Positions 1 through 64,000 of a stretch of DNA of 64,000 bases are shown one piece after another. This DNA comes from Ignavibacteriales bacterium. GTDB lineage: Bacteria > Bacteroidota > Ignavibacteria > Ignavibacteriales > Ignavibacteriaceae. A model generated the notes under the pieces. That model made no database searches. It had not been told where the DNA came from and was given only the letters and a program-made list of their open reading frames with translations. The stretch covers positions 1,405,448 to 1,469,447 of the forward strand of contig CP054182.1 of the NCBI GenBank assembly GCA_015709675.1. The letters run 5' to 3'. Numbering within the stretch: position 1 is the first letter of the stretch; every line of letters begins with the position of its first letter. The position numbers were made by a program, and so were the translations under genes.

Positions 1-153
1 TCAGGCAATGAACTTTGGACTGCATTCTTTAAGTCCCAGGGACTGAAGCCGCAGGAGCAGTATCTTTACATCTTTCTGGGAACTGCCCTCACATTTTTTT
101 ACAGCACGTTTGCTACTACAAGAATTAAACATTTATTAACCGAGTTATTTTAA
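1..153 (+). CDS. C-terminal end of a membrane protein (partial)
   Basis: The window opens inside a reading frame that runs to TAA at 151-153 and gives the last 50 residues of a protein. A hydrophobic stretch (YLYIFLGTALTFFYSTF) near the end is followed by a basic tail, which fits a last transmembrane helix and a cytoplasmic end. The stop lies 6 bp before the SDR gene start, so the two are probably co-transcribed. Too little is present to name a family. Confidence 0.6.
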   Translation, partial: SGNELWTAFFKSQGLKPQEQYLYIFLGTALTFFYSTFATTRIKHLLTELF

Positions 154-159
154 GGAATC

Positions 160-939
160 ATGAACCGACTTCAGAATAAAACCGTTCTTATTACCGGCGC
201 TACATCGGGCATCGGACGCTCTTGCGCACGCTATTTTGCTTCAGAGGGAGCCAGTCTTATTTTATTCGCACGCAGGAAAAATCTGCTTGAGGAAGTGAAA
301 GATGAACTGAAGAAACTGACCGCCGGCAATATATATACCGCAGCCTGTGATATCACCGTTTATGAAAACGTTAAACAGGCAGTGGCGGCAATTCCTGAGG
401 AACTGAAGAAGATTGATATCCTGGTTAACAACGCCGGACTTGCAAAGGGGCTCGAACCGCTCGCTGACGGACTCCCCGAAAACTGGGATATTACCCTTGA
501 TACCAACGTTAAAGGGCTGCTTTACGTCACTAAAGAAGTGGTGAAGGGAATGATTGAACGCAACGCGGGGCATGTCATCAATCTTGGTTCAACAGCCGGA
601 CATGATGTATATCCCAACGGGAGCGTTTACTGCGCCAGCAAGTATGCCGTGAAAGCAATAACCCAGACCCTGCGCATTGAACTGGTGGCAACTGATATAC
701 GGGTAACCACCATTGACCCCGGACTGGTTGAAACCAATTTTTCCAATGTCCGGTTTAACGGTGATACCGAAAGGGCAAAGAATGTGTATAAGGGAATAAC
801 ACCCCTTACACCGGATGATGTGGCTGATGCAGTGCTTTATGCAGCGACCAGACCGCCTCATGTAAGCATTAATGAGATGATCCTGACACCGACAAATCAG
901 GCCAACAGCAACTTTGTCCATAAGGTCAAAGCTGATTAA
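160..939 (+). CDS. SDR-family NADP-dependent oxidoreductase (YdfG-like)
   Basis: A classical short-chain dehydrogenase/reductase of 259 residues, the usual family length. The Rossmann cofactor motif TGATSGIG is at residues 12-19 and NNAG at 90-93. The catalytic set is Ser144, Tyr157 and Lys161 (YCASK). Arginines 38-39 after the second beta strand favour NADP(H) over NAD(H). The overall pattern, including the IDPGLVETNFSNVRF segment, is closest to the YdfG group that oxidises 3-hydroxy acids such as serine or allo-threonine; the substrate is inferred. It is cytosolic. It starts 6 bp after the upstream membrane protein and is followed 18 bp later by another membrane protein, so the three may form one transcript. 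Confidence 0.9.
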   Translation: MNRLQNKTVLITGATSGIGRSCARYFASEGASLILFARRKNLLEEVKDELKKLTAGNIYTAACDITVYENVKQAVAAIPEELKKIDILVNNAGLAKGLEPLADGLPENWDITLDTNVKGLLYVTKEVVKGMIERNAGHVINLGSTAGHDVYPNGSVYCASKYAVKAITQTLRIELVATDIRVTTIDPGLVETNFSNVRFNGDTERAKNVYKGITPLTPDDVADAVLYAATRPPHVSINEMILTPTNQANSNFVHKVKAD

Positions 940-957
940 TTATTGAAATAAGGTTCC

Positions 958-1713
958 ATGAAAAAAATACTAATCCTCTGGTTCGGGGCGTTTATTGTAA
1001 CATTTCTTGCCGGATATCTTAACAGCGTTACCGGTTCAGATTTCCCCTTCTCCGGCACGATCGGCAGCGGGAAGAAAAAAGTAACCTATTACTTTGAAAC
1101 CGTGTATAACGGTAAACAGCCGATGGAAATAATGATGCGGACTGATATCCCTGATCTTGAGGGGTATATTATAAACCGTACCGATGGCGCGGCTGACACT
1201 ATTCCAATGGTATATGCTGATAACCGGCTGACTGCGCAGTTTGACTCAGTGGCGCCAGGAACACTCCTGATCTATGACGTATATATCAATTATGAAGGCA
1301 AGTGGATTCAGGTTCCTGAGGAGATGACCGTTACCACAGAGATACTGGGTTTTCTGCCGAAGACAATCCGCATTCTGGTGTTTATCTGCCTCTTTGGAGG
1401 AGTTCTGCTGGCTGTGAGGAGCGGTATAGATTATTTTACTGAAAGGAGCAACCACCGGAAGAACGGATTTTTTGCCCTGATAGCGTTCAGCTGTTACTCG
1501 CTTATTGTAATGCCGGTAAAACTGAGTTATGAACTCGGACTGGTGAATTCCATGCAGAAGGTCTCGCCGGAGATCATATATACTCTGAAAGATATGTCAT
1601 TCTTTCTGGTGTGGACCGCGGTAATGATTACAGCGTTTAATGTGAAAAACTCAAAACTGGTTGTGGCAATAGGTGCGGGGGTTATTGTGATAATGACGGT
1701 TTTTCTGGGGTAA
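958..1713 (+). CDS. Hypothetical protein with N-terminal anchor and four C-terminal membrane segments
   Basis: A 251-residue protein I do not recognise. Residues 4-22 form a signal anchor or signal peptide. Residues 23-134 are soluble, probably periplasmic and beta-rich. Hydrophobic segments follow at about 136-156, 170-188, 212-228 and 233-250. Lys and Arg between segments (TERSNHRKNG) suggest a cytoplasmic loop. The layout, an extracytoplasmic domain with a small membrane bundle, resembles sensor or transport accessory proteins, but no motif supports a specific role. The start ATG is 18 bp after the SDR stop. Confidence 0.7.
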   Translation: MKKILILWFGAFIVTFLAGYLNSVTGSDFPFSGTIGSGKKKVTYYFETVYNGKQPMEIMMRTDIPDLEGYIINRTDGAADTIPMVYADNRLTAQFDSVAPGTLLIYDVYINYEGKWIQVPEEMTVTTEILGFLPKTIRILVFICLFGGVLLAVRSGIDYFTERSNHRKNGFFALIAFSCYSLIVMPVKLSYELGLVNSMQKVSPEIIYTLKDMSFFLVWTAVMITAFNVKNSKLVVAIGAGVIVIMTVFLG

Positions 1714-1975
1714 GAAGAGTTCGCGCAAAGACGCTAAGGCGCAAAGAGAATAAATACACAGCATTGCAGATACACGCCGCGGCGTGTATGTACGGGGTGG
1801 AATAGGGAATTTTTTAACGCAAAGTTAAACAAAGTTTACGCCAGGATCCGCAGAGTTCTCTGATCCGTTTTAGATCAGCGCTGCGAAGCATCCGTTTAAG
1901 ATCAGCGTACCATCAGCCCGGCATGAGAAATTACCGGACAGGTATAAAGTATATACCCATCCGGTATTCACTATA
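1714..1975. repeat. Intergenic repeat debris with an 18-bp palindrome
   Basis: This gap holds no gene. It contains degenerate phrases of the type cgcaaagacgctaaggcgca and aacgcaaagttaaacaaag, a perfect palindrome TACACGCCGCGGCGTGTA at 1771-1788, and two close copies of a TCCGTTTtAGATCAGCG-like string (about 1865-1905). Related strings recur at 7060-7210 and 26040-26500, so this is a dispersed non-coding repeat family of the genome. Confidence 0.6.
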
Positions 1976-3235
1976 TTATTTGAGGAGAGTAAACTTCCTG
2001 GTTTCGGTGAAGCTGCCCGCGGTTAAACGGTAGAAGTATACACCGCTTTTGAGCTGATCTTTAGCAGCATCAAAATAAACGGAATGTGACCCTGATTCTT
2101 TCAGCTCATTGCTGATAATTTCAGATACTTTGTTCCCCAATATATCATACACGCTTAGTGTAACCTCAGAGGCAGCCGGCAGACTGAAACGGATTGTGGT
2201 TCCGGGATTAAATGGATTCGGATAGTTCTGTTCAAGCGTGAAGTTATCCGGATAGCTATTTTCATCTTTTGCGGATGTTGCTCCCCCGAACTGACCCTTC
2301 ATCACAACACCGCTTTCACCAACGGCCCATGCCCATCCGTCTTTGATGGTAAGAGCATAAAATTCACCCCCCATGAATCCGGCGGGGAGTGTTTCGTTTG
2401 TCCAGGTCGTGCCGCCATCAGTTGTTCTCTTGATGCCGGGTACTGATGCCAGAACAAATGACCAGCCAACCGCAAGCCCGTTATTTTCATCAACAAAATG
2501 GATATCATTGATATCATAGAAATTCTGAATCTGCCCCCGGTATGTCCAGGTAAGACCACCATCGGTTGATCTGCTTGCAGACCGTTCGGTTCCCCCTTGG
2601 GTGAGAACGAAACCAACAGTATTGTTCACAAAATGGATATCATCAAAATTTGTTGAAATCTGAACCTGCTCCCAGGTGGTGCCGCCATTGGTGGTTTTTG
2701 CATATTTGGAACCTGCTGCCAGCCATCCGTTATTTGCATCTGTAAAGAAAACGGTTCTTATTTCGTTGGTAAAAGTAAAAGTGAAAGTTTGCTTCACCCA
2801 GTTTGTACCGCCGTTGGTGGTTCTCAGCAGGGTTCCTTCCCATCCTGCTGCCCAGCCGTTGTTTTCATCAGTGAAGAAGACGCTGGTAAGACCATTCTGA
2901 ACGAGTGAGTTTTGTGTGATCCAGGTAGCGCCGCCATCGGTGCTGTGAACGATTCTTCCAAAATCACCGACCATCCAGAGTTTCTGATCGGAAATTGCAA
3001 ATATGGAATTGTATTCTCCCCCATGCGGAGCGGGGATATCCGTCCAGGTGGTGCCGCCATCCGTGGTTTTAATAAGCTTGCCGCCGGTGATCCAGCCGAG
3101 GTTTGCATCGCGGAAAAAGACTGCCTTGTATCCGGTATTGCTGGTGTGGGGTGTGGTTATCTGCTGCCACTGGCTATATACGCTCCCGCACAGGATAAAA
3201 AGAAATAAAGAAACTAAGAAAGAGTATTTGAACAT
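1976..3235 (-). CDS. Secreted YCF48-like propeller protein with T9SS sorting domain
   Basis: A 419-residue secreted protein. Residues 1-21 are a signal peptide ending in VYSQ. Residues of about 22-310 carry repeated TTDGGTTW, STDGGATW and RTTNGGTNW motifs, the hallmark of the YCF48/HCF136-type beta-propeller (also called BNR-like sialidase repeats). The last 90 residues are a type IX secretion C-terminal domain with QNYPNPFNPGTTIRFSLP, an ILGNKV turn and a terminal FTLLK strand. The protein should be exported and anchored at or released from the cell surface. The repeat function is unknown here; in this lineage such proteins are common surface propellers, distinct from the photosystem assembly factor the repeat is named for. 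It is monocistronic, with repeat DNA behind it. Confidence 0.88.
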   Translation of the reverse strand: MFKYSFLVSLFLFILCGSVYSQWQQITTPHTSNTGYKAVFFRDANLGWITGGKLIKTTDGGTTWTDIPAPHGGEYNSIFAISDQKLWMVGDFGRIVHSTDGGATWITQNSLVQNGLTSVFFTDENNGWAAGWEGTLLRTTNGGTNWVKQTFTFTFTNEIRTVFFTDANNGWLAAGSKYAKTTNGGTTWEQVQISTNFDDIHFVNNTVGFVLTQGGTERSASRSTDGGLTWTYRGQIQNFYDINDIHFVDENNGLAVGWSFVLASVPGIKRTTDGGTTWTNETLPAGFMGGEFYALTIKDGWAWAVGESGVVMKGQFGGATSAKDENSYPDNFTLEQNYPNPFNPGTTIRFSLPAASEVTLSVYDILGNKVSEIISNELKESGSHSVYFDAAKDQLKSGVYFYRLTAGSFTETRKFTLLK

Positions 3236-3316
3236 ACCTGCTCCTGTAAATAATAAGTGATATTTCAGGAAGCGAATTTGCGCTATGAAGGGGGGAGACT
3301 CAATAACTCAATTGAG

Positions 3317-3961
3317 TCATTTTACCAGATTTTCTTTTATGGCTTTTGAAACCGCCTGAACCCTTGAAGTTACCTGCAGTTTCTGATAGATATTTTTAAG
3401 ATGATTGCGCACGGTTTCATAGCTGATAAACAACTGTTCAGCAATCGCGCGGGAATCGGTTCCGTTAACCAGCAGGGTAAGAATTTCCTTTTCGCGGGGG
3501 GTAAGCTGATAATCGGTTTTAACTGAAGTCTGATTCTTAAAATGGCTGATGACTTTCATTGCAACATAGGGAGACATTGGGGCGCCTCCATCAAGCACAT
3601 CCCGGATTGCGTCTAATATCCTGGTCGGAGGAGTTTTTTTTAACAGATACCCATGTGCACCGGCAAGAATGGCATTAAAGATATTTTCATCATCATCAAA
3701 GACGGTCATCATGATGATTTTAACATCCGGATAGCGATCCTTAAAATTTGGTACTGCCTCGATGCCTGACTGCCCCGGCAGATGTATATCCAGCAGAAGA
3801 ACATCGCTCTGAATTTCTGCTGAGAGCGCATCCTCAACGGAGCCGTAAACCGCCGCGCACTGATAACCGGCGGAACTGCTGATAAAGCTGCACAGCCCTT
3901 CGCGGAAGTCAACATGATCCTCAATGATGGTGATGCTTATCTCTTTGTTTTCCATAATCAA
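3317..3961 (-). CDS. NarL/FixJ-family response regulator
   Basis: A 214-residue two-component regulator. The receiver domain (residues 8-125) has the acidic pair Glu14/Asp15, phospho-acceptor Asp58 (LLLDIHLPG), Thr86 and Lys108. The LuxR-type helix-turn-helix covers about 150-212 (LTPREKEIL, then SRAIAEQLFISYETVRNHLKN). The start may be the second Met (MENKEIS) at 3955, since the first two residues are dispensable. It lies 41 bp downstream of the sensor kinase on the same strand, so the two are a cognate pair. Its targets are not visible; the divergent or neighbouring surface-protein gene is one possibility. Confidence 0.92.
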   Translation of the reverse strand: MIMENKEISITIIEDHVDFREGLCSFISSSAGYQCAAVYGSVEDALSAEIQSDVLLLDIHLPGQSGIEAVPNFKDRYPDVKIIMMTVFDDDENIFNAILAGAHGYLLKKTPPTRILDAIRDVLDGGAPMSPYVAMKVISHFKNQTSVKTDYQLTPREKEILTLLVNGTDSRAIAEQLFISYETVRNHLKNIYQKLQVTSRVQAVSKAIKENLVK

Positions 3962-4002
3962 ATTTTCAGATAATCAGACCTAAACTCAATCCCTCATTTG
4001 AG

Positions 4003-7000
4003 TTATTTTGTTTCCGAAGCAAAAGGGGCTGAAAGCATGACACTGGTTCCGCCGGAAGGCTCAGAAACAAATTGAGCACTGCCGTTAATCTCGCTCATTC
4101 TTTTCTTTATATTCTGCAATCCGTTCCCGCCAAGTGAGGCATTGTTTCCGCTGCCAGAAAAACCTTTGCCGTCATCTTGAATAGTAAGGGAGATGGCCTC
4201 TGAGGAGATTTTAGCAGTAAGCGTGATTCTGGTGCAGGAGGAATGCCGCACCGCGTTAGAAACAGCTTCTTTGGCTGCAAGATATATATTGCGCCGTATT
4301 TCTTCACTGACTGAACCGCTCCCGCTGCCGGAAGAAATAAACTCAGTCCTGATACCGGCTGAACTGCACATCTCATGGGCAATCAGTCTGATACGCAAAA
4401 GAAGATTATCAACCGAATCATAATTCGGAGAAACAGACCAGACGATATCACTCATGGACTGCTCTGCCTTGTTCAGAATGGAAGTTGATTTCTCCAGAAA
4501 CTGCAGAGCAGCATCTTTATTCTCCGGAAGTATCTGTTTTGCTGACTGGAGATAGAGCCCTGCGCTGCTTACGGTTGAGGCAAGATCATCATGCAGATCG
4601 CGTGCTATGCGGTCGCGGGTTTTATTTCTTTCTTCAAGGATCAGTTTTTCCTTTTCAAGTCCGGCGATGCGTTCCTTATATTTTTTCCGTATATAATAGC
4701 GGGCGGAAAGAATAATGGCCGAAGCAACCAGCAGGGTGATGACTGCGTAAAACCACCCGGTGCGCCAGAAAGGGGGGACTATCACAATCCGGGCAAGTTC
4801 CTGTTCTTCGCTCCAGAGGCCGTCTTCATTGGCTGCCTTTGCGGCAAATATATACTCTCCGGGCTCAACGGAGGAAAAGTCAATATTCCGCCGCGTGCCG
4901 GTATATATCCACTCATCATGCAGCCCTTTCAGCCGGTACGCATACTGATTTGAACCGGGGTGGTCATAGAGCAGGGCAGCCAGTTCAAAAGAAAAGAAGT
5001 TTTGATTATATTTCAGGCGGATCTCAGGTGCACCCAGCATGTCGGGGCGTGACTTATTAAAGAGGAGGAAATCGGTAATGGCAATACGGGGAAGATGCGG
5101 ATTCCCTTTGATTTCCTCAGGCCGGAAAGATATGATGCCCCTCATGCCACCGAAGAATAACCTGCCGTCGGGTGATTTGTAATAAGAATTCTGATTAAAC
5201 TCTGTGATATCCGGAAGGTCATTCCTGCCAAAGACTGAAATGGTATAATCACTGCCGTTTATTCTGCTGAGTCCTGCGTTGGTTGAGACCCACAGATCAC
5301 CACTGTTATCTTCAAGAATGCCATAAACGGTATTATTGCTGAGACCTTCTTTCGTCGTAAATCGCCTGAAACTCTTCTCATCAGCAGAAAGAAGATTAAG
5401 CCCGCCTCCCATGGTTGCAGCCCATAGCCGTCCTTTGCGGTCCCGGTGAATTGCCATAACCTTGTTCCAGGAGAGTGAGGTTGGGTTATCTGCCTGAGCG
5501 GAAAATCTTTTGTAAGACATATCCCTGAGTGAAATCTTCAGCAGTCCTTCGCCGTTGGTACCTGCCCACAGCGTATCACCTTCGGCAAGGAGCGAAAGTA
5601 TGTATGATTTCGACTCAGAAACAATACCGCTTTTGAACGTATGTACTAAAAAGGAACCGTCTTTCGGGGAGAATTCGAAAAGTCCGCCTGCGCTTCCTGC
5701 CCAAAAACGGCCATCCTCCGAAGCGGTAACTGCATATATACGATTCTTATAAGAGAAGGGTTCGCCCCCGGATGAAAAAATATATTCTTTGAATCTTCCT
5801 GTCCGGGTATCATACCGGTTCAGCCCGCGGCGTGTTCCTACCCAGATGCCTCCATCAGGAGCTTTGTAAATACAGAAGGCAGCATGACCTGCATAACCGG
5901 AGTTTTGCGGTGTAAACTGGTACGATGTTTCATTAGCTGGATTATACATATATAGTCCGTTTGTGGTTCCCGTGAGCATCCTGCCGTCTTCAAGCGAAAG
6001 CATGCTTATGGGATATGAATCACCGAAGAGATCACGGTAGTTTTTAGCGGCCGGAAGGAATGAAAATGTTTTCCTGACAGGGTTTACCTTATACAGGCCT
6101 GATATCGTACCGATCCAAAGTACATCTGAATCATCAGTGAACACTGCATAGACGGGTTCACTTACTTTACCAGACGGTGAAGCATATGAAAAATTTTTGA
6201 ATGAAACTTTCCCGGTTAAGGATCTGAAATTCTCACAAATAAAAAGACCCTCAGAAGTTCCTGCCCACAGATTCCCATTTTTATCCTCATGCAGGGTGTT
6301 AAGGATGGCGGAAGTCCCTTTCGCAGTAGTAAATACAGCAAGCGTTCGAATGGTGCGGTTCCGGTAGTCATACTCTTTCAGTTCCCCCTTCTGTGTTGTA
6401 AGAAAAATTCTTTTATCCGATGTTACAAAGAGAGAATAGTAATCAAACCCTGTGGTAATTACATATTTTTCAAGAAGTGTATCTATTATATATATTTTAT
6501 TCCTGTCTGCCATGACCAGCGACGGTCTTACGGAGGCCTCAGGGAAATCAACCTTCTTCGCGGCATAAGAGGTGATTTGTAAAGTGACAGGGTCAATTCT
6601 TCTTATAGTATCATTCAGCCCGGTCCATAAATAACCGGATGTATCCTGTTTCGGTGTATGAATTGCAGCGGAGAGAAGAGGTGAACCGTCGGGATATTTC
6701 AGAAGCCGGAATCTTCTTGTCCTTTTGTCATATACATTAATACGGCCGTCAGGGAAAAGCACCCAGATGCGGTCATCCTGGTCAGTACCCAGAGAAAGGA
6801 TATTGCTGTTGGCAATCGAACTGCTGTCGGTAAAATCATGGTGAAACGTGAGGAAATTATATCCGTCAAAGCGGTTGAGACCGTCCCAGGTGCCTGCCCA
6901 GAGGAAACCCTGCTTATCCTGAACAATTGAGCGGACATTAAGCTGCGAAAGTCCTTCAGCGGCTCCGTAATGAGTATAACGTGATTGCGGGAAGGAATCT

Positions 7001-7068
7001 GCTGCTGCAGCGAAGAGTAGTATATAAAGTAAGGTTGCGGTATATGGCAGGCTTTTATTTAGACGCAA
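4003..7068 (-). CDS. Propeller-fused sensor histidine kinase (HisKA_3 type)
   Basis: A membrane sensor kinase. At least eight Reg_prop-type propeller repeats (WAGTWDGLNRFDG, WVGTRRGLNRYDT, LWAGTNGEGLLKIS and similar) form two periplasmic beta-propellers, followed by a YYY-type domain, a transmembrane helix (GWFYAVITLLVASAIILSA), a HisKA_3 dimerisation segment with RDLHDD (phospho-acceptor His about 826) and an HATPase domain with DDGKGF and GLQNIKKRM. The kinase pairs with the LuxR-type regulator downstream. I place the start at the TTG at 7068, which gives a clean signal peptide (MRLNKSLPYTATLLYILLFA). The reading frame stays open to an ATG at 7203, but that extension lies in intergenic repeat DNA. 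There is no clear ribosome-binding site for either start. Confidence 0.85.
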   Translation of the reverse strand: MRLNKSLPYTATLLYILLFAAAADSFPQSRYTHYGAAEGLSQLNVRSIVQDKQGFLWAGTWDGLNRFDGYNFLTFHHDFTDSSSIANSNILSLGTDQDDRIWVLFPDGRINVYDKRTRRFRLLKYPDGSPLLSAAIHTPKQDTSGYLWTGLNDTIRRIDPVTLQITSYAAKKVDFPEASVRPSLVMADRNKIYIIDTLLEKYVITTGFDYYSLFVTSDKRIFLTTQKGELKEYDYRNRTIRTLAVFTTAKGTSAILNTLHEDKNGNLWAGTSEGLFICENFRSLTGKVSFKNFSYASPSGKVSEPVYAVFTDDSDVLWIGTISGLYKVNPVRKTFSFLPAAKNYRDLFGDSYPISMLSLEDGRMLTGTTNGLYMYNPANETSYQFTPQNSGYAGHAAFCIYKAPDGGIWVGTRRGLNRYDTRTGRFKEYIFSSGGEPFSYKNRIYAVTASEDGRFWAGSAGGLFEFSPKDGSFLVHTFKSGIVSESKSYILSLLAEGDTLWAGTNGEGLLKISLRDMSYKRFSAQADNPTSLSWNKVMAIHRDRKGRLWAATMGGGLNLLSADEKSFRRFTTKEGLSNNTVYGILEDNSGDLWVSTNAGLSRINGSDYTISVFGRNDLPDITEFNQNSYYKSPDGRLFFGGMRGIISFRPEEIKGNPHLPRIAITDFLLFNKSRPDMLGAPEIRLKYNQNFFSFELAALLYDHPGSNQYAYRLKGLHDEWIYTGTRRNIDFSSVEPGEYIFAAKAANEDGLWSEEQELARIVIVPPFWRTGWFYAVITLLVASAIILSARYYIRKKYKERIAGLEKEKLILEERNKTRDRIARDLHDDLASTVSSAGLYLQSAKQILPENKDAALQFLEKSTSILNKAEQSMSDIVWSVSPNYDSVDNLLLRIRLIAHEMCSSAGIRTEFISSGSGSGSVSEEIRRNIYLAAKEAVSNAVRHSSCTRITLTAKISSEAISLTIQDDGKGFSGSGNNASLGGNGLQNIKKRMSEINGSAQFVSEPSGGTSVMLSAPFASETK

Positions 7069-7222
7069 AGTCACGCAGAGGAATTTTTTGAATAATGCAC
7101 CCGTATCAAATCTGAAGATACACTCCGCGGCGTGGATGTACGGGAACAAAATTGCAAGCACCCTGGCAAGATATTGACCGCCGGAAGTTTTACGCGAAGT
7201 CACGCAGAGTTTTCCGGTGATG
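7069..7222. repeat. Copy of the dispersed palindromic intergenic repeat
   Basis: Contains acgcaaagtcacgcagag at about 7063-7080 and again gcgaagtcacgcagag near 7195-7210, plus a decayed copy (tacactccgcggcgtgga, 7120-7137) of the palindrome at 1771-1788, each followed by tgtacggg. The order of elements matches the gap at 1714-1975, so both are copies of one intergenic family. It fills the space between the kinase and the GNAT gene. Confidence 0.55.
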
Positions 7223-7699
7223 TTACTGATTTAGCAGAGTGTCAAACTTGTCTTCAGTCAGGCGGAAAACAGTCCAGCCATCCATGGGTACCGCACCAAG
7301 TGATTTATAAAAATCAATTGCGGGCGTATTCCAGTTCAGCACTGACCACTCAACCCGGCCGCAGTTTCGCTCTTTTGCTTTCTTTACAATCTCAAGCAGA
7401 AGTTTTTTACCAATACCTTTTCCGCGAAGATGGGGCTTTACAAAAAGATCTTCAAGATAGATCCCCTGCCTGCCGATAAAGGTGGAAAAGTTATGGAAGT
7501 AAATTGCATACCCTGCCGGCTCATTATCCTCGTATGCGAGCAATACTTCAATGGTGGACTTTTCTCTGAATAGAGTCTCTCTGAGCGTATGCTCATCAGC
7601 AATCACTTCGTGAGAAAGTTTTTCATATTCAGCGATCAGTTTAATGAAATCGAGAATGAGTGGTATATCAGTTTCTTCGGCTTTCCGTATAACGAGCAT
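7223..7699 (-). CDS. GNAT-family N-acetyltransferase (SSAT-like)
   Basis: A 158-residue acetyl-CoA-dependent acetyltransferase. The acetyl-CoA pyrophosphate-binding loop RGKGIG is at residues 92-97, preceded by the IYLEDLFVKP strand and followed by WNTPAIDFYKSLGA. These segments, with the YEKLSHEV stretch near residue 25, match the diamine/spermidine acetyltransferase (SSAT/thialysine) branch. The small cationic amine substrate is inferred. It is the last gene of a three-gene operon with 11 bp after the MOSC gene. Its downstream side runs into repeat DNA. Confidence 0.85.
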   Translation of the reverse strand: MLVIRKAEETDIPLILDFIKLIAEYEKLSHEVIADEHTLRETLFREKSTIEVLLAYEDNEPAGYAIYFHNFSTFIGRQGIYLEDLFVKPHLRGKGIGKKLLLEIVKKAKERNCGRVEWSVLNWNTPAIDFYKSLGAVPMDGWTVFRLTEDKFDTLLNQ

Positions 7700-7710
7700 G
7701 ATGATTCCTT

Positions 7711-8505
7711 CTAATATAATGCAGTGGCAGGGAGACTTACTTCATCTCCGGTCATGATATGTTTTCCGGTTTCAGAAGAGGGGATAAGAGTATTTACCGT
7801 AAAGCGGTAATAGTGGTCAAAATGCCGCTCCGGCGCCCACTCTGGCAGAGAGGCTTTTCGTTTTTCAGCAAAGGATTTCTGGAAGAGGGGATATATATCA
7901 CCCGTTTCGGGATGGCGGGTTGGCACTGCACAGCGGGCGCATGGATTGATGCCATGTATGGCAACATCACCAATACGAAATTCTCTGTCTGATTCAAGTT
8001 CCGGAAGCAGCCGGTCTTCCCAGAAAGGTTCCGCTCCTTCAAGAATGATATTGGGCCGGAAACGCCTTGTCATCTCATCCGCTGATATATCCGGAAACCA
8101 GCGGCAGACTTCCTGAATGCTTTCCCGCAATGCAACGGTCGGACCTGAGGCATCGGTGTCATCGGGAAATCCGGCATCTTCATTTCTGAGAAACGTTACG
8201 TTCTTCTGAAAATATCCGGAAAGGAATTCCTGTATAAGATGAGTGTTCTCCGTTAACTGAAATGTTTCCTGCTGAATATCTCTGCAGGAAAAAGTGATGC
8301 TCATCTTTTCAGGTGAAAACGAGGAGCGGAGGAGGTATATACGGTCATTTTTCTTTCCGTTTATATACTTCCCCTGCTCATCTTTCATGGCGAACATCCG
8401 GTCATATTTGAGTGAGCCGCCGGGGGTTATCTCTGCGGAGTCAAGCCGGTGAGGGTCAAGCCCTTTGACCGGATAGACGAATATATCTCTGACACGGATG
8501 CTCAA
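7711..8505 (-). CDS. MOSC domain protein (YcbX/mARC-like)
   Basis: A 264-residue protein with a MOSC N-terminal beta-barrel (IFVYPVKGLDPHRLDSAEITPGG) and a MOSC C-terminal domain. The signature CARCAVPTRHPETGDI begins at Cys189; the second cysteine is Cys192. In the YcbX/mARC family the conserved cysteine holds the molybdenum cofactor and the enzyme reduces N-hydroxylated compounds. No C-terminal 2Fe-2S ferredoxin domain is present, so it would need a separate electron donor. It sits 6 bp after phosphomannomutase and 11 bp before the GNAT gene, in one operon, although no shared pathway is evident. Confidence 0.87.
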   Translation of the reverse strand: MSIRVRDIFVYPVKGLDPHRLDSAEITPGGSLKYDRMFAMKDEQGKYINGKKNDRIYLLRSSFSPEKMSITFSCRDIQQETFQLTENTHLIQEFLSGYFQKNVTFLRNEDAGFPDDTDASGPTVALRESIQEVCRWFPDISADEMTRRFRPNIILEGAEPFWEDRLLPELESDREFRIGDVAIHGINPCARCAVPTRHPETGDIYPLFQKSFAEKRKASLPEWAPERHFDHYYRFTVNTLIPSSETGKHIMTGDEVSLPATALY

Positions 8506-8511
8506 AGCTGC

Positions 8512-9858
8512 TTACTTCCTGATAATCGCGAGCAGTTCTTCGGTTTTCTGCTTCATCAGGGCTTCGTCACCGCGGCTTTCAACATTGAGCCGGAGTATCG
8601 GTTCGGTATTGCTCATGCGGAGGTTAAAGCGCCAGTCGGGGAAGTCCACGCTTACGCCGTCGGTATAATCATTGACGCCGCCGGTATATATTGAAGTGAT
8701 TTCCTTAATCTTGCCTGCCGGGTCTCCGATCACAGAGTTGATTTCACCTGAACACGGGTAGTTTTTAATCATTTCACCAACAAGTTCGCCAAGGCCTTTT
8801 TTCTCTTCTGACATTAACTGCATTACCAGAAGGAAGGGGATAACACCGCTGTCTGAGTAAGCGTTATCGCGGAAGTAGTGGTGCGCTGACATTTCACCGC
8901 CGTAGATAGCGTTTACTTCTCGCATCTTTTCCTTAATGAACGCGTGTCCGCTCTTTGACTGCACGGTTTCGCCTTTGGCGGCTTTAACCACTTCAACGGT
9001 GTTCCAGGTGAGGCGCGGGTCGTGGATAATTTTTTCACCTGGATTGGTTTTCAGAATTGATTTCGCGAGCAAACCTACTATATAATAGCCTTCAATAAAA
9101 TTGCCCTGCTCATCAAAGAAGAAACAGCGGTCATAGTCACCGTCCCATGCCACACCGAGATCTGCCTTGTGTTCTTTAATTGCGTTGATGGTAGGTATGC
9201 GGTTTTCTTCATACATCGGATTGGGAACACCGTTCGGGAAACTGGAATCAGGATTATTAAACAGCTTGATCATCTTTACCGGAAGCACGCTTTCAAGGCG
9301 GTCAAGGATCGGACCCACGCATCCGTTGCCTGCATTCACCACTACTTTAAGGGGGGTAACTTTTTTCACATCATAGAAGCGGTTCAGGTTGCTCAGGAAG
9401 TCATCGGTGATATCCTTTTGTATATATCCCCCTTTTTTGGCAGCCGGGGCGGGAAGGTTCCCTGTTACGATCATCTTTTCCATTTCGCTCAGCCCTGAGT
9501 CATAACTGACCGGAACGGAATTCTTTTTTACGAACTTCATGCCGTTATACTCAGGCGGGTTGTGGCTCGCGGTAATCATGATGCCGCCATCCAGGCCAAG
9601 GTGGCTGGTGCCGAAGTAAATCATCTCTGTGCCGCAGAGTCCTATATCGGTAACATCGGCACCGCTTGCGCGAAGGCCTTCAGAGAGTGCTTCGGATATC
9701 GCTTCGGAGGAAGAGCGCACATCATGCCCGATAACCACCGAGCGCGCGCCGGTCAGCTGCACAAATGCCTGGCCGATCTTGTAAGCCAGCTCAGGATTCA
9801 GTTCACCGGGCACCTTGCCGCGGATATCATAAGCCTTAAAACAGGGAATTTTTTCCAT
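8512..9858 (-). CDS. manB: Phosphomannomutase / phosphoglucomutase
   Basis: An alpha-D-phosphohexomutase of 448 residues, close to the 456 of E. coli CpsG/ManB. YDIRG is at 10-14. The active-site loop TASHNP carries phospho-Ser98, followed by EYNGMK. The metal loop DGDYDR is at 239-244 and the sugar-binding GGEMSAHHYF loop follows. The C-terminal phosphate-binding SNTEPILRLNVE motif is present. It interconverts mannose-6-phosphate and mannose-1-phosphate for GDP-mannose and surface-glycan synthesis; it may also act on glucose phosphates. It is the first gene of the PMM-MOSC-GNAT operon. The symbol follows the CpsG/ManB resemblance and is tentative. Confidence 0.9.
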   Translation of the reverse strand: MEKIPCFKAYDIRGKVPGELNPELAYKIGQAFVQLTGARSVVIGHDVRSSSEAISEALSEGLRASGADVTDIGLCGTEMIYFGTSHLGLDGGIMITASHNPPEYNGMKFVKKNSVPVSYDSGLSEMEKMIVTGNLPAPAAKKGGYIQKDITDDFLSNLNRFYDVKKVTPLKVVVNAGNGCVGPILDRLESVLPVKMIKLFNNPDSSFPNGVPNPMYEENRIPTINAIKEHKADLGVAWDGDYDRCFFFDEQGNFIEGYYIVGLLAKSILKTNPGEKIIHDPRLTWNTVEVVKAAKGETVQSKSGHAFIKEKMREVNAIYGGEMSAHHYFRDNAYSDSGVIPFLLVMQLMSEEKKGLGELVGEMIKNYPCSGEINSVIGDPAGKIKEITSIYTGGVNDYTDGVSVDFPDWRFNLRMSNTEPILRLNVESRGDEALMKQKTEELLAIIRK

Positions 9859-9996
9859 TTTTGATAAATCTTTCGGATAAAAAAGTGAGAAAATAGTGCT
9901 TCAAAATAGGGAGATGGGGGGAATTAGGGAAACAAAGATGCAGAATTGAAATTTTAGTAAAATTAAAAAATTTTGAGGAAGAAAGAGGAAAATTTA

Positions 9997-10078
9997 CCAG
10001 AAAGGACAACAAGGACAGGGAGGACAACAAGGACTGGAAAGGACAACAAGGACTGGAAGGACTGAAAGGACAACAAGG
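9997..10078 (+). repeat. 9-bp minisatellite, upstream array (AAGGACnnn)
   Basis: A short array of AAGGACAAC / AAGGACTGG units with slips, in the forward direction. It is the same family and orientation as the long array at 19084-19443. It sits between phosphomannomutase and the GTPase block, so the block is bounded by direct copies of the repeat. Reading frames across it are an artefact of a repeat that lacks stop codons. Confidence 0.8.
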
Positions 10079-10214
10079 CACTGATGATTAAAAACCCGGA
10101 GCTATTTTATTTGATGTGTTAACAGTCAGTTACCGAGGAATTCTCGGTTACCAAATTGAAGTATGTATCAGAGAGTTTTCAGGGAATGAAAGTCACTAAT
10201 TTTAAGAAAAATGC

Positions 10215-10243
10215 TTGCCATTTTACGTGAATCTCTTATTTTG
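10215..10243 (+). promoter_or_regulatory. Candidate Bacteroidota-type promoter for the GTPase block
   Basis: TTG at 10215-10217, a 19-bp spacer and TATTTTG at 10237-10243 resemble the TTTG / TAnnTTTG consensus of the Bacteroidota primary sigma factor. Transcription would start near 10250 and give a leader of about 370 nt before the first GTPase gene. This is pattern matching only; the region is AT-rich and chance matches are possible. Confidence 0.35.
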
Positions 10244-10373
10244 TCAGGAAAGGATTTGATATCTTTTTTGGACGAAGTTTTTAACAAAGGAAAATTTTAA
10301 TAGCTGGGCTGAAAACCAGAGGAGTAACCACATGATTTTTACAGAATGGGTATTACTTACCCAAATCAAACCT

Positions 10374-10417
10374 CCCAATGCATTTCATATGGTTTTGTAA
10401 AACATGAAACCATTGGG
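10374..10417 (+). other. 44-nt near-perfect hairpin in the leader of the GTPase block
   Basis: CCCAATG at 10374-10380 pairs with CATTGGG at 10411-10417. Inside it, tttcat pairs with atgaaa, and gtttt pairs with aaaac around a two-base centre. The whole 44 nt folds on itself with only small internal mismatches. No T-run follows, so it is not a standard terminator. It could be a DNA operator or an RNA leader structure about 200 bp before the first gene. The rest of 10079-10620 holds a small palindrome (accgaggaattctcggt, about 10131-10147) and no convincing gene. Confidence 0.55.
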
Positions 10418-10620
10418 AAAGGGCGGAATCCCCAAAAACCTCAAATATTTCATTTTTTCTCTTCCGAATTCAGTTTCGATAAATAACTCGCAAATTGAGA
10501 ATCCGGTTCAAAAAATCCTCTCATCTGACCAATCTAATAAATTTTCTCCAGACAAATGCTGCCCGGGTGGCAATTCTCTAATTCTTAATCAAATGTAACA
10601 ACAATTAAAAAGGCACGGCT

Positions 10621-12249
10621 ATGAGTATCGAGAATAAAAAAGCAAACTTTAAGAGTAAATCTGAAAAATTAAAAAGTTACTACGAAAAATATTCTCTGGG
10701 GTTAAATGATATTCAACAACTGATTGCCGGAATAAGTGATTTCTCAGTTGTAACGCCGGTAATCGGAGGGTTTTCATCAGGGAAAAGTTCGCTGATAAAT
10801 GCTGTTCTTAGTTTAAACCTGATGCCGGTTGAAATAACTCCTGAAACCGCTATCCCTACTGAGATAAGGTACTCACCAAACGAGCAGTGCCAACGGTTAA
10901 CTGAAGGCAAATGGTTAGCTGCGCAAGTCAAAGAAATCAGAGAAAATAAATTTCTTTACTCTGATACAAAGCTTGTTAAAGCATTTCTGAATGTGCCGTT
11001 TTTGAAGGAGATACCTTCGGTAACTCTGGTTGATATGCCCGGACTTGATTCCGGTATTGAGGCACATAACAGAGCGATTGATGATTATCTGCTGAATAGT
11101 CTGGCGTATATAATAACAGTTGATTCTGAACAGGGGCTGACCGAAAGTGTTATTCTTTTCCTGAAAGAGTTGAAGCTGCTGAGTGTGCCAATCCTGGTTG
11201 TACTGACAAAAACAGACAAGCGTTCGAAGTCTGATGTTGATGCGATGTTTGAGGATGTTAAGAATAAGATGGAGCAATACACCGGTGTTGGTAAATTTCA
11301 AATAACAACGGCTTCAGCAAGGAAGCAGGATGTTGAGCAGGTCAGAAAATTCTTAACTGAAATTCAGAATCAGGCGGATTCAATTTTCGAGAATGCAGTA
11401 TCGCAGAAGCTTAATTCAGCAATTAGTGTCATTGAAAAATATCTTACTACCAGAGTCAATAAAGACGATTTTACGATTGAAGAAATTGCTGAAAAAGAAA
11501 AACTTCTTAAAAAGCAAATTGAAGAGCTGGAGATAAAGATAGACAAGGAGAAAGAAACACTCAGTTCCGATATTGAAAAATGTATCACGCTTGCAGAGGG
11601 GAAAATTAAAATGCGGCTTGAGGGGTCAACCGCCTCAATAGTTTCTGATTTATTGGCTAACCGTGACCCCAAAACGCAGATTAATTCGCTTGTGCGCGTT
11701 TCAATCCTGGAAAGCATTCAGACAGAAATTACCCCAAGAATTCAGCGCTTTTTTAACACGGTATCTGATTTGTCGGGTATTGAGTTAGAAATTAATTCTC
11801 ATCTGGATTCTGACCCGATAAAAGGAAAAGTTAATGATCTGATGAAAGACTCAATAAAAAAGGTCACCCCGCTTATCCTGGCAGGTATAGGGTTTGCATT
11901 TGCAGGACCAATCGGGGCACTTGTCGCGGGTGTATTGTCGGTAATAACGGACATTTTCTTTGAAAAGAAAAAGCAGGATGATGCAAGAAGAACTGCTGAG
12001 GAAAAAGTAAGAAATGAAATAGTGCCGCAAGTATCCTCACAGGCAATAGCATCGTTCAGAACATCCATTGCGGCGCATCTTTCGGAAATTGTGGATAAAC
12101 TCCACGAGTCAATAACTAAGGACAAAGAAATGAAAGAAAAGGCATTGGATGATTTAAGAGCGCAAAAAAATAAAGCAATTGAAGAGCAGAATTCAGTGCT
12201 TGCTGAGCTGCAGGAAGACTTAAGCCAGATTCAGGAACTAAAAAATTAG
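10621..12249 (+). CDS. Dynamin-like GTPase 1 with hydrophobic membrane segment
   Basis: A 542-residue large GTPase. G1 (GGFSSGKSS) is at residues 49-57, the switch-I threonines at about 73-80, G3 (DMPG) at 138-141 and G4 (TKTD) at 196-199. After the G domain come long helical heptad-rich stretches (about 265-340), a hydrophobic segment at about 415-444 (VTPLILAGIGFAFAGPIGAL) able to enter a membrane, and a C-terminal coiled coil (about 455-540). This order fits the bacterial dynamin-like family, in which GTP hydrolysis drives membrane tubulation or fusion. It is the first gene of a six-gene block, with 6 bp to the next start. The function here is inferred from the fold and the partners. Confidence 0.85.
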   Translation: MSIENKKANFKSKSEKLKSYYEKYSLGLNDIQQLIAGISDFSVVTPVIGGFSSGKSSLINAVLSLNLMPVEITPETAIPTEIRYSPNEQCQRLTEGKWLAAQVKEIRENKFLYSDTKLVKAFLNVPFLKEIPSVTLVDMPGLDSGIEAHNRAIDDYLLNSLAYIITVDSEQGLTESVILFLKELKLLSVPILVVLTKTDKRSKSDVDAMFEDVKNKMEQYTGVGKFQITTASARKQDVEQVRKFLTEIQNQADSIFENAVSQKLNSAISVIEKYLTTRVNKDDFTIEEIAEKEKLLKKQIEELEIKIDKEKETLSSDIEKCITLAEGKIKMRLEGSTASIVSDLLANRDPKTQINSLVRVSILESIQTEITPRIQRFFNTVSDLSGIELEINSHLDSDPIKGKVNDLMKDSIKKVTPLILAGIGFAFAGPIGALVAGVLSVITDIFFEKKKQDDARRTAEEKVRNEIVPQVSSQAIASFRTSIAAHLSEIVDKLHESITKDKEMKEKALDDLRAQKNKAIEEQNSVLAELQEDLSQIQELKN

Positions 12250-12255
12250 TGCAAT

Positions 12256-13821
12256 ATGGATTCTATTAATTATACAACCGCTTTTAACTTAGTCAGTAAA
12301 ATTGTTCAGAACGGCGAGGGGGAAAGCTTTTTGCAGGATATTGCCGGTCTGAATAAGATTATTAATACCGACCTTCCGGAGGCAATGAAGGACTACGCCC
12401 CCTCAAATTTTGCAGAAATTTACTCGGATTTCAAATATACTTTTGAAAAATTTACGGACTTTATTCTTTTTGACAAACTTATTGGCAAAAACACTGTTAC
12501 TCTTGGGGGTGGTTTCAGCACAGGAAAGTCCAGTTTTATAAATGCACTTCTTAAAAACCGGATGTTACCTTCAGAGATAGATCCTTCAACATCAGTGCCG
12601 ACGTATGTGATTCATGGGGCAAAGGAGAGTGCGATAGGAATAAACGTTTTTAATAAAAAGGTAGATCTGGCAATTGAAGAGTTGAAAATCATTTCACATG
12701 GCTTTACTTCAGAATACAATGTGAAGTTCGGGCATTTACTGGAGACCATATTTGTTGAAACTCCGGAGCAGCCATTTAAGTCAATTTCATTTCTTGATAC
12801 GCCCGGCTACTCTAAACCTGAGTCAGAAAATTACTCAAAGAAAACCGATGAAAATATTGCCAGAACACAGCTTAATTCAGCCAATTTTATTTTATGGTTC
12901 GTAAGTGCGGAAGAAGGTACAATCACCGATGAGGATATTAAATTCCTGCAATCCTTGAACAGCGGTATTCCTTTTGCGGTTATTGTAAATAAATCTGACA
13001 AAAGAGCAGAGTCAGATGTTTCTGACATTGTCGGGCTGGTAAAACAAAATCTTACTAATAGGGGAATATTTCCTCTTGATGTGATACCGTTTTCCTGCAG
13101 ATACCCTGAGAAGTTTGGGAAGGAACAGATTCAGAAACTTCTTGCAAACTGGAATAAACAGGAATACGCCTCAACCTTTGCCAGGGATTTTAAGATTTTA
13201 TTTGTAGAATGTATCGAATATTTCGAGGAACAAATAAGGAATGAATCCAGGCGACTTAACTGGATTAATACGGGAATGACGTTCTCTGATATTCCAGAGG
13301 TGAATGAAGCATTTACAAATCTAAGCAATGAGATAAAAATTTTCTTGAAAAACTACAGGGATAAAGAAAAAAATCTAAAAGAAATTAAAGATCTCTTTTT
13401 TAAGGAAATCAAATCGGTTGCCGATAAATATGGTATTGAGATGCCTGAACCATCAGAACTGGATTTACTTTCCTTCAAATCCCTTGATATCTTCAATTTA
13501 GTGCGAAAGAATAAAGACAAGAGAGGAATAAAAACCGGAGATTATTTCCATATCCTGCAGAACCAATTGACAGAATTACAAAAAAACGAAGAAATTTTAG
13601 TGTGGGGTCAAAAGTATTCAAAGATAATTGAAGATACAATCACTGAACAACTGGTGATAGAAGACGGTGCTTTGAATATGCATGTATCTTCTTCGGGAAG
13701 TATAAGGAGCAATCTTGGAGGTAATTTTCTGCCAGTAGAAGAAAATAACAAATTATTCACACAAACAATCAGGAAAAATTTAAGAAATACGATTAATCGT
13801 CAAAATCAAAAGGAGTATTAA
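12256..13821 (+). CDS. Dynamin-like GTPase 2
   Basis: A 521-residue GTPase with all nucleotide motifs: G1 GGFSTGKSS at 85-93, switch-I threonine region STSVPTY at 111-117, G3 DTPG at 181-184 and G4 NKSD at 245-248. An 80-residue helical extension precedes the G domain, as in bacterial dynamin-like proteins where the first bundle is split around the G domain. The C-terminal half is helical and has no obvious hydrophobic insertion segment, unlike GTPase 1. Bacterial dynamins often work as adjacent pairs in which only one subunit contacts the membrane, so GTPases 1 and 2 may be hetero-partners. The spacing is 6 bp before and 3 bp after, with an AAGGAG site ahead of the next gene. Confidence 0.85.
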   Translation: MDSINYTTAFNLVSKIVQNGEGESFLQDIAGLNKIINTDLPEAMKDYAPSNFAEIYSDFKYTFEKFTDFILFDKLIGKNTVTLGGGFSTGKSSFINALLKNRMLPSEIDPSTSVPTYVIHGAKESAIGINVFNKKVDLAIEELKIISHGFTSEYNVKFGHLLETIFVETPEQPFKSISFLDTPGYSKPESENYSKKTDENIARTQLNSANFILWFVSAEEGTITDEDIKFLQSLNSGIPFAVIVNKSDKRAESDVSDIVGLVKQNLTNRGIFPLDVIPFSCRYPEKFGKEQIQKLLANWNKQEYASTFARDFKILFVECIEYFEEQIRNESRRLNWINTGMTFSDIPEVNEAFTNLSNEIKIFLKNYRDKEKNLKEIKDLFFKEIKSVADKYGIEMPEPSELDLLSFKSLDIFNLVRKNKDKRGIKTGDYFHILQNQLTELQKNEEILVWGQKYSKIIEDTITEQLVIEDGALNMHVSSSGSIRSNLGGNFLPVEENNKLFTQTIRKNLRNTINRQNQKEY

Positions 13822-13824
13822 GAA

Positions 13825-15012
13825 ATGGCTGAATCTCGAATAAAAATTGATAATATTGATAAGGCAAGAGCATATTTCAAAGAAAAGAAAAATGAAGTCT
13901 ATAAACTTACCAGGCATCCGTTAACAAAAGAGAGCGAATATCTTAAGGAATTATATGTGGCATTGTTATGCAGTGTTGCTGCATACGATGGTAAGTTGGC
14001 AGAGGGTGAAACCAATTATATTAAAAGAGTGATGTTAGGAATGGAGCTCAACTCTGAATTTGCAAAAGTTGTTAAAATGGGACTTGAAATAGATCAGAAA
14101 ATGATTGATGAATTTATAAAGGCCTTCAGCGGTAACGACTATAGCCATTGCTTTTTAGCTGATTCATTAGTAGTGGCGGCAAGTGATGGCGTGCTGCATG
14201 ATAAGGAAATTGAACTTGTAGCCGAAATATCGGAGCTGTTGCTGATTGTTAAAGAAGATGTTGATAAAATCTCAAAGCTCATTTCGGTAGTTTTCTTAAG
14301 AAAAATTGAGCTGATAAACAAATTCCTCGAATCAAATAAATTCGATTTGAATTTTGATTACCTGATTAAGAGTTTTGTGCCAAACTTCGTAAATCCGGAA
14401 ACTTTTGAAACAATCACTGGAGATGTACTATATGAAAATGATAAAATATTCTTAAAGAAACACATTAGATTCGACAATGCAAAAATTTCCATTAAGGATA
14501 ATGTTGCATTAAAATTTGAAGGACTTGAAACAGTAGAATTTATAAATTGTGAGATCGAAGGAGGCGAAAATAACCCAATTTTTGTTACTAATACTGGTAA
14601 TGTTAAAATTCAGCAGTCAAAATTCTCTAATTTTAGCACAAAAGTGATGATTTTTGATACCATAACTTCTTTAATCGTTAAAGATTCGCATTTTGAAAAT
14701 TGCGGTTATAAATTTTATAGTAGTTGGAAAAATATTCATAAGTCTGGAGGAATTTTTTTATTAACAAATACCACTTTCACAATGGAGAATTGTGTGTTTC
14801 ATGAATGTTACATAAGGAACCATGAAAGCGATGATGAGCAATATACTCCAAGTGGCTTTGTTGCTTGTATTGTAAGATCTTCTGGAACAGTTCGGGGTAA
14901 TCTGTATAAAGATTGTTATGCAAAATCAAATAACTACAGCAGGAATGGTTCGGCCTTGTTTTTTAATAACGATGGAAGTAAAATTTATGAATCTACAAAT
15001 ATGTTTCAATAA
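13825..15012 (+). CDS. TerB-like domain fused to a right-handed beta-helix
   Basis: A 395-residue two-part protein. Residues of about 35-165 look like a TerB domain: two helical halves each carry an acidic DG loop (AAYDGKLAEGE at 52-62, AASDGVLHDKEIE at 118-130), the internally duplicated TerB pattern. Residues of about 195-395 have short repeating strands (VEFINCEIEG, VKIQQSKFSNF, LIVKDSHFENCGY, FTMENCVFHECY, TVRGNLYKDCY) that read as coils of a parallel beta-helix. TerB domains occur at the inner membrane and in defence-associated loci, and the beta-helix could bind a surface or polymer. It begins 3 bp after GTPase 2, with a good AAGGAG site, so it is translated with it. The base composition is strongly AT (16 G/C in 60 bases from 14461). 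Confidence 0.7.
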   Translation: MAESRIKIDNIDKARAYFKEKKNEVYKLTRHPLTKESEYLKELYVALLCSVAAYDGKLAEGETNYIKRVMLGMELNSEFAKVVKMGLEIDQKMIDEFIKAFSGNDYSHCFLADSLVVAASDGVLHDKEIELVAEISELLLIVKEDVDKISKLISVVFLRKIELINKFLESNKFDLNFDYLIKSFVPNFVNPETFETITGDVLYENDKIFLKKHIRFDNAKISIKDNVALKFEGLETVEFINCEIEGGENNPIFVTNTGNVKIQQSKFSNFSTKVMIFDTITSLIVKDSHFENCGYKFYSSWKNIHKSGGIFLLTNTTFTMENCVFHECYIRNHESDDEQYTPSGFVACIVRSSGTVRGNLYKDCYAKSNNYSRNGSALFFNNDGSKIYESTNMFQ

Positions 15013-15025
15013 AAGGAGAAGAGTT

Positions 15026-15358
15026 ATGAAATGGATAGTCCGAGGCACGATTAAAAAAGTAAATATTGTTTGCTGTGCAAATAGTTCGGTTGTTAAGTTT
15101 GAAATGAACTACAAAGATATTTACTTGAATGAAAATATTCTGGCTGTAAATAAGGATATTTCAGAAAATGATAATGCAAAGTTAATAGCGAAAGGAGAAT
15201 ACCTATTCGAAGCAACGGTAGATGCGGGATTTGTGCTCTCTGTTTTTGAGAATCGTATGATAGTGTCATTAATTTTTGAAACAGATAATATTAAAGATAT
15301 CTTTAAGGAGGGCACAGCCATTCGGATTGATTCAATTGAGTTAGATCTTGAAAAATAA
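15026..15358 (+). CDS. Small hypothetical protein of the GTPase block
   Basis: I set the start at ATG 15026, which follows an AGGAGAAGAG site at about 15014-15023; the frame is open further upstream but that part overlaps the previous gene. The product has 110 residues, no signal peptide and no membrane segment. It is predicted to be beta-rich, with alternating hydrophobic strands (IVRGTIKKVNIVCCANSSVV, FVLSVFENRMIVSLIFE). I do not recognise a family. Its last 11 bp overlap the next gene, so the two are translationally coupled, which argues it is a genuine partner of the SIR2-like protein. Confidence 0.6.
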   Translation: MKWIVRGTIKKVNIVCCANSSVVKFEMNYKDIYLNENILAVNKDISENDNAKLIAKGEYLFEATVDAGFVLSVFENRMIVSLIFETDNIKDIFKEGTAIRIDSIELDLEK

Positions 15359-16925
15359 GTCACTCATATTTATTGGAGCTGGCGCAACAGCTCAAATAAT
15401 GGGTGCAACAGAAGAGCTAAATCGAATTATTTATTCGCTTTTCAGCAGTAAGACAGAAGATTTTTACGAGAATTCTTTTGAAGATGATCATAACAAGGGA
15501 TTCAATACTTTATTAAAATTGTTGGATCCTGCTAAAATGGATTCCGAGATTGAGCGGAAAGCATCTGAATATGCTAGTATCTACGATTTAAATCCTGAAG
15601 AGCTTAAGTTTAGCCTGCGTGGTTTATCTTCTATCTATGACTATGAATGTCTGTCTCATTTAGTAAGTATAACTGCCAATCAAACAGAAAAGAAGGTTGA
15701 TTTAATGCTGCTCTACTCAACCATTGATCTCTTAATTAAAGATCAGGGAGGCCTACAAGCAGAAGCAAAATTCTTTGATTTGACCAGAATTAGGAAAGCG
15801 CGCAGTTTACTGAATGTAGTAATTCATACAATTTTGATGTGCCAGACAGCTAATGCCATAAAATCTCCGCAAAAAACTATACCGTACCTAAGTTTTGTTA
15901 ATGAGTTGGTTGAATACACAAGATTAGAAAGTATTGAATTAGGAAAAAAGCACTCTGGTGATTTTACTGATCCTGATTTTGTAAATTTTGGATATTCTGT
16001 TGTTTCATTCAATTGGGAACCTTTAATATTGGGAATGATATTTAAGGCGCATAAAGACTTTAATCATAGTGGAATGACGCCTTATCTTGGGAATAATTGT
16101 TTGCGGCTCCGTTTGTTTAATGATTTTGGTCTGACAATAGGAAGTTTGAGAAAAGATAATAAAAACGATGTGGGGAAAGTCTGGTATCAGGGACATGAAT
16201 CAATCGCTATCCGTGTTAATGATTCAGAATATCCCTCAAGATTAATGAGGGTCGGCAAATTTCTTTTTCCCCATGGCAGTCTTGCTTTTCGAATGTGCCC
16301 GGTTTGCCGAAAGACAAATTTTGTGGTTAGGGGGATCGACAATTTGCTGAATTACTTCGGACCTGGCATTCTCCCTGAATTCAACGATTTTTATTCTCAG
16401 GGACTGCTTACAGAAGCTGAATCCAAATCTTTTAAGAGGGGGCATTTTGACGCCCTTGAGTGCTATTGCTGCAAAAATATTATGAGAATGGTAGATACTC
16501 CGCTAATAATGCAAACTGCCTTCAAAGATAAATATCCGCCAATTCTTGAAGAATCGCTCTATGAATTAACTGTGCAGCTTATAAAAGCCAATCATTTACT
16601 TTTTATTGGATACAAATGTTCAGAAGATGATGTGGTTTATCGTTCAAAAATTCTGGCTGCAATTGCAAATTCAAAAGATAAAAAAGTAAGTGTGGTTTTA
16701 TTTGATAGGGCTCTACAAGACCAGAACTGGTTTGAACGTGAAGAGTTAAAGCAAAAGTTAGAATCCCCTCTAGTAAATTCAGAAACAAAGAAGTTGATTC
16801 AAAATTTCCTCGATCTATTTCAATCTGAGGATATTAAAATTAGAATATCGTTCAAGGGTTTTCCGCAAGTAGTTACGGAAGGAAGCTCCCCTCAAAGAGG
16901 GCTAAAGCAATTATTAGAATACTAA
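15348..16925 (+). CDS. SIR2-like NAD-binding protein with zinc ribbon
   Basis: A 525-residue protein read from a TTG at 15348 that overlaps the previous gene by 11 bp. The start of the fold shows IFIGAGATA (GAGAT at 10-14), the SIR2 nucleotide motif. SFNWEP with Asn222 corresponds to the family's FNxD region. FPHGS (His309) corresponds to the LHGS catalytic segment. Two cysteine pairs, CPVC (317-320) and CYCC (372-375), frame a zinc ribbon as in sirtuins. LLFIGYKCSEDD near the C-terminus matches the late SIR2 motif. In bacterial defence loci, SIR2 proteins deplete NAD+ in infected cells; a deacylase role is less likely in this setting. The family call rests on motifs only. Confidence 0.7.
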   Translation: MKNKSLIFIGAGATAQIMGATEELNRIIYSLFSSKTEDFYENSFEDDHNKGFNTLLKLLDPAKMDSEIERKASEYASIYDLNPEELKFSLRGLSSIYDYECLSHLVSITANQTEKKVDLMLLYSTIDLLIKDQGGLQAEAKFFDLTRIRKARSLLNVVIHTILMCQTANAIKSPQKTIPYLSFVNELVEYTRLESIELGKKHSGDFTDPDFVNFGYSVVSFNWEPLILGMIFKAHKDFNHSGMTPYLGNNCLRLRLFNDFGLTIGSLRKDNKNDVGKVWYQGHESIAIRVNDSEYPSRLMRVGKFLFPHGSLAFRMCPVCRKTNFVVRGIDNLLNYFGPGILPEFNDFYSQGLLTEAESKSFKRGHFDALECYCCKNIMRMVDTPLIMQTAFKDKYPPILEESLYELTVQLIKANHLLFIGYKCSEDDVVYRSKILAAIANSKDKKVSVVLFDRALQDQNWFEREELKQKLESPLVNSETKKLIQNFLDLFQSEDIKIRISFKGFPQVVTEGSSPQRGLKQLLEY

Positions 16926-16940
16926 GGAGAAATTACAAAA

Positions 16941-19070
16941 ATGTTTACCAAAACTCAGGCAATTGAAAAGGTATTTGATGAATATGCATCAAAGATTGAT
17001 AAGATAATAAATTCGCTTAAGAAGCATGAAGATTCTTCACAGTCGTTTGTTAAAATTAAGGATCATTTTGCAAATAAGACAAATGATTTTTACCGTGAGG
17101 ACAGGAAACTTCGTATTGCCGTTATAGGGCAGGTAAAGGCAGGTAAATCAACATTCCTGAACACCATGCTTTTTGACGGACAGGATGTATTGCCAAGGGC
17201 TGCTACACCGAAAACCGCGAATCTTACGGTTATTAAATACGGAGATACCAACTTTCTGGAAATTGATTTTTATTCCAAAAGTGAATGGGATGAATTAGTT
17301 AAACTCGCCAGTTCTGCCGCAGAGATTGAAACTGATGAAATAAAGGTTGCAAAAGAAATTGTAGGGATGGTACAGAAACAAGGCATCAGTGTTGAGGAAT
17401 ATCTTGGCAAAAATGACTACAGGATTGAGTTTTCGACTTATGATGAACTACTTGGAAGATTAAACGATTTTGCCGGCGCAGACGGCAAGATAACGCCTCT
17501 GGTAAAATCGCTCCAGATGACCATTAATAATGAGAAGATTAAGAATATTGAAATAGTGGATACTCCAGGAATGAATGATCCGATAGTTTCCCGCACTGAT
17601 AAAACAAGGCAGTTTATCGAATACTGTGATGTGGTTTTCTTTCTGAGCAGATGCCCAAAATTTTTAGATAAAACCGATATGGAGCTTTTAACCAGACAAC
17701 TGCCTCAAAAAGGGGTCAGTAAAATGTATCTGATTGGCAGTCAGTATGATTCGTCAATAAATGATTCTATTTGGGAAAAAGGCAGTTATCAAAAAGCAGA
17801 TGCGGATAACAAAAAGCGGCTTATGGAAAGGGCAAATTCCGAATTCGAAAAGTTAATTGAAAAAATGAAGGAGAGAAATGTTAAAGATTCAATTCTTGAG
17901 GTGATCGCTAATTGCAAAAAACCGATACTGATTTCCTCAATGGCTCATAACATGGCTAAAAAGGAGAGGGCATATTATAATGAGGAGGAGATGGTTGTGT
18001 TCGCAGGCATTTCAGAATATGAAAAAAAATTAAACAAAGAAATGCTGCATACACTGGGTAATTTCAAGACTGTGAACAGTGTTTTTTCAGAAATTGTCGA
18101 AAATAAGGACAAGACGTTAGAAGCAAAAGCCGTGCATTTTATCCCCACTTCAGTAGCAGAAGTTAACGGTGAATTGGATGCATTAAAATCTAAGGTTGAA
18201 AAGCGAATAACAATTCTTTCCGCTAATGATATCGCCAGATTAAAAGAGAGTAAAAAACACACGCTCTCACTCAAGCATAAAATTCAGGCCGATATAGAGA
18301 ATATATTTGGCGGAGTCGCGTTAAATTTAGAGAAATTGAAAACCGAGCTTTTTAGTGACATTCGCAAGACCATGAGAACTTATTCCAGAATTACAGAAAG
18401 AACAGGCACCGAAGAAAGGACAGGATATAATGAGGTATCCGCTTCCTCGTTCTGGAGACCTTGGACTTGGGGGACCACTAAAATGGTGGCATATAAATAT
18501 ACCGCTACCTATACCTATCTGGATGTAAGTGATGCGATTGAGAACATCAGGAATTATGCGAATGACACAAGTACAAGTATTGAGGAGAAATTAAATGAAT
18601 CGCTTAATTTAAGTAAAACTAAAAGAGAATTGCTCACTGTGGTTGTCCAAAATTTTGATACAACCGATGATGATTTTGACCCTGCTTATTTCCGTCTGCT
18701 GGTTGAAAAGACTCTGAATTCGGTCGAGATACCAGTGATAAAAATTGATATTAAGAATGAAATCAAGAATTTAACATCTTCGTTTAGCGGAGAAATACGT
18801 GATGGCTCAGAAAAAAGTTCTCTTCAGTTAGCTATGAATGATGCTTTGCACAGTATTTTTGAGTTTATTGAGGGGAACCTGGTTAAGGAGTTCGTTAAAA
18901 TTAAAAGCAGCATACAAAATTTGAAAGATTCTCTGGCTGATCAGTTGCTGAAGGATATTACGGATGAATTGGATAACATTGAACAGTTGTTCAAGAATCG
19001 TGAAAAAGAGCTAAAGAATAATGAAGAATTGCTGAAAGTGATTGCTGATTGTAAAAAGCTGGTTGCTTGA
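16941..19070 (+). CDS. Dynamin-like GTPase 3 with tryptophan-rich paddle loop
   Basis: A 709-residue dynamin-like GTPase. G1 GQVKAGKST is at 63-71, the switch-I region PRAATPKTA at 85-93 and G3 DTPG at 207-210. The expected G4 NKxD is replaced by SQYD (267-270), so guanine specificity may be altered or use other contacts. Long helical stretches follow. A loop near residue 505 reads SASSFWRPWTWGTTK and sits between helices where dynamin-like proteins place a membrane-inserting paddle tip. It starts 15 bp after the SIR2-like gene with an AAGGAG site, and it ends the block. An N-terminal 55-residue helical region is split from the rest of the bundle by the G domain, as in the family. Confidence 0.85.
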   Translation: MFTKTQAIEKVFDEYASKIDKIINSLKKHEDSSQSFVKIKDHFANKTNDFYREDRKLRIAVIGQVKAGKSTFLNTMLFDGQDVLPRAATPKTANLTVIKYGDTNFLEIDFYSKSEWDELVKLASSAAEIETDEIKVAKEIVGMVQKQGISVEEYLGKNDYRIEFSTYDELLGRLNDFAGADGKITPLVKSLQMTINNEKIKNIEIVDTPGMNDPIVSRTDKTRQFIEYCDVVFFLSRCPKFLDKTDMELLTRQLPQKGVSKMYLIGSQYDSSINDSIWEKGSYQKADADNKKRLMERANSEFEKLIEKMKERNVKDSILEVIANCKKPILISSMAHNMAKKERAYYNEEEMVVFAGISEYEKKLNKEMLHTLGNFKTVNSVFSEIVENKDKTLEAKAVHFIPTSVAEVNGELDALKSKVEKRITILSANDIARLKESKKHTLSLKHKIQADIENIFGGVALNLEKLKTELFSDIRKTMRTYSRITERTGTEERTGYNEVSASSFWRPWTWGTTKMVAYKYTATYTYLDVSDAIENIRNYANDTSTSIEEKLNESLNLSKTKRELLTVVVQNFDTTDDDFDPAYFRLLVEKTLNSVEIPVIKIDIKNEIKNLTSSFSGEIRDGSEKSSLQLAMNDALHSIFEFIEGNLVKEFVKIKSSIQNLKDSLADQLLKDITDELDNIEQLFKNREKELKNNEELLKVIADCKKLVA

Positions 19071-19083
19071 GAGAATTGGTTTT

Positions 19084-19443
19084 AAGGACAAGAAGGACTA
19101 AAAAGACAAGAGGGACAGGAAGGACAACAAGGACAACAAGGACTGGAAGGACAACAAGGACAACAAGGACGAGAAGGACAGTAAGGATATGAAGGACGGA
19201 AAGGACAAGAAGGACAGGAAGGAAAGCAAGGACTGGAATGACAGCAAGGACTGGAAGGACAGCAAGGACAGAAAGGACAACAAGGACTGGAAGGACAACA
19301 AGGACAGAAAGGACAACAAGGACTGGAAGGATAACAAGGACTGGAAGGACAACGAGGATGAGAAGGACAGCGAGGATGAGAAGGACAGCAAGGACTGGAA
19401 GGACAACAAGGACAAGAAGGAGAACAAGGACAAGAACTGGAAG
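19084..19443 (+). repeat. 9-bp minisatellite array of about 40 units (AAGGACnnn)
   Basis: About 40 consecutive 9-base units with invariant AAGGAC (variants GAGGAT, AAGGAT, AAGGAA) followed by AAC, TGG, AGC, AGA, AAG or GAG, in unbroken register. Because 9 is a multiple of 3, several frames stay open and would encode KDx triplets. I do not call them genes: the forward frame meets a TAA in the second unit and the reverse frames are open only because the repeat has no stops. The array lies between the GTPase block and the four-helix-bundle gene. Its complement recurs at 20107-20140. Confidence 0.9.
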
Positions 19444-19517
19444 AACCGGAAAGAAAGCAATTACAGGTAAAAAACACGATTCTCAAAAAAGGTGAAAACT
19501 AGAAGGAATGAATTTTA

Positions 19518-20099
19518 ATGGAAGACAACAATAAAAACCCGAAGGGTTTTATTCCTAAACATGGCGGGTACCGGAAACTGAAAAGCTATCAGAAAGCCGA
19601 GATTATTTATGACGGGACAATTTATTTTACCAAACGGTTCTTTAAAAGCTATGACCGCACAGTAGATCAAATGGTGCAGGCAGCCAGAAGCGGTAAACAG
19701 AATATTGCGGAAGCTAGCATAGCCTCTGCTACTTCCAAAGAAACTGAGATTAAGCTTACCAATGTTGCAAGAGCTTCTTTAGAAGAACTGAGAATTGATT
19801 ATGAAGATTTTATAAGAAAAAATAATTATCAGATTTGGGATATAGACCACGAACTGGTTGCCCGCCTCAGAGAATTAAACAGAATTCCCGATGCTGCTTA
19901 TGAGACTTTCCGTAAGGCAATTGAAAATGAAAATCCTGAAATTTGTGCCAATACTATGATTGGTTTGATAAGAGTGGCAAGCTTCCTCCTGAATAATCAA
20001 ATTAAATCTTTAGAGGAATCTTTCATTAAAGAAGGCGGTCTTCGTGAAAGAATGACCAAGGTCAGAATAGATCACCGAAACAACAACCAGGGAAATTAG
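19518..20099 (+). CDS. Four-helix-bundle protein (S23 / IVS-like family)
   Basis: A 193-residue, mostly helical protein. The core (about 20-170) matches the 23S rRNA intervening-sequence (S23) four-helix bundle: GGYRKLKSYQKAEIIYDGT, then a basic helix (TKRFFKSYDRTVDQMVQAARSGKQNIAEAS) and LEELRIDYEDFIRK. Relatives are encoded inside intervening sequences of bacterial 23S rRNA and beside diversity-generating retroelements; they bind nucleic acid as pentamers. No rRNA or reverse transcriptase is nearby. The gene sits between the forward minisatellite and an inverted copy of it, so its transcript could fold with the gene in the loop, as in a true IVS. Confidence 0.85.
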   Translation: MEDNNKNPKGFIPKHGGYRKLKSYQKAEIIYDGTIYFTKRFFKSYDRTVDQMVQAARSGKQNIAEASIASATSKETEIKLTNVARASLEELRIDYEDFIRKNNYQIWDIDHELVARLRELNRIPDAAYETFRKAIENENPEICANTMIGLIRVASFLLNNQIKSLEESFIKEGGLRERMTKVRIDHRNNNQGN

Positions 20100-20106
20100 C
20101 GACGCA

Positions 20107-20140
20107 GTCGTTATTGTCCTTGCTGTCCTTATTGTCCTTT
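20107..20140 (-). repeat. Inverted copy of the 9-bp repeat behind the four-helix-bundle gene
   Basis: Read on the minus strand this is three to four AAGGACnnn units. TGTCCTTGCTGTCCTT at 20115-20130 is the exact 16-base complement of AAGGACAGCAAGGACA at 19255-19270 in the forward array. It starts 8 bp after the stop of the S23-like gene. Confidence 0.8.
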
Positions 20141-20153
20141 GAAGGCGTATATA

Positions 20154-20188
20154 CAAAAAAACCCGGCCATTGCTGACCGGGTTTTTTG
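20154..20188. terminator. Bidirectional rho-independent terminator
   Basis: A-run, then ACCCGG (20161-20166), a 10-base loop, CCGGGT (20177-20182) and a T-run. A- and T-runs on both sides let it serve the four-helix-bundle gene on the plus strand and the S46 peptidase on the minus strand. Confidence 0.85.
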
Positions 20189-20210
20189 TTTTTAACAGGG
20201 GTGTTAATTC

Positions 20211-22436
20211 TTACTGAGCCTGTTTGTCGGTTTTGGTTTTGTCTGCCGGATTCATTTTTCCGTTCTTCAGTTCGTTTGCAAGGCGTGTGGCTTTGTAAAC
20301 ATCTGCTACGGATTCATATATACCGGAGGAGTGTACCGCAACGGTTCTGTTTGCTGTTTCATCAAAGATGAACTGTCCCGGCAGGCTTTCGATGTTGCCG
20401 TCGAATGCAATACCTACTACTTCACCTTTTGAGTTAATCATAGCTGAACCGGAGTTGCCGCCGATGATGTCGTTTGTTGCTACAAAGTTCATCGGGGTCT
20501 CAAGATCAAGCTCTGCGGGAGGATTTACCCACTTCTCAGGAAGATTCCACGGGAATTTGCCTTCATGTGAATAGTAACGGTCGTAGAGTCCGAAGAAGGT
20601 GGTGAACACCGGAGCAGTGGTTCCGTTATAGTTATATTTTTTCAGCACGCCGTCTGAGATTCTGAGTGAGAATGTTGCATCAGGCGGAATGGAGGTGCCG
20701 TACACTTCAAAGAGCGCGCGGCCAAGCTGCTGATTGTAATCAGATTCTTTTAAGTTGAGCGCGCGTGATCTCTGCATGAATGCAGTTCCCTGGTCGAATG
20801 TCGCAAGCACATACTGAATGAACGGGTCATTGCTGGAGAGTATTTCTTCAGGGCTCTTGTTTGCAAGTTCAAGCACACCTTCTTTGGTGGTGACTTTTGC
20901 ATTTGCGAGTGCATAGTCTGCTGCTGCTTTACCGGTTTTGCCGCCGCTGAGTTTTGTAACGAGCGGATCATTATTGCCGAGCACCATCTGGAAGACGCGG
21001 ATATTCTGCTGAAGCTGTTTGTCGCTGAGCGGCTTATCAAACTTTTCAGGCCAGAGGTTATCTTTATACTTCTGAAGCATATCCCCCTTGAACATCGGCT
21101 GACGTTCATCTTCCGGCTTCTTCATTTCTTTTGCGAGGTCAATCAGCGCTTTTGCAAAGAAGAAATATTTTGAAGTGAAGTTCGGGTTCAGATTATAAGC
21201 GAATGATTTTTTCGCGAACGTTCTCAGTTCTTCACGAACTGCTTTGATGGAATCCCAGAGACCATAGTAGGAAGAAAGCGCGGGCTTCTTCATTACTTCG
21301 TTTTTGAAATTCTTTTCAAAGTCATATTTTTTCTGCATCAGGTAGGGATCTCTCAGTCCGCCGAGGATTCCGTTGAATGCTTTCTGTGAGTTCATAATGC
21401 CGAAATACTGATCGGAAAGTTCAAGCTCTCTCTCTGGATATTCAGCAATCATTTCGCCGTATACAGCAGCAAGCGAGCCAAGCACTTCAAGCTGCAGCGG
21501 ATAAGCTATATCACGGAAGTACTCAAGCTGAGCAACGGTTTTCAGACGGTTGGTGGTGCCAGGGTTCCCGACAACAAAAATCGGTTCGCCCCATTTCGGG
21601 CCGTCGGTGCTCCACTTGTAAAAGTGGGTTGACTTAATCGGTTCGCCTTTATCATCATACGCACGGAAAAAGGTATAGTCAAGATTATAACGGGGGTAGG
21701 TGAAGTTATCCGGATCGCCGCCGAAGAAGCCCATCTGTTCTTCAGGTGCAAAAACCAGGCGGATATCGGTATATCTCTTAAACCCGTAGAGGGAATATTT
21801 GCCGCCGTTAAATAGAGTGATGGTCTGATATTTCAGGCCGGTTTCTTTAGCGTATTTTTCTTCAAGTTCCTTGCTCTTTGCTTTTTTCAGGTCATCTTTT
21901 TCTTTCTGAGTGGTGCCTGCATCAATAGCTGCCTGCATTTCAGAGGTGATGTCCTTAATTTCAACGAGCTGATCAACATAAAGGCCTTCAATTTTTCTTT
22001 CATCAGCAAGCGTTGGAGCCCAGAATCCGTTGCCGTGAAGATCTTCACCATCCCGGGTAGCCGAAGTAATGCTCTGGCGCGCGCAGTGGTGATTGGTCAT
22101 AATCAGACCGTCTTCCGAGACGAAAGAAGCTGAGCAGTAGTTGGCAAAGCGGAGGGCTGCCATTCTGACATTGTCCAGCCACTCGTCGGTTGCGTGAAAA
22201 TCATATTCAGCTTTCAGGTGATCTTTCGGAGGGAAGTCGAAAGTCCACATTCTTCCGGTATCAAACTTGCCTGCCTTAACAGTATCAAGCTTTACCCAGG
22301 TTGGTGCGGTGTTATTGGACTCCTGTTTGGTATCCGGAGCATAGGTTTGTGTGTGGTGAGACGGCGAGCATCCGATGATTCCGGCCAGAAGCAGCAGGGT
22401 CATCAGTTTCATGCCGTTAGCCAGGGCTTTAGACAT
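20211..22436 (-). CDS. S46-family dipeptidyl-peptidase (DPP7/DPP11-like), lipoprotein
   Basis: A 741-residue serine peptidase that removes dipeptides from peptide N-termini in the periplasm or at the surface. The N-terminus has a lipobox (IIGC, Cys23). The chymotrypsin-like fold shows the catalytic-His segment MTNHHC at about 113-118 and the catalytic-Ser segment GGNSGSA (Ser about 662), followed by GEVVGIAFDGN. FFGGDPDNFTYPRYNLD is characteristic of the family, with a helical cap inserted between the two halves. The length matches DPP7/DPP11 (about 710-720). The residue deciding hydrophobic (DPP7) or acidic (DPP11) preference is near the GIAFDG segment and I cannot assign it. It is monocistronic. 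Confidence 0.92.
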   Translation of the reverse strand: MSKALANGMKLMTLLLLAGIIGCSPSHHTQTYAPDTKQESNNTAPTWVKLDTVKAGKFDTGRMWTFDFPPKDHLKAEYDFHATDEWLDNVRMAALRFANYCSASFVSEDGLIMTNHHCARQSITSATRDGEDLHGNGFWAPTLADERKIEGLYVDQLVEIKDITSEMQAAIDAGTTQKEKDDLKKAKSKELEEKYAKETGLKYQTITLFNGGKYSLYGFKRYTDIRLVFAPEEQMGFFGGDPDNFTYPRYNLDYTFFRAYDDKGEPIKSTHFYKWSTDGPKWGEPIFVVGNPGTTNRLKTVAQLEYFRDIAYPLQLEVLGSLAAVYGEMIAEYPERELELSDQYFGIMNSQKAFNGILGGLRDPYLMQKKYDFEKNFKNEVMKKPALSSYYGLWDSIKAVREELRTFAKKSFAYNLNPNFTSKYFFFAKALIDLAKEMKKPEDERQPMFKGDMLQKYKDNLWPEKFDKPLSDKQLQQNIRVFQMVLGNNDPLVTKLSGGKTGKAAADYALANAKVTTKEGVLELANKSPEEILSSNDPFIQYVLATFDQGTAFMQRSRALNLKESDYNQQLGRALFEVYGTSIPPDATFSLRISDGVLKKYNYNGTTAPVFTTFFGLYDRYYSHEGKFPWNLPEKWVNPPAELDLETPMNFVATNDIIGGNSGSAMINSKGEVVGIAFDGNIESLPGQFIFDETANRTVAVHSSGIYESVADVYKATRLANELKNGKMNPADKTKTDKQAQ

Positions 22437-22752
22437 AGAGCGTATCCTCTTATATGTTATGGTTTTATAAAGAAATAAACATTAAAATTACGAAAATAAT
22501 GCTTCAGGGGGGAGGTAAAATGATGAATGGTTAATTATGAAGTATGAATTATGAAGTAAGAATTGTGAATTGTGAATTGTGAATTGTGAAGAACGGCTTT
22601 ATCAACAATCTCCGGAGATTTGTATTAACCAGGTAATTTATCAAGCTGGTTTTTAGAGGTGAGTTTAGGGTAGCGGGTTCCGTCCGGATCAGGCCGGGGT
22701 CTCTAAGTGGTTGAAAACAGGGGAGTTGCACAGATGCAGCTCCCCTGTACTG
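22437..22752. repeat. Intergenic region with AATTATGAA / GAATTGT short repeats
   Basis: No gene seen. It contains aattatgaagtatgaattatg (about 22530-22555) and a tandem gaattgt run (about 22559-22590). The same words recur at 25940-25980 and 53310-53345, so they are a genome-wide low-complexity family. A short inverted element follows near 22700. Confidence 0.5.
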
Positions 22753-23058
22753 TTAAATGTATGAGTCTGGGAAATAGAGGGGTTCTATATTCCACTCATC
22801 CTCTACGGTGCCGCCGCAGTGGGAGCATTTGTCAACGTTGAAGGTAACTTTTTCCTCAGCGTCGGAAGCACGGACCATATTAACCACCGTGCCGCATGAC
22901 GAACACTGTACCACATGGTGTGAGAGGGTTTTTTTGTTGCATCTTGGACAGATGTGCCCCAGTTCCCCGGGGTCTTCGGCCGGATCAACCAGAAATGTTG
23001 AACGGCAGCGGGCATTATTGCAAATTGCAAAATGCTTTCCTTGGTCTGTAACAGTCAT
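22753..23058 (-). CDS. Small four-motif zinc-ribbon protein
   Basis: A 101-residue protein with four cysteine pairs: Cys13/Cys18, Cys37/Cys40, Cys52/Cys55 and Cys78/Cys81. They form two zinc ribbons in a row. There is no signal peptide, so it is cytosolic. The middle (CPRCNKKTLSHHVVQCSSCG) is typical of rubredoxin-like or general zinc-ribbon domains that bind nucleic acid or act as assembly scaffolds. I do not recognise a named family. It is flanked by repeat DNA on one side and a long upstream gap on the other, so it is probably transcribed alone. Confidence 0.75.
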   Translation of the reverse strand: MTVTDQGKHFAICNNARCRSTFLVDPAEDPGELGHICPRCNKKTLSHHVVQCSSCGTVVNMVRASDAEEKVTFNVDKCSHCGGTVEDEWNIEPLYFPDSYI

Positions 23059-23481
23059 TCGATAAAATGTCTCCGGACTTTCTGAGTGTTAAAGTACTAA
23101 TCTGCTGTGAAAATCATCCCAAAGCAGAAGAGTTTCCCTGTCAAAATACAGGAAATTAACCTTTTGCCAAAACAAATTTTCAAAAACAGATATACTAAAT
23201 AACCCGCTTTCCGGAGTAAAACGATTCAAAAAAAATCCCCTTTTGAGGTAAAATTCAGCACACCAACGGAAGAACGGGTCATTTTATGAACACTCAAAGG
23301 GATGCGGCTGACCTCCTGGCGTGCTTTCTTCATCCCGGCTAATATCCGCTCATCATTCTTTGCCGGAAAAAGAAACGGAAATAAGGATTTTTGTGTTCTT
23401 AAAGTTAAACCCTTCGGTGGGGAAATACATCTAACACCGTACACATTTTAATCAACAATAAATTATTCTCAGAAGATACAG
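23059..23481. other. Intergenic region upstream of the TonB receptor
   Basis: About 420 bp with divergent promoter space for the zinc-ribbon gene and the receptor. A frame on the minus strand at 23226-23444 could encode 72 residues but has no convincing start context. The only structure I see is an inverted pair gggatg / catccc around 23300-23340. I looked for a SAM or cobalamin riboswitch core and did not find one. Confidence 0.4.
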
Positions 23482-25941
23482 ATGACCAGACATATTGCAG
23501 CCCTGATGCTGATAAGTTTTTCGCTCTTTGCACAGGCCCCCAACTTTCAGAACTTTGAAGGGAAAATTACCGGCAAGGTGATTGACTCCCTGGATAAATC
23601 GCCGCTCGAATACGTTAACCTGGTTCTCACGAATCAGAAGGATGGTTCAATAGCCGCCGGAACCATTACCAGTCCCAAAGGCACATTTACCCTTGATAAA
23701 CTGACTCCTGGAAAGTTTGATCTTTCTGTTTCTTTTATCGGATATCAGACCCGTGTATTCAAGGATCTGTTAATCACCCCGAAGAATCCTTCAATTGATT
23801 TTGGCACTTTGCTGCTTGTGCCAAGTTCGGTAAATCTTGATGAAGTGGTGGTTAACGCTGAAAAAGAACTGATTACCAATCATCTTGATAAAAAAGTAAT
23901 TACGGTTGATAAAGACCTCACCTCGGCAGGGGGTACGGCAACTGATGTTCTGCAGAATGTTCCCTCTATTCAGGTGGATGCTGACGGCACAGTTTCTTAT
24001 CGGGGCAACACAAATCTTACGATACTCATTGACGGGCGCCCCGCGGGAATGAGCGGCCTGAGCGCATCGGATATACTGGCACAGATTCCTGCAAGCAACA
24101 TCGAGGCCATTGAACTGGTGACTAATCCGAGTGCAAAGTATGATCCTGAAGGCACAGCCGGCATTATCAATATAAAACTGAAGAAAAAAGGAAACAACGG
24201 CTTTAACGGTGTTGCCTCCGTTAACGCGGGAACCGGAGATAAATATAACTCATCGATCAATTTTAATCTGAAGCAGGGGGAGTTTAATTTCTTTGGCAAT
24301 TATGACAACAGATTTAATTACATGAATTTTTCATCGGAAACCTTCCGAGAAAATTATCTGAGCGGAGGAACAACATTCCTTGATCAGTATACAGCCGGAA
24401 CCAACCGTTTCCAGAATCATACGGCGGGTTTTGGCGCTGATTATTATTTCAGCGAACGGGCTACTCTTACTCTTGCATATCAGTTCCGCTGGTTCTCTCC
24501 CGCGTTCCGCAACACGCTTGAGAATGAAAATTTTAATGCTGCCAATACCCTCATGCGCTCATATATCCGCAAGACTACGGCAGACCGTGAGATGGAGTCA
24601 AACAACTTCACCATGACCTACAAGCGTACTTTCGAAAAGAAAGACCGCGAACTGCTTACTGACGTAATGTACAATTCATTCTCCATGGACCGGGATGAGG
24701 AGATATATACACAGGATACGGATGTAATGACCGGCACGGGCCTTGATCCCTTTATGACCAATGGTATATCAATAAACAGCAATAAACAGTGGGTTATTCA
24801 GACCAATTATATTGAGCCGTTTTCGGATAAAACAAAACTAGAAGCTGGTTTTAAGAGCCAGATAAAGAATCTTTCAACGAAGAATGATTCATATAATCTT
24901 CTCGGCGGAAGCTGGGTTGAAGATGCAACGCAGAAAAATTATTTTGATTACGACGAGCAGATTCATGCTGTTTACGCTACGCTGACCAGTGAAATCGGGA
25001 AGTTTAAATATCTGCTGGGTCTCCGCGGGGAGCAGCTTATTGCCGAGGGAAATGTTACCTCACAGAATCAGAAATTTGAAAGTGATTATTTTCAGGTATA
25101 TCCTTCAGCACATGTCGGATATAACCTTGCGCAGGGGAATGACCTGCTCCTTAGTTACAGTAAGCGCGTTGACCGCCCGAATAACCGTCAGTTAAATCCC
25201 TTCCGCGATGTGGCTGATTCAACGTTTATTGTTGCCGGTAATCCGAACCTGAAAGCGCAGTATACCGATGCGCTTGAGTTTGAATATCAGGGTACGTTCG
25301 GATTCACCTCGCTGACAGCAAGTTTGTTTTATAAGCAGACGGGTGATATTATCTCCATGGTCAGCTCCATGCAGCCGGACGGCGCGCTGTATTCAACGTT
25401 TGAAAATATTGCTGATGGTAAAAACATCGGTACGGAACTGGTTCTTATACAGCCGCTTGCAAAGTGGCTCCGGTTAAGCGCAACCTATTCTTATTATCAG
25501 GCAAGCGTAAAGGGAGGCACTGCGGCTAATCCGATTGATAATAAAGGCAACAGCTGGACAACAAGAGTTAACGCAAACTTTGTTATATCTCCTGATTTCA
25601 CCCTTCAGCTGGTGGGAATGTATAATTCACCATCAATTTCGATGCAGATGGGTTTTGGCGGCGGAGGAAGTACCGTGATGGCGCAGGGTAAGGTGAAGGA
25701 AATGTATGGTATTGATCTTGCCGGAAAGAAAGACTTTTTTGAAGGAAAGCTCTCTCTTACCGCGCGTGTGAGTGATATATTCAATACCAGGAAGTTTGCA
25801 TCAGAGGGAACCGGTGCGGGATTTTATCTGAATACTACCAGGAAGTTTGATTCACGGGTTGTATATCTTGGCCTGAGCTACCGCCTTGATACCAAATACC
25901 GCGAAAGAAGAATTAAAACGACCGGCGAAGACGAAATGTAA
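23482..25941 (+). CDS. TonB-dependent outer-membrane receptor
   Basis: An 819-residue outer-membrane protein. After a signal peptide (to about residue 18, LFAQ), residues 28-115 form a carboxypeptidase-regulatory-like beta-sandwich (KITGKVIDSLDKSPLEYVNLVL). A plug follows at about 120-220 (TATDVLQNVPSIQVDADGTVSYRG, NPSAKYDPEGTAGIINIKLKK), then a beta-barrel of the OMP_b-brl_3 type to the end. It lacks a canonical SusD partner downstream, so it is not a standard polysaccharide-utilisation pair. The ligand cannot be deduced. Energy would come from TonB-ExbBD. The gene stands alone with repeat DNA after it. Confidence 0.9.
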   Translation: MTRHIAALMLISFSLFAQAPNFQNFEGKITGKVIDSLDKSPLEYVNLVLTNQKDGSIAAGTITSPKGTFTLDKLTPGKFDLSVSFIGYQTRVFKDLLITPKNPSIDFGTLLLVPSSVNLDEVVVNAEKELITNHLDKKVITVDKDLTSAGGTATDVLQNVPSIQVDADGTVSYRGNTNLTILIDGRPAGMSGLSASDILAQIPASNIEAIELVTNPSAKYDPEGTAGIINIKLKKKGNNGFNGVASVNAGTGDKYNSSINFNLKQGEFNFFGNYDNRFNYMNFSSETFRENYLSGGTTFLDQYTAGTNRFQNHTAGFGADYYFSERATLTLAYQFRWFSPAFRNTLENENFNAANTLMRSYIRKTTADREMESNNFTMTYKRTFEKKDRELLTDVMYNSFSMDRDEEIYTQDTDVMTGTGLDPFMTNGISINSNKQWVIQTNYIEPFSDKTKLEAGFKSQIKNLSTKNDSYNLLGGSWVEDATQKNYFDYDEQIHAVYATLTSEIGKFKYLLGLRGEQLIAEGNVTSQNQKFESDYFQVYPSAHVGYNLAQGNDLLLSYSKRVDRPNNRQLNPFRDVADSTFIVAGNPNLKAQYTDALEFEYQGTFGFTSLTASLFYKQTGDIISMVSSMQPDGALYSTFENIADGKNIGTELVLIQPLAKWLRLSATYSYYQASVKGGTAANPIDNKGNSWTTRVNANFVISPDFTLQLVGMYNSPSISMQMGFGGGGSTVMAQGKVKEMYGIDLAGKKDFFEGKLSLTARVSDIFNTRKFASEGTGAGFYLNTTRKFDSRVVYLGLSYRLDTKYRERRIKTTGEDEM

Positions 25942-26533
25942 TTGAATTATGAATTATGAAGTATGAATTATGAATTGGAGAGCGGTTTAACCCCAGTGAG
26001 AGAAAGGCGCGGTATTTAACGCGCCTTCTCTTTTTAATGGCACACTGATCGTAAACAGATGCTATAGCAGCTCGGATATTTGCGGATCGAAAGTTGCTTC
26101 GGAAAGTTTCCCGCAGATTTCGCAGATAAACGCAGAGTATAGTCTTCTAAATGGGGTGCGGATTAAACAGATGCTAAAGCAGCGCTGATATATGCGGATC
26201 GGAGGCGCTCAGGAAAGTTTTCCCGCAGATTTCGCATATGAACGCGGAATTCTTTGTGCCTTAGGATCTTTGCGCGAGCCGTAAACAAAGGAAGACAATT
26301 TTTCCGCTGATCAGGTTCTTCCAAATAGCCCGCGGATTATACGGATGCTAAAGCAGCACGGATATATGCGGATCGGAGGCACTCAGGAAAGTTTTCCCGC
26401 AGATTTCGCAAATAAACGCAGAGTATAGTCTTCTAAATGGGGTGCGGATTAAACGGATGCTAGAGCAACACGGATATATGCGGATCGGATAAGAAGAATT
26501 CTGCATTCTTCATTATCCACTATCCATTATCAA
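25942..26533. repeat. Intergenic repeat field with four copies of a ~110-bp unit
   Basis: No gene. Four imperfect copies of a unit begin at about 26043, 26161, 26336 and 26453. Each opens with (g)attaaacGgatgctaaagcagc-type sequence, continues with ggatatatgcggatcgga, and ends with cccgcagatttcgcaaat plus aacgcagag. The second copy has an insertion with tttgcgcgagccgtaaac. Phrases overlap with the repeats at 1714-1975 and 7069-7222. AAT-rich low-complexity words occupy both edges. Confidence 0.75.
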
Positions 26534-28213
26534 TTATTTCATCTTTGCCCAGGTATCTTTAAGAGTGACCGTCCTGTTGAAGACTAATTTTTCTGCTGTT
26601 GTGTATTTCGTGTCAACGCAAAAGTAGCCGTTCCGCTCGAACTGAAATGTTGCTCCCGGTTTGGCGTCTTTCACAAATGGCTCAGCCACTGAGCTGCCAA
26701 GAATTTCCAGCGAGTTTGGGTTTATATATTCCTTGTAATCTTTTTCTTTTTCGCTGCCCGGATCTTCCGTGGTGAAGAGACGGTCGTAGAGACGCACTTC
26801 AACCGGGACTGCATGTTTTGCTGATACCCAGTGAATAGTTCCTTTTACTTTTTTCTGTGAAGTACCGGTGCCGCTGCGGGTCTCGGGGTCGTAGGTGCAG
26901 CGGAGTTCAATGATTTCACCTGCTTCATTTTTTACGACTTCTTCACATTTGATGATATATGCATAGCGCAGACGCACTTCCATACCTGGCGCGAGACGGT
27001 GATATTTTGGGACGGGCACTTCCATAAAATCACCCTGTTCTATATATAACTCCCTGGTAAAAGGAATCATACGTGTGCCCATGGCGGAATCTTCGGGATT
27101 ATTAATGCCTTCAAGTTCTTCGGTCAGGTCTTCGGGATAATTGGTCAGAACAACCTTAAGTGGTTTGAGCACTCCCATAACCCGCTGAGCTTTTTTGTTC
27201 AGGTCTTCACGGATTGCATATTCAAGCAGTGCAATATCAGTAAGGGCATCACGCCGGGCAACCCCGATAATATCCGCAAAGTTGCGGAGTGATTCTGGTG
27301 TATATCCTCTTCTTCTCATGCCGCTGATGGTTGGCATGCGCGGGTCATCCCATCCGTCCACATAATTATTTTTTACCAGTTCAAGCAGTTTCCGTTTGCT
27401 CATTACGGTATAGCTGAGGTTCAGCCGGGCGAACTCAATTTGCTGCGGATGATAAACACCAAGCTCATCAAGAAACCAGTCATAAAGCGGCCGGTGGTTT
27501 TCAAACTCAAGTGTGCAGATGGAGTGGGTGATGCCTTCCAGGGAGTCCTCAATGCCATGAGCCCAGTCGTAGGTCGGATATATACACCATTTGTTCCCCT
27601 GGCGGTGATGTTCCGCGTGAACGATCCTGTACATTATCGGGTCGCGCAGGTTTATGTTTGGTGATGCCATATCAATTTTTGCACGGAGTGTTTTGGCGCC
27701 GTTTGGGAATTCACCATTTCGCATTCTTGCGAAAAGGTCAAGGTTTTCTTCAACGCTTCTGTTCCGGTAAGGGCTGTCGGTACCGGGCTGAGTGAGTGTG
27801 CCTCTGGTGGCGCGGATTTCATCTCCGTTTAGTTCGCACACATACGCTTTTCCCTTTTTAATCAGGTCAACCGCATATTCGTACATCTGCTCAAAATAGT
27901 CGGATGCATAAAAGAGGCGGTCTTCAAAATTGCCCCCAAGCCAGCGCACATCCTCAACAATGGAGTCAACATACTCCTGCTCCTCTTTTTCCGGGTTGGT
28001 ATCATCAAACCGCAGATTGAACTTCCCCTTATAATCCTCTGCCAGCCCGAAGTTCAGGCAGATAGACTTTGCATGACCGATATGAAGGTAGCCATTTGGC
28101 TCGGGCGGAAAGCGGGTATGAACCCTTCCGTTCCATTTATTGGTTTTCAGATCTTCGTCAATGATTTCTCTGATGAAGTTCGATTTTTTCTGCGGTTCAG
28201 AAGCTAAGCTCAT
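26534..28213 (-). CDS. glnS: Glutaminyl-tRNA synthetase
   Basis: A 559-residue class I aminoacyl-tRNA synthetase, the usual length (E. coli 554). [17 protein letters not shown] contains HIGH at 44-47, and the KMSKS-equivalent VMSKRK lies at about 270-275. [15 protein letters not shown] and the C-terminal anticodon-binding beta-barrels ([24 protein letters not shown]) are present and separate it from glutamyl-tRNA synthetase. It charges tRNA-Gln with glutamine, so the organism need not rely only on the amidotransferase route for Gln-tRNA. It is monocistronic; the 28214-28634 gap upstream is shared with the giant-protein operon on the other strand. Confidence 0.97.
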
Positions 28214-28449
28214 GATATTATAGTATAGTAAAATTCATAAAAACTGGGATTTGGTTCCGGCCCATACCATGGGGAAATCGAAGGGACTCCCGCCATCAGA
28301 ACTATGCCGTTAAAAACAGACTTCAAAATTACGCCAATGGCCTTATGAAAAAAAGCTGTTTTTCAGTGGCGGAGGTATTTGTTCCTGCTCACATTTTGGG
28401 GCCGGAAAGGCATTTTTGATGATAAAATGAACAAAAAGCGTTAAAAGAA

Positions 28450-28479
28450 TTTGCTTTTACAGGAATTATTTATACTTTG
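28450..28479 (+). promoter_or_regulatory. Candidate promoter of the giant-protein operon
   Basis: TTTG at 28450-28453 and TATACTTTG at 28471-28479 approximate the Bacteroidota TTTG / TAnnTTTG pattern with a one-base deviation in spacing. The leader to the chosen ATG at 28635 would be about 150 nt. The rest of 28214-28634 shows nothing else I can name. Confidence 0.35.
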
Positions 28480-28634
28480 CCCCCTAGTCTCCCCAAAATT
28501 CCTGCTCTAAGACGGCTCCAGGGATTTTTAACCCGGAGTCCCCTCTGAGATTCGATTTCGTGGTCGAATTTGTGTGTGTAAATCAAATTTTTCGAGTAAA
28601 ATATAATTCTTCGTACAGAATTACAGGAAAGTAC

Positions 28635-31600
28635 ATGAAGAAACTAATTCTTTTGTGTTTGTTTATCGCTTTGTCCTCATCCATGACCGGACAGAGTTCA
28701 CAGTGGTCGGCAGTTCTGAGCATCGAGCCATATCCCACATCATTCCTCACAGTCTGGCAGTCAAATCCAGGCACATCCGGCTTTACTGCTGTTTATACCG
28801 GTACAACCGCTGTTGACTACCGGCTTCAGGTGACGCTCAAAAATGACCGAAACAAGGAACTGATCCGGGGAAGGAGTCCGCTTGAAAGTTTTACAAGCGG
28901 CCCCGACACCAGATTCTATCAGAGCAGTGACCTGCTTACCTGGAGCGATATCACCTATGATAATACCACATTTCAGCAAATAATAAGAACAAACCGCTTT
29001 CCTGAGGGGGATTATACCCTCAATGTCAAAATCTTTGCTTCCAACGGCTCAACACTGCTGGCTGAGGCTACGGGGAATTTTACTATCATTTATCCTGACT
29101 CACCGGTACTCTTTGGTCCTCAGAATCAGAGTACTGTTGATTTTTCTGCTCCTCTATTCACCTGGGCTCAGGTAAATCTCCCGGTAACAATTACCGCAAC
29201 GTATGATCTGCGGATCGTTGAACGGCTCAGCGGTCAGTCTCCCACTCAGGCACTCAGGGTTAACCCGGCTCATCACTCAGAGGATGTTTCTGTAACAGGC
29301 AGTTATTATGTCTATCCTGCCGATGCGCTTCCTTTTGTAAACGGAAAGGAATATGTCTGGAGAATCCGTGTGCTGGACGAAAATGGAGATCCGCTTACTT
29401 CAAATGACGGCAACAGTGAGTTCTGGACGTTCACCTTTTTCAGTCCGAATACTCCCGGTTCTACACTGCCTTTCAACTCAGTTGAAATTGAGAGAAACGT
29501 TGCCTGGTTCAGTGATTTTTCTCAGACGCAGATTACTGCTGATGAACAGAATTATATAGTTAACGGAGCAACCACTCTTAACATACGGCTGTCGGACGGA
29601 GTTACCCGCGAATTTCCCGCAATGGCAGTGAATCTTGCTTTCAGAAAAGACAGATACAGCCCCTTTATCTTCAGTTCAGGAAGCATTTCAGCGGATATAC
29701 CCGAAGGCACACTTCCGGCTGAGTTAATAACTACCCACTTTAAGCCGCAGGGAATTGAATATAACACCGATGATAAACTCTTCCTGAAAGGGCAGGCACA
29801 GATACCAGGGGGAAGGTCTCCTATTCTTATCCCCGGCATCGTACGTATTAAACCGGGGGGAATTCTTGATGCAACAATCAGGCACCGCAGCGGCGGAAGC
29901 GGGGGCTCAGGCGGCGGCGGTTCTTCCGGATATATACAGTCACCTGATAACGGTCCCGGTGATGCTTTTGCGAGCATCGGCGGATTTGTTGGCATAGGCA
30001 GTAATCCCGTTACATCAGCCTCTCCTGTTCTGAATAACGGTAAGGACTTATTCGCGGGAGCTTTCTTAAAGAACAGGCTTGAAGGGGAGCCGATATATAC
30101 TTTTGGCAACTCTGCAGTACGAATTAATATTACTGAATATGAACTTATTTATCCGGAGGCAGTTGCCAAATTCGCCGGTGAAGTAATCATCTTTAATAAC
30201 CAGCTGGCAGCCAAAATAAGTAATATCCGCTTTAATGCTGCCGGAGAACTGACCGGAACCATCGATACAACCAATCCGCTCAATATGAATTTTATTTCCT
30301 CTGAAGCGGGTAAATATCAGCTGAGTATTCAGGGTGTAAGCGGAACCTTTAGTTACGAACCTGTTTCTCAGGTATCCTCAATTGATTTAACCCTCAAGAA
30401 TGCCAAATTTGTTACGAATGTTGCTAATATATTCAGTCAGACCTTCACCGGTTCTGCAGCCGTAACAGCCAATCTGGTTCACTCTTCCACTTCTCCGGAT
30501 CAAAACGGATTTCAGATTTCAAGTCTGGGCTCTTTCACCACCGAAGTCACAACTCTTACAAATCATGCTGTGGCATTCGGGCCGTCGTATCATTTAGGCA
30601 TTAACAGTCTTACTCTGGATTCTCTTACCTATTCAGGCGGTAATTTTGACTTTAAGATGACCATGTCTCTGATACCGAAGCTGCCGGGGCTTCAGCTGAG
30701 CGCCGCCGCTATTGACGGCATCACATATACAAAACGCGGTATTGCCCTGCCGGGTATATATTCCAGAGCCCTTGGATCAGATGTTACCGGAGGAAACAAC
30801 CGGAATATAGACGGATACAGTGTAACCTTTTCGAAAATTTCAGCGAGTGAGGTTTTATATAACGGAGGAACCACTAATCCCGGACTGACGGTTGAGGCGG
30901 GGATACGATTCCTTAATTTCCCTACAGGATCAAGCGAAGACCTTTTCACGCTTGATATACCGGCTAATGCAGAATTTTCCCGTACCGGTTTTTCCATTAC
31001 AATACCCGCAAGAAACTTCACCAGTTCATTCATTGCCATTCCCGGCGGGCTGAGTTTTAATCTTGCCAGCATGCAGGGTACCATTGGCGGTACTCTGAGC
31101 AATGGAGTATATACATATACTTCAAATATAACAGCCAAAGGGAAGCTTTCTCTTCCTTCCGGAGTATTTGGTGCATCAGCGGAAGAAGAACTTGATCTTA
31201 GCGCTGCAAATTTCCGTCTGAACGGCAGAGGAATAGTTACAGGCTCTGCTTCAAATATCAGCAAGCAGAACGCACCGAAGGTTGGCTTATTCACCATTAC
31301 CTCAGCAAATAATTTTGAAATCTTTTTCGATGCTGTAAACGATACCCAAAAGGTAACCATGGGGCGCAGCGGCAGGATGAATCTTGAACCGCTGACAGGG
31401 ACCAGTACCGATGCAAGTGTTGATTTCAGATTTGACCTGATAGCCAACGAGTTTCAGTCACTGAGCGGAACGGTTTCAGGAACACTGAATATCAATCTAC
31501 CCGCCAGCGGCTCCGGTTTTACGCTTAAAGCAACCGGTGTGAGAGTTGATAAAAACGGAATCTCAGTAACCGGCAGGCAGAACGTGCAGTTCGGATCTGA

Positions 31601-34600
31601 GACTGATCTGAGTGCAACTGCCTCACAGGTATTGTTTTCATTTACTGATGCTGCTCTTGCTTCAGGCAAAATTGTCATTGATAAAGGATTTGCCATCCGC
31701 GCTGATCTGAGAGGAGGCGATAATAGTCCGGTATTTACATTCGGGAACAAGAACTCCGCTGCTCCCGGATATGACGGAGTTAACATAAATACTCCGGATA
31801 ATACCGAATATACATCCTCGGGAATCAATATACCTTCAGGCAACGACAGTATATTTGTAAGCATTGACGGAATAATATATAAAGGAACTGTTGTCTATAA
31901 TCAGTTTGTGGGAAGTTTCTCCCCCTTAAAGGCAAAGTCAGGTAATGCTGAACTGCTGATACGCGGTATACAGTTCGGGACTATTACCAGCAGCGGACTG
32001 ACCATAGACCGGAGTGCACTGCCGGTACTTCCTGAAAAGATCGCACTGCTGAACAACAGTATCGCGGAAATCAAGATTAAAGATGGCAGCAGCTATCTGG
32101 TCGACTATACGCATGAATCCGGCGGTATCAGAATTAAAACCAAGCCAAATACTCCGCTGAATGTTAACTTCAATGTAATGAAGTTCAATAACGATAATGT
32201 TGCTCCTGCAGTACCGGTAACGCTTGACCTGCTGCTTGACAAAAACAACTATGATATCATTGACGGAACCATCAGCGCGGATATACCGGGTAATCAGCTC
32301 GTTGCGTTTATGCTTTCGCGTAAGGAGATTCCTGCTTCGCTGAGGAATTTCAGATACGCAAAGAATGCTTCAGGACTTTATGAGCTGACGTTCGGCTCTG
32401 TCATACGGCTGTTTAATCAGGAGGTTAATGCCGGAACTAACCTTGTTAATCTGCAGGTTGACGGCTCTGGTTTACTGACCGGAGATGTAAGTCTGACCAG
32501 CACACGGAGAGCATCGTTCGGACATGACAGCAATAACGGAGCCCGTCTTGCTCTTAATATGGATACTGTGAGCGGTTCTTTCCAGACACAGCTCCTTAAT
32601 TTTGCTACGCCTGATTATGAGTTTACTATTAAAGGCGGTCTGAAGTTTCTTCTGCGGCCAACTCCTTCTTTTCTCTACAAGGGAATAAATGCACGGTTTG
32701 TCGTAACCCACGGCAACATTCAGATTAACGATGTTACCACTGATGATTTTGGTTCAGACAAGCTGGATCTCGGCAGATTAAAAATACTCTTCTCTGCAAT
32801 GAGAGTTCCTTCGCTGAATTACGTCAATAATAAATGGATTTTTGCAATTGAACTTGACGGAAGTTACCACTTTGATATATCGGGGTCCGAACTCAAAGTA
32901 CCCTCCGTCAAGAAAATGACGTATAAGAGCAGCGGATTCACTCTGCCTGAAGTTCAGATTAATAATCTTGAAGAAAGCCCATCACCATTGAGCGTGAGCG
33001 GTTATTCTGTTCAGGTAAGAAACTTCAGATCAGGCTCGCTTGCAATTCAATCTTTTGCTCCGGCCCTGGTAAACTCTCAGCTGCCGAACGCAAACATGAA
33101 GTTTGATCTTACCATTTCATCATCACAATTCCCTGAATCATGGCCTGCGGATTTGCGCGGCATGAAATTCTATATGCAGAATGCTTCGCTTAATACGCAG
33201 GGTCTGCTTACCGGAAAATCGGATGCGCAGAAATTCCTGAATCCAAAAACGCTTACATTTGCTGCCAACCGCACCGGACTTCAGCTGGACAGTGTTTTTG
33301 CCCAGTTTGGTGCAACTTCAGCAGGTGCGCAGACTTTAGCAGCCGGTATCAATGGCGGGCTGATTGTGCCAAAGGAACTGAGAGGAGTAAACGCAGATGC
33401 AGTTGTACCTCTTGCAAATTCTCTCAATCTTGCGGCAAACGGTGACATTACCGGGGTCGTATTTGCCAAAGGTGTCGGCGCGCTTCAGAGCTTCCTGAGA
33501 ATGGGAAGAATCGCAATTGATGTGGCACCGCTGCAACTGAGAATGAATTTTAATGTGACCTCTGATACTGCCTCGGTGTTAATGTGGAACTTTAACCGTG
33601 CCGGGTCAAAAATCTATTTGTGGGCGAAGAACGGACTCAGCTATTGGATTAACCGCACCGGCAACTTCTGGGTTTTCAATCTTGGAACAGAAAAGTTTGA
33701 GCAGGGGACTAATGTTTTATTTGGTAATGTTAATTTCTTCCTCCCCGTAGGCAAGGAATCGCTTACCCTCTTTTCACCCGGCGGCAATTCTGTACTTACC
33801 CATGAAGGTATAGAGGTAAAAAATGCCTCCCTTACGCTTGATGGTCGAAATGCACCGCTTACAGGTACACTTCGCGTTAGTGATAAAGATTTTTCCATTC
33901 TTGGAGGAAGTCTGACCCACAAAGGTGCACTCGCTGCAGAGGTGGCGGCAGGCGCAGGATGGACTTACTGGAAACTTCGTGATACTAATTACACTCTGAC
34001 CTGGCATTCCTCTGCATTACTAAGAGTAAAGAGTTTTACTCTTTCTGCTGATGGCGTCCAGCTGCGGGATTCAATCTCAGCGGATCTCCGTTCCAATAAT
34101 CAGACGTATAAATATCTTTCACTTTCAGTTAAAAATAATCCCGTCATTTCATTGCCGGCGTTATCACTTACCGAGCCGCAGCTATTCGATATATACAAAG
34201 GCACAACGCGTACTGCGTATATTGACCACAATGGTATAAACATAGTTGCTCTGCCTATCCCCCGGGTTCCTGAACGGCTTGTGCTTGGAAATGAGGCGAA
34301 TGCCTATATCGTACTTAAAAACGGTACAAACGAACTGGTTAATTCCCAGGAAGTTTCAAACGGAGTGAGATATACTAATAAACCGGGGCAGACACTGCGT
34401 CTGGTGGTCCCTGGACTGAAATACGGCCAGACCACAGATCCGGAGTTTACCCTTACTTCTCTTGATGTAACAGTAAATAAATCGAGTTTTGCATTTGTTT
34501 CCGGAACGGTATCAGTTCAGGCGGCTGCTGGTCAGGTGCTGCTTGATCTTTCAGGAAGAGGCATACCATTCCAGGTAACAGGAATTAAATATACTTCAGG

Positions 34601-37600
34601 CCAGCTCGGATATACACTTACCGCTGACGGTAAAACAAAGCTTCCTGATGTGCTCAGTGCTATTAATGGTGATCTGACCAATATTCCGTTTAATGAGGGC
34701 AAGCTTTCAGGATTTGTGAGCAACGGTGCGGTTACTGAGGGTTATTCTCCTTCGGCTGGTTATAAGAAGTCTGCACTGATCGGAACAACATCAGTATTCA
34801 AACTGCAGGGTGTTGAATACACGTTCGGTGATCAGCCCTCTTACCGTGTGAGCGGTGCTATTATGAGCAAGCTCTTTAAGCATAATACCAGTGATACTTC
34901 AGGTATTCATTTTGTTGCTTCATATACTAACAACAATTTTGCATTTACACTTTCACCCGGGAATATAGACGGCCTGAATATGAACCGCCTGAAGATGGTT
35001 CCGCAGGCTGTGGGTGCAAGTCCTGCAATGGCAATTACTTTCACGCAGGCAGATTTCAGTCTGGTGATGAATGGTGTTATAAAAGCTTCTCAGATTTCAG
35101 CAAACTTCGAATCAACCATTCGCGGTTTGACTATCACGAAAAACAATGTAACCGCACAGAACTCAAATGACCAGCAGGAGTTTGAGATGTTCGGTCAAAC
35201 CTTCCGTGTTCAGCAGTCGGGAACCGTTCCCGCGATCTCCTTCAGTTATCTGCAGGATATATTCGCAATGAATATGAACGGTACGATGAAATTTGCCGGA
35301 CAGAATGCAGCATTCAGAGGCCTTCAGGTAAACAGCAGCGGAACACTTGCTTTTGCAGCAGGAGCAGGCAACGGATTTACGGTTACGCAGGCAGCCCGCC
35401 TTACTTTGCTGAATGACCGCCTCTGGGTTAATGGTCTTTCTCTGGTTACCGCGAATAATGCAACATCTTTACAGGTAACCGGAACCTATAAACTCCCCGC
35501 ACCTGCAACTCAGACGGAGCAGGCATATACCTATTCTATACCTTCGAACCAGAGAAGTCAGGATGCATTTAATGCGGTTCTCCTGAATCAGGGGCCGGGG
35601 CTTGCCGGTACTGATCCGACCAGAACAGATTTCTGGGCAGGTAAGTACGATGTGTATTATGTGGGGCTTAATCTTGATTTGGAGGAACCGGCTAATTCAG
35701 AATTGCAGATGGTCTCCATCTTCTATGTTGACGGAGAACAAACGCAGAAAAATATTCAGTTCGGAAGTGTTTCAGGAGGCACGGTTGAACCGGGTCTTGC
35801 AATCGCGTTTAATAATTCGCATACATGGATTGATGAACTTTCCGTTTCACAGGCGTGTGACTTCAAATATAGAAATCTCAGATTTGATTTAGATGAGCAG
35901 GATATCGGTTTTGACACAACCACAAACGGCGGGTTCATGCTTACCATTGAGGGCTCTGCCACACTAGGTATAACCGGTTTCTCAGGCACGCTTAATTTTG
36001 ACGGGCTGGAAGTTCTGTCCACCAACGTGGTCCGAAATCTTGGCAGTTCAATTACCGGCGGTTCAATTGAGGGAGGCGAAACGTTTTCTGCATCAATTAC
36101 CAATGTCGGATTCAGTGCTGACCCGACCACAATATATATCCCGGATCCGAATGGCAGGAAAGAAACAACCGGGCCAAACGCAGGTGCAGTTATCACCATA
36201 GCGCAGCCGGTCAATTTCTTCCTCAGATTCGGCGGAAGCATGCGCCTTGGCGGTATGGGTGAAGGCTCACTTGACTCGCTTCTTATATATACGACCAGAC
36301 TTCCGAGCGGAGCGACCGGCGGATCAAGCTTTGTTATTAAGAATTTTGAATTCAAGAAATATGACAAGTTTGAATTTAAGCTGAACATGACCCAGCTGAG
36401 CGGTCAGAATGGCGATTTTGTTGTTATAGTCGGCGGATTTGTAAAAGTTAATGAGACCGGTTTTGCAGCAGCCGGCAAACTTGCAAAATGGCAGGGTAAA
36501 TTCTCAGCAGGAATTTTCCTCGCTGCGACAGAAGGTCTGAATATTAAAATCGGGCCGGTTGAAATTACCGGCGTGGGTGGTGGATTCTTCTATAATCCCA
36601 CGGACGCCGATATTACTTTAGTAAGAAATCTTTGTGACTTTGATGATGAATATACCGCTCCGATACGGTCTAAAGTTGCCGGAGCACCTGTAACACAACC
36701 GCCATTATTTGCGGCATTTGTTTACGGCGCTGTGGCGATTGGAGACAAGGGCTTGCTTGCCGGACGCGCGATGCTGACAGTATCAAACACAAAACTGATT
36801 GTTGACGCACGGGTTGACGTTCTTGAGCGGAAGGAAGAGATATATGGTCTTCTTAATATAGAAATTGGCTTTACGCAATTTTATGCTGAAGGCACCCTTG
36901 CTGTTACCCTTAAAATGGCGGAAGGTTATTTGCTTGCAGCAAACGGCCAGACCAGTTTCTTCTTCTATTCAACATCGAACTGGGGAATGATCGGTTCGTT
37001 TGAGTTTCAGGTTCTTAAAGGAGTACTCAGAGGTACCGGCGAATTCTACGCGGGCAATAAAGGATTTTATGCAGGAGTTGCATTCAGCGGCGGATTCGAT
37101 GTATGGGTCGTAAGTGTAAGCGGCGGAATGCAGCTTAAGGCATGGTATAAGCCTAATATATCATGGGGCGGATATTTCTCTATATATCTGAGGGCATCAG
37201 TACTCGGAGGTATAGCAAGCGCATCAGGCGAGGTAAAAGGAGTAATGCTTGGTAAACCGGAGTTTGCTCTTGCCGGCGGTGTATCTCTCAGAATACGCCT
37301 GCTCTTTATTTCCTGGAGCGGTGATGTATGGATACGTCTTAAGAGAGACGGCATAAGAGCCGGTTTTGGTAAAGATGATGCAGTGCAGCGCCTTATAGCA
37401 GAAGCAGAACGAACCAGCAATGATATGCTTGCCGCAGTTCAGGCAGCAAAAGCTGATATGGTAAATAATAAGCCGATTCCTACGCTTGGTGTTACTCCTG
37501 AAGTAATCAATCAGGCATCTGCTCAATTGCTCAAACTGCTGCAAAAATCACGCAGTATTCCCGAGAATAACCGTATGACGGCTGCAGAAAAAGACAGCCT

Positions 37601-40600
37601 GCGCCAGTGGCGGCTTTCAGAGTCAATTGAAAGCAACGGAGTGGTTACAAACTATATATCCAGACTTGAAGCAGCGATGCTGGATGAAGGGCGTGACGCA
37701 AGAAGAACCGAACTTGTAAACCTCATAAACGAAGTGAACACTGCAATCAATGAATATAAAACGGCAGTGTCAAATATGTCCACCGCCCTAAGCCAGTATA
37801 CACTCACGGTTGAGGTTCCGGCTGCGGGAGCACCTGAGGGTGTTGAAGATCCGGTATCAGGCACTTCATTTGTATATCCGACCGTACGCTCGGTTGAGCC
37901 GCAGCCGAATGCACCTACATTTAATCTGAATGAAGCCACCTTTATTCAGAATAATACTTTGGTAAATGGTTACATGGCTTCAGCCGAAAATTTCCATGAT
38001 ATTCTTAAACGGAACATGGAAAAAATTGAAACTGCTATTACCAAATTTGATGAAATCTTCAAGCAGCAGAACAATACCTATCTGGCAATAGGAGATAAGT
38101 TTGTTGCGGTTGAACAGAAGGTGCAGAATTATTTCCGCAGATTAGCAGAGTATTATTTTGAGGATGTTAAGGGCTCACAGGATATACGGACGATGATATC
38201 GGACTCAACCAGTTTCCTGAATGCAATTGATCAGACATATCCTCCTAATAACAATCTGACAGAACTGAAGAAGAAGGTTTACCGGAGATGGGGAAGAATC
38301 CGCACGCTGAGCGGAAGTTTCTCAACACCGTGGGATCACAGCATGTTTGACAATGCATGGAACTCATGGGGAAATGACAGAAGAAGACAGGAAAGCAAGT
38401 CACAGGCAGGCAATCTTTACGTGAGCATTCCCGCTAACGCTTTCACGCAGTTTAAGCAAAACCGGCTTGATCTGCTGAGGGGCGTGCATACAGAGTTCAG
38501 GAATAAGGTTGCCAATATCAATGAGATGGCAGCGGCATATACACGCCTGCTTGACGAGCTTTTTGCAAAACGCAGAAAGATGTCTGAAAATCTTTTTGAA
38601 GTGACAGAACGCTTTATATACTGGAAGAACGGCGCCACAACCAATAATTATGACAGATCGGTTGATTACAGAACCATGGCGCCTACAATTACTACTCTTA
38701 ATCAGAAGCGGACGGCACTGATTGCAAGCAACACAGCGCCTCAGCTCAGTATTTCCGGCGTGACAGTTGAAAACAAACGCTCACATGGCGTCTATACCGT
38801 AAACTGGTCTGGCAGCCATCCTGACGGAATTGCTGAGTACTCAGTAGAGTATAGTAAGCCGAGTGTTAATAATCCGGACTATGGCATGTATGCTCCGTTC
38901 CGTTCTATCAATAAAAGAACAACGATAAGCGGTTTTGAAGTGCCTCAGTATGGCGGAGAATACAACGACGGAAGAATTACCTTAAAAATCCGTGCACGCG
39001 CCGGCTCCGGCTTTACATTAGTCAAGCCGGTAAATGTGAGTGTACCCCTAGGCTTTACCGATACAAATATGGGCTCACTACCCGGGCCGCAAAATAACAC
39101 GATTCCTGTAGATAATACAGGGCCTTATGTTATAGCTGTTACGGCACATAATATCTATGATACTCAAAGATCCAGAATGCTCTTCAGGAGACAACCTTAT
39201 AATGAAAACTATATAAGGCACTACGTATCAAGCGAAACAGATAAAATAAAGATTTCTTTCTCCGCCTCTGACAATGAATCAGGCATTAACAGCTATGAAT
39301 ACCGGATCGTAAAAAGAAACAATCTCGATTCACTTGAAACAATAAGAGACTGGACGAATATCGGTGCAGTGAATGAGTACCTGATTCAGGGTCTCAATCT
39401 TAAGCATCTGCAAAATGTTATGAGCGCCTCGACTATCCAGTCGAGAGTTACAAGCCAAAATTATGATATGGAGAGGTATGTAATCTCCATCCGTGCAAAA
39501 AATGGTGCCGGTCTATACAGCTATAAAGAAAACGGCGTTGCGATTATCATTGATACAACCAAGGCTCCGCCAATAACCTTTATTAATCAGACTGTCAGTC
39601 ATACTCTGTCTATAAGGCAATCCTGGCAGCTGGTCCTCGGCCGTCAGGTTACGGTACCGCTTGAAGCGCCGTCAACATTTAATTTGGGAGACTTCAAAAT
39701 ATGGTTCCCGATGAATTTTCCGACGAATGTTGGAGAATATATTTATAAAGTGTATGCAATGCCTGGTGATATACCGGTGTATGATGACTGGGTACGGGAT
39801 ACAAGGACATACTATGAACGGAGAAACAATATCTGGTATCAGATGAAAGAAGTGCTCATACCTTACAGGTTTATTAACTTCAAGAAATTCCGTCTGGAGA
39901 TTGCCTATAAGACCATTACCGGGGCATATTCGGATCTGGCAGTAAGCGAAAATCATCTGGCACTTCCGTTTACCAATAGTGGCAATGATATATATGATGC
40001 GGGTCCAAGACGATTTAATGTTGACTGGTTTACCGGAATTCCTCCGGGACATACCGGATCTCTGCCAAACGGAAATATTAATCTCTATTTCAAAATTCTT
40101 TCCTGGCATGAAACCGGTATAGAGAGGTATGAATACACTATTAACTTCCCCGCAGCAAACGGTCTTCCTGCTGTTTGGACGACTAGCTGGCGTGATATAG
40201 GCCCGATTCCTGATGACAGAATAGTGCGTATGGGGCCGGATTTCTTTAGCGGTATTCCGGAAAGCGCACTGGTGCCAGGAAGAAGTTTTGAAGTGAGGAT
40301 GAGAGCGGTCAGCCGTAATTTGAGAAGCTGGGAAATGGCTGAGTGCCAGAACATGATTCTGCCGCCGAAGCCGCCTATTGTACCGAACTTCAGCATTTCT
40401 CCGGTCAAAAAAGTAAATGGCCCATATGTATGGTTTGAGGCACGGGTTTCATTTAATATGAATGCAATTGTACCCCAGGGGCAGCAAATGAAGTATTACA
40501 TGAAAGCTGAGGTATTCAGAAACGGCAGATGGGAGACTGATCCGGGCGGAGTTGAAAAGCTGGTCTGGACCCAGGTTCCGGGACAAACAGGCAATCTGCT

Positions 40601-40772
40601 TATATATGATACCTGGACCGGATATTTCACCAAACAAATGATACCGTTCCGGAACGCAAATTCCTCAGGTAATGCCCCTGTGAGCGGAGCTGAACTCTGG
40701 CGGGTATCAATAAAAATGGTAAATCAAGATGGTCTTGAGAGTCCTGTTGCAACCAAGGAGTTTGTATGGTAA
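28635..40772 (+). CDS. Giant secreted beta-rich protein, 4045 residues
   Basis: One frame of 12.1 kb. I start it at ATG 28635, which gives a signal peptide (MKKLILLCLFIALSSSMTGQ); the frame is open to a GTG at 28560 that would bury it. Residues of about 25-290 hold two immunoglobulin-like modules with PVLFGPQNQSTVDFSAPLFTWA. A Gly/Ser linker (SGGSGGSGGGGSSG) lies near 420-430. Residues of about 430-2600 are long beta-rich repeats. About 2600-2910 has alternating Gly/aromatic strands that resemble a membrane barrel. About 2925-3360 is mainly helical, with coiled-coil segments. About 3370-4045 is again immunoglobulin-like (SASDNESGINSYEYRI). There is no T9SS C-terminal signature. It overlaps the next gene by 7 bp. 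I do not recognise a named family for the whole. Confidence 0.85.
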   Translation: MKKLILLCLFIALSSSMTGQSSQWSAVLSIEPYPTSFLTVWQSNPGTSGFTAVYTGTTAVDYRLQVTLKNDRNKELIRGRSPLESFTSGPDTRFYQSSDLLTWSDITYDNTTFQQIIRTNRFPEGDYTLNVKIFASNGSTLLAEATGNFTIIYPDSPVLFGPQNQSTVDFSAPLFTWAQVNLPVTITATYDLRIVERLSGQSPTQALRVNPAHHSEDVSVTGSYYVYPADALPFVNGKEYVWRIRVLDENGDPLTSNDGNSEFWTFTFFSPNTPGSTLPFNSVEIERNVAWFSDFSQTQITADEQNYIVNGATTLNIRLSDGVTREFPAMAVNLAFRKDRYSPFIFSSGSISADIPEGTLPAELITTHFKPQGIEYNTDDKLFLKGQAQIPGGRSPILIPGIVRIKPGGILDATIRHRSGGSGGSGGGGSSGYIQSPDNGPGDAFASIGGFVGIGSNPVTSASPVLNNGKDLFAGAFLKNRLEGEPIYTFGNSAVRINITEYELIYPEAVAKFAGEVIIFNNQLAAKISNIRFNAAGELTGTIDTTNPLNMNFISSEAGKYQLSIQGVSGTFSYEPVSQVSSIDLTLKNAKFVTNVANIFSQTFTGSAAVTANLVHSSTSPDQNGFQISSLGSFTTEVTTLTNHAVAFGPSYHLGINSLTLDSLTYSGGNFDFKMTMSLIPKLPGLQLSAAAIDGITYTKRGIALPGIYSRALGSDVTGGNNRNIDGYSVTFSKISASEVLYNGGTTNPGLTVEAGIRFLNFPTGSSEDLFTLDIPANAEFSRTGFSITIPARNFTSSFIAIPGGLSFNLASMQGTIGGTLSNGVYTYTSNITAKGKLSLPSGVFGASAEEELDLSAANFRLNGRGIVTGSASNISKQNAPKVGLFTITSANNFEIFFDAVNDTQKVTMGRSGRMNLEPLTGTSTDASVDFRFDLIANEFQSLSGTVSGTLNINLPASGSGFTLKATGVRVDKNGISVTGRQNVQFGSETDLSATASQVLFSFTDAALASGKIVIDKGFAIRADLRGGDNSPVFTFGNKNSAAPGYDGVNINTPDNTEYTSSGINIPSGNDSIFVSIDGIIYKGTVVYNQFVGSFSPLKAKSGNAELLIRGIQFGTITSSGLTIDRSALPVLPEKIALLNNSIAEIKIKDGSSYLVDYTHESGGIRIKTKPNTPLNVNFNVMKFNNDNVAPAVPVTLDLLLDKNNYDIIDGTISADIPGNQLVAFMLSRKEIPASLRNFRYAKNASGLYELTFGSVIRLFNQEVNAGTNLVNLQVDGSGLLTGDVSLTSTRRASFGHDSNNGARLALNMDTVSGSFQTQLLNFATPDYEFTIKGGLKFLLRPTPSFLYKGINARFVVTHGNIQINDVTTDDFGSDKLDLGRLKILFSAMRVPSLNYVNNKWIFAIELDGSYHFDISGSELKVPSVKKMTYKSSGFTLPEVQINNLEESPSPLSVSGYSVQVRNFRSGSLAIQSFAPALVNSQLPNANMKFDLTISSSQFPESWPADLRGMKFYMQNASLNTQGLLTGKSDAQKFLNPKTLTFAANRTGLQLDSVFAQFGATSAGAQTLAAGINGGLIVPKELRGVNADAVVPLANSLNLAANGDITGVVFAKGVGALQSFLRMGRIAIDVAPLQLRMNFNVTSDTASVLMWNFNRAGSKIYLWAKNGLSYWINRTGNFWVFNLGTEKFEQGTNVLFGNVNFFLPVGKESLTLFSPGGNSVLTHEGIEVKNASLTLDGRNAPLTGTLRVSDKDFSILGGSLTHKGALAAEVAAGAGWTYWKLRDTNYTLTWHSSALLRVKSFTLSADGVQLRDSISADLRSNNQTYKYLSLSVKNNPVISLPALSLTEPQLFDIYKGTTRTAYIDHNGINIVALPIPRVPERLVLGNEANAYIVLKNGTNELVNSQEVSNGVRYTNKPGQTLRLVVPGLKYGQTTDPEFTLTSLDVTVNKSSFAFVSGTVSVQAAAGQVLLDLSGRGIPFQVTGIKYTSGQLGYTLTADGKTKLPDVLSAINGDLTNIPFNEGKLSGFVSNGAVTEGYSPSAGYKKSALIGTTSVFKLQGVEYTFGDQPSYRVSGAIMSKLFKHNTSDTSGIHFVASYTNNNFAFTLSPGNIDGLNMNRLKMVPQAVGASPAMAITFTQADFSLVMNGVIKASQISANFESTIRGLTITKNNVTAQNSNDQQEFEMFGQTFRVQQSGTVPAISFSYLQDIFAMNMNGTMKFAGQNAAFRGLQVNSSGTLAFAAGAGNGFTVTQAARLTLLNDRLWVNGLSLVTANNATSLQVTGTYKLPAPATQTEQAYTYSIPSNQRSQDAFNAVLLNQGPGLAGTDPTRTDFWAGKYDVYYVGLNLDLEEPANSELQMVSIFYVDGEQTQKNIQFGSVSGGTVEPGLAIAFNNSHTWIDELSVSQACDFKYRNLRFDLDEQDIGFDTTTNGGFMLTIEGSATLGITGFSGTLNFDGLEVLSTNVVRNLGSSITGGSIEGGETFSASITNVGFSADPTTIYIPDPNGRKETTGPNAGAVITIAQPVNFFLRFGGSMRLGGMGEGSLDSLLIYTTRLPSGATGGSSFVIKNFEFKKYDKFEFKLNMTQLSGQNGDFVVIVGGFVKVNETGFAAAGKLAKWQGKFSAGIFLAATEGLNIKIGPVEITGVGGGFFYNPTDADITLVRNLCDFDDEYTAPIRSKVAGAPVTQPPLFAAFVYGAVAIGDKGLLAGRAMLTVSNTKLIVDARVDVLERKEEIYGLLNIEIGFTQFYAEGTLAVTLKMAEGYLLAANGQTSFFFYSTSNWGMIGSFEFQVLKGVLRGTGEFYAGNKGFYAGVAFSGGFDVWVVSVSGGMQLKAWYKPNISWGGYFSIYLRASVLGGIASASGEVKGVMLGKPEFALAGGVSLRIRLLFISWSGDVWIRLKRDGIRAGFGKDDAVQRLIAEAERTSNDMLAAVQAAKADMVNNKPIPTLGVTPEVINQASAQLLKLLQKSRSIPENNRMTAAEKDSLRQWRLSESIESNGVVTNYISRLEAAMLDEGRDARRTELVNLINEVNTAINEYKTAVSNMSTALSQYTLTVEVPAAGAPEGVEDPVSGTSFVYPTVRSVEPQPNAPTFNLNEATFIQNNTLVNGYMASAENFHDILKRNMEKIETAITKFDEIFKQQNNTYLAIGDKFVAVEQKVQNYFRRLAEYYFEDVKGSQDIRTMISDSTSFLNAIDQTYPPNNNLTELKKKVYRRWGRIRTLSGSFSTPWDHSMFDNAWNSWGNDRRRQESKSQAGNLYVSIPANAFTQFKQNRLDLLRGVHTEFRNKVANINEMAAAYTRLLDELFAKRRKMSENLFEVTERFIYWKNGATTNNYDRSVDYRTMAPTITTLNQKRTALIASNTAPQLSISGVTVENKRSHGVYTVNWSGSHPDGIAEYSVEYSKPSVNNPDYGMYAPFRSINKRTTISGFEVPQYGGEYNDGRITLKIRARAGSGFTLVKPVNVSVPLGFTDTNMGSLPGPQNNTIPVDNTGPYVIAVTAHNIYDTQRSRMLFRRQPYNENYIRHYVSSETDKIKISFSASDNESGINSYEYRIVKRNNLDSLETIRDWTNIGAVNEYLIQGLNLKHLQNVMSASTIQSRVTSQNYDMERYVISIRAKNGAGLYSYKENGVAIIIDTTKAPPITFINQTVSHTLSIRQSWQLVLGRQVTVPLEAPSTFNLGDFKIWFPMNFPTNVGEYIYKVYAMPGDIPVYDDWVRDTRTYYERRNNIWYQMKEVLIPYRFINFKKFRLEIAYKTITGAYSDLAVSENHLALPFTNSGNDIYDAGPRRFNVDWFTGIPPGHTGSLPNGNINLYFKILSWHETGIERYEYTINFPAANGLPAVWTTSWRDIGPIPDDRIVRMGPDFFSGIPESALVPGRSFEVRMRAVSRNLRSWEMAECQNMILPPKPPIVPNFSISPVKKVNGPYVWFEARVSFNMNAIVPQGQQMKYYMKAEVFRNGRWETDPGGVEKLVWTQVPGQTGNLLIYDTWTGYFTKQMIPFRNANSSGNAPVSGAELWRVSIKMVNQDGLESPVATKEFVW

Positions 40773-42799
40773 GAATAATCCTGTTCGTTTTTGTAGCAAA
40801 TCTTTTTTCAATCACTCTGTTTGCCCAGGAGGGGGAGCGTGATCTCCTTTACCTGTTTGACGGAAAAAAGGCGGGGCTTTACCTGACCTCGGCCCCGGAA
40901 TACGATGAGCAGATATATATACTCCGCAAAAGATCAGGAAGTGCCAGCTATGACACGCTTAACCTGAATAACCCGCTGCAGCGGCTGAAGACAGATGCTG
41001 AAGTGCAGGAAGCTCTTGGCGGTGATAAAGAAATGCTGATGAATTATCTTGACGCTGATGATGAGAGTTCACTGGCCCGCGGCATCATGGGAAACAGCAT
41101 ACGGGCATCATTTGCTACTCTGATCTTTCCGAGTGCCGCGATTGCAGCTGGCCGGCTGTTTTATGACAGCACGGTTACAGCAGGTGCAGGTTATGACTAT
41201 CAAATCATTTATATGAATGAGAGTGGTGACGTTACCGGTGAGTTCAGCAAATCCGTTACGGCAGTAAGCTCTCAGCCGGCTTCACCCTCCGGCCTCACGG
41301 GAAAGGTTAAAGGAACTTTGGTAAACCTCCAGTGGCAGTATCCGAAGTGGGAATCAGACCGCACCAATTTTGCCGTCAGATTCTTTGTCTATAAGAAAGT
41401 GCAGGGGCAGTTCCAGCGTCTGGAGCATCCTCTTATTGCGCGCAATGATGAAGCCCCGGGGTCTTTTCAGGAAGCGATAACCGGAAATGATGCCGAGGCA
41501 GAATATTATGTAACAGCGGCTGACCCCCTCGGCATTGAAAGCAGACCTTCACCGGCAGTTAAAGTGAAGCTGCTTTCTGATGAGCTTCCTTCTCCGCCAA
41601 CCGGACTGACAGCAACGGTGCAGATCACAACTATTCAGTTAGTCTGGAATATCTCCGCTGAACCAAATGTGCAGGGATATAATGTATACCGCAGAGACTC
41701 TCCCCGTTCGGAGGCAGTGAAGATAAACAGACAGCTTCTTGGTATTGAATCACCGTTCTTTACGGATTCAACAATGCAGGCGGGTATTTCGTATAACTAT
41801 TTTGTTACAGCAGTATCAAAAGCGAATAAAGAAAGCAAGTACAGCGGAATGGCAACAGCCGAACTGGTTGACCTTACACCCCCTGAACCGCCCACGGCAC
41901 TCAAGACTTCCTTCAGCGGGGACTTTGTCCGTATTGATTGGAAAGCTTCCCGTTCGGGTGATACAAAAGTGTATAATATATACAGAAGCGAAGACCGCCA
42001 GGCATTCGCAAAAGTAGGAAGCAGCACGGGCACTTCGTTTATTGACAGCGGATACGGCGGAAAGCCCCTTACTCCTGGATTTTATTATCATTACACCATA
42101 ACCGCAACCGATAAATTTGAGCTTGAAGGAAAAGGAAGCGATACGGTACTGGTGCGTTATGTTGACCGTGTTCCGCCTCCGGCACCAAGCCCTATGAAAG
42201 CGCTGCTGCTTGAAAACAAGAAGATTGAGGTGCGCGTCGGAATGACTCCGGTGAAAGATCTTGCAAAAGTTACCATTTTCCGCAGAACTGTAAACGGAAA
42301 GGATGAAGTAGTTGCAACAAACAATACGCTTCCTTTTACCTTCATTGATGAAAAAGGTAAACTGCTTGAAACCTATATCTATACAGCTCAGTCGGCTGAC
42401 TCTTCCGGAAATGTAAGCCCGAAAAGCGAAACAGAACCGGTAACACTGCGCGATATGTATGCCCCCGGTGCGGTACCTTTCGTTTCTGCTGTAGTGCTTA
42501 AGACCGGCGGAACTGAACTCGCCTGGGTTGCAGTGGTTGAAGCTGACCTGGCGGGATATAATATATACCGCTCAGACCTCCCCAGCGGCACCTATGAAAA
42601 GATTAATGCATCTCCGGTTAAAACTGCCGGTTACAAGGATGCATCAGGCAACGCAAATCATTTTTATAAAATTAAAGCCGTAGATACATCCGGCAATGAG
42701 AGTGAATTCAGCCCCTATGCAGCAGCAGAGGTTCCGCCCGAGAAGGCACCAGAGCCAAAATCGCCGGATGAACCATTTCAGGACGGAGGCAATGAATGA
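40766..42799 (+). CDS. Secreted multi-domain fibronectin type III protein
   Basis: A 677-residue secreted protein. Residues 1-20 are a signal peptide (VFVANLFSITLFAQ). After an N-terminal region of about 150 residues, four to five fibronectin III modules follow, each with a W...A..D..VQGYNVYR or YNIYRS core and a YxYxVTAVD-type strand (about 170-270, 275-370, 375-465, 470-560, 565-660). The end is Pro/Glu-rich with no sorting domain. Its ATG lies inside the end of the giant gene (ATGGTAA overlap) and its stop overlaps the next ATG (ATGA), so the three are translationally coupled. FN3 arrays usually act as adhesive spacers; a role in display of the giant protein is inferred. Confidence 0.85.
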   Translation: MVRIILFVFVANLFSITLFAQEGERDLLYLFDGKKAGLYLTSAPEYDEQIYILRKRSGSASYDTLNLNNPLQRLKTDAEVQEALGGDKEMLMNYLDADDESSLARGIMGNSIRASFATLIFPSAAIAAGRLFYDSTVTAGAGYDYQIIYMNESGDVTGEFSKSVTAVSSQPASPSGLTGKVKGTLVNLQWQYPKWESDRTNFAVRFFVYKKVQGQFQRLEHPLIARNDEAPGSFQEAITGNDAEAEYYVTAADPLGIESRPSPAVKVKLLSDELPSPPTGLTATVQITTIQLVWNISAEPNVQGYNVYRRDSPRSEAVKINRQLLGIESPFFTDSTMQAGISYNYFVTAVSKANKESKYSGMATAELVDLTPPEPPTALKTSFSGDFVRIDWKASRSGDTKVYNIYRSEDRQAFAKVGSSTGTSFIDSGYGGKPLTPGFYYHYTITATDKFELEGKGSDTVLVRYVDRVPPPAPSPMKALLLENKKIEVRVGMTPVKDLAKVTIFRRTVNGKDEVVATNNTLPFTFIDEKGKLLETYIYTAQSADSSGNVSPKSETEPVTLRDMYAPGAVPFVSAVVLKTGGTELAWVAVVEADLAGYNIYRSDLPSGTYEKINASPVKTAGYKDASGNANHFYKIKAVDTSGNESEFSPYAAAEVPPEKAPEPKSPDEPFQDGGNE

Positions 42800-44529
42800 G
42801 AACTTCATTGCTTGTACTCTTCTTTCTGGTTTTAGCTTCAGGAGTTTTGGTCGCCCAGAATAATGAAAACCCTGATACCAATACACAGACAGCCGATACT
42901 TCGCTGAGTGATAAGATTATTGATAATGTTCAGGAGAATATTAAATTCAGCGGTGAGATGGGGGCTTTCGGAGAATTATACAGTATCTCCGGCAGGGAAA
43001 GCAGAAGACCCGGCAGCTCAGGCCGTCTTTTCTTCCGTCCTTCAATGAGTATATATGACCGCATTACGTTAAGTCTGGATCTGTTCGTTTCCTCCGAAGG
43101 AAGTGCCGCACGGCAGGAAATTAACACGGTCGGCTTCAGCCCTGAGTGGAGCTGGGGTAAGCTTTACTACGGTGACTTCAATATGGAAGTTTCAAAGTTT
43201 ACCATGGCGGATGTGAAGGTTAACGGATATGGAATTGATTTGTTCCCTGGTATATTCAAAGTGATGGCTTTCAGCGGAACAAGCCAGAAAGCGCTTGTTC
43301 TTGAAAGTTCGACATCCATGTTTCAGCGGACGATTTACGGAGGAAAGATAGGACTTGGAGAGCTTGAAGGTTCACATTTTCATATTAACTTCGTAAGAAG
43401 CTACGATGATAAAAAGTCACTCTCGCGCAGTATTTTCCTGCAGGTTGATACGGTGATAACCGGACAAGGTCCAAGGATTGACAGCTCCTATACAGGAGTT
43501 AAACCGCAGGAGAATATGATACTTGGTACTAATCTGGGGCTGCATATGTTTGACGATGCGTTTAAAATCAGAACAGAAGCAGCGCTGAGTTTGTTTACCG
43601 GTGATACCTATGCCGATGGCATTAACAATAAAGATGTTCCCGAAGAATTGGCAAAATATTTTTCCCCGAACATTACTACCAGTGCTGATGCAGCGGTTGC
43701 TACAGAGATGTCCATTACCACAAAAGTAATTTCTCTTAAGAGCGGATATACACTTGTAGGTCCTGGCTACACATCACATGGCTTAGGGTCATTGATTAAC
43801 GACCGCCAGATAATAACCGGCGGAGTAGGAATGAATCTTTTTTCCGGAGGATTATCCATTCAGACTAACTTCCAGCAGCATACTGATAATACCGCAAATC
43901 AGAAGAAGTTTACTTCAGCGCGGAATACACTCGGCGTGGTGGTTGCAATGCGGCCATGGAAATCACTTACACTTACGGTACTCTCCAATACCAACACAAT
44001 GGGTAACAGCGCTACCAACGATACGCTTAAAATTGATAACACAAACTCCACCTTCGGCGTTAACAGCAGCTATAATTTTTCAGCGTTTGACCTGAGACAT
44101 ATTTTAACGGTAAGTTATATGGGGGTAAACAATGTTTCCAAGAGCAAACTTCGCGGCGATAATGAAATTATCTCTACAAATATCAATGCCGGTTTAAGCA
44201 CCATATTCAGTAAAGAGATTTCAGCAACCATCAGCGGCGCGGTGAGTGAGGTTGATCTTGGTCCTATTGGATCCAACAGCACAACCACCTTTAACGGAAA
44301 AGTAAATCATAAGGCGTTTGACGGAAAACTTACGAACAGTCTGACCCTTTCTGCTGTCTCATCTAACTCACACGCAACAAATGTGCTGGGTTTCCAGTCT
44401 TCCTATCAGCTGTTTCAGCAGAGCTCTGTTGCGCTGCTTTTCAGAGGAACATTCTTTGAAGGGAAAGGAACCAATAAGCAGAAGTTCAATGAGTTTACCA
44501 CGACACTCAACTGGAGCTACCGCATTTAG
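42796..44529 (+). CDS. Predicted outer-membrane beta-barrel protein of the giant operon
   Basis: A 577-residue protein with a signal peptide (LLVLFFLVLASGVLVAQ). After a short acidic linker, residues of about 45-577 alternate polar and hydrophobic positions in short strands with aromatic ends (GFSPEWSWGKLYYGDFNMEVSKF, GGKIGLGELEGSHFHINFVRSY), and the chain ends in FTTTLNWSYRI. This is what an outer-membrane barrel looks like, although the final residue is Ile, not Phe. I do not recognise a family. The position as third gene in a coupled operon suggests it anchors or exports the upstream proteins. Confidence 0.7.
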   Translation: MRTSLLVLFFLVLASGVLVAQNNENPDTNTQTADTSLSDKIIDNVQENIKFSGEMGAFGELYSISGRESRRPGSSGRLFFRPSMSIYDRITLSLDLFVSSEGSAARQEINTVGFSPEWSWGKLYYGDFNMEVSKFTMADVKVNGYGIDLFPGIFKVMAFSGTSQKALVLESSTSMFQRTIYGGKIGLGELEGSHFHINFVRSYDDKKSLSRSIFLQVDTVITGQGPRIDSSYTGVKPQENMILGTNLGLHMFDDAFKIRTEAALSLFTGDTYADGINNKDVPEELAKYFSPNITTSADAAVATEMSITTKVISLKSGYTLVGPGYTSHGLGSLINDRQIITGGVGMNLFSGGLSIQTNFQQHTDNTANQKKFTSARNTLGVVVAMRPWKSLTLTVLSNTNTMGNSATNDTLKIDNTNSTFGVNSSYNFSAFDLRHILTVSYMGVNNVSKSKLRGDNEIISTNINAGLSTIFSKEISATISGAVSEVDLGPIGSNSTTTFNGKVNHKAFDGKLTNSLTLSAVSSNSHATNVLGFQSSYQLFQQSSVALLFRGTFFEGKGTNKQKFNEFTTTLNWSYRI

Positions 44530-44535
44530 TATTGT

Positions 44536-46536
44536 TTATTGCTGCATAATACGGGAGGCATCACTATGCCTCCCTGCAGCATGAAGCGCCTCGATTAAAA
44601 ACTCCCGCAGCATCGAATTTTCCTTGTCAGTCTGATAGACATTCATCCAGTAATCACACACCGCGTTCATCTTATCTGCCTTGTAGGCTAAATCAATAAC
44701 TTTCCTGAAAAGCAAGGGATTCTTGCGATTGATAGACCAGGCATTCAGATATGCTGTATAGGCTTTTGCTGAGCTGCCAGAAGCTTCATAAAACAGACCT
44801 GCCTCATACTGCATTTCCTCAGAATTCGGAGAAAGTGAAAGAGCCGTAGTGAAATCCTGTTCGGCCTGAGTAGTATTACCGAGCTGATGATAGATTTTCC
44901 CTCTTTGAAGATAGAGTATTGCTGCATTTGGTGTCTCGAGTATGAGAGCCGATATATCTCTGACTAATGCCTCTTGACCCATCAGCTCTTTCAGATAAAC
45001 AAAACTTTGTTTCAGTACTGAGGAGACCGTATCAAGCGCGCTTGAAGTTTCCTTCAGCATATCCAATGAATCGGGATTCATGATATTGCTTCCGGAGGAC
45101 TGTGAGGCAAGCTGCGACTGAAGCAGCTGTGAACTCTGAATGGCATATTTAACCGCGCGGATGAAATTAAACACTGCCCGTGAGGTATCCTGCTTTTGGA
45201 TATATGCACGCCCGGAAAGAAAGGGAATTTCAGGATATGATTTCATTTCCTCTCTGACCGGATCCAGCAGTGCAATGGCATCATCAGCCCTGCTCTGTCC
45301 TATATATAAATCCGCCAGAAGAATGCGGAACTGCACCTTGTTATCGCTCCGCTCAATGGCAAGGGTGAGCAGGTCAGAGGCCTCCTTGATTTCATTCCTG
45401 CTGAGCCGGAGGCGGTAGAGTTCAAGGAATCCGTCACTGTTTTTCCCCCCTGAAGATATATAGCGGTTCAGCAGTTCAAACGCAATTTCCGGGTTTCCTT
45501 CCGCGAGCCAGGTTTTTGCGGTTAATACTGGTGCATCCCGGTACAGATCCTTTGCTTCAAGCCCGGCATACACCGTGCGGGCTGAGTCATAGAGCTTTTT
45601 GCGTTCGTACTGCTTCGCGAGACGCAGCATAAAGTCGGTATCGTCAGGATTATTCGCAAGGAACTCCCTATAGCGGCGGATGATGGTATCACCCGCTCCG
45701 GCAAGCTGCAGATAACTGATTTCGGCGGTATATACCTCCTTTGCTGCGGGATATTTGGAGCGGAGCTGAGCATACACTTTTAGGGCTTCATCTGCTCTCC
45801 TGCTGTACCGGTACAGAAGCGCAAGGTTAAGCTGTGTCTGCAGGTTATCAGGATCCTCTTTCGCCATTACCTGAATGACCTTGAGTGCATCCTCATACCG
45901 TTCAGCATAAATGAGAGTTTCAAGGTATATCTGCCGGAACTCTTTGTCTTTAGCGTGAAATTTATAGCCGGTCTCGGCAGTTTCGGCTGCTTTGTCAGGC
46001 TTGCCGAGAACCAGATACGCTGAGATGAGATTGCGCCGGATATCCTTATTGCGTGAATTGTATTTGAGCGAGGATATATATGCCGTTACCGCATCACTGA
46101 AACGGGACTCCTGATAGTGCTTGTTTCCAATAAGTCCAAAAACATCCGAGAGAAGTAAAGCCGGTTCGGAGGAATCAGGATATGACGAGGTAAGTTTCTG
46201 GAGAACGGATGCAGATTTGCTCAGATTCTCCGTCTGGGCGTAAAGCTGCCCCAGGGTAAGCTGATAACCGTAATTAGGACCAAATCTCTGCATCGTTTTT
46301 TCGATCAGAGAAATGGCCTTAGTAAAGCTGCTGGTCTTAAGGGCGCAGTCAACCGCACCTTCATACACTTCCTGTCCTGCATTTCCTTTCTGTATGAGCT
46401 GTTCAAAAATTGCTCCTGCCTCAGCGAATTTACCCTGCTGATAAAGCTGTACACCCCGCTGAAACTCACTCTGCTGGGCAAGCAACAGAGGTGAAGTAAA
46501 AATGAAAAGAAACAGCCAAAAAAGGAGATTTTTCAA
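44536..46536 (-). CDS. Secreted tetratricopeptide-repeat protein
   Basis: About 666 residues from a TTG at 46536, chosen because it places a signal peptide (MKNLLFWLFLFIFTSPLLLAQ) at the N-terminus; the frame is open to an ATG at 46650, but that extension is atypical and precedes the hydrophobic stretch. At least twelve TPR-type helical pairs follow (GVQLYQQGKFAEAGAIFEQLI, YIQKDTSRAVFNFIRAVKYA, YHQLGNTTQAEQDFTTALSLSP). TPRs mediate protein assembly; the periplasmic or outer-membrane position would suit a T9SS or surface-assembly factor. It converges on the barrel gene, with 6 bp between the stops, and no terminator hairpin is visible. Confidence 0.85.
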   Translation of the reverse strand: MKNLLFWLFLFIFTSPLLLAQQSEFQRGVQLYQQGKFAEAGAIFEQLIQKGNAGQEVYEGAVDCALKTSSFTKAISLIEKTMQRFGPNYGYQLTLGQLYAQTENLSKSASVLQKLTSSYPDSSEPALLLSDVFGLIGNKHYQESRFSDAVTAYISSLKYNSRNKDIRRNLISAYLVLGKPDKAAETAETGYKFHAKDKEFRQIYLETLIYAERYEDALKVIQVMAKEDPDNLQTQLNLALLYRYSRRADEALKVYAQLRSKYPAAKEVYTAEISYLQLAGAGDTIIRRYREFLANNPDDTDFMLRLAKQYERKKLYDSARTVYAGLEAKDLYRDAPVLTAKTWLAEGNPEIAFELLNRYISSGGKNSDGFLELYRLRLSRNEIKEASDLLTLAIERSDNKVQFRILLADLYIGQSRADDAIALLDPVREEMKSYPEIPFLSGRAYIQKQDTSRAVFNFIRAVKYAIQSSQLLQSQLASQSSGSNIMNPDSLDMLKETSSALDTVSSVLKQSFVYLKELMGQEALVRDISALILETPNAAILYLQRGKIYHQLGNTTQAEQDFTTALSLSPNSEEMQYEAGLFYEASGSSAKAYTAYLNAWSINRKNPLLFRKVIDLAYKADKMNAVCDYWMNVYQTDKENSMLREFLIEALHAAGRHSDASRIMQQ

Positions 46537-46683
46537 CCAAAATCCTGGATTTTTAAGGAAAAATGAAGCTATTTCGCAAGATACGGAAAGAGAAAAACCC
46601 TGCCGAAGGGAAAATTTGGCCCGGTCCGGTTTTTGATTTTTAGCCCCCAAAATGGTATATTTAAAATCTGTTTTGTAAAAATT

Positions 46684-46750
46684 GCTGGGATAGCTCAGTT
46701 GGTACCCCGACGTGTCGGGGCCGACAGGTCGGGATAATCAGCAGGCGGGA
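46684..46750 (+). pseudogene. Decayed tRNA-Thr copy 1 (5' half)
   Basis: Starts with gctgggatagctcagttgg, identical to the intact tRNA, then passes into CCCCGACGTGTCGGGG (46705-46720, 7-base arms) and ccgacaggtcgg, then taatcagcaggcggga, a remnant of the anticodon 3' stem. The T arm and acceptor 3' strand are missing. Confidence 0.7.
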
Positions 46751-46765
46751 AAAAAGTTTTTATAA

Positions 46766-46841
46766 GCTGGGATAGCTCAGTTGGTAGAGCAGCTGACTTG
46801 TAATCAGCAGGTCGAGAGTTCAAGTCTCTTTCCCAGCTCCA
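46766..46841 (+). tRNA. tRNA-Thr (anticodon TGT)
   Basis: A full cloverleaf: acceptor GCTGGGA / TCCCAGC, D arm GCTC...GAGC, anticodon arm GCTGA-CTTGTAA-TCAGC with anticodon TGT, T arm GAGAG-TTCAAGT-CTCTT, discriminator T and an encoded CCA at 46839-46841. It reads ACA threonine codons. A terminator follows at once, so it is transcribed as a single-tRNA unit. It is the only intact copy in a field of decayed ones. Confidence 0.95.
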
Positions 46842-46846
46842 TAAAG

Positions 46847-46871
46847 GCCCGTCAGAAATGGCGGGCTTTTT
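46847..46871 (+). terminator. Terminator of tRNA-Thr
   Basis: GCCCG (46847-46851), loop, CGGGC (46862-46866), then TTTTT. Confidence 0.85.
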
Positions 46872-46879
46872 CGTTTTAA

Positions 46880-46940
46880 ATCTGACAGTTGACTTGTAAT
46901 CAGTCCCGACGGGTCGTGATAATCAGCAGGCGGGAAAAAG
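46880..46940 (+). pseudogene. Decayed tRNA-Thr fragment 2 with palindrome and flanking direct repeat
   Basis: Contains ttgacttgtaatcag, the anticodon arm, followed by the near-palindrome TCCCGACGGGTCGTGA (46904-46919). TAATCAG occurs directly before (46897-46903) and directly after (46920-46926) the 16 bases, as expected for an insertion with a 7-base target duplication. The 5' half of the tRNA is missing. Confidence 0.65.
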
Positions 46941-46949
46941 TTTTTATAA

Positions 46950-47032
46950 GCTGGGATAGCTCAGTTGGTGAGCAGTCCCGACGAGTCGGGATAATCAGCA
47001 GGTCGAGAGTTCAAGTCTCTTTCCCAGCTCCA
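46950..47032 (+). pseudogene. Disrupted tRNA-Thr copy 3 with palindrome in the anticodon arm
   Basis: Acceptor, D arm (with one base lost), T arm and encoded CCA are all present and match the intact gene. The anticodon arm reads agcag-TCCCGACGAGTCGGGA-taatcagc: a perfect 16-base palindrome at 46976-46991 has replaced the CTGACTTG segment, so the anticodon is lost. It is followed by its own terminator. It is not expected to act in translation. Confidence 0.75.
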
Positions 47033-47035
47033 ATA

Positions 47036-47069
47036 AACCCCTAATTTTCAATAAGTTAGGGGTTTTTTT
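47036..47069 (+). terminator. Terminator behind disrupted tRNA copy 3
   Basis: AACCCCTAA (47036-47044), loop of about 11 bases, TTAGGGGTT (47056-47064), then a T-run. Confidence 0.85.
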
Positions 47070-47189
47070 ATTTTCTGCATTGAACCTAAAAATGCGAGGG
47101 GACAAAAAGGGGACAAAAATCCCTTAAAACTACTCCCAAAAAGTGAAAAGGAACCGCGAAAACACGCACATTTTAAGCCCTTTAATCAG

Positions 47190-47272
47190 ATTTGTAATCA
47201 GTCCCGACGAGTCGGGAAGAGTTTCCCGCAGGCGGGATCTCGCAAGCTCAACAATCTCTTTCCCAACTCAAT
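47190..47272 (+). pseudogene. Decayed tRNA-Thr copy 4
   Basis: tttgtaatcag (anticodon arm), the perfect palindrome TCCCGACGAGTCGGGA (47202-47217), a second palindrome TCCCGCAGGCGGGA (47224-47237), then caatctctttcccaactca, a mutated T arm and acceptor strand. The preceding 47075-47190 holds ggggacaaaaaggggacaaa-type sequence resembling what often borders integrases at tRNA attachment sites in this phylum, but no integrase is present. Confidence 0.55.
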
Positions 47273-47275
47273 AAT

Positions 47276-47300
47276 GCCCGTCAAAAAAGGCGGGCTTTTT
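47276..47300 (+). terminator. Terminator behind decayed tRNA copy 4
   Basis: GCCCG (47276-47280), loop, CGGGC (47291-47295), TTTTT. It is nearly the same as the terminator of the intact tRNA, so the unit tRNA + terminator was duplicated together. Confidence 0.8.
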
Positions 47301-47357
47301 CGTTTTAAAGCAAGAGGTTCTTTAGCTATTTTACTGCAAATCAAATAAGGGATTTTC

Positions 47358-47510
47358 ATGAAAATCAATTTTATCCGTTCGATTCTTTATACTATAGCCA
47401 GAATTCTGGGTGATGTTAATGCCGCCCAAAAAGGAAAACTGCCCCAGCGCATCCTCCGCAGAGCAGCAGGTAAAGCCGCAGGCAGGATTCTTAATAAACT
47501 GCCAAAGTAA
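47358..47510 (+). CDS. Small basic protein, 50 residues
   Basis: ATG at 47358 with a weak AAGG site upstream (tcaaataagggattttc). The product begins MKINFIRSILYTIARILGDV and ends RRAAGKAAGRILNKLPK: a hydrophobic first half with helix-forming residues, then a Lys/Arg-rich Gly/Ala half. I believe similar tiny proteins occur near mobile elements in Bacteroidota, but I cannot confirm it here. It could be an amphipathic membrane-active peptide or a phage remnant. Confidence 0.55.
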   Translation: MKINFIRSILYTIARILGDVNAAQKGKLPQRILRRAAGKAAGRILNKLPK

Positions 47511-47597
47511 AGGACGGGATTTTAGAAGAATCCCGGAACCTCACCCTAAATCCCTCTCCTTAAAAAGTAGAGGGACTTTAAGAGAATTGAAACCAAT

Positions 47598-47682
47598 GTA
47601 GGGACAGGTCGCGACCTGTCCTGATGTGTGCTGTGTTTGGTAATCCATGTACACGATAGGACAACTCTCGAGTTGTCCCTAC
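47598..47682. repeat. 85-bp inverted-repeat element, copy 1
   Basis: Bounded by GTAGGGACA and TGTCCCTAC inverted ends. Inside are two palindromes: AGGTCGCGACCT next to the left end and CAACTCTCGAGTTG next to the right end, separated by about 35 bases. It encodes nothing. The form resembles a MITE or BIME-type element. Confidence 0.75.
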
Positions 47683-47728
47683 GGTTGATCGCTCCTGAAA
47701 AACGCGCTCAAAAAGAATTGAAACCAAC

Positions 47729-47813
47729 GTAGGGACAGGTCGCGACCTGTCCTAATATGTGCTGTGTTGGGGAATCCATGTACGCGATATGACAACTCGC
47801 GAGTTGTTTCTAC
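47729..47813. repeat. 85-bp inverted-repeat element, copy 2
   Basis: Same length and order as copy 1, with the right end mutated (TGTTTCTAC) and CAACTCGCGAGTTG as its second palindrome. Both copies are preceded by aattgaaaccaa, so the repeating unit is 131 bp and arose by tandem duplication. Confidence 0.75.
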
Positions 47814-47842
47814 GATTGTTTACTGATGTTATTTAAAGCAAC

Positions 47843-47868
47843 AAAGCCCTGAATTTCTTCAGGGCTTT
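47843..47868 (-). terminator. Terminator of the beta-helix protein gene
   Basis: AAAGCCCTGA / TCAGGGCTTT with a 6-base loop, 28 bp after the stop of the minus-strand gene. Confidence 0.7.
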
Positions 47869-47895
47869 GCTGTTTATAAGAAAAAGAGAAATGAA

Positions 47896-50800
47896 TTACT
47901 TGAGAAGATTCATCTTCTTTGTGAGAGTAACATTTCCTGCAGTCATTCTGTAGATATATACGCCGCTTGAAAGCTTTGAAGCATCAAATACCGCGTTATA
48001 ACTTCCTGCATCGCGGACTTCGTTCACCAGAAGCTCAACCAGTTCACCGGTAACTGCATAGATAGCAAGGCGCACGTGCGACTGTACCGGCAGTGTGAAG
48101 TTAATGGTTGTTGAAGGGTTGAAAGGATTCGGGTAGTTCTGGCTCAGGGTGAACTCAGCCGGAACGGTTACATCAGCTTCAACTTCGCCTGAATAACTGA
48201 ACGTTCCGTCGTAATCAATCTGTTTCAGACGATAGGTATATACGCCTGCGTTCAGATTGCGGTCAGTATAGCTGTATGATTCAGGAGAGGTGGTTGTTCC
48301 TTTACCCTGGATGAATGCAACTGCACTCCAGCTGCCGTCAGCCGATTTTCTTTCAACGGAGAATCCGCTGTTATTGGTTTCGGTAGCGGTGGTCCATCCA
48401 AGCTGAACACTGTTGCCGCTCACATTTCCCGTGAAGGAAGTGAGTTCAACAGGAACAAGGTAGTCCCAGGTGGTGGAAACCCTGATACCGTCAATGGTGC
48501 CGGTAGGAGTGTTTGTACCCTGTCTGATTGCAATTGAGCCGATGCTGTTAAGGCCGTCAGCAACGCCTGCGCCAACTGGTCCGACGGTAAGCAGCGGAGT
48601 TCCCGGTTCAGTGCCGGGGGTAGCGGTATCATAGACGTACATGGTAACCAGGTCATCATTGGCTGCATCAAGATTAAGGTTATACTTCACGATAATCAGA
48701 TACGTCTGGTTGAAGTTCAGTACGGTCGGGTCTTCAACAATCGGTGAACCGGTTTTGCTGAGGCCCATAACGAACCCTGCTCCGCTGCTCTTTGCATATA
48801 CTCTTGCGCGGAATGTAGTTCCGAGAGTCTTAGGTCCGATATGGAAGAAGTAGTCTGCAGTGGCTCTTGCTGAAGTAAGATTTACCAGGAAGCTGGTATA
48901 TACATTACCTGCTGTAGCAACGGAATCAAACGCGCGGTTTATATCACCATCGTTAACTGCTGATCCGCCATTGGTGAACGCAACAGAACCGCCGACACCT
49001 GAAGAAGGATAGCCAGGGAATGAAAGACTGGAAGCACTGTAAGCAGGTCCCATTGATCCGCTGTGGCGGACCCAGTTGGTTGTTATGGTAACAAGACTGG
49101 TATCGTTATTCGGACCATACTCAAAGTTTTCGGTAAAAGGAACGCCAAAGCTCTGAGTGAAGAGAGGAATTGAAGCTTCATCAGCGCCTTTGTAGGTCAT
49201 AACTTCATTGCGGTCATCACCGTCAATATCAACAGTTATGTCTCCTACAGGAGGTGCACCAAGATCAGCATCACCGTTTGATGAGCCGGTTAAATGTAAA
49301 TCTGTTCCTGAAACAAAGTTAACTGCTTTTGAAACTGAATTCACATCCTTGCCGGTTGCCTGCCACAGAGGCAGTGTTGCATAGGTGGTTCCCTGGAAGT
49401 TAACCAGATTCTGATTTGCCTGAAGAACATTATAATCAGAGGTCAGGACTGAGGTTGCCGGAACAAGTCCAAGTGCGGAAGACACAGTGCTGCCTGAGTG
49501 ATTATTAATAACGATATTGTTTTTCAGGTCAATATTTACCGGACCGGTACCGTTGGTGTGGTTGCCGATAGCATGGCTCTGAAGGGTTGATGCATTATTA
49601 TTAACGATCACGGTGTTGTGATATATCTTCATGTTGCCCATGTTGCCTGCTGAACGGAGACCGATTCCATAGGTGAATCTGGTTTCGTTTGCGGCACCGA
49701 CATTAATGAAGTTGTTAACGATGCGTATAACATCCGTGCTGTCAAACGAATTGCCCGCGAATGCAAGTCCGATAAGATATGAGCTTGCGTTAACGGTCTT
49801 TTCGAGACAGTTAATGGTATTGCCTTCGATGTTAAGAGAACCGGTGTTTCCGGTAATATATATGCCGTGGTTATAGGCATCAGTTGCAGCAGCGGTGGTC
49901 GGAAGAATGTTTATTTCATTGCCGATGATTTCGCTGTTAAGCAGATAAATGGTTGCAACACCTCTTGTGCCAGCATACATTACATTGTTCACAAAGCTGA
50001 ACTGGTTGCCGCCTGAAGCAGCAGCGCCCCATGGGGCAAGTGCATCACGGCGCACCGGACGTTCAGGCGTTCCGATCTGGCAGTTTTCAACTCTGAAATT
50101 GGTAACACCGCCCAGATCATTAATAACCGCGCCATAGCGGAAATTTGTCTGACCGGTTATAATGTTTTTAATCTCCAGATTCTTCAACGTAACATTATCT
50201 GCATCTGCATGATTAAGGGTGAAGGGGAGGTCAACAACAGGAGCAATCTGCTCGGTGGTTACAATCAGGTTTCTGCTGTCTGTGCCATTATTACTGCCGT
50301 CAAAGGTTACATTTCCTCTGCGGAAGCCGATCATATAAGGACCATTTCCGACAGAAGCAGCAGAACTCACCATAAGTACAGTGTTTCTTCCGGCTGCCGG
50401 TTTTACGGTAACCTTGCTGCTGTTATAAAACGGATTGTCAAAAATCATGCTTGCGGCACGCACGGTATCAGCATCAAGGATGAAATTTACATCAGCCGCG
50501 GCTCCGTTTGAATTGAGTGCTGCTACTGCATCATTCAGTGTGGCAAAACCCTGAGGATTTACACCCTGAGGGATATAATAATCACCTGCAAGCTGCTGAG
50601 CGTATATCATACCGGCCCAGAGGTCAATCTGCAGCGTCCAGCTTGATGGTGTGCCGTACTGAACAAAAGTTCCGTCGCTCCACTTTTCCCAAACGCGGGA
50701 AGGGTTTGCGCCGTTTGGAGACTGATTGGAAAGGAGGCCGAATTTATCATCTACGGTTGTGCCCCATTCAAATCCGATAAAGAAAGAGGAATCCGTATCC

Positions 50801-51264
50801 ATATTGCCTTTTGCAAAGCTGATGACGGTCGGGGCTCCGGATGTGTCCAGGTCGGTGGTCAGTTTTGGGAAAGAAGCAACCAGATCACCGGGAGCTCCTG
50901 TTGCACTGACTCTTCTGATGACGAAATGAATGGTATCAGGTGTGCCGATTACTTCTTTTGCTCCGAAGTAGAAAAACATCCCATGCCCCATGACGTTGCT
51001 ATAAGGGAAATCAAGGCGCTGGTATTTGCCAAGGTCGCCATAGCCGTTGGTGCCGTTTACATAGCCGCCCGGATTTCCGCCGATGGTGGCTGTGTAAAGC
51101 ACTGATGGGGGTACAATATAGTGCAGAGTGTCAAATGCCTCTGTCTGCTGTACCGGTGTATATTTGTGTGTTCCGATGGCTGAAGCCTGCCAGCTGCGCT
51201 GCTGCGCATTGGTAAAATTCAGACACAGGAACAGACTGAGAAAAATGAAAAATAATTTTTTCAT
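47896..51264 (-). CDS. Secreted beta-helix protein with T9SS sorting domain
   Basis: A 1122-residue surface protein. Residues 1-20 are a signal peptide (FLSLFLCLNFTNAQQ). Residues of about 240-670 hold parallel beta-helix coils of the polysaccharide-lyase-like type (VTLKNLEIKNI, IIGNEINILPTT, IRIVNNFINVG, MKIYHNTVIVNNN, IDLKNNIVINNHSG). A lectin-like or discoidin-like segment follows (about 720-930), then a FN3-like module (ELTSFTGNVSGNSVQLGWTTATETNNSGF) and a type IX C-terminal domain (LSQNYPNPFNPSTTINF). The N-terminal region (about 60-215) also resembles a carbohydrate-binding sandwich. Activity on a glycan is plausible but no catalytic residues can be assigned. Confidence 0.87.
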   Translation of the reverse strand: MKKLFFIFLSLFLCLNFTNAQQRSWQASAIGTHKYTPVQQTEAFDTLHYIVPPSVLYTATIGGNPGGYVNGTNGYGDLGKYQRLDFPYSNVMGHGMFFYFGAKEVIGTPDTIHFVIRRVSATGAPGDLVASFPKLTTDLDTSGAPTVISFAKGNMDTDSSFFIGFEWGTTVDDKFGLLSNQSPNGANPSRVWEKWSDGTFVQYGTPSSWTLQIDLWAGMIYAQQLAGDYYIPQGVNPQGFATLNDAVAALNSNGAAADVNFILDADTVRAASMIFDNPFYNSSKVTVKPAAGRNTVLMVSSAASVGNGPYMIGFRRGNVTFDGSNNGTDSRNLIVTTEQIAPVVDLPFTLNHADADNVTLKNLEIKNIITGQTNFRYGAVINDLGGVTNFRVENCQIGTPERPVRRDALAPWGAAASGGNQFSFVNNVMYAGTRGVATIYLLNSEIIGNEINILPTTAAATDAYNHGIYITGNTGSLNIEGNTINCLEKTVNASSYLIGLAFAGNSFDSTDVIRIVNNFINVGAANETRFTYGIGLRSAGNMGNMKIYHNTVIVNNNASTLQSHAIGNHTNGTGPVNIDLKNNIVINNHSGSTVSSALGLVPATSVLTSDYNVLQANQNLVNFQGTTYATLPLWQATGKDVNSVSKAVNFVSGTDLHLTGSSNGDADLGAPPVGDITVDIDGDDRNEVMTYKGADEASIPLFTQSFGVPFTENFEYGPNNDTSLVTITTNWVRHSGSMGPAYSASSLSFPGYPSSGVGGSVAFTNGGSAVNDGDINRAFDSVATAGNVYTSFLVNLTSARATADYFFHIGPKTLGTTFRARVYAKSSGAGFVMGLSKTGSPIVEDPTVLNFNQTYLIIVKYNLNLDAANDDLVTMYVYDTATPGTEPGTPLLTVGPVGAGVADGLNSIGSIAIRQGTNTPTGTIDGIRVSTTWDYLVPVELTSFTGNVSGNSVQLGWTTATETNNSGFSVERKSADGSWSAVAFIQGKGTTTSPESYSYTDRNLNAGVYTYRLKQIDYDGTFSYSGEVEADVTVPAEFTLSQNYPNPFNPSTTINFTLPVQSHVRLAIYAVTGELVELLVNEVRDAGSYNAVFDASKLSSGVYIYRMTAGNVTLTKKMNLLK

Positions 51265-51721
51265 GTCAGCTCCGTTTAGTTATAGATATATATATGAGGA
51301 AATCTCTTGAGAGGGGATGTATTTTGAATAGTTCGCTTACGCCGTTTTTCTTCGGCATGAGTGACTCCGTAAATTGTGAATGATTATCCGCCTAAAAAAA
51401 GCGAATCAATACCTTAAATTCCAAAAGTTTTGCCAAATAATCAAACAAAACCGGAATAAAAAGGGCACTGCAATTTACCCGGCAGGCGATAAATGTGCTG
51501 AAACCAGACATTATTTCATTAAATTGAGCCAAAATGACAGGTACGACGCTTTTTTTTTGACGGATAGTTGTTGTGAGAAAGGACGCGGCAGTATTCTGCC
51601 GGAAAGAAGGAGGAGCATAGTCCGTAGTTCTGAGCATAGCAGATAACAGCCCGGGCAGCGTTATCGGGGGCAGCGCGGGTTAACAGTACTGTGTGATCTG
51701 CCTTCTCATTATATATACAAT
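51265..51721. other. Intergenic region, nothing identified
   Basis: About 457 bp between the beta-helix gene and DUF190. Reading frames in both directions are short and lack start signals. I see no repeat, RNA or terminator in it. Confidence 0.4.
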
Positions 51722-52051
51722 CTACTCCCTATAGGGAATGATTTCCACCTGTTCGCGTGTGATAAGCCCGTGGGAGCCGGCCTGCTTCATCATCTCTTTT
51801 ACATTAGGGATGAAACGGTCAATTTTATCTTCCGTGTCTGCTATTTCAATCAGAATGGGAAGGTCTTCGCTGAGGCGCAGGATCTTTGCCGTGTGGATGA
51901 TGCTTGCGTGACCATATCCCATGAATCCCTTGAAAACGGTGGCGCCGGCAAGTCTGGTTTCCCGCGCTTTGAGCAGCAGTGTCTCATACAGGGGTTTGCC
52001 GTGCATCATGTCGCTTTCACCGATATATATACGCAGGAGTGAATGTTTCAT
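51722..52051 (-). CDS. DUF190 family protein
   Basis: A 109-residue PII-like ferredoxin-fold protein of the DUF190 family (LRIYIGESDMMHGKPLYETLLLKARE, GATVFKGFMGYG, LPILIEIADTEDKI). It commonly sits next to crcB and is thought to be a small regulatory or ligand-binding partner of the fluoride channel; the exact role is unknown. It lies 7 bp after crcB, as the last gene of the operon. Confidence 0.9.
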   Translation of the reverse strand: MKHSLLRIYIGESDMMHGKPLYETLLLKARETRLAGATVFKGFMGYGHASIIHTAKILRLSEDLPILIEIADTEDKIDRFIPNVKEMMKQAGSHGLITREQVEIIPYRE

Positions 52052-52058
52052 GGTTTAT

Positions 52059-52436
52059 TTATACCGTTAACTTGGATATATATAAAGCCGCGATGATGGC
52101 TAAGAGACTAAGCACCACATTTCCGGTGATATTCAGCAGCGCGTAGAGGTATTCTGAACTTCGCAGCAGATTGATGGTCTCAAGGGAGAATGTTGAAAAT
52201 GTGGTGAACCCTCCGCAGAATCCGGTGGTCAGGAGATTTTTAATGTGGGGCGGTGAGGCAGTCTTTTCAAATCCGATGAAGATAATCAGCCCGAGCAAAA
52301 AGCTTCCGATGACATTTACCAGAAGCGTGCCCCACGGAAACACCTCCGGCAGAAAGCGGAAGGAAACCCCTGACACATAGTACCTCAGCCCTCCGCCTAT
52401 CCCCGCCCCGATGACCACAAAGAGGAGGTTCATCAT
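52059..52436 (-). CDS. crcB: Fluoride channel CrcB/Fluc
   Basis: A 125-residue four-helix membrane protein. GGGLRYY follows the first helix, Asn41 lies in GTLLVNVIGSFLLG, and FTTFSTFSLE (77-86) carries the pore phenylalanines and the Phe/Thr track of Fluc. Fluc works as an antiparallel dimer that exports fluoride and protects enolase and pyrophosphatase. The length is typical. Only one copy is visible, so it should form a homodimer. Its ATG overlaps the stop of the upstream gene by one base. No fluoride riboswitch consensus was found upstream of the operon. Confidence 0.95.
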   Translation of the reverse strand: MMNLLFVVIGAGIGGGLRYYVSGVSFRFLPEVFPWGTLLVNVIGSFLLGLIIFIGFEKTASPPHIKNLLTTGFCGGFTTFSTFSLETINLLRSSEYLYALLNITGNVVLSLLAIIAALYISKLTV

Positions 52437-53203
52437 TATATATTGCGGATAAACTCCAGCCTGATGGCGCGGTCAGCAGCACCCGGATACCACTTCTTGT
52501 TGCTGAGCAGATCGCGAAGGTCAAAGCCGAGCGTAAAGCCCTCGCTTACAGACCAGCGCACGCCCAGATTCATATATCCGGAACCGGAACCGAAATTCAC
52601 AGACTGGTTATCATTAAAGGCAAAATCATATTCAGCCACGAGAGAAACCTTTGGACCAATCGTCTTTTCAGCACCGACCTGAAGATTTACAAAGTTATCA
52701 CCGTCATAACGCTCAAGCGAATAGTTCAGGGTTGCGTGAAAAGAGAGAAAGCCGAGAAATGCAAAATTCTTCATTGAGGCAAGAAAGAGCCCTGGTGACT
52801 TGATAGCGTAGCGGTCATCATCATTAAAATACTCACCTTTGCCCTGTGTATCAAAGCCGAGCGTAAATGCCGGGAAGGTGACGCTCTCCCCAATGATCCG
52901 GTAGCGGATGGATGCAGCGGGGAGCTTATACCACTTGGGGCTTCCTGTTCCGATGAGGTTGCTGCCGCCATAGGAGATGCCGAAAGAGAGATCTTCGAAC
53001 ACGCCGACCTCAAGCCTTGCGATAAGCACTCCAAGCGGCTGAACATCGGAAGAAACCGAGAAGAATCCTTTCTTCAGGACTCCGGCTGTTGGCATATCTA
53101 TCAGACTGCGGTACTCATAGCTGGCTGCGTCACCGGCAGTCCCCTGCGCAAATGACGGAGCAGTAAAGAGGCATAACAGAAAAAAAATCACAGACTTTTT
53201 CAT
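52436..53203 (-). CDS. Predicted outer-membrane beta-barrel protein, YjbH-like
   Basis: A 255-residue protein with a signal peptide (VIFFLLCLFTAPSFAQ). After a short linker come amphipathic strands (SFGISYGGSNLIG, AFTLGFDTQGKGEYF, VSLVAEYDFAFND, FTLGFDLRDLLSN). The pattern SLIDMPTAGVLKKGFFSVS resembles the YjbH-like family of outer-membrane proteins. It is the first gene of an operon with crcB and DUF190, and its TAATG junction couples it to crcB. A link between the barrel and fluoride is not established. Confidence 0.7.
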   Translation of the reverse strand: MKKSVIFFLLCLFTAPSFAQGTAGDAASYEYRSLIDMPTAGVLKKGFFSVSSDVQPLGVLIARLEVGVFEDLSFGISYGGSNLIGTGSPKWYKLPAASIRYRIIGESVTFPAFTLGFDTQGKGEYFNDDDRYAIKSPGLFLASMKNFAFLGFLSFHATLNYSLERYDGDNFVNLQVGAEKTIGPKVSLVAEYDFAFNDNQSVNFGSGSGYMNLGVRWSVSEGFTLGFDLRDLLSNKKWYPGAADRAIRLEFIRNI

Positions 53204-53691
53204 ATCCGGTACAGTTTTTATGGAAAAATGACTTCGGCAACTCTGTCTCAGAATTTACTTCAGGTTACCTGCGCTAAATTACCAATTTTAAGGGAGAAAG
53301 AAAAATTTACAATTATGAAGTATGAATTATGAAGTATGAACCGGGGAACTAAAGAATGTATTTATTAATGAAGAATGAACAATGAAAAATGAAAAATGCG
53401 TGAGGGGACTAAACTTTTAGGGGTGATCAATTCCGGGATGGGTTTTTTCGGTATACTTTAGATTGACAAAGGTACCAACTTCGCTTTTTCCGAATTTTTG
53501 GCAGAATTCAGGTTCCGAACCAGAATCCAGGATGATTTTGCTAAGTTGTTGTAAAATAAGGAGTTATGAAGGGAAATTAGTTGAGAATATCGATAAGCAT
53601 AAAGTGCAGAAAAGCCCTAAATCTCTTTGGAAAGACAGGTTAATTATAACCCCCACGGCATAAATAAACTCTGTATTTTGTATATTTCTAT
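53204..53691. other. Intergenic region with AATTATGAA low-complexity repeats
   Basis: About 490 bp. Tandem aattatgaagtatgaa words occupy 53310-53345 and aatgaacaatgaaaaatg words 53370-53400; the same words occur at 22530 and 25945. No gene is supported. Confidence 0.45.
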
Positions 53692-53766
53692 ATGGAAGAT
53701 CAATAGTTAGACGTTACCAAACTCATTGAATTCTGGACAGATTCAGCGGGGAGTTATTTTCTCACG

Positions 53767-54093
53767 ATGATAAATCTGTTTAATTCAAAAGATTATCACT
53801 GGTCTCTTTTTATGGGGCATCTGGTTATAGAAAAATTGCTTAAGGCGCTTTATGTAAAGGTCAAACGGGCACATGCTCCTTTGACACACGATCTTAAGCG
53901 AATTGCACAGATTATCCCCTTAGAATTGACCGATGAGTATTCTGACTGGTTGGATATTATTTCATCGTTTAATATAAACGCCAGGTATGATTCGATTAAA
54001 AGAGACTTTTACAAGAGATGCACACCTGAGTATTCGGCTGAGTGGATCGAAAGAATAAAACTGCTGAAAGAATGGATAAAGAAAGAGCTTTAG
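53767..54093 (+). CDS. HEPN-domain protein (toxin of HEPN-MNT pair), 5' end interrupted
   Basis: A 108-residue helical HEPN protein from ATG 53767. Its RNase-type motif is Arg34-x6-His41 in RAHAPLTHD, preceded by HWSLFMGHLVIEKLLKALYVK. The family normally has about 20 more residues at the N-terminus. In the same frame, ATG 53692 begins M-E-D-Q, then a TAG stop at 53704-53706, then LDVTKLIEFWTDSAGSYFLT, which looks like that missing helix. Either a nonsense mutation truncates the protein, or it starts at 53767. The MNT antitoxin gene overlaps its end by 22 bp. HEPN partners of this type cleave RNA and are silenced by nucleotidylation. Confidence 0.8.
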   Translation: MINLFNSKDYHWSLFMGHLVIEKLLKALYVKVKRAHAPLTHDLKRIAQIIPLELTDEYSDWLDIISSFNINARYDSIKRDFYKRCTPEYSAEWIERIKLLKEWIKKEL

Positions 54094-54389
54094 CTGTTGT
54101 TAAAGATTACTTACATGTAGTCATGACGAAGTACCCTGTAAAAAGGGCTTTGTTGTTTGGTTCGTACGCAGCCGGTAACCCGCATCCGGATAGTGATATA
54201 GATTTAGCAATCATACTTGATGATGCAGAAAATCTTTTTGATACTCAGGGGCAAATGATGATCCTCCGGAAAAATGAGGCGGTATATATTGAACCGCATC
54301 CGTTCCGTGAATCTGATTTTGTAATGGATGATCCGTTTGCGGCAGAAATAATTTGTACCGGAGTTGAACTCGAAGTGCCTGAGCGGTAG
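54072..54389 (+). CDS. MNT-type nucleotidyltransferase (antitoxin)
   Basis: A 105-residue nucleotidyltransferase from the ATG at 54072, which overlaps the HEPN gene by 22 bp; an ATG at 54042 is also in frame but lies deeper inside the HEPN gene. The signature GS at 30-31 and the DxD at 42-44 (LFGSYAAGNPHPDSDIDLAI) bind ATP and metal. In known HEPN-MNT modules this enzyme transfers AMP to a tyrosine near the HEPN catalytic site and so neutralises it. A third acidic residue is expected downstream and may be Glu78 (IEPHPF). Confidence 0.87.
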   Translation: MDKERALAVVKDYLHVVMTKYPVKRALLFGSYAAGNPHPDSDIDLAIILDDAENLFDTQGQMMILRKNEAVYIEPHPFRESDFVMDDPFAAEIICTGVELEVPER

Positions 54390-54669
54390 TTGAAAATGAT
54401 GAAAGAAATCCTATCTGTACTTACCATTTTACAGAAACAATTTCCGAACCACGTGAACTGGTTGTTTTGCTAACTTATTATTAATCAATAACTTAAACGG
54501 CGGGTATGGTTAGGAAAGTTCGGAAATGTGGATTTTCGTAAAAAACGCCTCCGCATTTCCATTGAAAATCAATTCACTTAAAGACCAATCCAGAAAAAAC
54601 ATTTCCCCCTCTCCCAATAAAGAATCATTCAGCCGGATTATCGGGAGGGATATTCATTTCTGGATAAAA
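54390..54669. other. Intergenic region
   Basis: About 280 bp with no gene or clear structure. Its last 80 bp (from about 54600, caataaagaatcattcagcc) match the sequence downstream of the second T9SS paralogue at 57266. Confidence 0.4.
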
Positions 54670-56451
54670 TCACTTCAATAAAATCATCGTCTTTGTTTCA
54701 GAAAAAGCTCCTGCTCTCAGGCGGTAAACATACACTCCAGCGCTTAGGGAGGCGTTATTTGCGGTAAAATCAACCTCATACGTACCCGATGGTTTCTCTT
54801 CATTTACGAGTACTGCAATTTCATTTCCAAGGATATCATATACGGTCAGGGTAACCAACTGTGGCTTATTACCGTTTTGCTGCGGTATGGAGAATTTTAT
54901 CCTGGTTGTTGGATTAAAGGGGTTAGGAAAGTTCTGTTCGAGTATATACTCTTGTATGTTTCCGGTGAATTCTGAAGTGACCACATCGCTGTATTTATAC
55001 GATCCGTCAAGATCAGTCTGCTTTAGTCGGTAGTGATAGGTGCCGGGTTTATCAGGGGAATCGGTATATATATACTCCTGCGGCTCCTGAGTTGAGCCCG
55101 CTCCTTTTACAAAACCGATGCTGTAAAACGGGTTGTTGTCAGTGCTCCGTTCAATTTCAAACCCATGGTTATTGGTCTCTGTTGCGGTGCTCCATTTGAG
55201 CTGCAACGTGCTGCCGGTTTGTGATGCGGTGAATGATGTGATTTCAACCGGAAGCTGCAGGTTGTGGTTATAAAGCACCAGTCCGTTGCTTACACCCATA
55301 CCGCCCACAAGCCCATCCTGATAGGTATAGAGATCAGCATCATCAAGAAAAATCACACTGCTATCAGAGAAGTATTTATCAGTCATCCAGCCGTAAACAT
55401 CGGGTGTATTTTTTATAATCAGTGGTTTAAAGCCGGTGGCGGTTAGTGTGTCAGCAAGGATTATAGACATTGCAGACCAGGGGTAGAAATAATATTTTAT
55501 CCGGTTAATAACTTTGCCTGCGCCGTTAAAGTTTACGGGTACCCACCTAATGGAATCAGGACTATTATAGTTATTACGATATATAACCGCGTTCGGAATA
55601 TTCGGGTTCCTGTCCTGTCCGCCTGCTATTACATATCCAAACTCGGTAGAAGCCACGGTTGAAAAGGTCGAGATCTCTGCAAAGTAATACGTTTTCCAGA
55701 TACCATTTTCATCTCTGTTGAGCACCACCCCGGTTGATGAGGATGAATCAGAAATATGCCCGGCCGCAAAGACGATTCCCCATCCGGTCATGGTAACATC
55801 ATTTAGAATTAATCCGGGAATAAAAGGACTGCTTATCTGCCAGGTTCTGCCGGTATCTGCTGAGGAAATGATACGGTCTCCGCCGTTCATAGAGGCACAT
55901 ACATAGATTATGTTGTTGCTAATGTCAGTTCCTGTCACCATTTTTTTGAGGTAGATAACGGAGTCCGGCAACTCCCCGAAAAAATTCCAAGTTGCGCCGA
56001 AATCGGTACTTTTAAAAATCGCACCTTCGTATTGTTCATTTTCCCGAGGAAATTTGCCGATTTTAAGCTCCTGCATTGCGTGATAATCACCTCTGCTCTG
56101 AGCTTCTTTTAACTCGTGGAAAACATCAATTGCGGGGTTCTTAGAAGTAGTAAGGTTACGTGCCCCGGAAGCAATTAACCCGCCCCAGGGATAAATTCTT
56201 CCGATATCAACAATAACACGGGAAGAGTCAGGAAGTACGGAAACATTCCAGAGCGCACCGCCATTTGCAGTATAATATCCCCTTGCTGAAATATCGCTGA
56301 ATGGGCCAAACCCCCAGCCACCCACTGCAGCTAAATTATAATTAAGCATACTCACCCCCAGAATCACTTTGCCTTGAGTCGGCAATTGCTGGGTAACCCA
56401 TTGCCCAAACAAAACCTGAACAAGAACCAAAACCAAAAGTAGCTGTTTCAT
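54670..56451 (-). CDS. Secreted T9SS-sorted protein, paralogue A
   Basis: A 593-residue secreted protein. The signal peptide ends at VLFGQW. Residues of about 20-400 form a BNR/YCF48-like propeller (IFKSTDFGATWNFFGELPDS, IISSADTGRTWQISSPFIPG). A FN3-like module (ITSFTASQTGSTLQLKWSTATETNNHGFEIERSTD) and a type IX sorting domain (LEQNFPNPFNPTTRIKFS, ILGNEIAVLVNEE) complete it. It is a paralogue of the protein at 57322-59094, with near-identical C-terminal 200 residues and a more divergent N-terminal half. The role is unknown; surface display or release is expected. Confidence 0.85.
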   Translation of the reverse strand: MKQLLLVLVLVQVLFGQWVTQQLPTQGKVILGVSMLNYNLAAVGGWGFGPFSDISARGYYTANGGALWNVSVLPDSSRVIVDIGRIYPWGGLIASGARNLTTSKNPAIDVFHELKEAQSRGDYHAMQELKIGKFPRENEQYEGAIFKSTDFGATWNFFGELPDSVIYLKKMVTGTDISNNIIYVCASMNGGDRIISSADTGRTWQISSPFIPGLILNDVTMTGWGIVFAAGHISDSSSSTGVVLNRDENGIWKTYYFAEISTFSTVASTEFGYVIAGGQDRNPNIPNAVIYRNNYNSPDSIRWVPVNFNGAGKVINRIKYYFYPWSAMSIILADTLTATGFKPLIIKNTPDVYGWMTDKYFSDSSVIFLDDADLYTYQDGLVGGMGVSNGLVLYNHNLQLPVEITSFTASQTGSTLQLKWSTATETNNHGFEIERSTDNNPFYSIGFVKGAGSTQEPQEYIYTDSPDKPGTYHYRLKQTDLDGSYKYSDVVTSEFTGNIQEYILEQNFPNPFNPTTRIKFSIPQQNGNKPQLVTLTVYDILGNEIAVLVNEEKPSGTYEVDFTANNASLSAGVYVYRLRAGAFSETKTMILLK

Positions 56452-56612
56452 ACTCTAACCCGCTGGAAACAATTGTTGAAGGAATGGGGAAAAATACGAA
56501 AAGTACCTTTATCATGATTACGGATGCATTTGCCTTTCGGTGATAAATTGTTTAATTTTAATCAAATAAAATTATTGGGGTGAACTTACGCCCGCCGGTA
56601 AAACAGTCCCCA
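56452..56612. repeat. Duplicated upstream region of paralogue A
   Basis: Matches 59095-59258 over about 160 bp: tctaaccc, aaacaattgttgaa, ggaaaaatacgaa, ttcggtg, and a long identical stretch covering aaaattattggggtgaactt and the following cgcccgccggtaaaac. It marks the edge of a tandem duplication. Confidence 0.8.
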
Positions 56613-56627
56613 GGAAAGAAAATCATC

Positions 56628-57260
56628 ATGCGTTTACATTTTTCTGCTAATTCAAATTCCATAACTCCCGAAGGATGGACAAGAGCTATTTCTTTGGACC
56701 ATGCTGCTGAATTATTAAACTCACCTTTAACAGAATTACGGGTAAAACTAACCTGCAACAATGAATCTGAATTTCTGGCATGCAGGGGATTGCTGAATCT
56801 GATAAAAACAAAAGTAAAAGAGGGGGGATTCGTATATCCTGAAATCGAAATTGATACTGCTGATAATGAACTTCGGGAAAACTTTGCAAAACCAGTCAAG
56901 CGCATTAAATTCTTTTTCAATAACCCTGCTCTGCTCGCCTCTGACAACCCTCTGAAAGTATATCTTGATGATGAGCGGCTTCCCGATGATGAAACCTGGT
57001 ATCTGACCGAAACCCCGGAAGAAACCATTGAGCTCCTTAAAACGGGAAGGGTAAACGAACTTTCATTAGATAATGATTTGGGACTGCCCAATGATGAGGG
57101 TAAAGCAGAACGAGATGGCTACTCTGTATGCGTTTGGCTGGAGGAGCAGGTGTTTGTAAATAGGTTTACTCCACCTCAAGAAATGAAAGTGCACTCCGCG
57201 AATGCCGTGGCGAGTGAGAGGATGCGGGTGGTGATAATGAATCTTAAAAAAATATTATAA
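56628..57260 (+). CDS. Cyclic-phosphate-processing receiver-like (cREC) domain protein
   Basis: A 210-residue protein from the ATG at 56628 (a GTG at 56580 is in frame but lies in duplicated intergenic sequence; AGGAAAG precedes the ATG). Residues of about 108-210 carry the cREC_REC pattern: KVYLDDERLPD (DDER at 114-117), LSLDNDLGLP (147-154), a tyrosine-rich helix and MKVHSANAVASERM (HSAN at 189-192). The family is a receiver-like fold predicted to act on 2',3'-cyclic phosphates, often beside RNA repair or defence genes. Residues 1-105 are an unrecognised N-terminal domain. It is wedged between the two T9SS paralogues on the opposite strand, so it is an insertion relative to the duplication. 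Confidence 0.75.
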   Translation: MRLHFSANSNSITPEGWTRAISLDHAAELLNSPLTELRVKLTCNNESEFLACRGLLNLIKTKVKEGGFVYPEIEIDTADNELRENFAKPVKRIKFFFNNPALLASDNPLKVYLDDERLPDDETWYLTETPEETIELLKTGRVNELSLDNDLGLPNDEGKAERDGYSVCVWLEEQVFVNRFTPPQEMKVHSANAVASERMRVVIMNLKKIL

Positions 57261-57321
57261 AATAACAATAAAGAATCATTCAGCCGGATTATCAGGAGGG
57301 GAGGTTTCCTCCATAATAAAA

Positions 57322-59094
57322 TCACTTCAGCAGTATCATCGTCTTTGTATGAGAAAAAGCTCCGGCTCGCAGCTGGTAAACATAAACTCCCGCACTGAGG
57401 GATGTGTTATCAGCAGTGAAATCAACCTCATAGCTGCCGGGTGCTTTCTCTTCATTGACGAGTACTGCAATTTCATTGCCAAGGATATCATATACGGTCA
57501 GGGTAACCAACTGCGGCGCATTATCGTTCTGCTGCGGTATGGAGAATTTTATCCTGGTTGAAGGATTAAAGGGATTTGGATAGTTCTGCTCAAGTATATA
57601 CTCTTGAATGTTTTCAGAGAATGCTGCGGTAATCACATCGCTGTATTTATACGTTCCGTTAAAGTCAGTCTGCTTTAAGCGATAGTAATAAGTGCCAGGT
57701 TCATCAGGGGAATCGGTGTATATATACTCCTGCGGCTCCTGAGTTGAGCCCGCTCCTTTTGCAAAACCAATGCTGTAAAACTGCTGGTTATCAGTGCTTC
57801 GTTCAATTTCAAATCCGTGGTTATTGGTTTCTGTTGCGGTGCTCCACCTGAGCTGCAGCGTGCTGCCTGATTGTGATGGGGTGAATGATGTGAGTTCAAC
57901 CGGAAGCTGAAAATTGTTGTTGTAAAATATGATACCGCCTTCTGTTGAAGAGCCACTTACGAAAATTTTTTGGAGATGTAATAATTCGGCTTCATAGAGC
58001 CGGAGCGTATTTCCTTCTAAAAAGTAGTGAGATGTTACCCAATTGCCAAAGTAGGGAGTGTTTTTCATAACAAGAGGTATAAAGCCGGAGGAGGTCAGGG
58101 TATCAGCAAGGATAATTGACATTGCTGTGTAGGGCTCAAAGAAACATTTAATACGGTTAATAACAAGTCCGTTGCCATTGAAATCCGCTTTCTTCCATTG
58201 TGCCCCCCAACCCGGTGAATAATATACAACAGAGTTTGGGACATCAGTGGAAGATGTTAATCCGCCCGCAACAGCCAGTCCATCAAAATTACAATCAACA
58301 GTAGTGAAAGTGGTTGTCCCCTCAATTTGAGAAACCCTCCAGTCGGGATTTAGAAATGGTTTAACAAGCAATACACCTATTGGGCCTGAGGTGTCACTAC
58401 TGATTTGCCCCGCTGCAAAAACATTACGACCCGCATCAACTGCCACATCATTCAGAGTCAAGCCAGGAATAAAAGGTGTGCTGAATTGCCAGGTTTTTCC
58501 GGTATCTAATGAAACAATCAACCTGTCACCACCTGGCATTGAAGCACAAATGTAGAAAGAAACAAAAGCAAAATGAGCAGCCATCCTTTTAAGATAAGTA
58601 ATAGAGTCAGGTATTGTGCCAAAGTAGTTCCAGGTGGCGCCATAATCGGTACTCTTGAAAAAGGCACCCCTGAATTGCTCCGTGCTTAAGGAGGATTTTC
58701 CTAATCTCAGATCATGAAGTTTCTGAAAATCCCTGTCTGATTCTGCATTCTTAATTTCCTCCTGCAGATCGAAAAAAGAATTCTGTTTTACCGTAAGATT
58801 TCTGGCTCCTGATGCGAAAAGAATATCTTCATCCAGTGTCTTTTGAAGATCAATGATGCTGCGGGCAGAGTCAGGCAGGGATGCAGAGTTCCAGATGGTG
58901 CCAAAATTAGTGGAATAGAATGCCCTTGCTGAAACACTGCCTGATGGACCAAAGCCCCACCCCGAGGCAGCGGCGTCACCATTATAAAACAGACTTAGAC
59001 CAAGAATTACTTCACTTTGAGCTGGAAGCTGCTGGTTAACCCATTGCGCAAAAGAGACCTGAACAAGAACCAAAAACAAAAGAAGCTGTTTCAT
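57322..59094 (-). CDS. Secreted T9SS-sorted protein, paralogue B
   Basis: A 590-residue paralogue of the 54670-56451 protein with the same order: signal peptide (LLFLVLVQVSFAQW), propeller repeats (FFKSTDYGATWNYFG, IVSLDTGKTWQFS), FN3-like module (LTSFTPSQSGSTLQLRWSTATETNNHGFEIERSTDN) and type IX sorting domain (LEQNYPNPFNPSTRIKFS). The two proteins diverge in the middle of the propeller, while the last 200 residues remain close. Gene conversion or strong constraint on the sorting region are alternative reasons. No function is known. Confidence 0.85.
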   Translation of the reverse strand: MKQLLLFLVLVQVSFAQWVNQQLPAQSEVILGLSLFYNGDAAASGWGFGPSGSVSARAFYSTNFGTIWNSASLPDSARSIIDLQKTLDEDILFASGARNLTVKQNSFFDLQEEIKNAESDRDFQKLHDLRLGKSSLSTEQFRGAFFKSTDYGATWNYFGTIPDSITYLKRMAAHFAFVSFYICASMPGGDRLIVSLDTGKTWQFSTPFIPGLTLNDVAVDAGRNVFAAGQISSDTSGPIGVLLVKPFLNPDWRVSQIEGTTTFTTVDCNFDGLAVAGGLTSSTDVPNSVVYYSPGWGAQWKKADFNGNGLVINRIKCFFEPYTAMSIILADTLTSSGFIPLVMKNTPYFGNWVTSHYFLEGNTLRLYEAELLHLQKIFVSGSSTEGGIIFYNNNFQLPVELTSFTPSQSGSTLQLRWSTATETNNHGFEIERSTDNQQFYSIGFAKGAGSTQEPQEYIYTDSPDEPGTYYYRLKQTDFNGTYKYSDVITAAFSENIQEYILEQNYPNPFNPSTRIKFSIPQQNDNAPQLVTLTVYDILGNEIAVLVNEEKAPGSYEVDFTADNTSLSAGVYVYQLRAGAFSHTKTMILLK

Positions 59095-59258
59095 ACTCTA
59101 ACCCATAGAAACAATTGTTGAATGAATGAGGAAAAATACGAAGAAATTCCTTTACCGTGGCTCCTGATGTATTTGCGTTTCGGTGGAAAACTGTTTAATT
59201 TTTACCATATAAAATTATTGGGGTGAACTTACGCCCGCCGGTAAAACACTTCCCCAAA
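59095..59258. repeat. Duplicated upstream region of paralogue B
   Basis: Second copy of the 160-bp sequence at 56452-56612. After the shared ggtaaaac the two copies diverge, and different genes follow (cREC at 56628, WYL-like at 59345). The remaining 59259-59344 is AT-rich and leads into the next gene. Confidence 0.8.
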
Positions 59259-59344
59259 ATGATAAATCTGCTGCGGGATATTGGTGTGAAATATCTTTGC
59301 ATAAAAAGAATTTTATTTGAATTTATATTAAATGGAGATTTTAA

Positions 59345-59938
59345 ATGTTATTTGAAGAACTGCTAAGTCAAGCGATAATAAATGGAGAAGTGTTAGAGAT
59401 AGTTTATTTGGGTGGAAGTCTTTCTGGTAAACCAAGAGAGATTATTCCTTTAAAAATTGAGAAGGATAAACTACATGCAAAATGCTTGCTTTCAGATGAA
59501 GTAAAAACTTTTTTTAAAAACAAAATAGTCTCTGCACGACTTGGTGAAGAAACCACAATTAATAATCAACTGGTAGAAAATGAGATAATATACGATTATG
59601 ATAATATCAAGACATTTGTTGATAAGAATAAAGAGATTATCGAATCATACGGTTGGTTTATAGGCGAAATAGATGATGCTTGCATTTCTCTACATTCCTT
59701 TTTCAAGAATGGGAAACCAAAGAGGACAAAGGATATAGTGCTGTCATATTCAGAGTTTACTTATACTAGTGTATATGACCCCGAAAAAGGTGAATTTGAA
59801 CGGGTTGAAGAAAAAATGCAAAAACCCTGGTGCCTTTATGCAAAGTCGCAGCCAACAATCAATTTTAAGTACTTAAAAAGTGCATTGGAGAAATTTATGT
59901 TTTTCGCTGAAAAATATTCGCCGAAGAAAGAATTATAA
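59345..59938 (+). CDS. WYL-like domain protein
   Basis: A 197-residue protein with a good GGAG site (aaatggagattttaaatg). Residues of about 8-75 look like a WYL-type ligand-binding domain (GEVLEIVYLGGSLSGKPREIIPLKIEKDKLHAKCLLSDE). The rest is a mixed alpha/beta region (FIGEIDDACISLHSFFKNGKPKRTKDIVLSYSEF) that I do not recognise. It has no DNA-binding helix-turn-helix. WYL proteins often regulate defence genes by sensing nucleotides. It is in the variable slot behind the second T9SS paralogue. Confidence 0.6.
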   Translation: MLFEELLSQAIINGEVLEIVYLGGSLSGKPREIIPLKIEKDKLHAKCLLSDEVKTFFKNKIVSARLGEETTINNQLVENEIIYDYDNIKTFVDKNKEIIESYGWFIGEIDDACISLHSFFKNGKPKRTKDIVLSYSEFTYTSVYDPEKGEFERVEEKMQKPWCLYAKSQPTINFKYLKSALEKFMFFAEKYSPKKEL

Positions 59939-60027
59939 TTACGGTTAAACATAGGTCCGCGATAACAAAAATTATCAGTGTAATTAAAAGTCAACTCTGA
60001 ATGTGCCCATCTACTTGGAATAGATGT

Positions 60028-61200
60028 CTACCCCACCCCTCCCAAAAACTTATCTGATGAAATAATGCGGATGCCGTCCCGCAAGATATCAACGCCGCTC
60101 TTTCTGATGACCTGGTAGGTATAGGGGGTTTGCAGCCGTTCTTTAAAATAGCGCAGTTGTGGCGAGGGAGCAGTTTCGGTGAGTTTTGCTTCGACGGCGA
60201 ACCAGGGCTTGCCGTCGTGGGTTATTAGGAAATTAACTTCTTTGCCGTCTGTGCCGCGCAGATAGAAGAGCTCGGTTTTATATCCTTCACTTTCTCTCAG
60301 GAAATCTATGGTCTTAAGCAGGTGTGAGGCGATAAGGTTTTCAAAACGGGCTCCTTCATCCTCAATCTCAGACCAGTCAACCAGATAGAGCTTGGGAGCT
60401 TTTTTTATTGAGCGCACCTTTGAGCCGGCAAAAGGATAAATGCGAAAATGATAATAAAACTGTTCAAGGATATTCAGCCAGTTGGTTACAGCTTTATGGC
60501 TCACCTCAAGATCTTCACGTATGGCATTCACTGAAAGAGGCGCACCTGCTTTCTGAGGAAGCATATCACCAAGCAGTTTCAGGTTTGAAAAATCGCGTAT
60601 ATCCTCAGTCTCCCGTATATCCTCCCTGAAGAGCCGTTCCAGTTTTTCAGCGTGCCATCTGCGGAGCGTGCGTCTGCTTTGGCTGAGGAATGGCTCTGGG
60701 AATCCGCCGAATTGCAGCAGGGAGTTGAGTGTATCGGCGGAATTGTTTCCGGTGAATTGTAGTTCCTGCCCTGGTTCAATAACCGGAGTGTGATTCATCA
60801 GTTCGCTGAATGAAAAAGGGTGGAGAGTGTAATAGTGATACCTGCCCTGGAGTGAGTCCCCGCCTCTTCTGAATATATTCAGCCGGGCACTGCCGGTCAC
60901 CAGAAAACGGTAACGGTCTTTTTGTGTATCATAGATACCTTTCAGGAACCGCTTCCAGCCGCGGAGTTTATGAATTTCATCAAGGATAAGAAGCGAAGGT
61001 TCACCGGGGAATTCAAGTTTTTTTAATCTATTCCGGTCAGGGGCAAAATCCCAGTTGTAGTATTCCGAATTGCCGAAGAGGGGAGCAATAATTTCCTTTG
61101 CCAGGGTTGTTTTACCCACCTGGCGTGCACCTCCAATAAAAACCATCTTGGTCTTCAGGTTAGAGTCAATTACTTTTGAGAGGTATCTGTTTTTGTTCAT
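60028..61200 (-). CDS. AAA ATPase with DUF4143 domain
   Basis: A 390-residue ATPase. Walker A GGARQVGKTT is at 23-32 and Walker B LLILDEIHKL at about 68-77. A winged-helix-like segment (SVNAIREDLEVSHKAVTNWLNIL) and a DUF4143 C-terminal restriction-endonuclease-like fold (DGKEVNFLITHDGKPWFAVEAKL) follow. The D...E-K pattern of this last part is a nuclease-type core, although in the family it is often thought to be inactive. The role is unknown; such genes are highly mobile. The upstream 100 bp hold repeated palindromic sites that may control it. Confidence 0.88.
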   Translation of the reverse strand: MNKNRYLSKVIDSNLKTKMVFIGGARQVGKTTLAKEIIAPLFGNSEYYNWDFAPDRNRLKKLEFPGEPSLLILDEIHKLRGWKRFLKGIYDTQKDRYRFLVTGSARLNIFRRGGDSLQGRYHYYTLHPFSFSELMNHTPVIEPGQELQFTGNNSADTLNSLLQFGGFPEPFLSQSRRTLRRWHAEKLERLFREDIRETEDIRDFSNLKLLGDMLPQKAGAPLSVNAIREDLEVSHKAVTNWLNILEQFYYHFRIYPFAGSKVRSIKKAPKLYLVDWSEIEDEGARFENLIASHLLKTIDFLRESEGYKTELFYLRGTDGKEVNFLITHDGKPWFAVEAKLTETAPSPQLRYFKERLQTPYTYQVIRKSGVDILRDGIRIISSDKFLGGVG

Positions 61201-61230
61201 AAATCAGGATAAATTGACAGAGCAATCTTA

Positions 61231-61293
61231 CGTAAAATTTTGCCTATAAGCAAAATTTTACGTGTAATTTTTCGACTATAGGCAAAATTTTAC
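61231..61293 (-). promoter_or_regulatory. Operator-like repeats upstream of the DUF4143 ATPase
   Basis: CGTAAAATTTTGC (61231-61243) and GCAAAATTTTACG (61250-61262) form a perfect 13-base inverted repeat with a 6-base centre. GCAAAATTTTAC recurs at 61282-61293, and ctata precedes or follows each. The cluster starts 31 bp before the ATPase start codon, at promoter distance, so it may be a repressor site. This is inferred from position and symmetry only. Confidence 0.5.
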
Positions 61294-61507
61294 AAGCCCG
61301 GTTTGGTCAGTAATTTTCAAATTCCTGCTGAAATTTGACCCTGTTAAACAATGGGATTATCAAAAATATTCTGAACATTGATAATTGTATAGAGATAGGT
61401 GGGGGAGAAATACGTGCACAAAGGAACAAATTATACCCGGCAATTAAAATGATTTACTATTTTAAGCCATTTAGACAATTGATCCTAATTAAACCCTCCG
61501 ATTTAAC

Positions 61508-61538
61508 TTGACAAATAAAGGAAAATACACTAAATTTG
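61508..61538 (+). promoter_or_regulatory. Candidate promoter of a small RNA
   Basis: TTGACA at 61508-61513 and TAAATTTG at 61531-61538, a full match to TAnnTTTG, with 20 bp from the end of TTG to TAAATTTG. It faces no gene on the plus strand but is followed within 70 bp by a strong terminator. Confidence 0.5.
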
Positions 61539-61544
61539 TGCCGA

Positions 61545-61605
61545 ATCTGAAATGGTGCTAGTCGCTAAAGTAGGATTCCTCCGGGACTGGCAACAGTCCC
61601 TTTTT
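61545..61605 (+). ncRNA. Candidate small RNA with CCUCC loop segment and terminator
   Basis: Between the promoter at 61508-61538 and an intrinsic terminator (GGGACT 61583-61588, 6-base loop, AGTCCC 61595-61600, then TTTTT) lie about 40 nt with no ORF of note. They contain gattcctccggga at about 61574-61586, where cctcc is complementary to Shine-Dalgarno sequences. The terminator has its T-run only on the plus strand, so it does not serve the convergent DUF3800 gene. The small RNA call is inference. Confidence 0.45.
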
Positions 61606-61608
61606 ACT

Positions 61609-62373
61609 TTAAAGCTCAACGATACCAAATGGATTATAGCGGGAAGCATATTTGCACAAAACCGGTTCCAACCTGTAAAAGAAATTCTTTGCTCCTTTCT
61701 TTTTTATGTAGCTATTCGGATCGTAAAGTTGCTTTAAAAAATATGATGTGATATCAACCATTTGAGAGAAAAGAGAGTCTGCGGAGTCCTTGAAAAGTGG
61801 ATCTTCAACAATGCATTTTAGTGTCAGATTTCTTGTTCCACCCGAATAGAGGGATTGTGTGTTTGGAATGGGGTTGTATCTTCTCATTTTGCGAATAATT
61901 TGCCGCAATTTCTTGTCATCTGTTCGATCAGGTAATAGCAGTCCTTTGTCATCAGCATTTTGAGGACCAGGAAAATTTCTGCTACGTATAGTATTCTCAA
62001 ATCTTTGAGTTAACGCTGTCCATGCAATCTCAAATATATCTGTAGTTTTGCCTTGTTTGTCCACTATAATGCTTATTAAATTACAGTCTCTTTGCAGGGC
62101 AATCCAATCTAGGCATTTCTTAAGAATATCTAATCTGATATTACGAGGAATTCTAATTAAGTCCCCGGGAGAATTAATCATTTCAGCGGCATGTATTTCT
62201 TCACGCAATTTCAATCCAGTACTATTCCTTAACTGTCTCCTGAAAACAATCAATTCATCAAGTAGTGCTTGCCAGCGAAGTTCGTGGATTATAAGGCCAG
62301 TTAATACAAAATAACGTGTTGGACTATTTGAGATGCCAGTATCGCCACTTTCATCGACGTACATCAGGTACAT
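61609..62373 (-). CDS. DUF3800 domain protein
   Basis: A 254-residue protein. MYLMYVDESGDTG at the start, with the acidic YVDESGD motif at 5-11, and the following FVLTGLIIHE strand are typical of DUF3800, a RNase H-like fold predicted to be a nuclease of mobile and defence loci. Other acidic residues (EIHAAEMIN at about 59-67, ISIIVDKQGKT) fit the family. It stands alone: 192 bp of AT-rich sequence upstream holds nothing I can name, and it converges on the candidate small RNA. Confidence 0.85.
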   Translation of the reverse strand: MYLMYVDESGDTGISNSPTRYFVLTGLIIHELRWQALLDELIVFRRQLRNSTGLKLREEIHAAEMINSPGDLIRIPRNIRLDILKKCLDWIALQRDCNLISIIVDKQGKTTDIFEIAWTALTQRFENTIRSRNFPGPQNADDKGLLLPDRTDDKKLRQIIRKMRRYNPIPNTQSLYSGGTRNLTLKCIVEDPLFKDSADSLFSQMVDITSYFLKQLYDPNSYIKKKGAKNFFYRLEPVLCKYASRYNPFGIVEL

Positions 62374-62565
62374 AACTTTATCTTAAACCTTTTTTAATTC
62401 TTATTCTGTTTGTCTGTCTAATAACCTATGAGTAAAAAGTTCTAATCGTGAAAATGCAAATTAAATACTATATGTTTTTTAATAATATTAAGTCTTGAAT
62501 ATATAAAAATCATTCAAATTAAAGATTTTGATAAGTTCGTTTAATTGAACAAAATTTCCCCCCCC

Positions 62566-62952
62566 CTATGCCGCATTTGGATAAATAAATATCACCACTT
62601 CAGAAGGGAGGATTGCCATCCCGGGAATCACCCGGATGACCACTCGCCCGGTGGCGGATTTTGAGCGGAGGCGGAGGATTCCTTTTTCGTTATCCTGTGA
62701 GATGACTTCGATCAGTTCTGCACCCTCTTTTATTTCAAATTGTGCATTCAATGAACGGAACGGGGTCCGGCTGCCGAATGAGTTGAGGGGAATGACTTCT
62801 ATGACCGCTTCAGACTGTCCGTCGGCAAAAAGACTCCGCCTGCTTACCGATATATCCGCTTCATATATATTAAGCAGGTAGCCAAAAAGAAAAAACAGCA
62901 CAAGGGCTGCAACTACTATTCCTATAAACCACACTTCAGGCCTCCGCTTCAT
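62566..62952 (-). CDS. Membrane-anchored hypothetical protein
   Basis: A 128-residue protein with one N-terminal membrane helix (VWFIGIVVAALVLFFLFGYLL) and a soluble domain of about 95 residues predicted to be an immunoglobulin-like beta-sandwich (FADGQSEAVIEVIPLNSFG, ISQDNEKGILRLRSKSATG), resembling invasin/Big-type modules. It overlaps the ATP-grasp gene upstream by 4 bp (ATGA), so it is translated with it. Confidence 0.65.
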   Translation of the reverse strand: MKRRPEVWFIGIVVAALVLFFLFGYLLNIYEADISVSRRSLFADGQSEAVIEVIPLNSFGSRTPFRSLNAQFEIKEGAELIEVISQDNEKGILRLRSKSATGRVVIRVIPGMAILPSEVVIFIYPNAA

Positions 62953-63872
62953 GATTGGTTCCGGTTAAGTTTCTTTTGTTTGATGATATAATCCCGCATC
63001 AGCCGGATGATGGTCTGGGCGGTGTTGTCCGGTATGCCGTCATAGTGTCCTGAACGGAACCGCATATCGCACTGGTCGTTGATGTAGTCAATGGCGAGGA
63101 ATTTCTGCTGGTCACTGAGTACGATTTCCGTTGAGAAAAAATCAAGCCCGGTCAGGTTTGCGATCTTTTTTGTTATGGTAAGCAGCGGGCGCAGTTTATA
63201 CAGGTCAAACTGATAGGGGAAAAGTTCTTCATACAGATGGGTCTGGTCATCCCACCAGGTTATAACCGGCTGGCTGAATGCCCAGAAACACCGGAACCAG
63301 GCACGGCGTCCGTCCAGGTAAAGAGGAGTAATTTTTTCCTGGATGAGGTATTTATCCTCACTCTGGTTCATCCGCTCTGTAAGAATATCGCTGAGTGACT
63401 CCGCCCCGGTCACCACCCCGATGCCTCCGCCGGTATTATTGCACGGTTTGATGATAAAGGGACGGCCAAGCAATGCAAGATCCTTGAGGGAGATATAAAG
63501 CTCCTCCTTCTCATCAAACGGCGGGATTATGATGGAATAGGGGACGTGAATGCCCGATGTGATAAACTCAAGGTGCATGGTAGCCTTGTCAATGGCGTGG
63601 GTAACGTTTTTGTACGGATTAAAAATACGGGTCCTGCGCCGGTGCAGCATATTGCCCAGCTCGGTAAAACGGTCATCCACATCCCATGCCCGGTCAAGAT
63701 AGAACCTGAAACCAAGCTCACGGTTTGCTACTGCTTCTTTGACCTCGCCTATATTATGCTCACTGATAATATAGGTGGTCAGACCTGCTGACTGAAGCAT
63801 GGCCTCGGCGGCGCGGAGAAAATCTCTGTCGTATTCCCACACGTAGGCCAGTCCAAGGTCAAATTTTTCCAT
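62949..63872 (-). CDS. ATP-grasp family protein
   Basis: A 307-residue ATP-grasp enzyme. The ATP-binding lysines and glycine loop are visible in GRPFIIKPCNNTGGGIGVV (about 135-155), with metal-binding acidic residues near the end in FFSTEIVLSDQQKFLAIDYINDQCDMR. The N-terminal domain (LGLAYVWEYDRDFLRAAEAM) contains a pre-ATP-grasp-like fold. The class ligates a carboxylate to an amine or thiol using ATP; RimK-like or YheC-like activity is possible, and the substrate cannot be read from the sequence. It forms an operon with the membrane-anchored protein that follows. Confidence 0.8.
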   Translation of the reverse strand: MEKFDLGLAYVWEYDRDFLRAAEAMLQSAGLTTYIISEHNIGEVKEAVANRELGFRFYLDRAWDVDDRFTELGNMLHRRRTRIFNPYKNVTHAIDKATMHLEFITSGIHVPYSIIIPPFDEKEELYISLKDLALLGRPFIIKPCNNTGGGIGVVTGAESLSDILTERMNQSEDKYLIQEKITPLYLDGRRAWFRCFWAFSQPVITWWDDQTHLYEELFPYQFDLYKLRPLLTITKKIANLTGLDFFSTEIVLSDQQKFLAIDYINDQCDMRFRSGHYDGIPDNTAQTIIRLMRDYIIKQKKLNRNQS

Positions 63873-63936
63873 ATTTTTTCCTTATTTTTACAAAAATATA
63901 TTTTGATCTGAACTCTACCAAGTTTTACCGGAATTA

Positions 63937-64000
63937 ATGAAAATCTTTCCAATTATTGTCCTGATTTCCGCCGGACTTTTCCTCGCTGGATGCTCCGGAG
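63937..64000 (+). CDS. Start of a lipoprotein gene (partial)
   Basis: ATG at 63937 opens a frame running off the window. The first residues read MKIFPIIVLISAGLFLAGCS, a lipoprotein signal peptide with lipobox LAGC, so the product is membrane-lipid anchored. It is divergent from the ATP-grasp gene, with 64 bp between the starts. Nothing else can be said. Confidence 0.7.
   Translation, partial: MKIFPIIVLISAGLFLAGCSG

Follow-up and report, generated by a model that had tools for sequence, protein, structure and literature searches.

A laterally acquired operon of three dynamin-like GTPases and a TerB adaptor, joined by a SIR2-like module, as a candidate anti-invader system

The gene block and its borders

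Positions 10621–19070 of the window (the whole 64,000-nt stretch of DNA that was analysed) hold six intact co-directional genes on the plus strand, separated in order by 6, 3, 13, −11 and 15 bp (Table 1). An earlier sequence-only reading had described these tightly packed genes, and all of its open reading frames were recovered exactly where it had placed them. Its view that the block is AT-rich compared with its neighbours holds as well, since the local counts that it quoted (16 G/C in 60 bases at 14461 and 33 in 60 at 9301) are exact and the GC content is 36.1% in the block versus 45.0% in the rest of the window. The acquired stretch extends from about 10085 to 19083, flanked on either side by a piece of a 9-bp tandem array, and in a congener this array is found without a visible block. 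The block contains no integrase, and borders within a tandem array fit repeat-mediated recombination better than integrase-driven insertion, which we rejected. The surroundings of the block in the window are not a defence island.

Table 1. Genes and border features of the block, with the basis of each assignment or its position relative to the insert.
Feature	Position	Strand	Basis or role
Left tandem-array piece (AAGGACAACAAGGACTGG type, 9/18/27-bp)	10000..10083		Left border of insert
G1, dynamin-like GTPase, 542 aa	10621..12249	+	Pfam Dynamin_N 9.7e-19; PDB match; hydropathy; orthologues
G2, third dynamin-like GTPase, 521 aa	12256..13821	+	Pfam Dynamin_N 1.6e-17; relatives
TerB + right-handed beta-helix fusion, 395 aa	13825..15012	+	Pfam TerB 1e-9, Beta_helix 3e-7; family comparison
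Small protein, 110 aa, without known family	15026..15358	+	ORF, Pfam search
SIR2-like protein, 525 aa, TTG start	15348..16925	+	Motifs, weak Pfam SIR2_2, homologues, profile comparison, Foldseek
G3, dynamin-like GTPase, 709 aa	16941..19070	+	Pfam Dynamin_N 2.8e-22; PDB E 2.2e-17; relatives; tree
Right, larger piece of the same tandem array	19084..19436		Right border of insert

Three GTPases and a TerB adaptor form a conserved core

Pfam profiles agree with the sequence-only reading for the three dynamin-like GTPases and for the TerB/beta-helix fusion, whose TerB domain, at 39.1 bits, exceeds the Pfam cut-off of 24.4. G1, G2 and G3 all retain intact P-loop and DxPG motifs, while the G4 motif is canonical in G1 (TKTD) and G2 (NKSD) and reads SQYD in G3. 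According to hydropathy only G1 has a hydrophobic trunk tip (residues 418–436), which G2 and G3 do not have. The closest solved relatives are the two dynamins of Campylobacter jejuni (PDB 5owv): Cj-DLP1 (chain A) for G3 and Cj-DLP2 (chain C, E 8.2e-11) for G1. Cj-DLP1 and Cj-DLP2 are encoded by adjacent genes, and pairs of this type are characterised by a membrane-tethering 2:2 tetramer; likewise, G1 and G3 stand side by side in several relatives of the operon and are predicted to form a hetero-oligomer. However, the described Campylobacter operon has neither G2 nor TerB and consists of just the pair (PMC6104087), whereas the window and about 50 related loci each have three complete GTPases; in some relatives G2 carries fused extra C-terminal domains.

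When about 85,000 species genomes were scanned, of which 321 matched, the core order G1-G2-TerB-G3 turned up in members of Bacillota, Pseudomonadota and other phyla, and since this order recurs in many genomes, the three dynamins and the TerB protein are supported as one co-inherited system. The homologues are thus not scattered as unrelated genes, the outcome that the sequence-only reading had named as counting against it. Relatives of the operon are patchy, plasmid-borne and laterally distributed. The horizontal acquisition proposed in that reading is also supported, because 394 other members of the host phylum whose genomes were scanned lack the core, the window protein falls among Bacillota in the G3 tree, GC is low and the congener has no block. 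Searches of viral contigs with TerB and G3 and of phages with G3 gave no match, so there is no sign of a phage-borne system.

The TerB slot and the neighbourhood of related operons

Nearly every protein encoded between G2 and G3 in the relatives shares an N-terminal TerB domain, while the C-terminal domains differ, and in some relatives this slot holds extra adaptors. Judging by these sequences, the slot is a cassette for TerB adaptors. At one metagenome locus a complete diversity-generating retroelement targets a TerB-lectin protein, with 16 of the 17 differences between template and variable repeat at adenine. Since in this relative the retroelement acts on a C-terminal domain of the slot, the variable C-terminal domains are probably recognition domains, and we propose the same role for the beta-helix of the window protein. 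Many operon copies are flanked by WYL regulators and known defence genes: WYL genes make up 13 of the 91 nearest neighbours, and others include DpdF, AbiEii, pPIWI-RE and PsyrT (all raw counts with no control set).

Could the dynamin/TerB operon instead be a system for envelope maintenance, membrane repair or vesicles, akin to LeoABC, DynA or Cj-DLP, that answers membrane stress rather than invaders? Membrane repair has been proposed for the Cj-DLP1/2 tethering pair, which G1 and G3 resemble, some Clostridia have G1-G3 pairs without TerB or G2, and LeoABC affects vesicle release (PMC4159319). Nevertheless, a patchy, plasmid-borne and lateral distribution, WYL and defence genes as neighbours and hypermutated adaptor domains are all unlike housekeeping, and we find an envelope role improbable. 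We favour an anti-invader function for the operon.

A small protein and a SIR2-like protein are added to the core in the window

The remaining two genes lie in the same slot, between the TerB gene and G3. The small-protein gene has its own ATG behind a AGGAGAAG ribosome site and its 3′ end is overlapped by 11 bp by the SIR2-like gene, for which we took a TTG start, as the next in-frame methionine would cost the GAGAT motif. The SIR2-like protein contains GxGA, N222 and H309, that is, the NAD-binding GxG motif and the catalytic asparagine and histidine of SIR2-like NADases, as well as the zinc-type cysteines C317/C320/C372/C375. Among three homologues with an identity of about 33%, GxGA, the asparagine of SxNW(D/E)P and the histidine of FPHG do not vary.

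The SIR2 assignment, which relies on these motifs, one PADLOC match and a profile comparison, is nonetheless the weakest part of the annotation of the block. It is conceivable that the 525-aa protein is a diverged Rossmann or zinc protein with superficial SIR2 motifs that does not cleave NAD: the Pfam SIR2_2 match (E 0.032) is under the curated cut-off, a sequence search of the PDB gave no match, and the structure models, from a single sequence or from three, are poor. On the other hand, the signature residues are invariant in the homologues, one of which, itself in a defence island, matches the PADLOC SIR2 profile at 7.5e-6; hhalign comparison with SIR2_2 proteins gave 31% against <1% for controls, and Foldseek ranks Sir2 enzymes in the first eight places for the weak SIR2 model, although none of these matches is significant. 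We regard a non-NADase as improbable, and the second protein of the module probably destroys NAD. Of the SIR2-like effector put forward by the sequence-only reading, the motifs and the PADLOC match of a homologue stand, while a confident fold does not; the evidence for a SIR2 fold is positive but weak, because no structure model is confident.

None of the 80 related loci carries the SIR2-like gene. This rules the gene out as part of the conserved core, and what links it to the GTPases is its position in the operon. Searches of plasmids, of genome and viral contigs and of the host phylum turned up no relative. Its homologues are rare and lie outside dynamin operons, one alone (L123) and one in a defence island (L126), where an overlapping small ORF precedes the SIR2-like gene as in the window. 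The two small ORFs are unrelated: we rejected their homology at a BLAST E of 0.31, with 240 of 1000 shuffles scoring as high. The small protein is a candidate partner of the SIR2-like protein. With the SIR2-like gene absent from related loci and its homologues elsewhere, the six genes are a local assembly, and the 'one system' of the earlier reading applies to the three dynamins and TerB but not to the SIR2-like gene.

The same absence, together with L123 and L126, would fit two independent defence cargoes on one transcript, namely a complete dynamin/TerB operon and an autonomous small/SIR2 defence or toxin-antitoxin-like pair. However, the operon was left intact after the insertion, with junctions of 13 and 15 bp that carry ribosome sites, the module occupies the slot that receives extra adaptors in relatives, and of the two genomes in which a SIR2-like homologue occurs, one also has the dynamin operon, albeit on a different contig. 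Independent cargoes seem to us rather unlikely, and a module gained by the operon is the reading that we follow below.

Comparison with known systems

In the literature searched, which included few subscription papers, we found no named system with three dynamins, TerB and SIR2, in agreement with the sequence-only reading. The dynamin defence system LeoABC/Eleos shares with the block a laterally spread operon of co-directional dynamin-like GTPases, and in PADLOC G1 matches LeoA (E 7e-13, 46.5 bits) and G3 matches LeoBC (E 6.5e-11, 40 bits), but these weak matches are partial and far from family level, and no paper on such a composition was found. LeoABC comprises two dynamins, one of them split in two genes (PMC4159319), whereas the block has three full-length GTPases with TerB adaptors, plus SIR2 in the window. 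A dynamin of Bacillus subtilis has been reported to resist phage (PMC8844932).

Among TerB-containing systems, Shango is a multigene anti-phage operon (PMC10250203) in which a TerB-like protein is accompanied by a helicase and an ATPase; it has no dynamins, while Pfam reveals neither a helicase nor another ATPase among the genes of the block. The block may overlap with a TerB system named 'Dionysus' in a review (PMC12926258). The SIR2-like protein shares GxGA, N, HG and GYS-type motifs with anti-phage effectors (PADLOC SIR2, ThsA, SIR2/HerA), but differs by an inserted four-cysteine zinc ribbon, a small-protein partner gene, a location in a dynamin operon and the lack of a significant match to solved SIR2 proteins. 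Ter systems have reportedly been surveyed in a 2012 Mol BioSyst paper. Ternary conflict systems with retroelement-diversified sensors (PMC7159879, PMC10907252) are similar in organisation: an NTPase switch goes together with a constant adaptor, to which variable FGE/lectin domains are fused that are hypermutated in some cases. Those systems, however, use MoxR, STAND or DO-GTPases and the block uses dynamins; the words dynamin and TerB do not appear in PMC10907252, nor does TerB in PMC7159879.

Proposed mechanism and significance

We suggest, with about even confidence, that the block is a laterally acquired sensor-dynamin anti-invader system that has gained an NAD-depleting effector module. 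In the core of three dynamin-like GTPases and a TerB-domain adaptor, the C-terminal domain of the adaptor (here the beta-helix) would recognise a signal of invasion, such as that of a phage, or of envelope damage, and the TerB domain would relay this signal to the GTPases. G1, with its hydrophobic tip, and G3 are predicted to assemble into a hetero-oligomer that tethers membranes in the manner of Cj-DLP1/2, and G2 would be a third GTPase that is coupled to the sensor. Assembly of the GTPases at the membrane could then result in sealing, remodelling or a signalling platform. Once activated, the SIR2-like zinc-ribbon protein would cleave NAD, so that the infected cell stops, and the small protein may be its partner or restraint. 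Membrane action of the GTPases and a lethal SIR2 step, both already put forward in the sequence-only reading, are inferred, as are protection from phage, the path of the signal, the cleavage of NAD and any coupling between SIR2 and the GTPases.

The G1-G2-TerB-G3 operon is a widespread, apparently unnamed defence-type operon of bacteria, to which the window adds a two-gene module. More tentatively, and at somewhat less than even confidence, it may represent a new class of conflict system, in which a three-dynamin membrane machine is switched by interchangeable, sometimes hypermutated TerB-linked recognition proteins and lethal enzymes, an NAD-consuming SIR2 for one, can be attached. Animal guanylate-binding dynamins build immune signalling platforms, and the three-dynamin/TerB machine would be loosely comparable to them. 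Bacterial dynamins have been tied to phage resistance and vesicle release, and we know of no established trigger. The three-dynamin/TerB family offers a candidate for it in the TerB adaptors encoded between the GTPase genes, whose probable recognition domains can be swapped and are sometimes hypermutated. If this is true, what bacterial dynamins sense and what TerB domains connect would become directly testable, and the window would provide a case of an enzymatic effector added to a membrane machine.

Gene content and distribution of the operon family

The block is a member of a widespread operon family, and its layout is as the sequence-only reading described it: six intact, close-packed plus-strand genes fill positions 10621-19070 (gaps of 6, 3, 13, -11 and 15 bp), with a GC content of 36.1% versus 45.0% in the remainder of the window, and both 60-base G/C counts given in that reading are exact. 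Genes 1, 2 and 6, the dynamin-like GTPases G1, G2 and G3, contain Dynamin_N (Pfam, E 9.7e-19, 1.6e-17 and 2.8e-22) and keep the GxxxxGKS P-loop and DxPG; the G4 motif is canonical in G1 (TKTD) and G2 (NKSD) and reads SQYD in G3. Gene 3 carries TerB (1e-9) and Beta_helix (3e-7), gene 4 (small protein) gave no convincing Pfam match and the SIR2_2 match of gene 5 is weak (E 0.032). The start of gene 5 is placed at the TTG at 15348, since the next in-frame methionine sits past the GAGAT motif; the TTG falls within the 3' end of the small gene.

A G3-profile scan of ~85,000 species genomes gave 321 relatives, and neighbours were analysed as reading frames in the best 80 of these and six plasmid loci. 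G1, G2 and G3 lie on the same strand within 9 kb in 50 of the 86 loci, many contigs being truncated. The window's gene order recurs as the core G1-G2-TerB-...-G3 in Bacillota, Pseudomonadota and Synergistota, while other orders of the three GTPases are found in Campylobacterota and on E. coli, P. aeruginosa and Calditerrivibrio plasmids, and only a G1-G3 pair in some Clostridia. On Photobacterium ganghwense plasmid pPGC22 (L003:7264-14037) G1-G2-TerB-x-G3 sits inside a conjugation cluster, between traU-type and traN genes. As the same reading had supposed, PADLOC 2023 and the open literature searched yielded no named system of this composition. Directly 3' of G3, a HerA/DUF87-type ATPase of 1,020-1,090 aa, usually accompanied by one or two further genes, is present at L024:12144-15248 and ~20 other Lachnospiraceae-type loci, and is possibly an extra module of the system.

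Features of the block, its borders and related loci
Feature	Coordinates	Remark
G1	10621-12249	dynamin-like GTPase
G2	12256-13821	dynamin-like GTPase
TerB protein	13825-15012	TerB and beta-helix
Small protein	15026-15358	
SIR2-like protein	15348-16925	525 aa
G3	16941-19070	dynamin-like GTPase
Tandem array, left piece	10000-10083	9-bp unit, AAGGACAAC-type; borders block
Tandem array, right piece	19084-19436	same 9-bp AAGGACAAC-type array; borders block
Congener array	L103:7629-7915	place equivalent to window's array
Rhodoferax variable repeat	L059:7180-7304	in FGE/lectin C-terminus of TerB protein
Rhodoferax template repeat	L059:8821-8945	
Rhodoferax second variable copy	L059:4213-4324	in second FGE-type ORF

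The slot between G2 and G3

Judged from its protein sequences, the G2-G3 slot appears to be an adaptor cassette. A profile built from the first 200 residues of TerB proteins matches most remaining slot proteins, some of them without a Pfam TerB match (mostly E 1e-14 to 1e-44); those it missed are mostly truncated ORFs or neighbours that the contiguity rule swept in. A locus frequently carries one to three TerB-type proteins, whose C-termini vary: Beta_helix in 19/53 (Pfam) and, in one or a few cases each, Lcl_C, pentapeptide, FGE-sulfatase/lectin, LRR, HEAT or TerD. Within the three-dynamin/TerB operon of a Rhodoferax sp. metagenome (NZ_JAQTXM010000040.1, L059:2-8994) we found a complete diversity-generating retroelement, including a small accessory-type gene and a reverse transcriptase, with 16 of 17 template/variable differences at template adenines; G2 of this locus ends in a C-terminal lectin copy. 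Retroelements of this kind generate variation in ligand-binding domains. FGE/lectin targets like this one have been proposed to be invasion sensors (PMC10907252). The beta-helix of the window's TerB protein would, by inference, be the recognition part.

GTPase features and genomic context

The trunk tip of G1 is strongly hydrophobic (LILAGIGFAFAGPIGALVA, from residue 418), a feature present in 91% of G1 relatives, in 4% of G2 relatives and in no G3 relative. G3 resembles chain A and G1 chain C of the Campylobacter jejuni Cj-DLP1/2 tetramer (E 2e-17 and 8e-11), a 2:2 complex tethering membranes (PMC6104087). We infer that G1 and G3 would pair in this manner, with G2 linking the pair to the sensor. 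Because it has three complete GTPases and gives weak partial matches, the core falls outside the definition of Eleos/LeoABC, although it may work alike.

The operon context in relatives speaks for defence. A WYL domain occurs in 13 of the 91 nearest genes (a raw, uncontrolled count), alongside DpdF, AbiEii, pPIWI-RE, PsyrT and an RT-associated nuclease; WYL regulators are frequent in defence islands. The block's surroundings in the window are not a defence island. Elsewhere in the window (53767-54386), two short overlapping genes resemble, on reading the sequence, a HEPN and nucleotidyltransferase toxin-antitoxin pair. A role purely in envelope maintenance seems improbable.

Origin and borders of the insert

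G3 is present in this genome and absent from the other 394 genomes sampled evenly across the host phylum (A1 profile of G3, E 1e-15). The G3 tree puts the window's copy within Bacillota, at the end of a long branch, with Clostridium sp. CX1, Ureibacillus and Metasolibacillus loci close by. One genome of the same genus was compared. In it, the stretch upstream of the phosphomannomutase-like gene that the window also carries leads into an array lacking the block, and block-interior sequence was not found in this assembly (88% complete). The congener contig stops inside the array and the next begins at about window position 19834, therefore an empty site is likely, yet not closed. No integrase lies within the block. 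Within the host genus, the 9-bp tandem array is a possible entry point for foreign DNA; further array-like matches occur on other congener contigs. Just right of the array, a four-helix-bundle protein with a TIGR04258 suffix domain (19518-20099) is outside the insert, because the congener has it too.

The SIR2-like module

The 525-aa protein is probably SIR2-like. Three such sequences share invariant GxGA, SxNW(D/E)P (N222), FPHG (H309), four zinc-type cysteines and GY...DD, and one homologue matches PADLOC SIR2 (7.5e-6). Profile comparison with 13 SIR2_2-type proteins gave 31% probability with only the GxGA segment aligned (unrelated controls <1%). The structure models are poor (pLDDT 34 and 41); the top eight PDB matches of the better one are Sir2 enzymes, without significance. 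NAD cleavage is its likely predicted activity.

None of the best 80 of the 321 relatives carries the gene (phmmer, E up to 10), nor does any of the other 394 genomes sampled from the host phylum, and it was not found on the plasmids searched. The view of all six genes as one horizontally acquired system is therefore supported for acquisition and the conserved core but not for the SIR2-like module, which, as its distribution indicates, appears to be a local addition to the operon. Among 348 genomes from the phylum that includes Clostridium sp. CX1, two carried homologues of 33-35% identity, the first reached via its dynamin locus, while 299 genomes of Photobacterium carnosum's phylum gave short partial matches only. 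In Clostridium sp. CX1 the homologue stands alone, on a different contig from a dynamin/TerB operon. The other homologue, at L126:4723-16464, lies in a defence island with AbiEi, AbiH, a PLD protein and a UG5-nitrilase reverse transcriptase, preceded, as in the window, by an overlapping ORF, here of 135 aa, whose product has no detectable relationship to the window's small protein; the small ORF and the SIR2-like gene there could together form a defence module not yet described. The main rival reading, that the SIR2-like protein and its small partner are independent defence cargo carried in the same operon, is a possible but less favoured one. The likeliest reading, to which we give about even odds, is that the block is an acquired sensor-dynamin anti-invader system to which an NAD-depleting module has been added.

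Follow-up and report, generated by a model that had tools for sequence, protein, structure and literature searches.

Intervening sequences of 23S rRNA in Coxiella and in further organisms carry open reading frames for S23 (IVP) proteins. In Coxiella the ORF lies within complementary ends that could pair into a stem of about 28 bp (PMC4990558). The window, by which is meant the whole 64,000-nt stretch of Ignavibacteriales DNA analysed here (contig CP054182.1, positions 1,405,448 to 1,469,447), contains an S23-like gene among protein genes, with 9-nt repeat arrays on either side that are complementary to each other. This raises the question of whether gene and arrays belong together and, if so, what kind of unit they form. 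A sequence-only reading had proposed a free-standing relative of the rRNA intervening sequences in which tandem arrays supply the stem, perhaps a mobile or RNA-processed element.

Results

The S23 locus of the window

The locus comprises the following features, in window coordinates.

19084-19436, + strand: left array, about 39 units of AAGGACnnn (353 nt, by tandem-repeat detection)
19255-19270, + strand: 16-nt stretch, exact complement of 20115-20130
19518-20099, + strand: gene for an S23/IVP four-helix-bundle protein of 193 aa whose C-terminal part is a TIGR04258 suffix domain
20107-20139, - strand: right array, about four inverted 9-nt units (GTCCTTnnn on the + strand), able to pair with the left array
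20157-20189, no strand assigned: GC-rich hairpin with a T run behind it (AACCCGGCCATTGCTGACCGGGTTTTTT), resembling an intrinsic terminator, immediately beyond the right array (read by eye, unscored)

The assignment of the gene as S23-like, made earlier from the letters, was borne out by two profiles that its product matched above their curated cut-offs, TIGR02436 (31.2 bits, cut-off 24) and TIGR04258, '4helix_suffix' (73 bits, cut-off 40); the score against Pfam 23S_rRNA_IVP (PF05635) was 27.4, below the cut-off of 33.8. The predicted model is helical (pLDDT 88) and is consistent with a four-helix-bundle fold. A structure search with this model returned PDB 2gsc and 2rld as best matches, at modest E-values of 0.02-0.15, and a weak match (E 1.1, probability 0.93) to another four-helix bundle, Avd of a DGR complex (PDB 8ub7 chain B); family profiles detected no reverse transcriptase among five neighbouring proteins scanned at the locus. 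Searches of the PDB by phmmer with the single window protein, and with a profile of the suffix-type protein set, gave no match. A profile of plain S23 proteins matches 2gsc and 2rld, which have five chains each, and the Xanthomonas S23p structure is termed a homopentamer (PMC4990558). Family profile searches of the S23 protein showed no RAYT (HUH, Y1) transposase domain.

Two features of other suffix-type proteins were noted in passing. L050, L051, L054, L056, L064 and L162 have a zinc ribbon (CPxC...WGCxGxPxC) joined to the C-terminal end of the S23 part; we take the ribbon to be of the topoisomerase kind, and it would fit single-stranded DNA binding and hints at an affinity for nucleic acid. 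In L056, L162 and L173 the variable loop resembles a translated short-unit array (DRTDQS, STTSTTST), a hint that arrays may grow inside the gene.

The left array begins 13 nt past the stop codon of a dynamin-like gene (16941-19070), and TRF also reports periods of 18, 27 and 54 for it. About 40 forward units ending 75 bp before the gene had been described; the array as detected ends 81 nt from the ATG at 19518, and the shorter spacing is a fair one because a degenerate tail extends to about 19451. The inverted group starts 7 nt from the S23 stop codon (8 had been counted), and the 16-base complement between 19255-19270 and 20115-20130 is identical over all 16 nt. Folding of the transcript 19080-20150, which had been suggested as a check, pairs the left array with the right group, 32 pairs joining 19110-19145 to 20105-20140; the best duplex between the two array regions has a predicted energy of -48.8 kcal/mol. 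The gene 3′ of the S23 gene is convergent. On the 5′ side, positions 13825-19070 may form a defence-type cluster; they encode TerB plus a beta-helix protein, a protein of 525 aa that matched no family, and the dynamin-like GTPase (Pfam Dynamin_N; PADLOC LeoBC, 40 bits).

In the window genome (G000; 4.21 Mb, one contig), three consecutive AAGGACnnn units were matched 29 times, versus 0 for the reversed control, and AAGGACnnn arrays are present in only two of 59 genomes of the order, both of which have a TIGR04258 gene. These arrays are therefore not due to chance. A relative of the locus in the same taxonomic family (L053, genome G236) has no detectable array.

Arrays accompany S23 genes outside rRNA

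The window genome has seven S23 genes, six plain ones and the suffix-type gene of the window, and S23/IVP proteins were found in 90 of 118 Bacteroidota genomes sampled. Three sets of loci were assembled. The plain panel (96 loci) joined the six of the window genome to 90 from the phylum Bacteroidota, a non-random choice made up of the 30 best-scoring loci of the phylum scan and the next 60 in listing order. The suffix panel held 50 loci, namely those of the first search and 20 more (17 in listing order, three chosen for kinship); 48 were usable after L168 and L174, in which no S23 ORF was found, were dropped, and the duplicate of the window locus (L061) was excluded. The cross-phylum set came from one scan of named genomes, in which at least 585 candidates were ranked by their similarity to one query alignment and the best 80 taken; it covers many phyla and includes one archaeal contig. 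Arrays were called at a tandem score of at least 9 within 200 nt of the gene, a threshold that visibly degenerate arrays escape, and complementarity at a score of at least 16 between the upstream flank and the reverse complement of the downstream flank. Regions 900 nt away from each S23 gene served as distant controls. Since these are often coding, a matched control was added, comprising all ordinary genes in 20-kb samples of four S23-bearing and four S23-free genomes.

Each of the six plain genes of the window genome has 7-mer runs upstream and their reverse complement downstream, with a distinct 7-mer at each locus. Across the plain panel, arrays were called at 48/96 loci upstream and 48/96 downstream, versus 1/96 and 2/95 in the distant controls, with periods mostly of 7, 14 or 8. 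Suffix loci had arrays, mostly of period 9, at 14/47 upstream and 20/46 downstream sides (controls 0/40 and 5/44), and among the best 80 of at least 585 cross-phylum candidates the figures were 63/78 and 50/78, against 12/75 and 7/74. Beside ordinary genes, arrays of period 7, 8 or 14 were found at 13/291 upstream and 18/291 downstream sides in S23-bearing genomes, and at 3/288 on each side in S23-free genomes.

The two flanks of a locus also match each other as inverted repeats. In plain loci the inverted flank match averaged 16.3, versus 9.8 for mismatched pairs and 11.1 for direct sense, and scores of at least 16 were reached at 48/96 loci and in 1/95 controls. For the best 80 of at least 585 cross-phylum candidates the count was 49/76 (controls 2/69, direct sense 10/76); beside ordinary genes it was 6/291 in S23-bearing and 2/288 in S23-free genomes. 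Suffix flanks scored at least 16 about as often in direct (12/46) as in inverted sense (13/46), partly because units such as GATCnGTC are near-palindromic.

When loci with shared flanks were merged, an array was present on at least one side in 46 of 51 plain clusters and 13 of 25 suffix clusters; counted by locus, the figures were 69/80 for the cross-phylum set (best 80 of at least 585) and 23/48 for the suffix panel. No array was detectable at 31/96 plain, 25/48 suffix and 11/80 cross-phylum loci (again the best 80 of at least 585). An Rfam scan of window positions 9000-27000 gave no match, none of the 20 loci scanned among these 80 lay in rRNA, and two queries for S23 in phages gave no match. 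Plain S23 genes outside rRNA, in Bacteroidota and across phyla, thus usually lie between inverted arrays, far above the level of ordinary genes, and the proposal of a free-standing relative with array-supplied ends holds as a rule of the family, beyond the window locus. The sequence-only reading would have been given up had genes without repeats, and repeats placed at random without the gene, shown no association: some homologues indeed have no detectable array and some arrays have no gene, yet the association stands far above matched controls. The window's own subclass, with suffix domain and 9-mers, is a weaker case for an array-bounded element.

Unit motif, polarity and position

Units were phased over all loci, and consensus motifs were compared with column-shuffled nulls. 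The 7-mers give nnAGKRR, with G in 94% (170 arrays; information 3.17, null maximum 2.76), the 8-mers AGTKnMRR (29 arrays; 4.35, null maximum 3.98) and the 9-mers GGWCnnATn (33 arrays; 5.76, null maximum 3.40). The purine-rich strand is the sense strand upstream in 98 of 119 cases and the antisense strand downstream in 94 of 116. Arrays are short, with a median of 4.6 units for 7-mers, 4.9 for 8-mers and about 4 for 9-mers. Unit length tracks the protein tree: for the 138 of 224 loci with a sufficiently clear period, 15 changes suffice, versus at least 32 in 200 shuffles, and for 7 versus 8 alone 11 changes, versus at least 15.

Plain elements lie in the direction of their neighbours. Both neighbours were on the same strand as the element in 38 of 47 clusters and on the opposite strand in two, and in the cross-phylum set (best 80 of at least 585) in 45 and three of 69 loci; suffix elements showed no such bias (six and eight of 23 clusters). 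Median spacing to the neighbours is narrow in plain elements and in the cross-phylum set (same limit to the best 80 of at least 585): 2-3 nt separate the upstream stop codon from the left array, and 7-8.5 nt lie between the end of the right array and the next start. This tight fit may arise in part from insertion into short gaps. The window locus has this anatomy, with a left arm 13 nt after a stop codon, on the sense strand, and an inverted right arm, and it would be a 9-mer, suffix-domain member of the proposed element family with an over-expanded left arm, an outlier of about 39 units versus about four in other 9-mer arrays.

Units of orthologous elements at one site can differ widely, yet the two arms of each element match. 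An element's own arms matched better than arms swapped between orthologues in 17 of 25 groups and worse in 6 (p=0.009); suffix groups alone (five up, three down, one tie among nine) displayed no coordinated turnover. Unit order is hardly conserved between arms: a register test reached p≤0.05 at 4 of 53 loci (Wilcoxon p=0.011). The matching is therefore at the level of units, and a strict stem is not demanded. For the same reason the idea that the arms are a copied long inverted repeat was dropped.

Solo arrays and dispersed copies

Arrays of the same kinds also occur in the window away from any S23 gene.

10002-10083, + strand: solo AAGGACnnn array without S23 gene, dispersed copy of the window motif
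22519-22590, + strand: solo 7-mer array of the TGAATTG/TGAATTA type, the motif of the L003 S23 gene, 5′ of the start of an S46 peptidase
25943-25976, + strand: solo 7-mer array, starting 2 nt past the stop codon of gene 23482-25941
26511-26537, - strand: solo 7-mer array (CATTATC on the + strand), the motif of the L006 S23 gene
53311-53398, + strand: two adjacent 7-mer arrays, 53311-53340 and 53367-53398

The motif of the plain gene L003 occurs at 23 sites in the window genome, its own locus included. Of the 22 solo arrays elsewhere, 20 lie behind a same-strand gene, 18 of them within 62 nt of its stop codon; between co-directional genes the AG strand is in sense at 14 of 16 sites. An inverted partner was found near two of the 22. 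In six other genomes with dispersed TGAATnn arrays, an S23 gene with matching flanks was seen in two, a partial link. The AG strand of the solo TGAATnn arrays of the window genome (L355-L373, L178) is on the locally G-rich strand, probably the leading strand, in 18 of 22; nothing is drawn from this bias because genes lean likewise. At another place in this genome (L010, 368904-371927, around its positions 1400-1640) a 9-mer array and several 7-mer arrays are adjacent, as if array families pile up.

Filled and empty sites

On two Calothrix plasmids (L405, L406) an element whose arrays form inverted ends of 28/31 nt separates an integrase gene from the gene that follows. The flanks of this site match 41 plasmid records, two of which span the whole stretch with S23. 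Among 11 of the remaining 39 that were examined, seven have only 2-4 nt between the two genes and are empty; three have a different 615-nt ORF (L415, L419, L420) and one a 216-nt ORF (L421), inserts that are not S23. In four of the seven empty sites, compared letter by letter, what is missing is the DNA from one outer array end to the other. Filled and empty sites also differ in the last codons of the upstream gene and in a few bases before the next start, and no target-site duplication is evident.

At a second plasmid site, two Nostoc plasmids (L407, L408) carry the element and a third plasmid (L413) is empty. At this site L412, with flanks 97% identical, has a 261-nt gap that contains inverted arrays (27/31) and no S23 gene; this is a gene-less mini-element. 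A chromosomal case was found in G069, in which the element is missing between the same two genes and seven congeners searched retain the stretch. Plain S23 elements are thus polymorphic for presence and absence, with boundaries at the repeats, as a mobile element would be; in principle, the empty sites could also be read as precise deletions. The suffix element L161, compared with 21 genomes of its genus, had rearranged flanks and no clean empty site. The suggestion of a mobile element, first made for the window locus, is accordingly supported for plain elements, for which there are empty sites and a gene-less derivative; the window locus itself may be mobile. Most plain copies are syntenic at high identity, so movement must be rare. 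The elements hold no recombinase- or transposase-like gene of their own, S23 being the sole gene.

Discussion

The best explanation overall is probably that gene and arrays are one element, and that S23/IVP genes outside rRNA constitute a widespread family of small (about 0.5 kb) insertion elements, with inverted arrays of about four to five tandem 7-, 8- or 9-nt units as ends and a four-helix-bundle protein as the product of the sole gene. The rRNA intervening sequences are their known relative. In both, an S23 ORF is enclosed by complementary ends; unlike the rRNA intervening sequences, the elements described here lie between protein genes, their ends are arrays of 7-9-nt units with a common AG/GGWC core, and solo arrays are dispersed. 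In the open-access PMC literature, to which the search was confined, no report was found that links S23 genes with tandem arrays.

Two known repeat systems bear on this reading. REP repeats and their RAYT (TnpA-REP) genes, like REPINs, combine a small gene with bracketing inverted repeats that are also dispersed near gene ends without the gene. The S23 arrays share this dispersal of the bracketing repeat, but they are short tandem units, not palindromes, and there is no HUH transposase. The second system is the TAACTGA repeats, intergenic tandem heptamers of Beggiatoaceae, cyanobacteria and Bacteroidetes, which in Beggiatoaceae have one strand before start codons and the other after stop codons, a rule that the repeat sets of Microcystis obey less clearly (MacGregor 2015, PMC4679880). 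The S23 arrays follow the same strand polarity. That paper proposes a role in regulation and ties the repeats to no gene, and its main text makes no mention of S23, four helix, intervening or 23S (PMC4679880).

Among other explanations, simple slippage of intergenic microsatellites, next to which the S23 gene would lie by chance, is highly improbable. The left array of the window is long and grades into degenerate units, and arrays occur without the gene, as slippage would have it; against it are clade-fixed unit lengths, the fixed strand, complementarity within each locus and a family-wide excess over ordinary genes, the matched control alone already contradicting it. Still more remote is that the window array is a small coding sequence, a lysine/aspartate-rich ORF of 93 aa (19189-19470, KDxKDx). 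Open reading frames do cross the array on both strands, but a stop-free 9-nt unit opens any frame, and the rule also holds for 7- and 8-nt units, which shift the frame.

A doubtful though serious candidate is an immobile RNA regulator. A TRAP-like S23 ring would bind RNA with AG repeats between cistrons and at 3′ ends; the inverted arm would compete with it for autoregulation, by pairing with the binding site and covering the next start, and the solo arrays would form the regulon. The sense orientation of the elements, the distance of 7-8.5 nt between the right arm and the next start, solo arrays that place the AG strand in the transcript after stop codons, the synteny of plain genes between species and the constantly small number of units would all agree with it. 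An insertion unit is indicated instead by the gene-less array pair and by empty sites whose limits coincide with the outer array ends, and the turnover of motifs between orthologues at the same site would be unusual for a regulon. We regard it as unlikely that the arrays are selfish dispersed repeats of the REP/RAYT kind, spread by the S23 protein or a partner, with the gene retained inside one array pair. AAGGACnnn arrays are dispersed in the genome that has the matching gene, and 57 of the 59 genomes surveyed in the order lack them; the L003 motif occupies 23 sites in the window genome, the gene's own included; and arrays of period 7, 8 or 14 are found at 31/582 gene sides in S23-bearing versus 6/576 in S23-free genomes. 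S23, however, has no known catalytic fold, 20 of the 22 solo arrays are without an inverted partner, and no matching S23 gene was found in four of six other genomes in which TGAATnn arrays occur.

If gene and arrays are indeed one insertion element, the S23 ring would bind the AG strand of the array with roughly one subunit per unit, and the strand polarity of the arrays fits a protein that reads AG on one strand. The analogy with TRAP, a ring protein that recognises NAG triplets at regular spacing along one strand, would be mechanical only, the folds being unrelated. In an operon transcript the arms might pair into a stem of about 30 bp with the S23 cistron looped out; this arrangement in RNA is suggested by the sense orientation, by the arms that can fold and by a location between a stop and a start codon. 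RNA processing, as the sequence-only reading had it, would fit the orientation and the foldable stem. Such a stem would hold the upstream stop near the downstream start, just as its counterpart in an rRNA intervening sequence preserves the helix of the rRNA, and the logic of the rRNA case would thereby be transferred to mRNA. In DNA the same arms would serve as terminal inverted repeats for movement; catalysis would have to come from another factor, a partner supplied by the cell being the simplest guess.

Taken together, these data allow a broader reading, to which we give somewhat less than even confidence: a new class of minimal insertion elements of bacteria and at least one archaeal contig, with inverted polar arrays of 7-, 8- or 9-nt units as ends and, as sole gene, that of a ring-forming four-helix-bundle protein reading one unit per subunit. 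They would insert in sense between cistrons and be hidden there as a looped-out RNA stem, would be the source of heptamers in tandem, those of the TAACTGA kind and probably also the STRRs of cyanobacteria, and would have the rRNA intervening sequences as the branch that moved into rRNA. S23/IVP proteins are widespread across phyla without known function, and for the heptamer repeats of cyanobacteria, Beggiatoaceae and Bacteroidota no origin is accepted; a link between proteins and repeats supplies each with a partner. If the element moves, it would be an insertion element with tandem-array ends and a protein without known catalytic fold, and array-ended S23 elements may explain short repeats scattered through many bacterial genomes.
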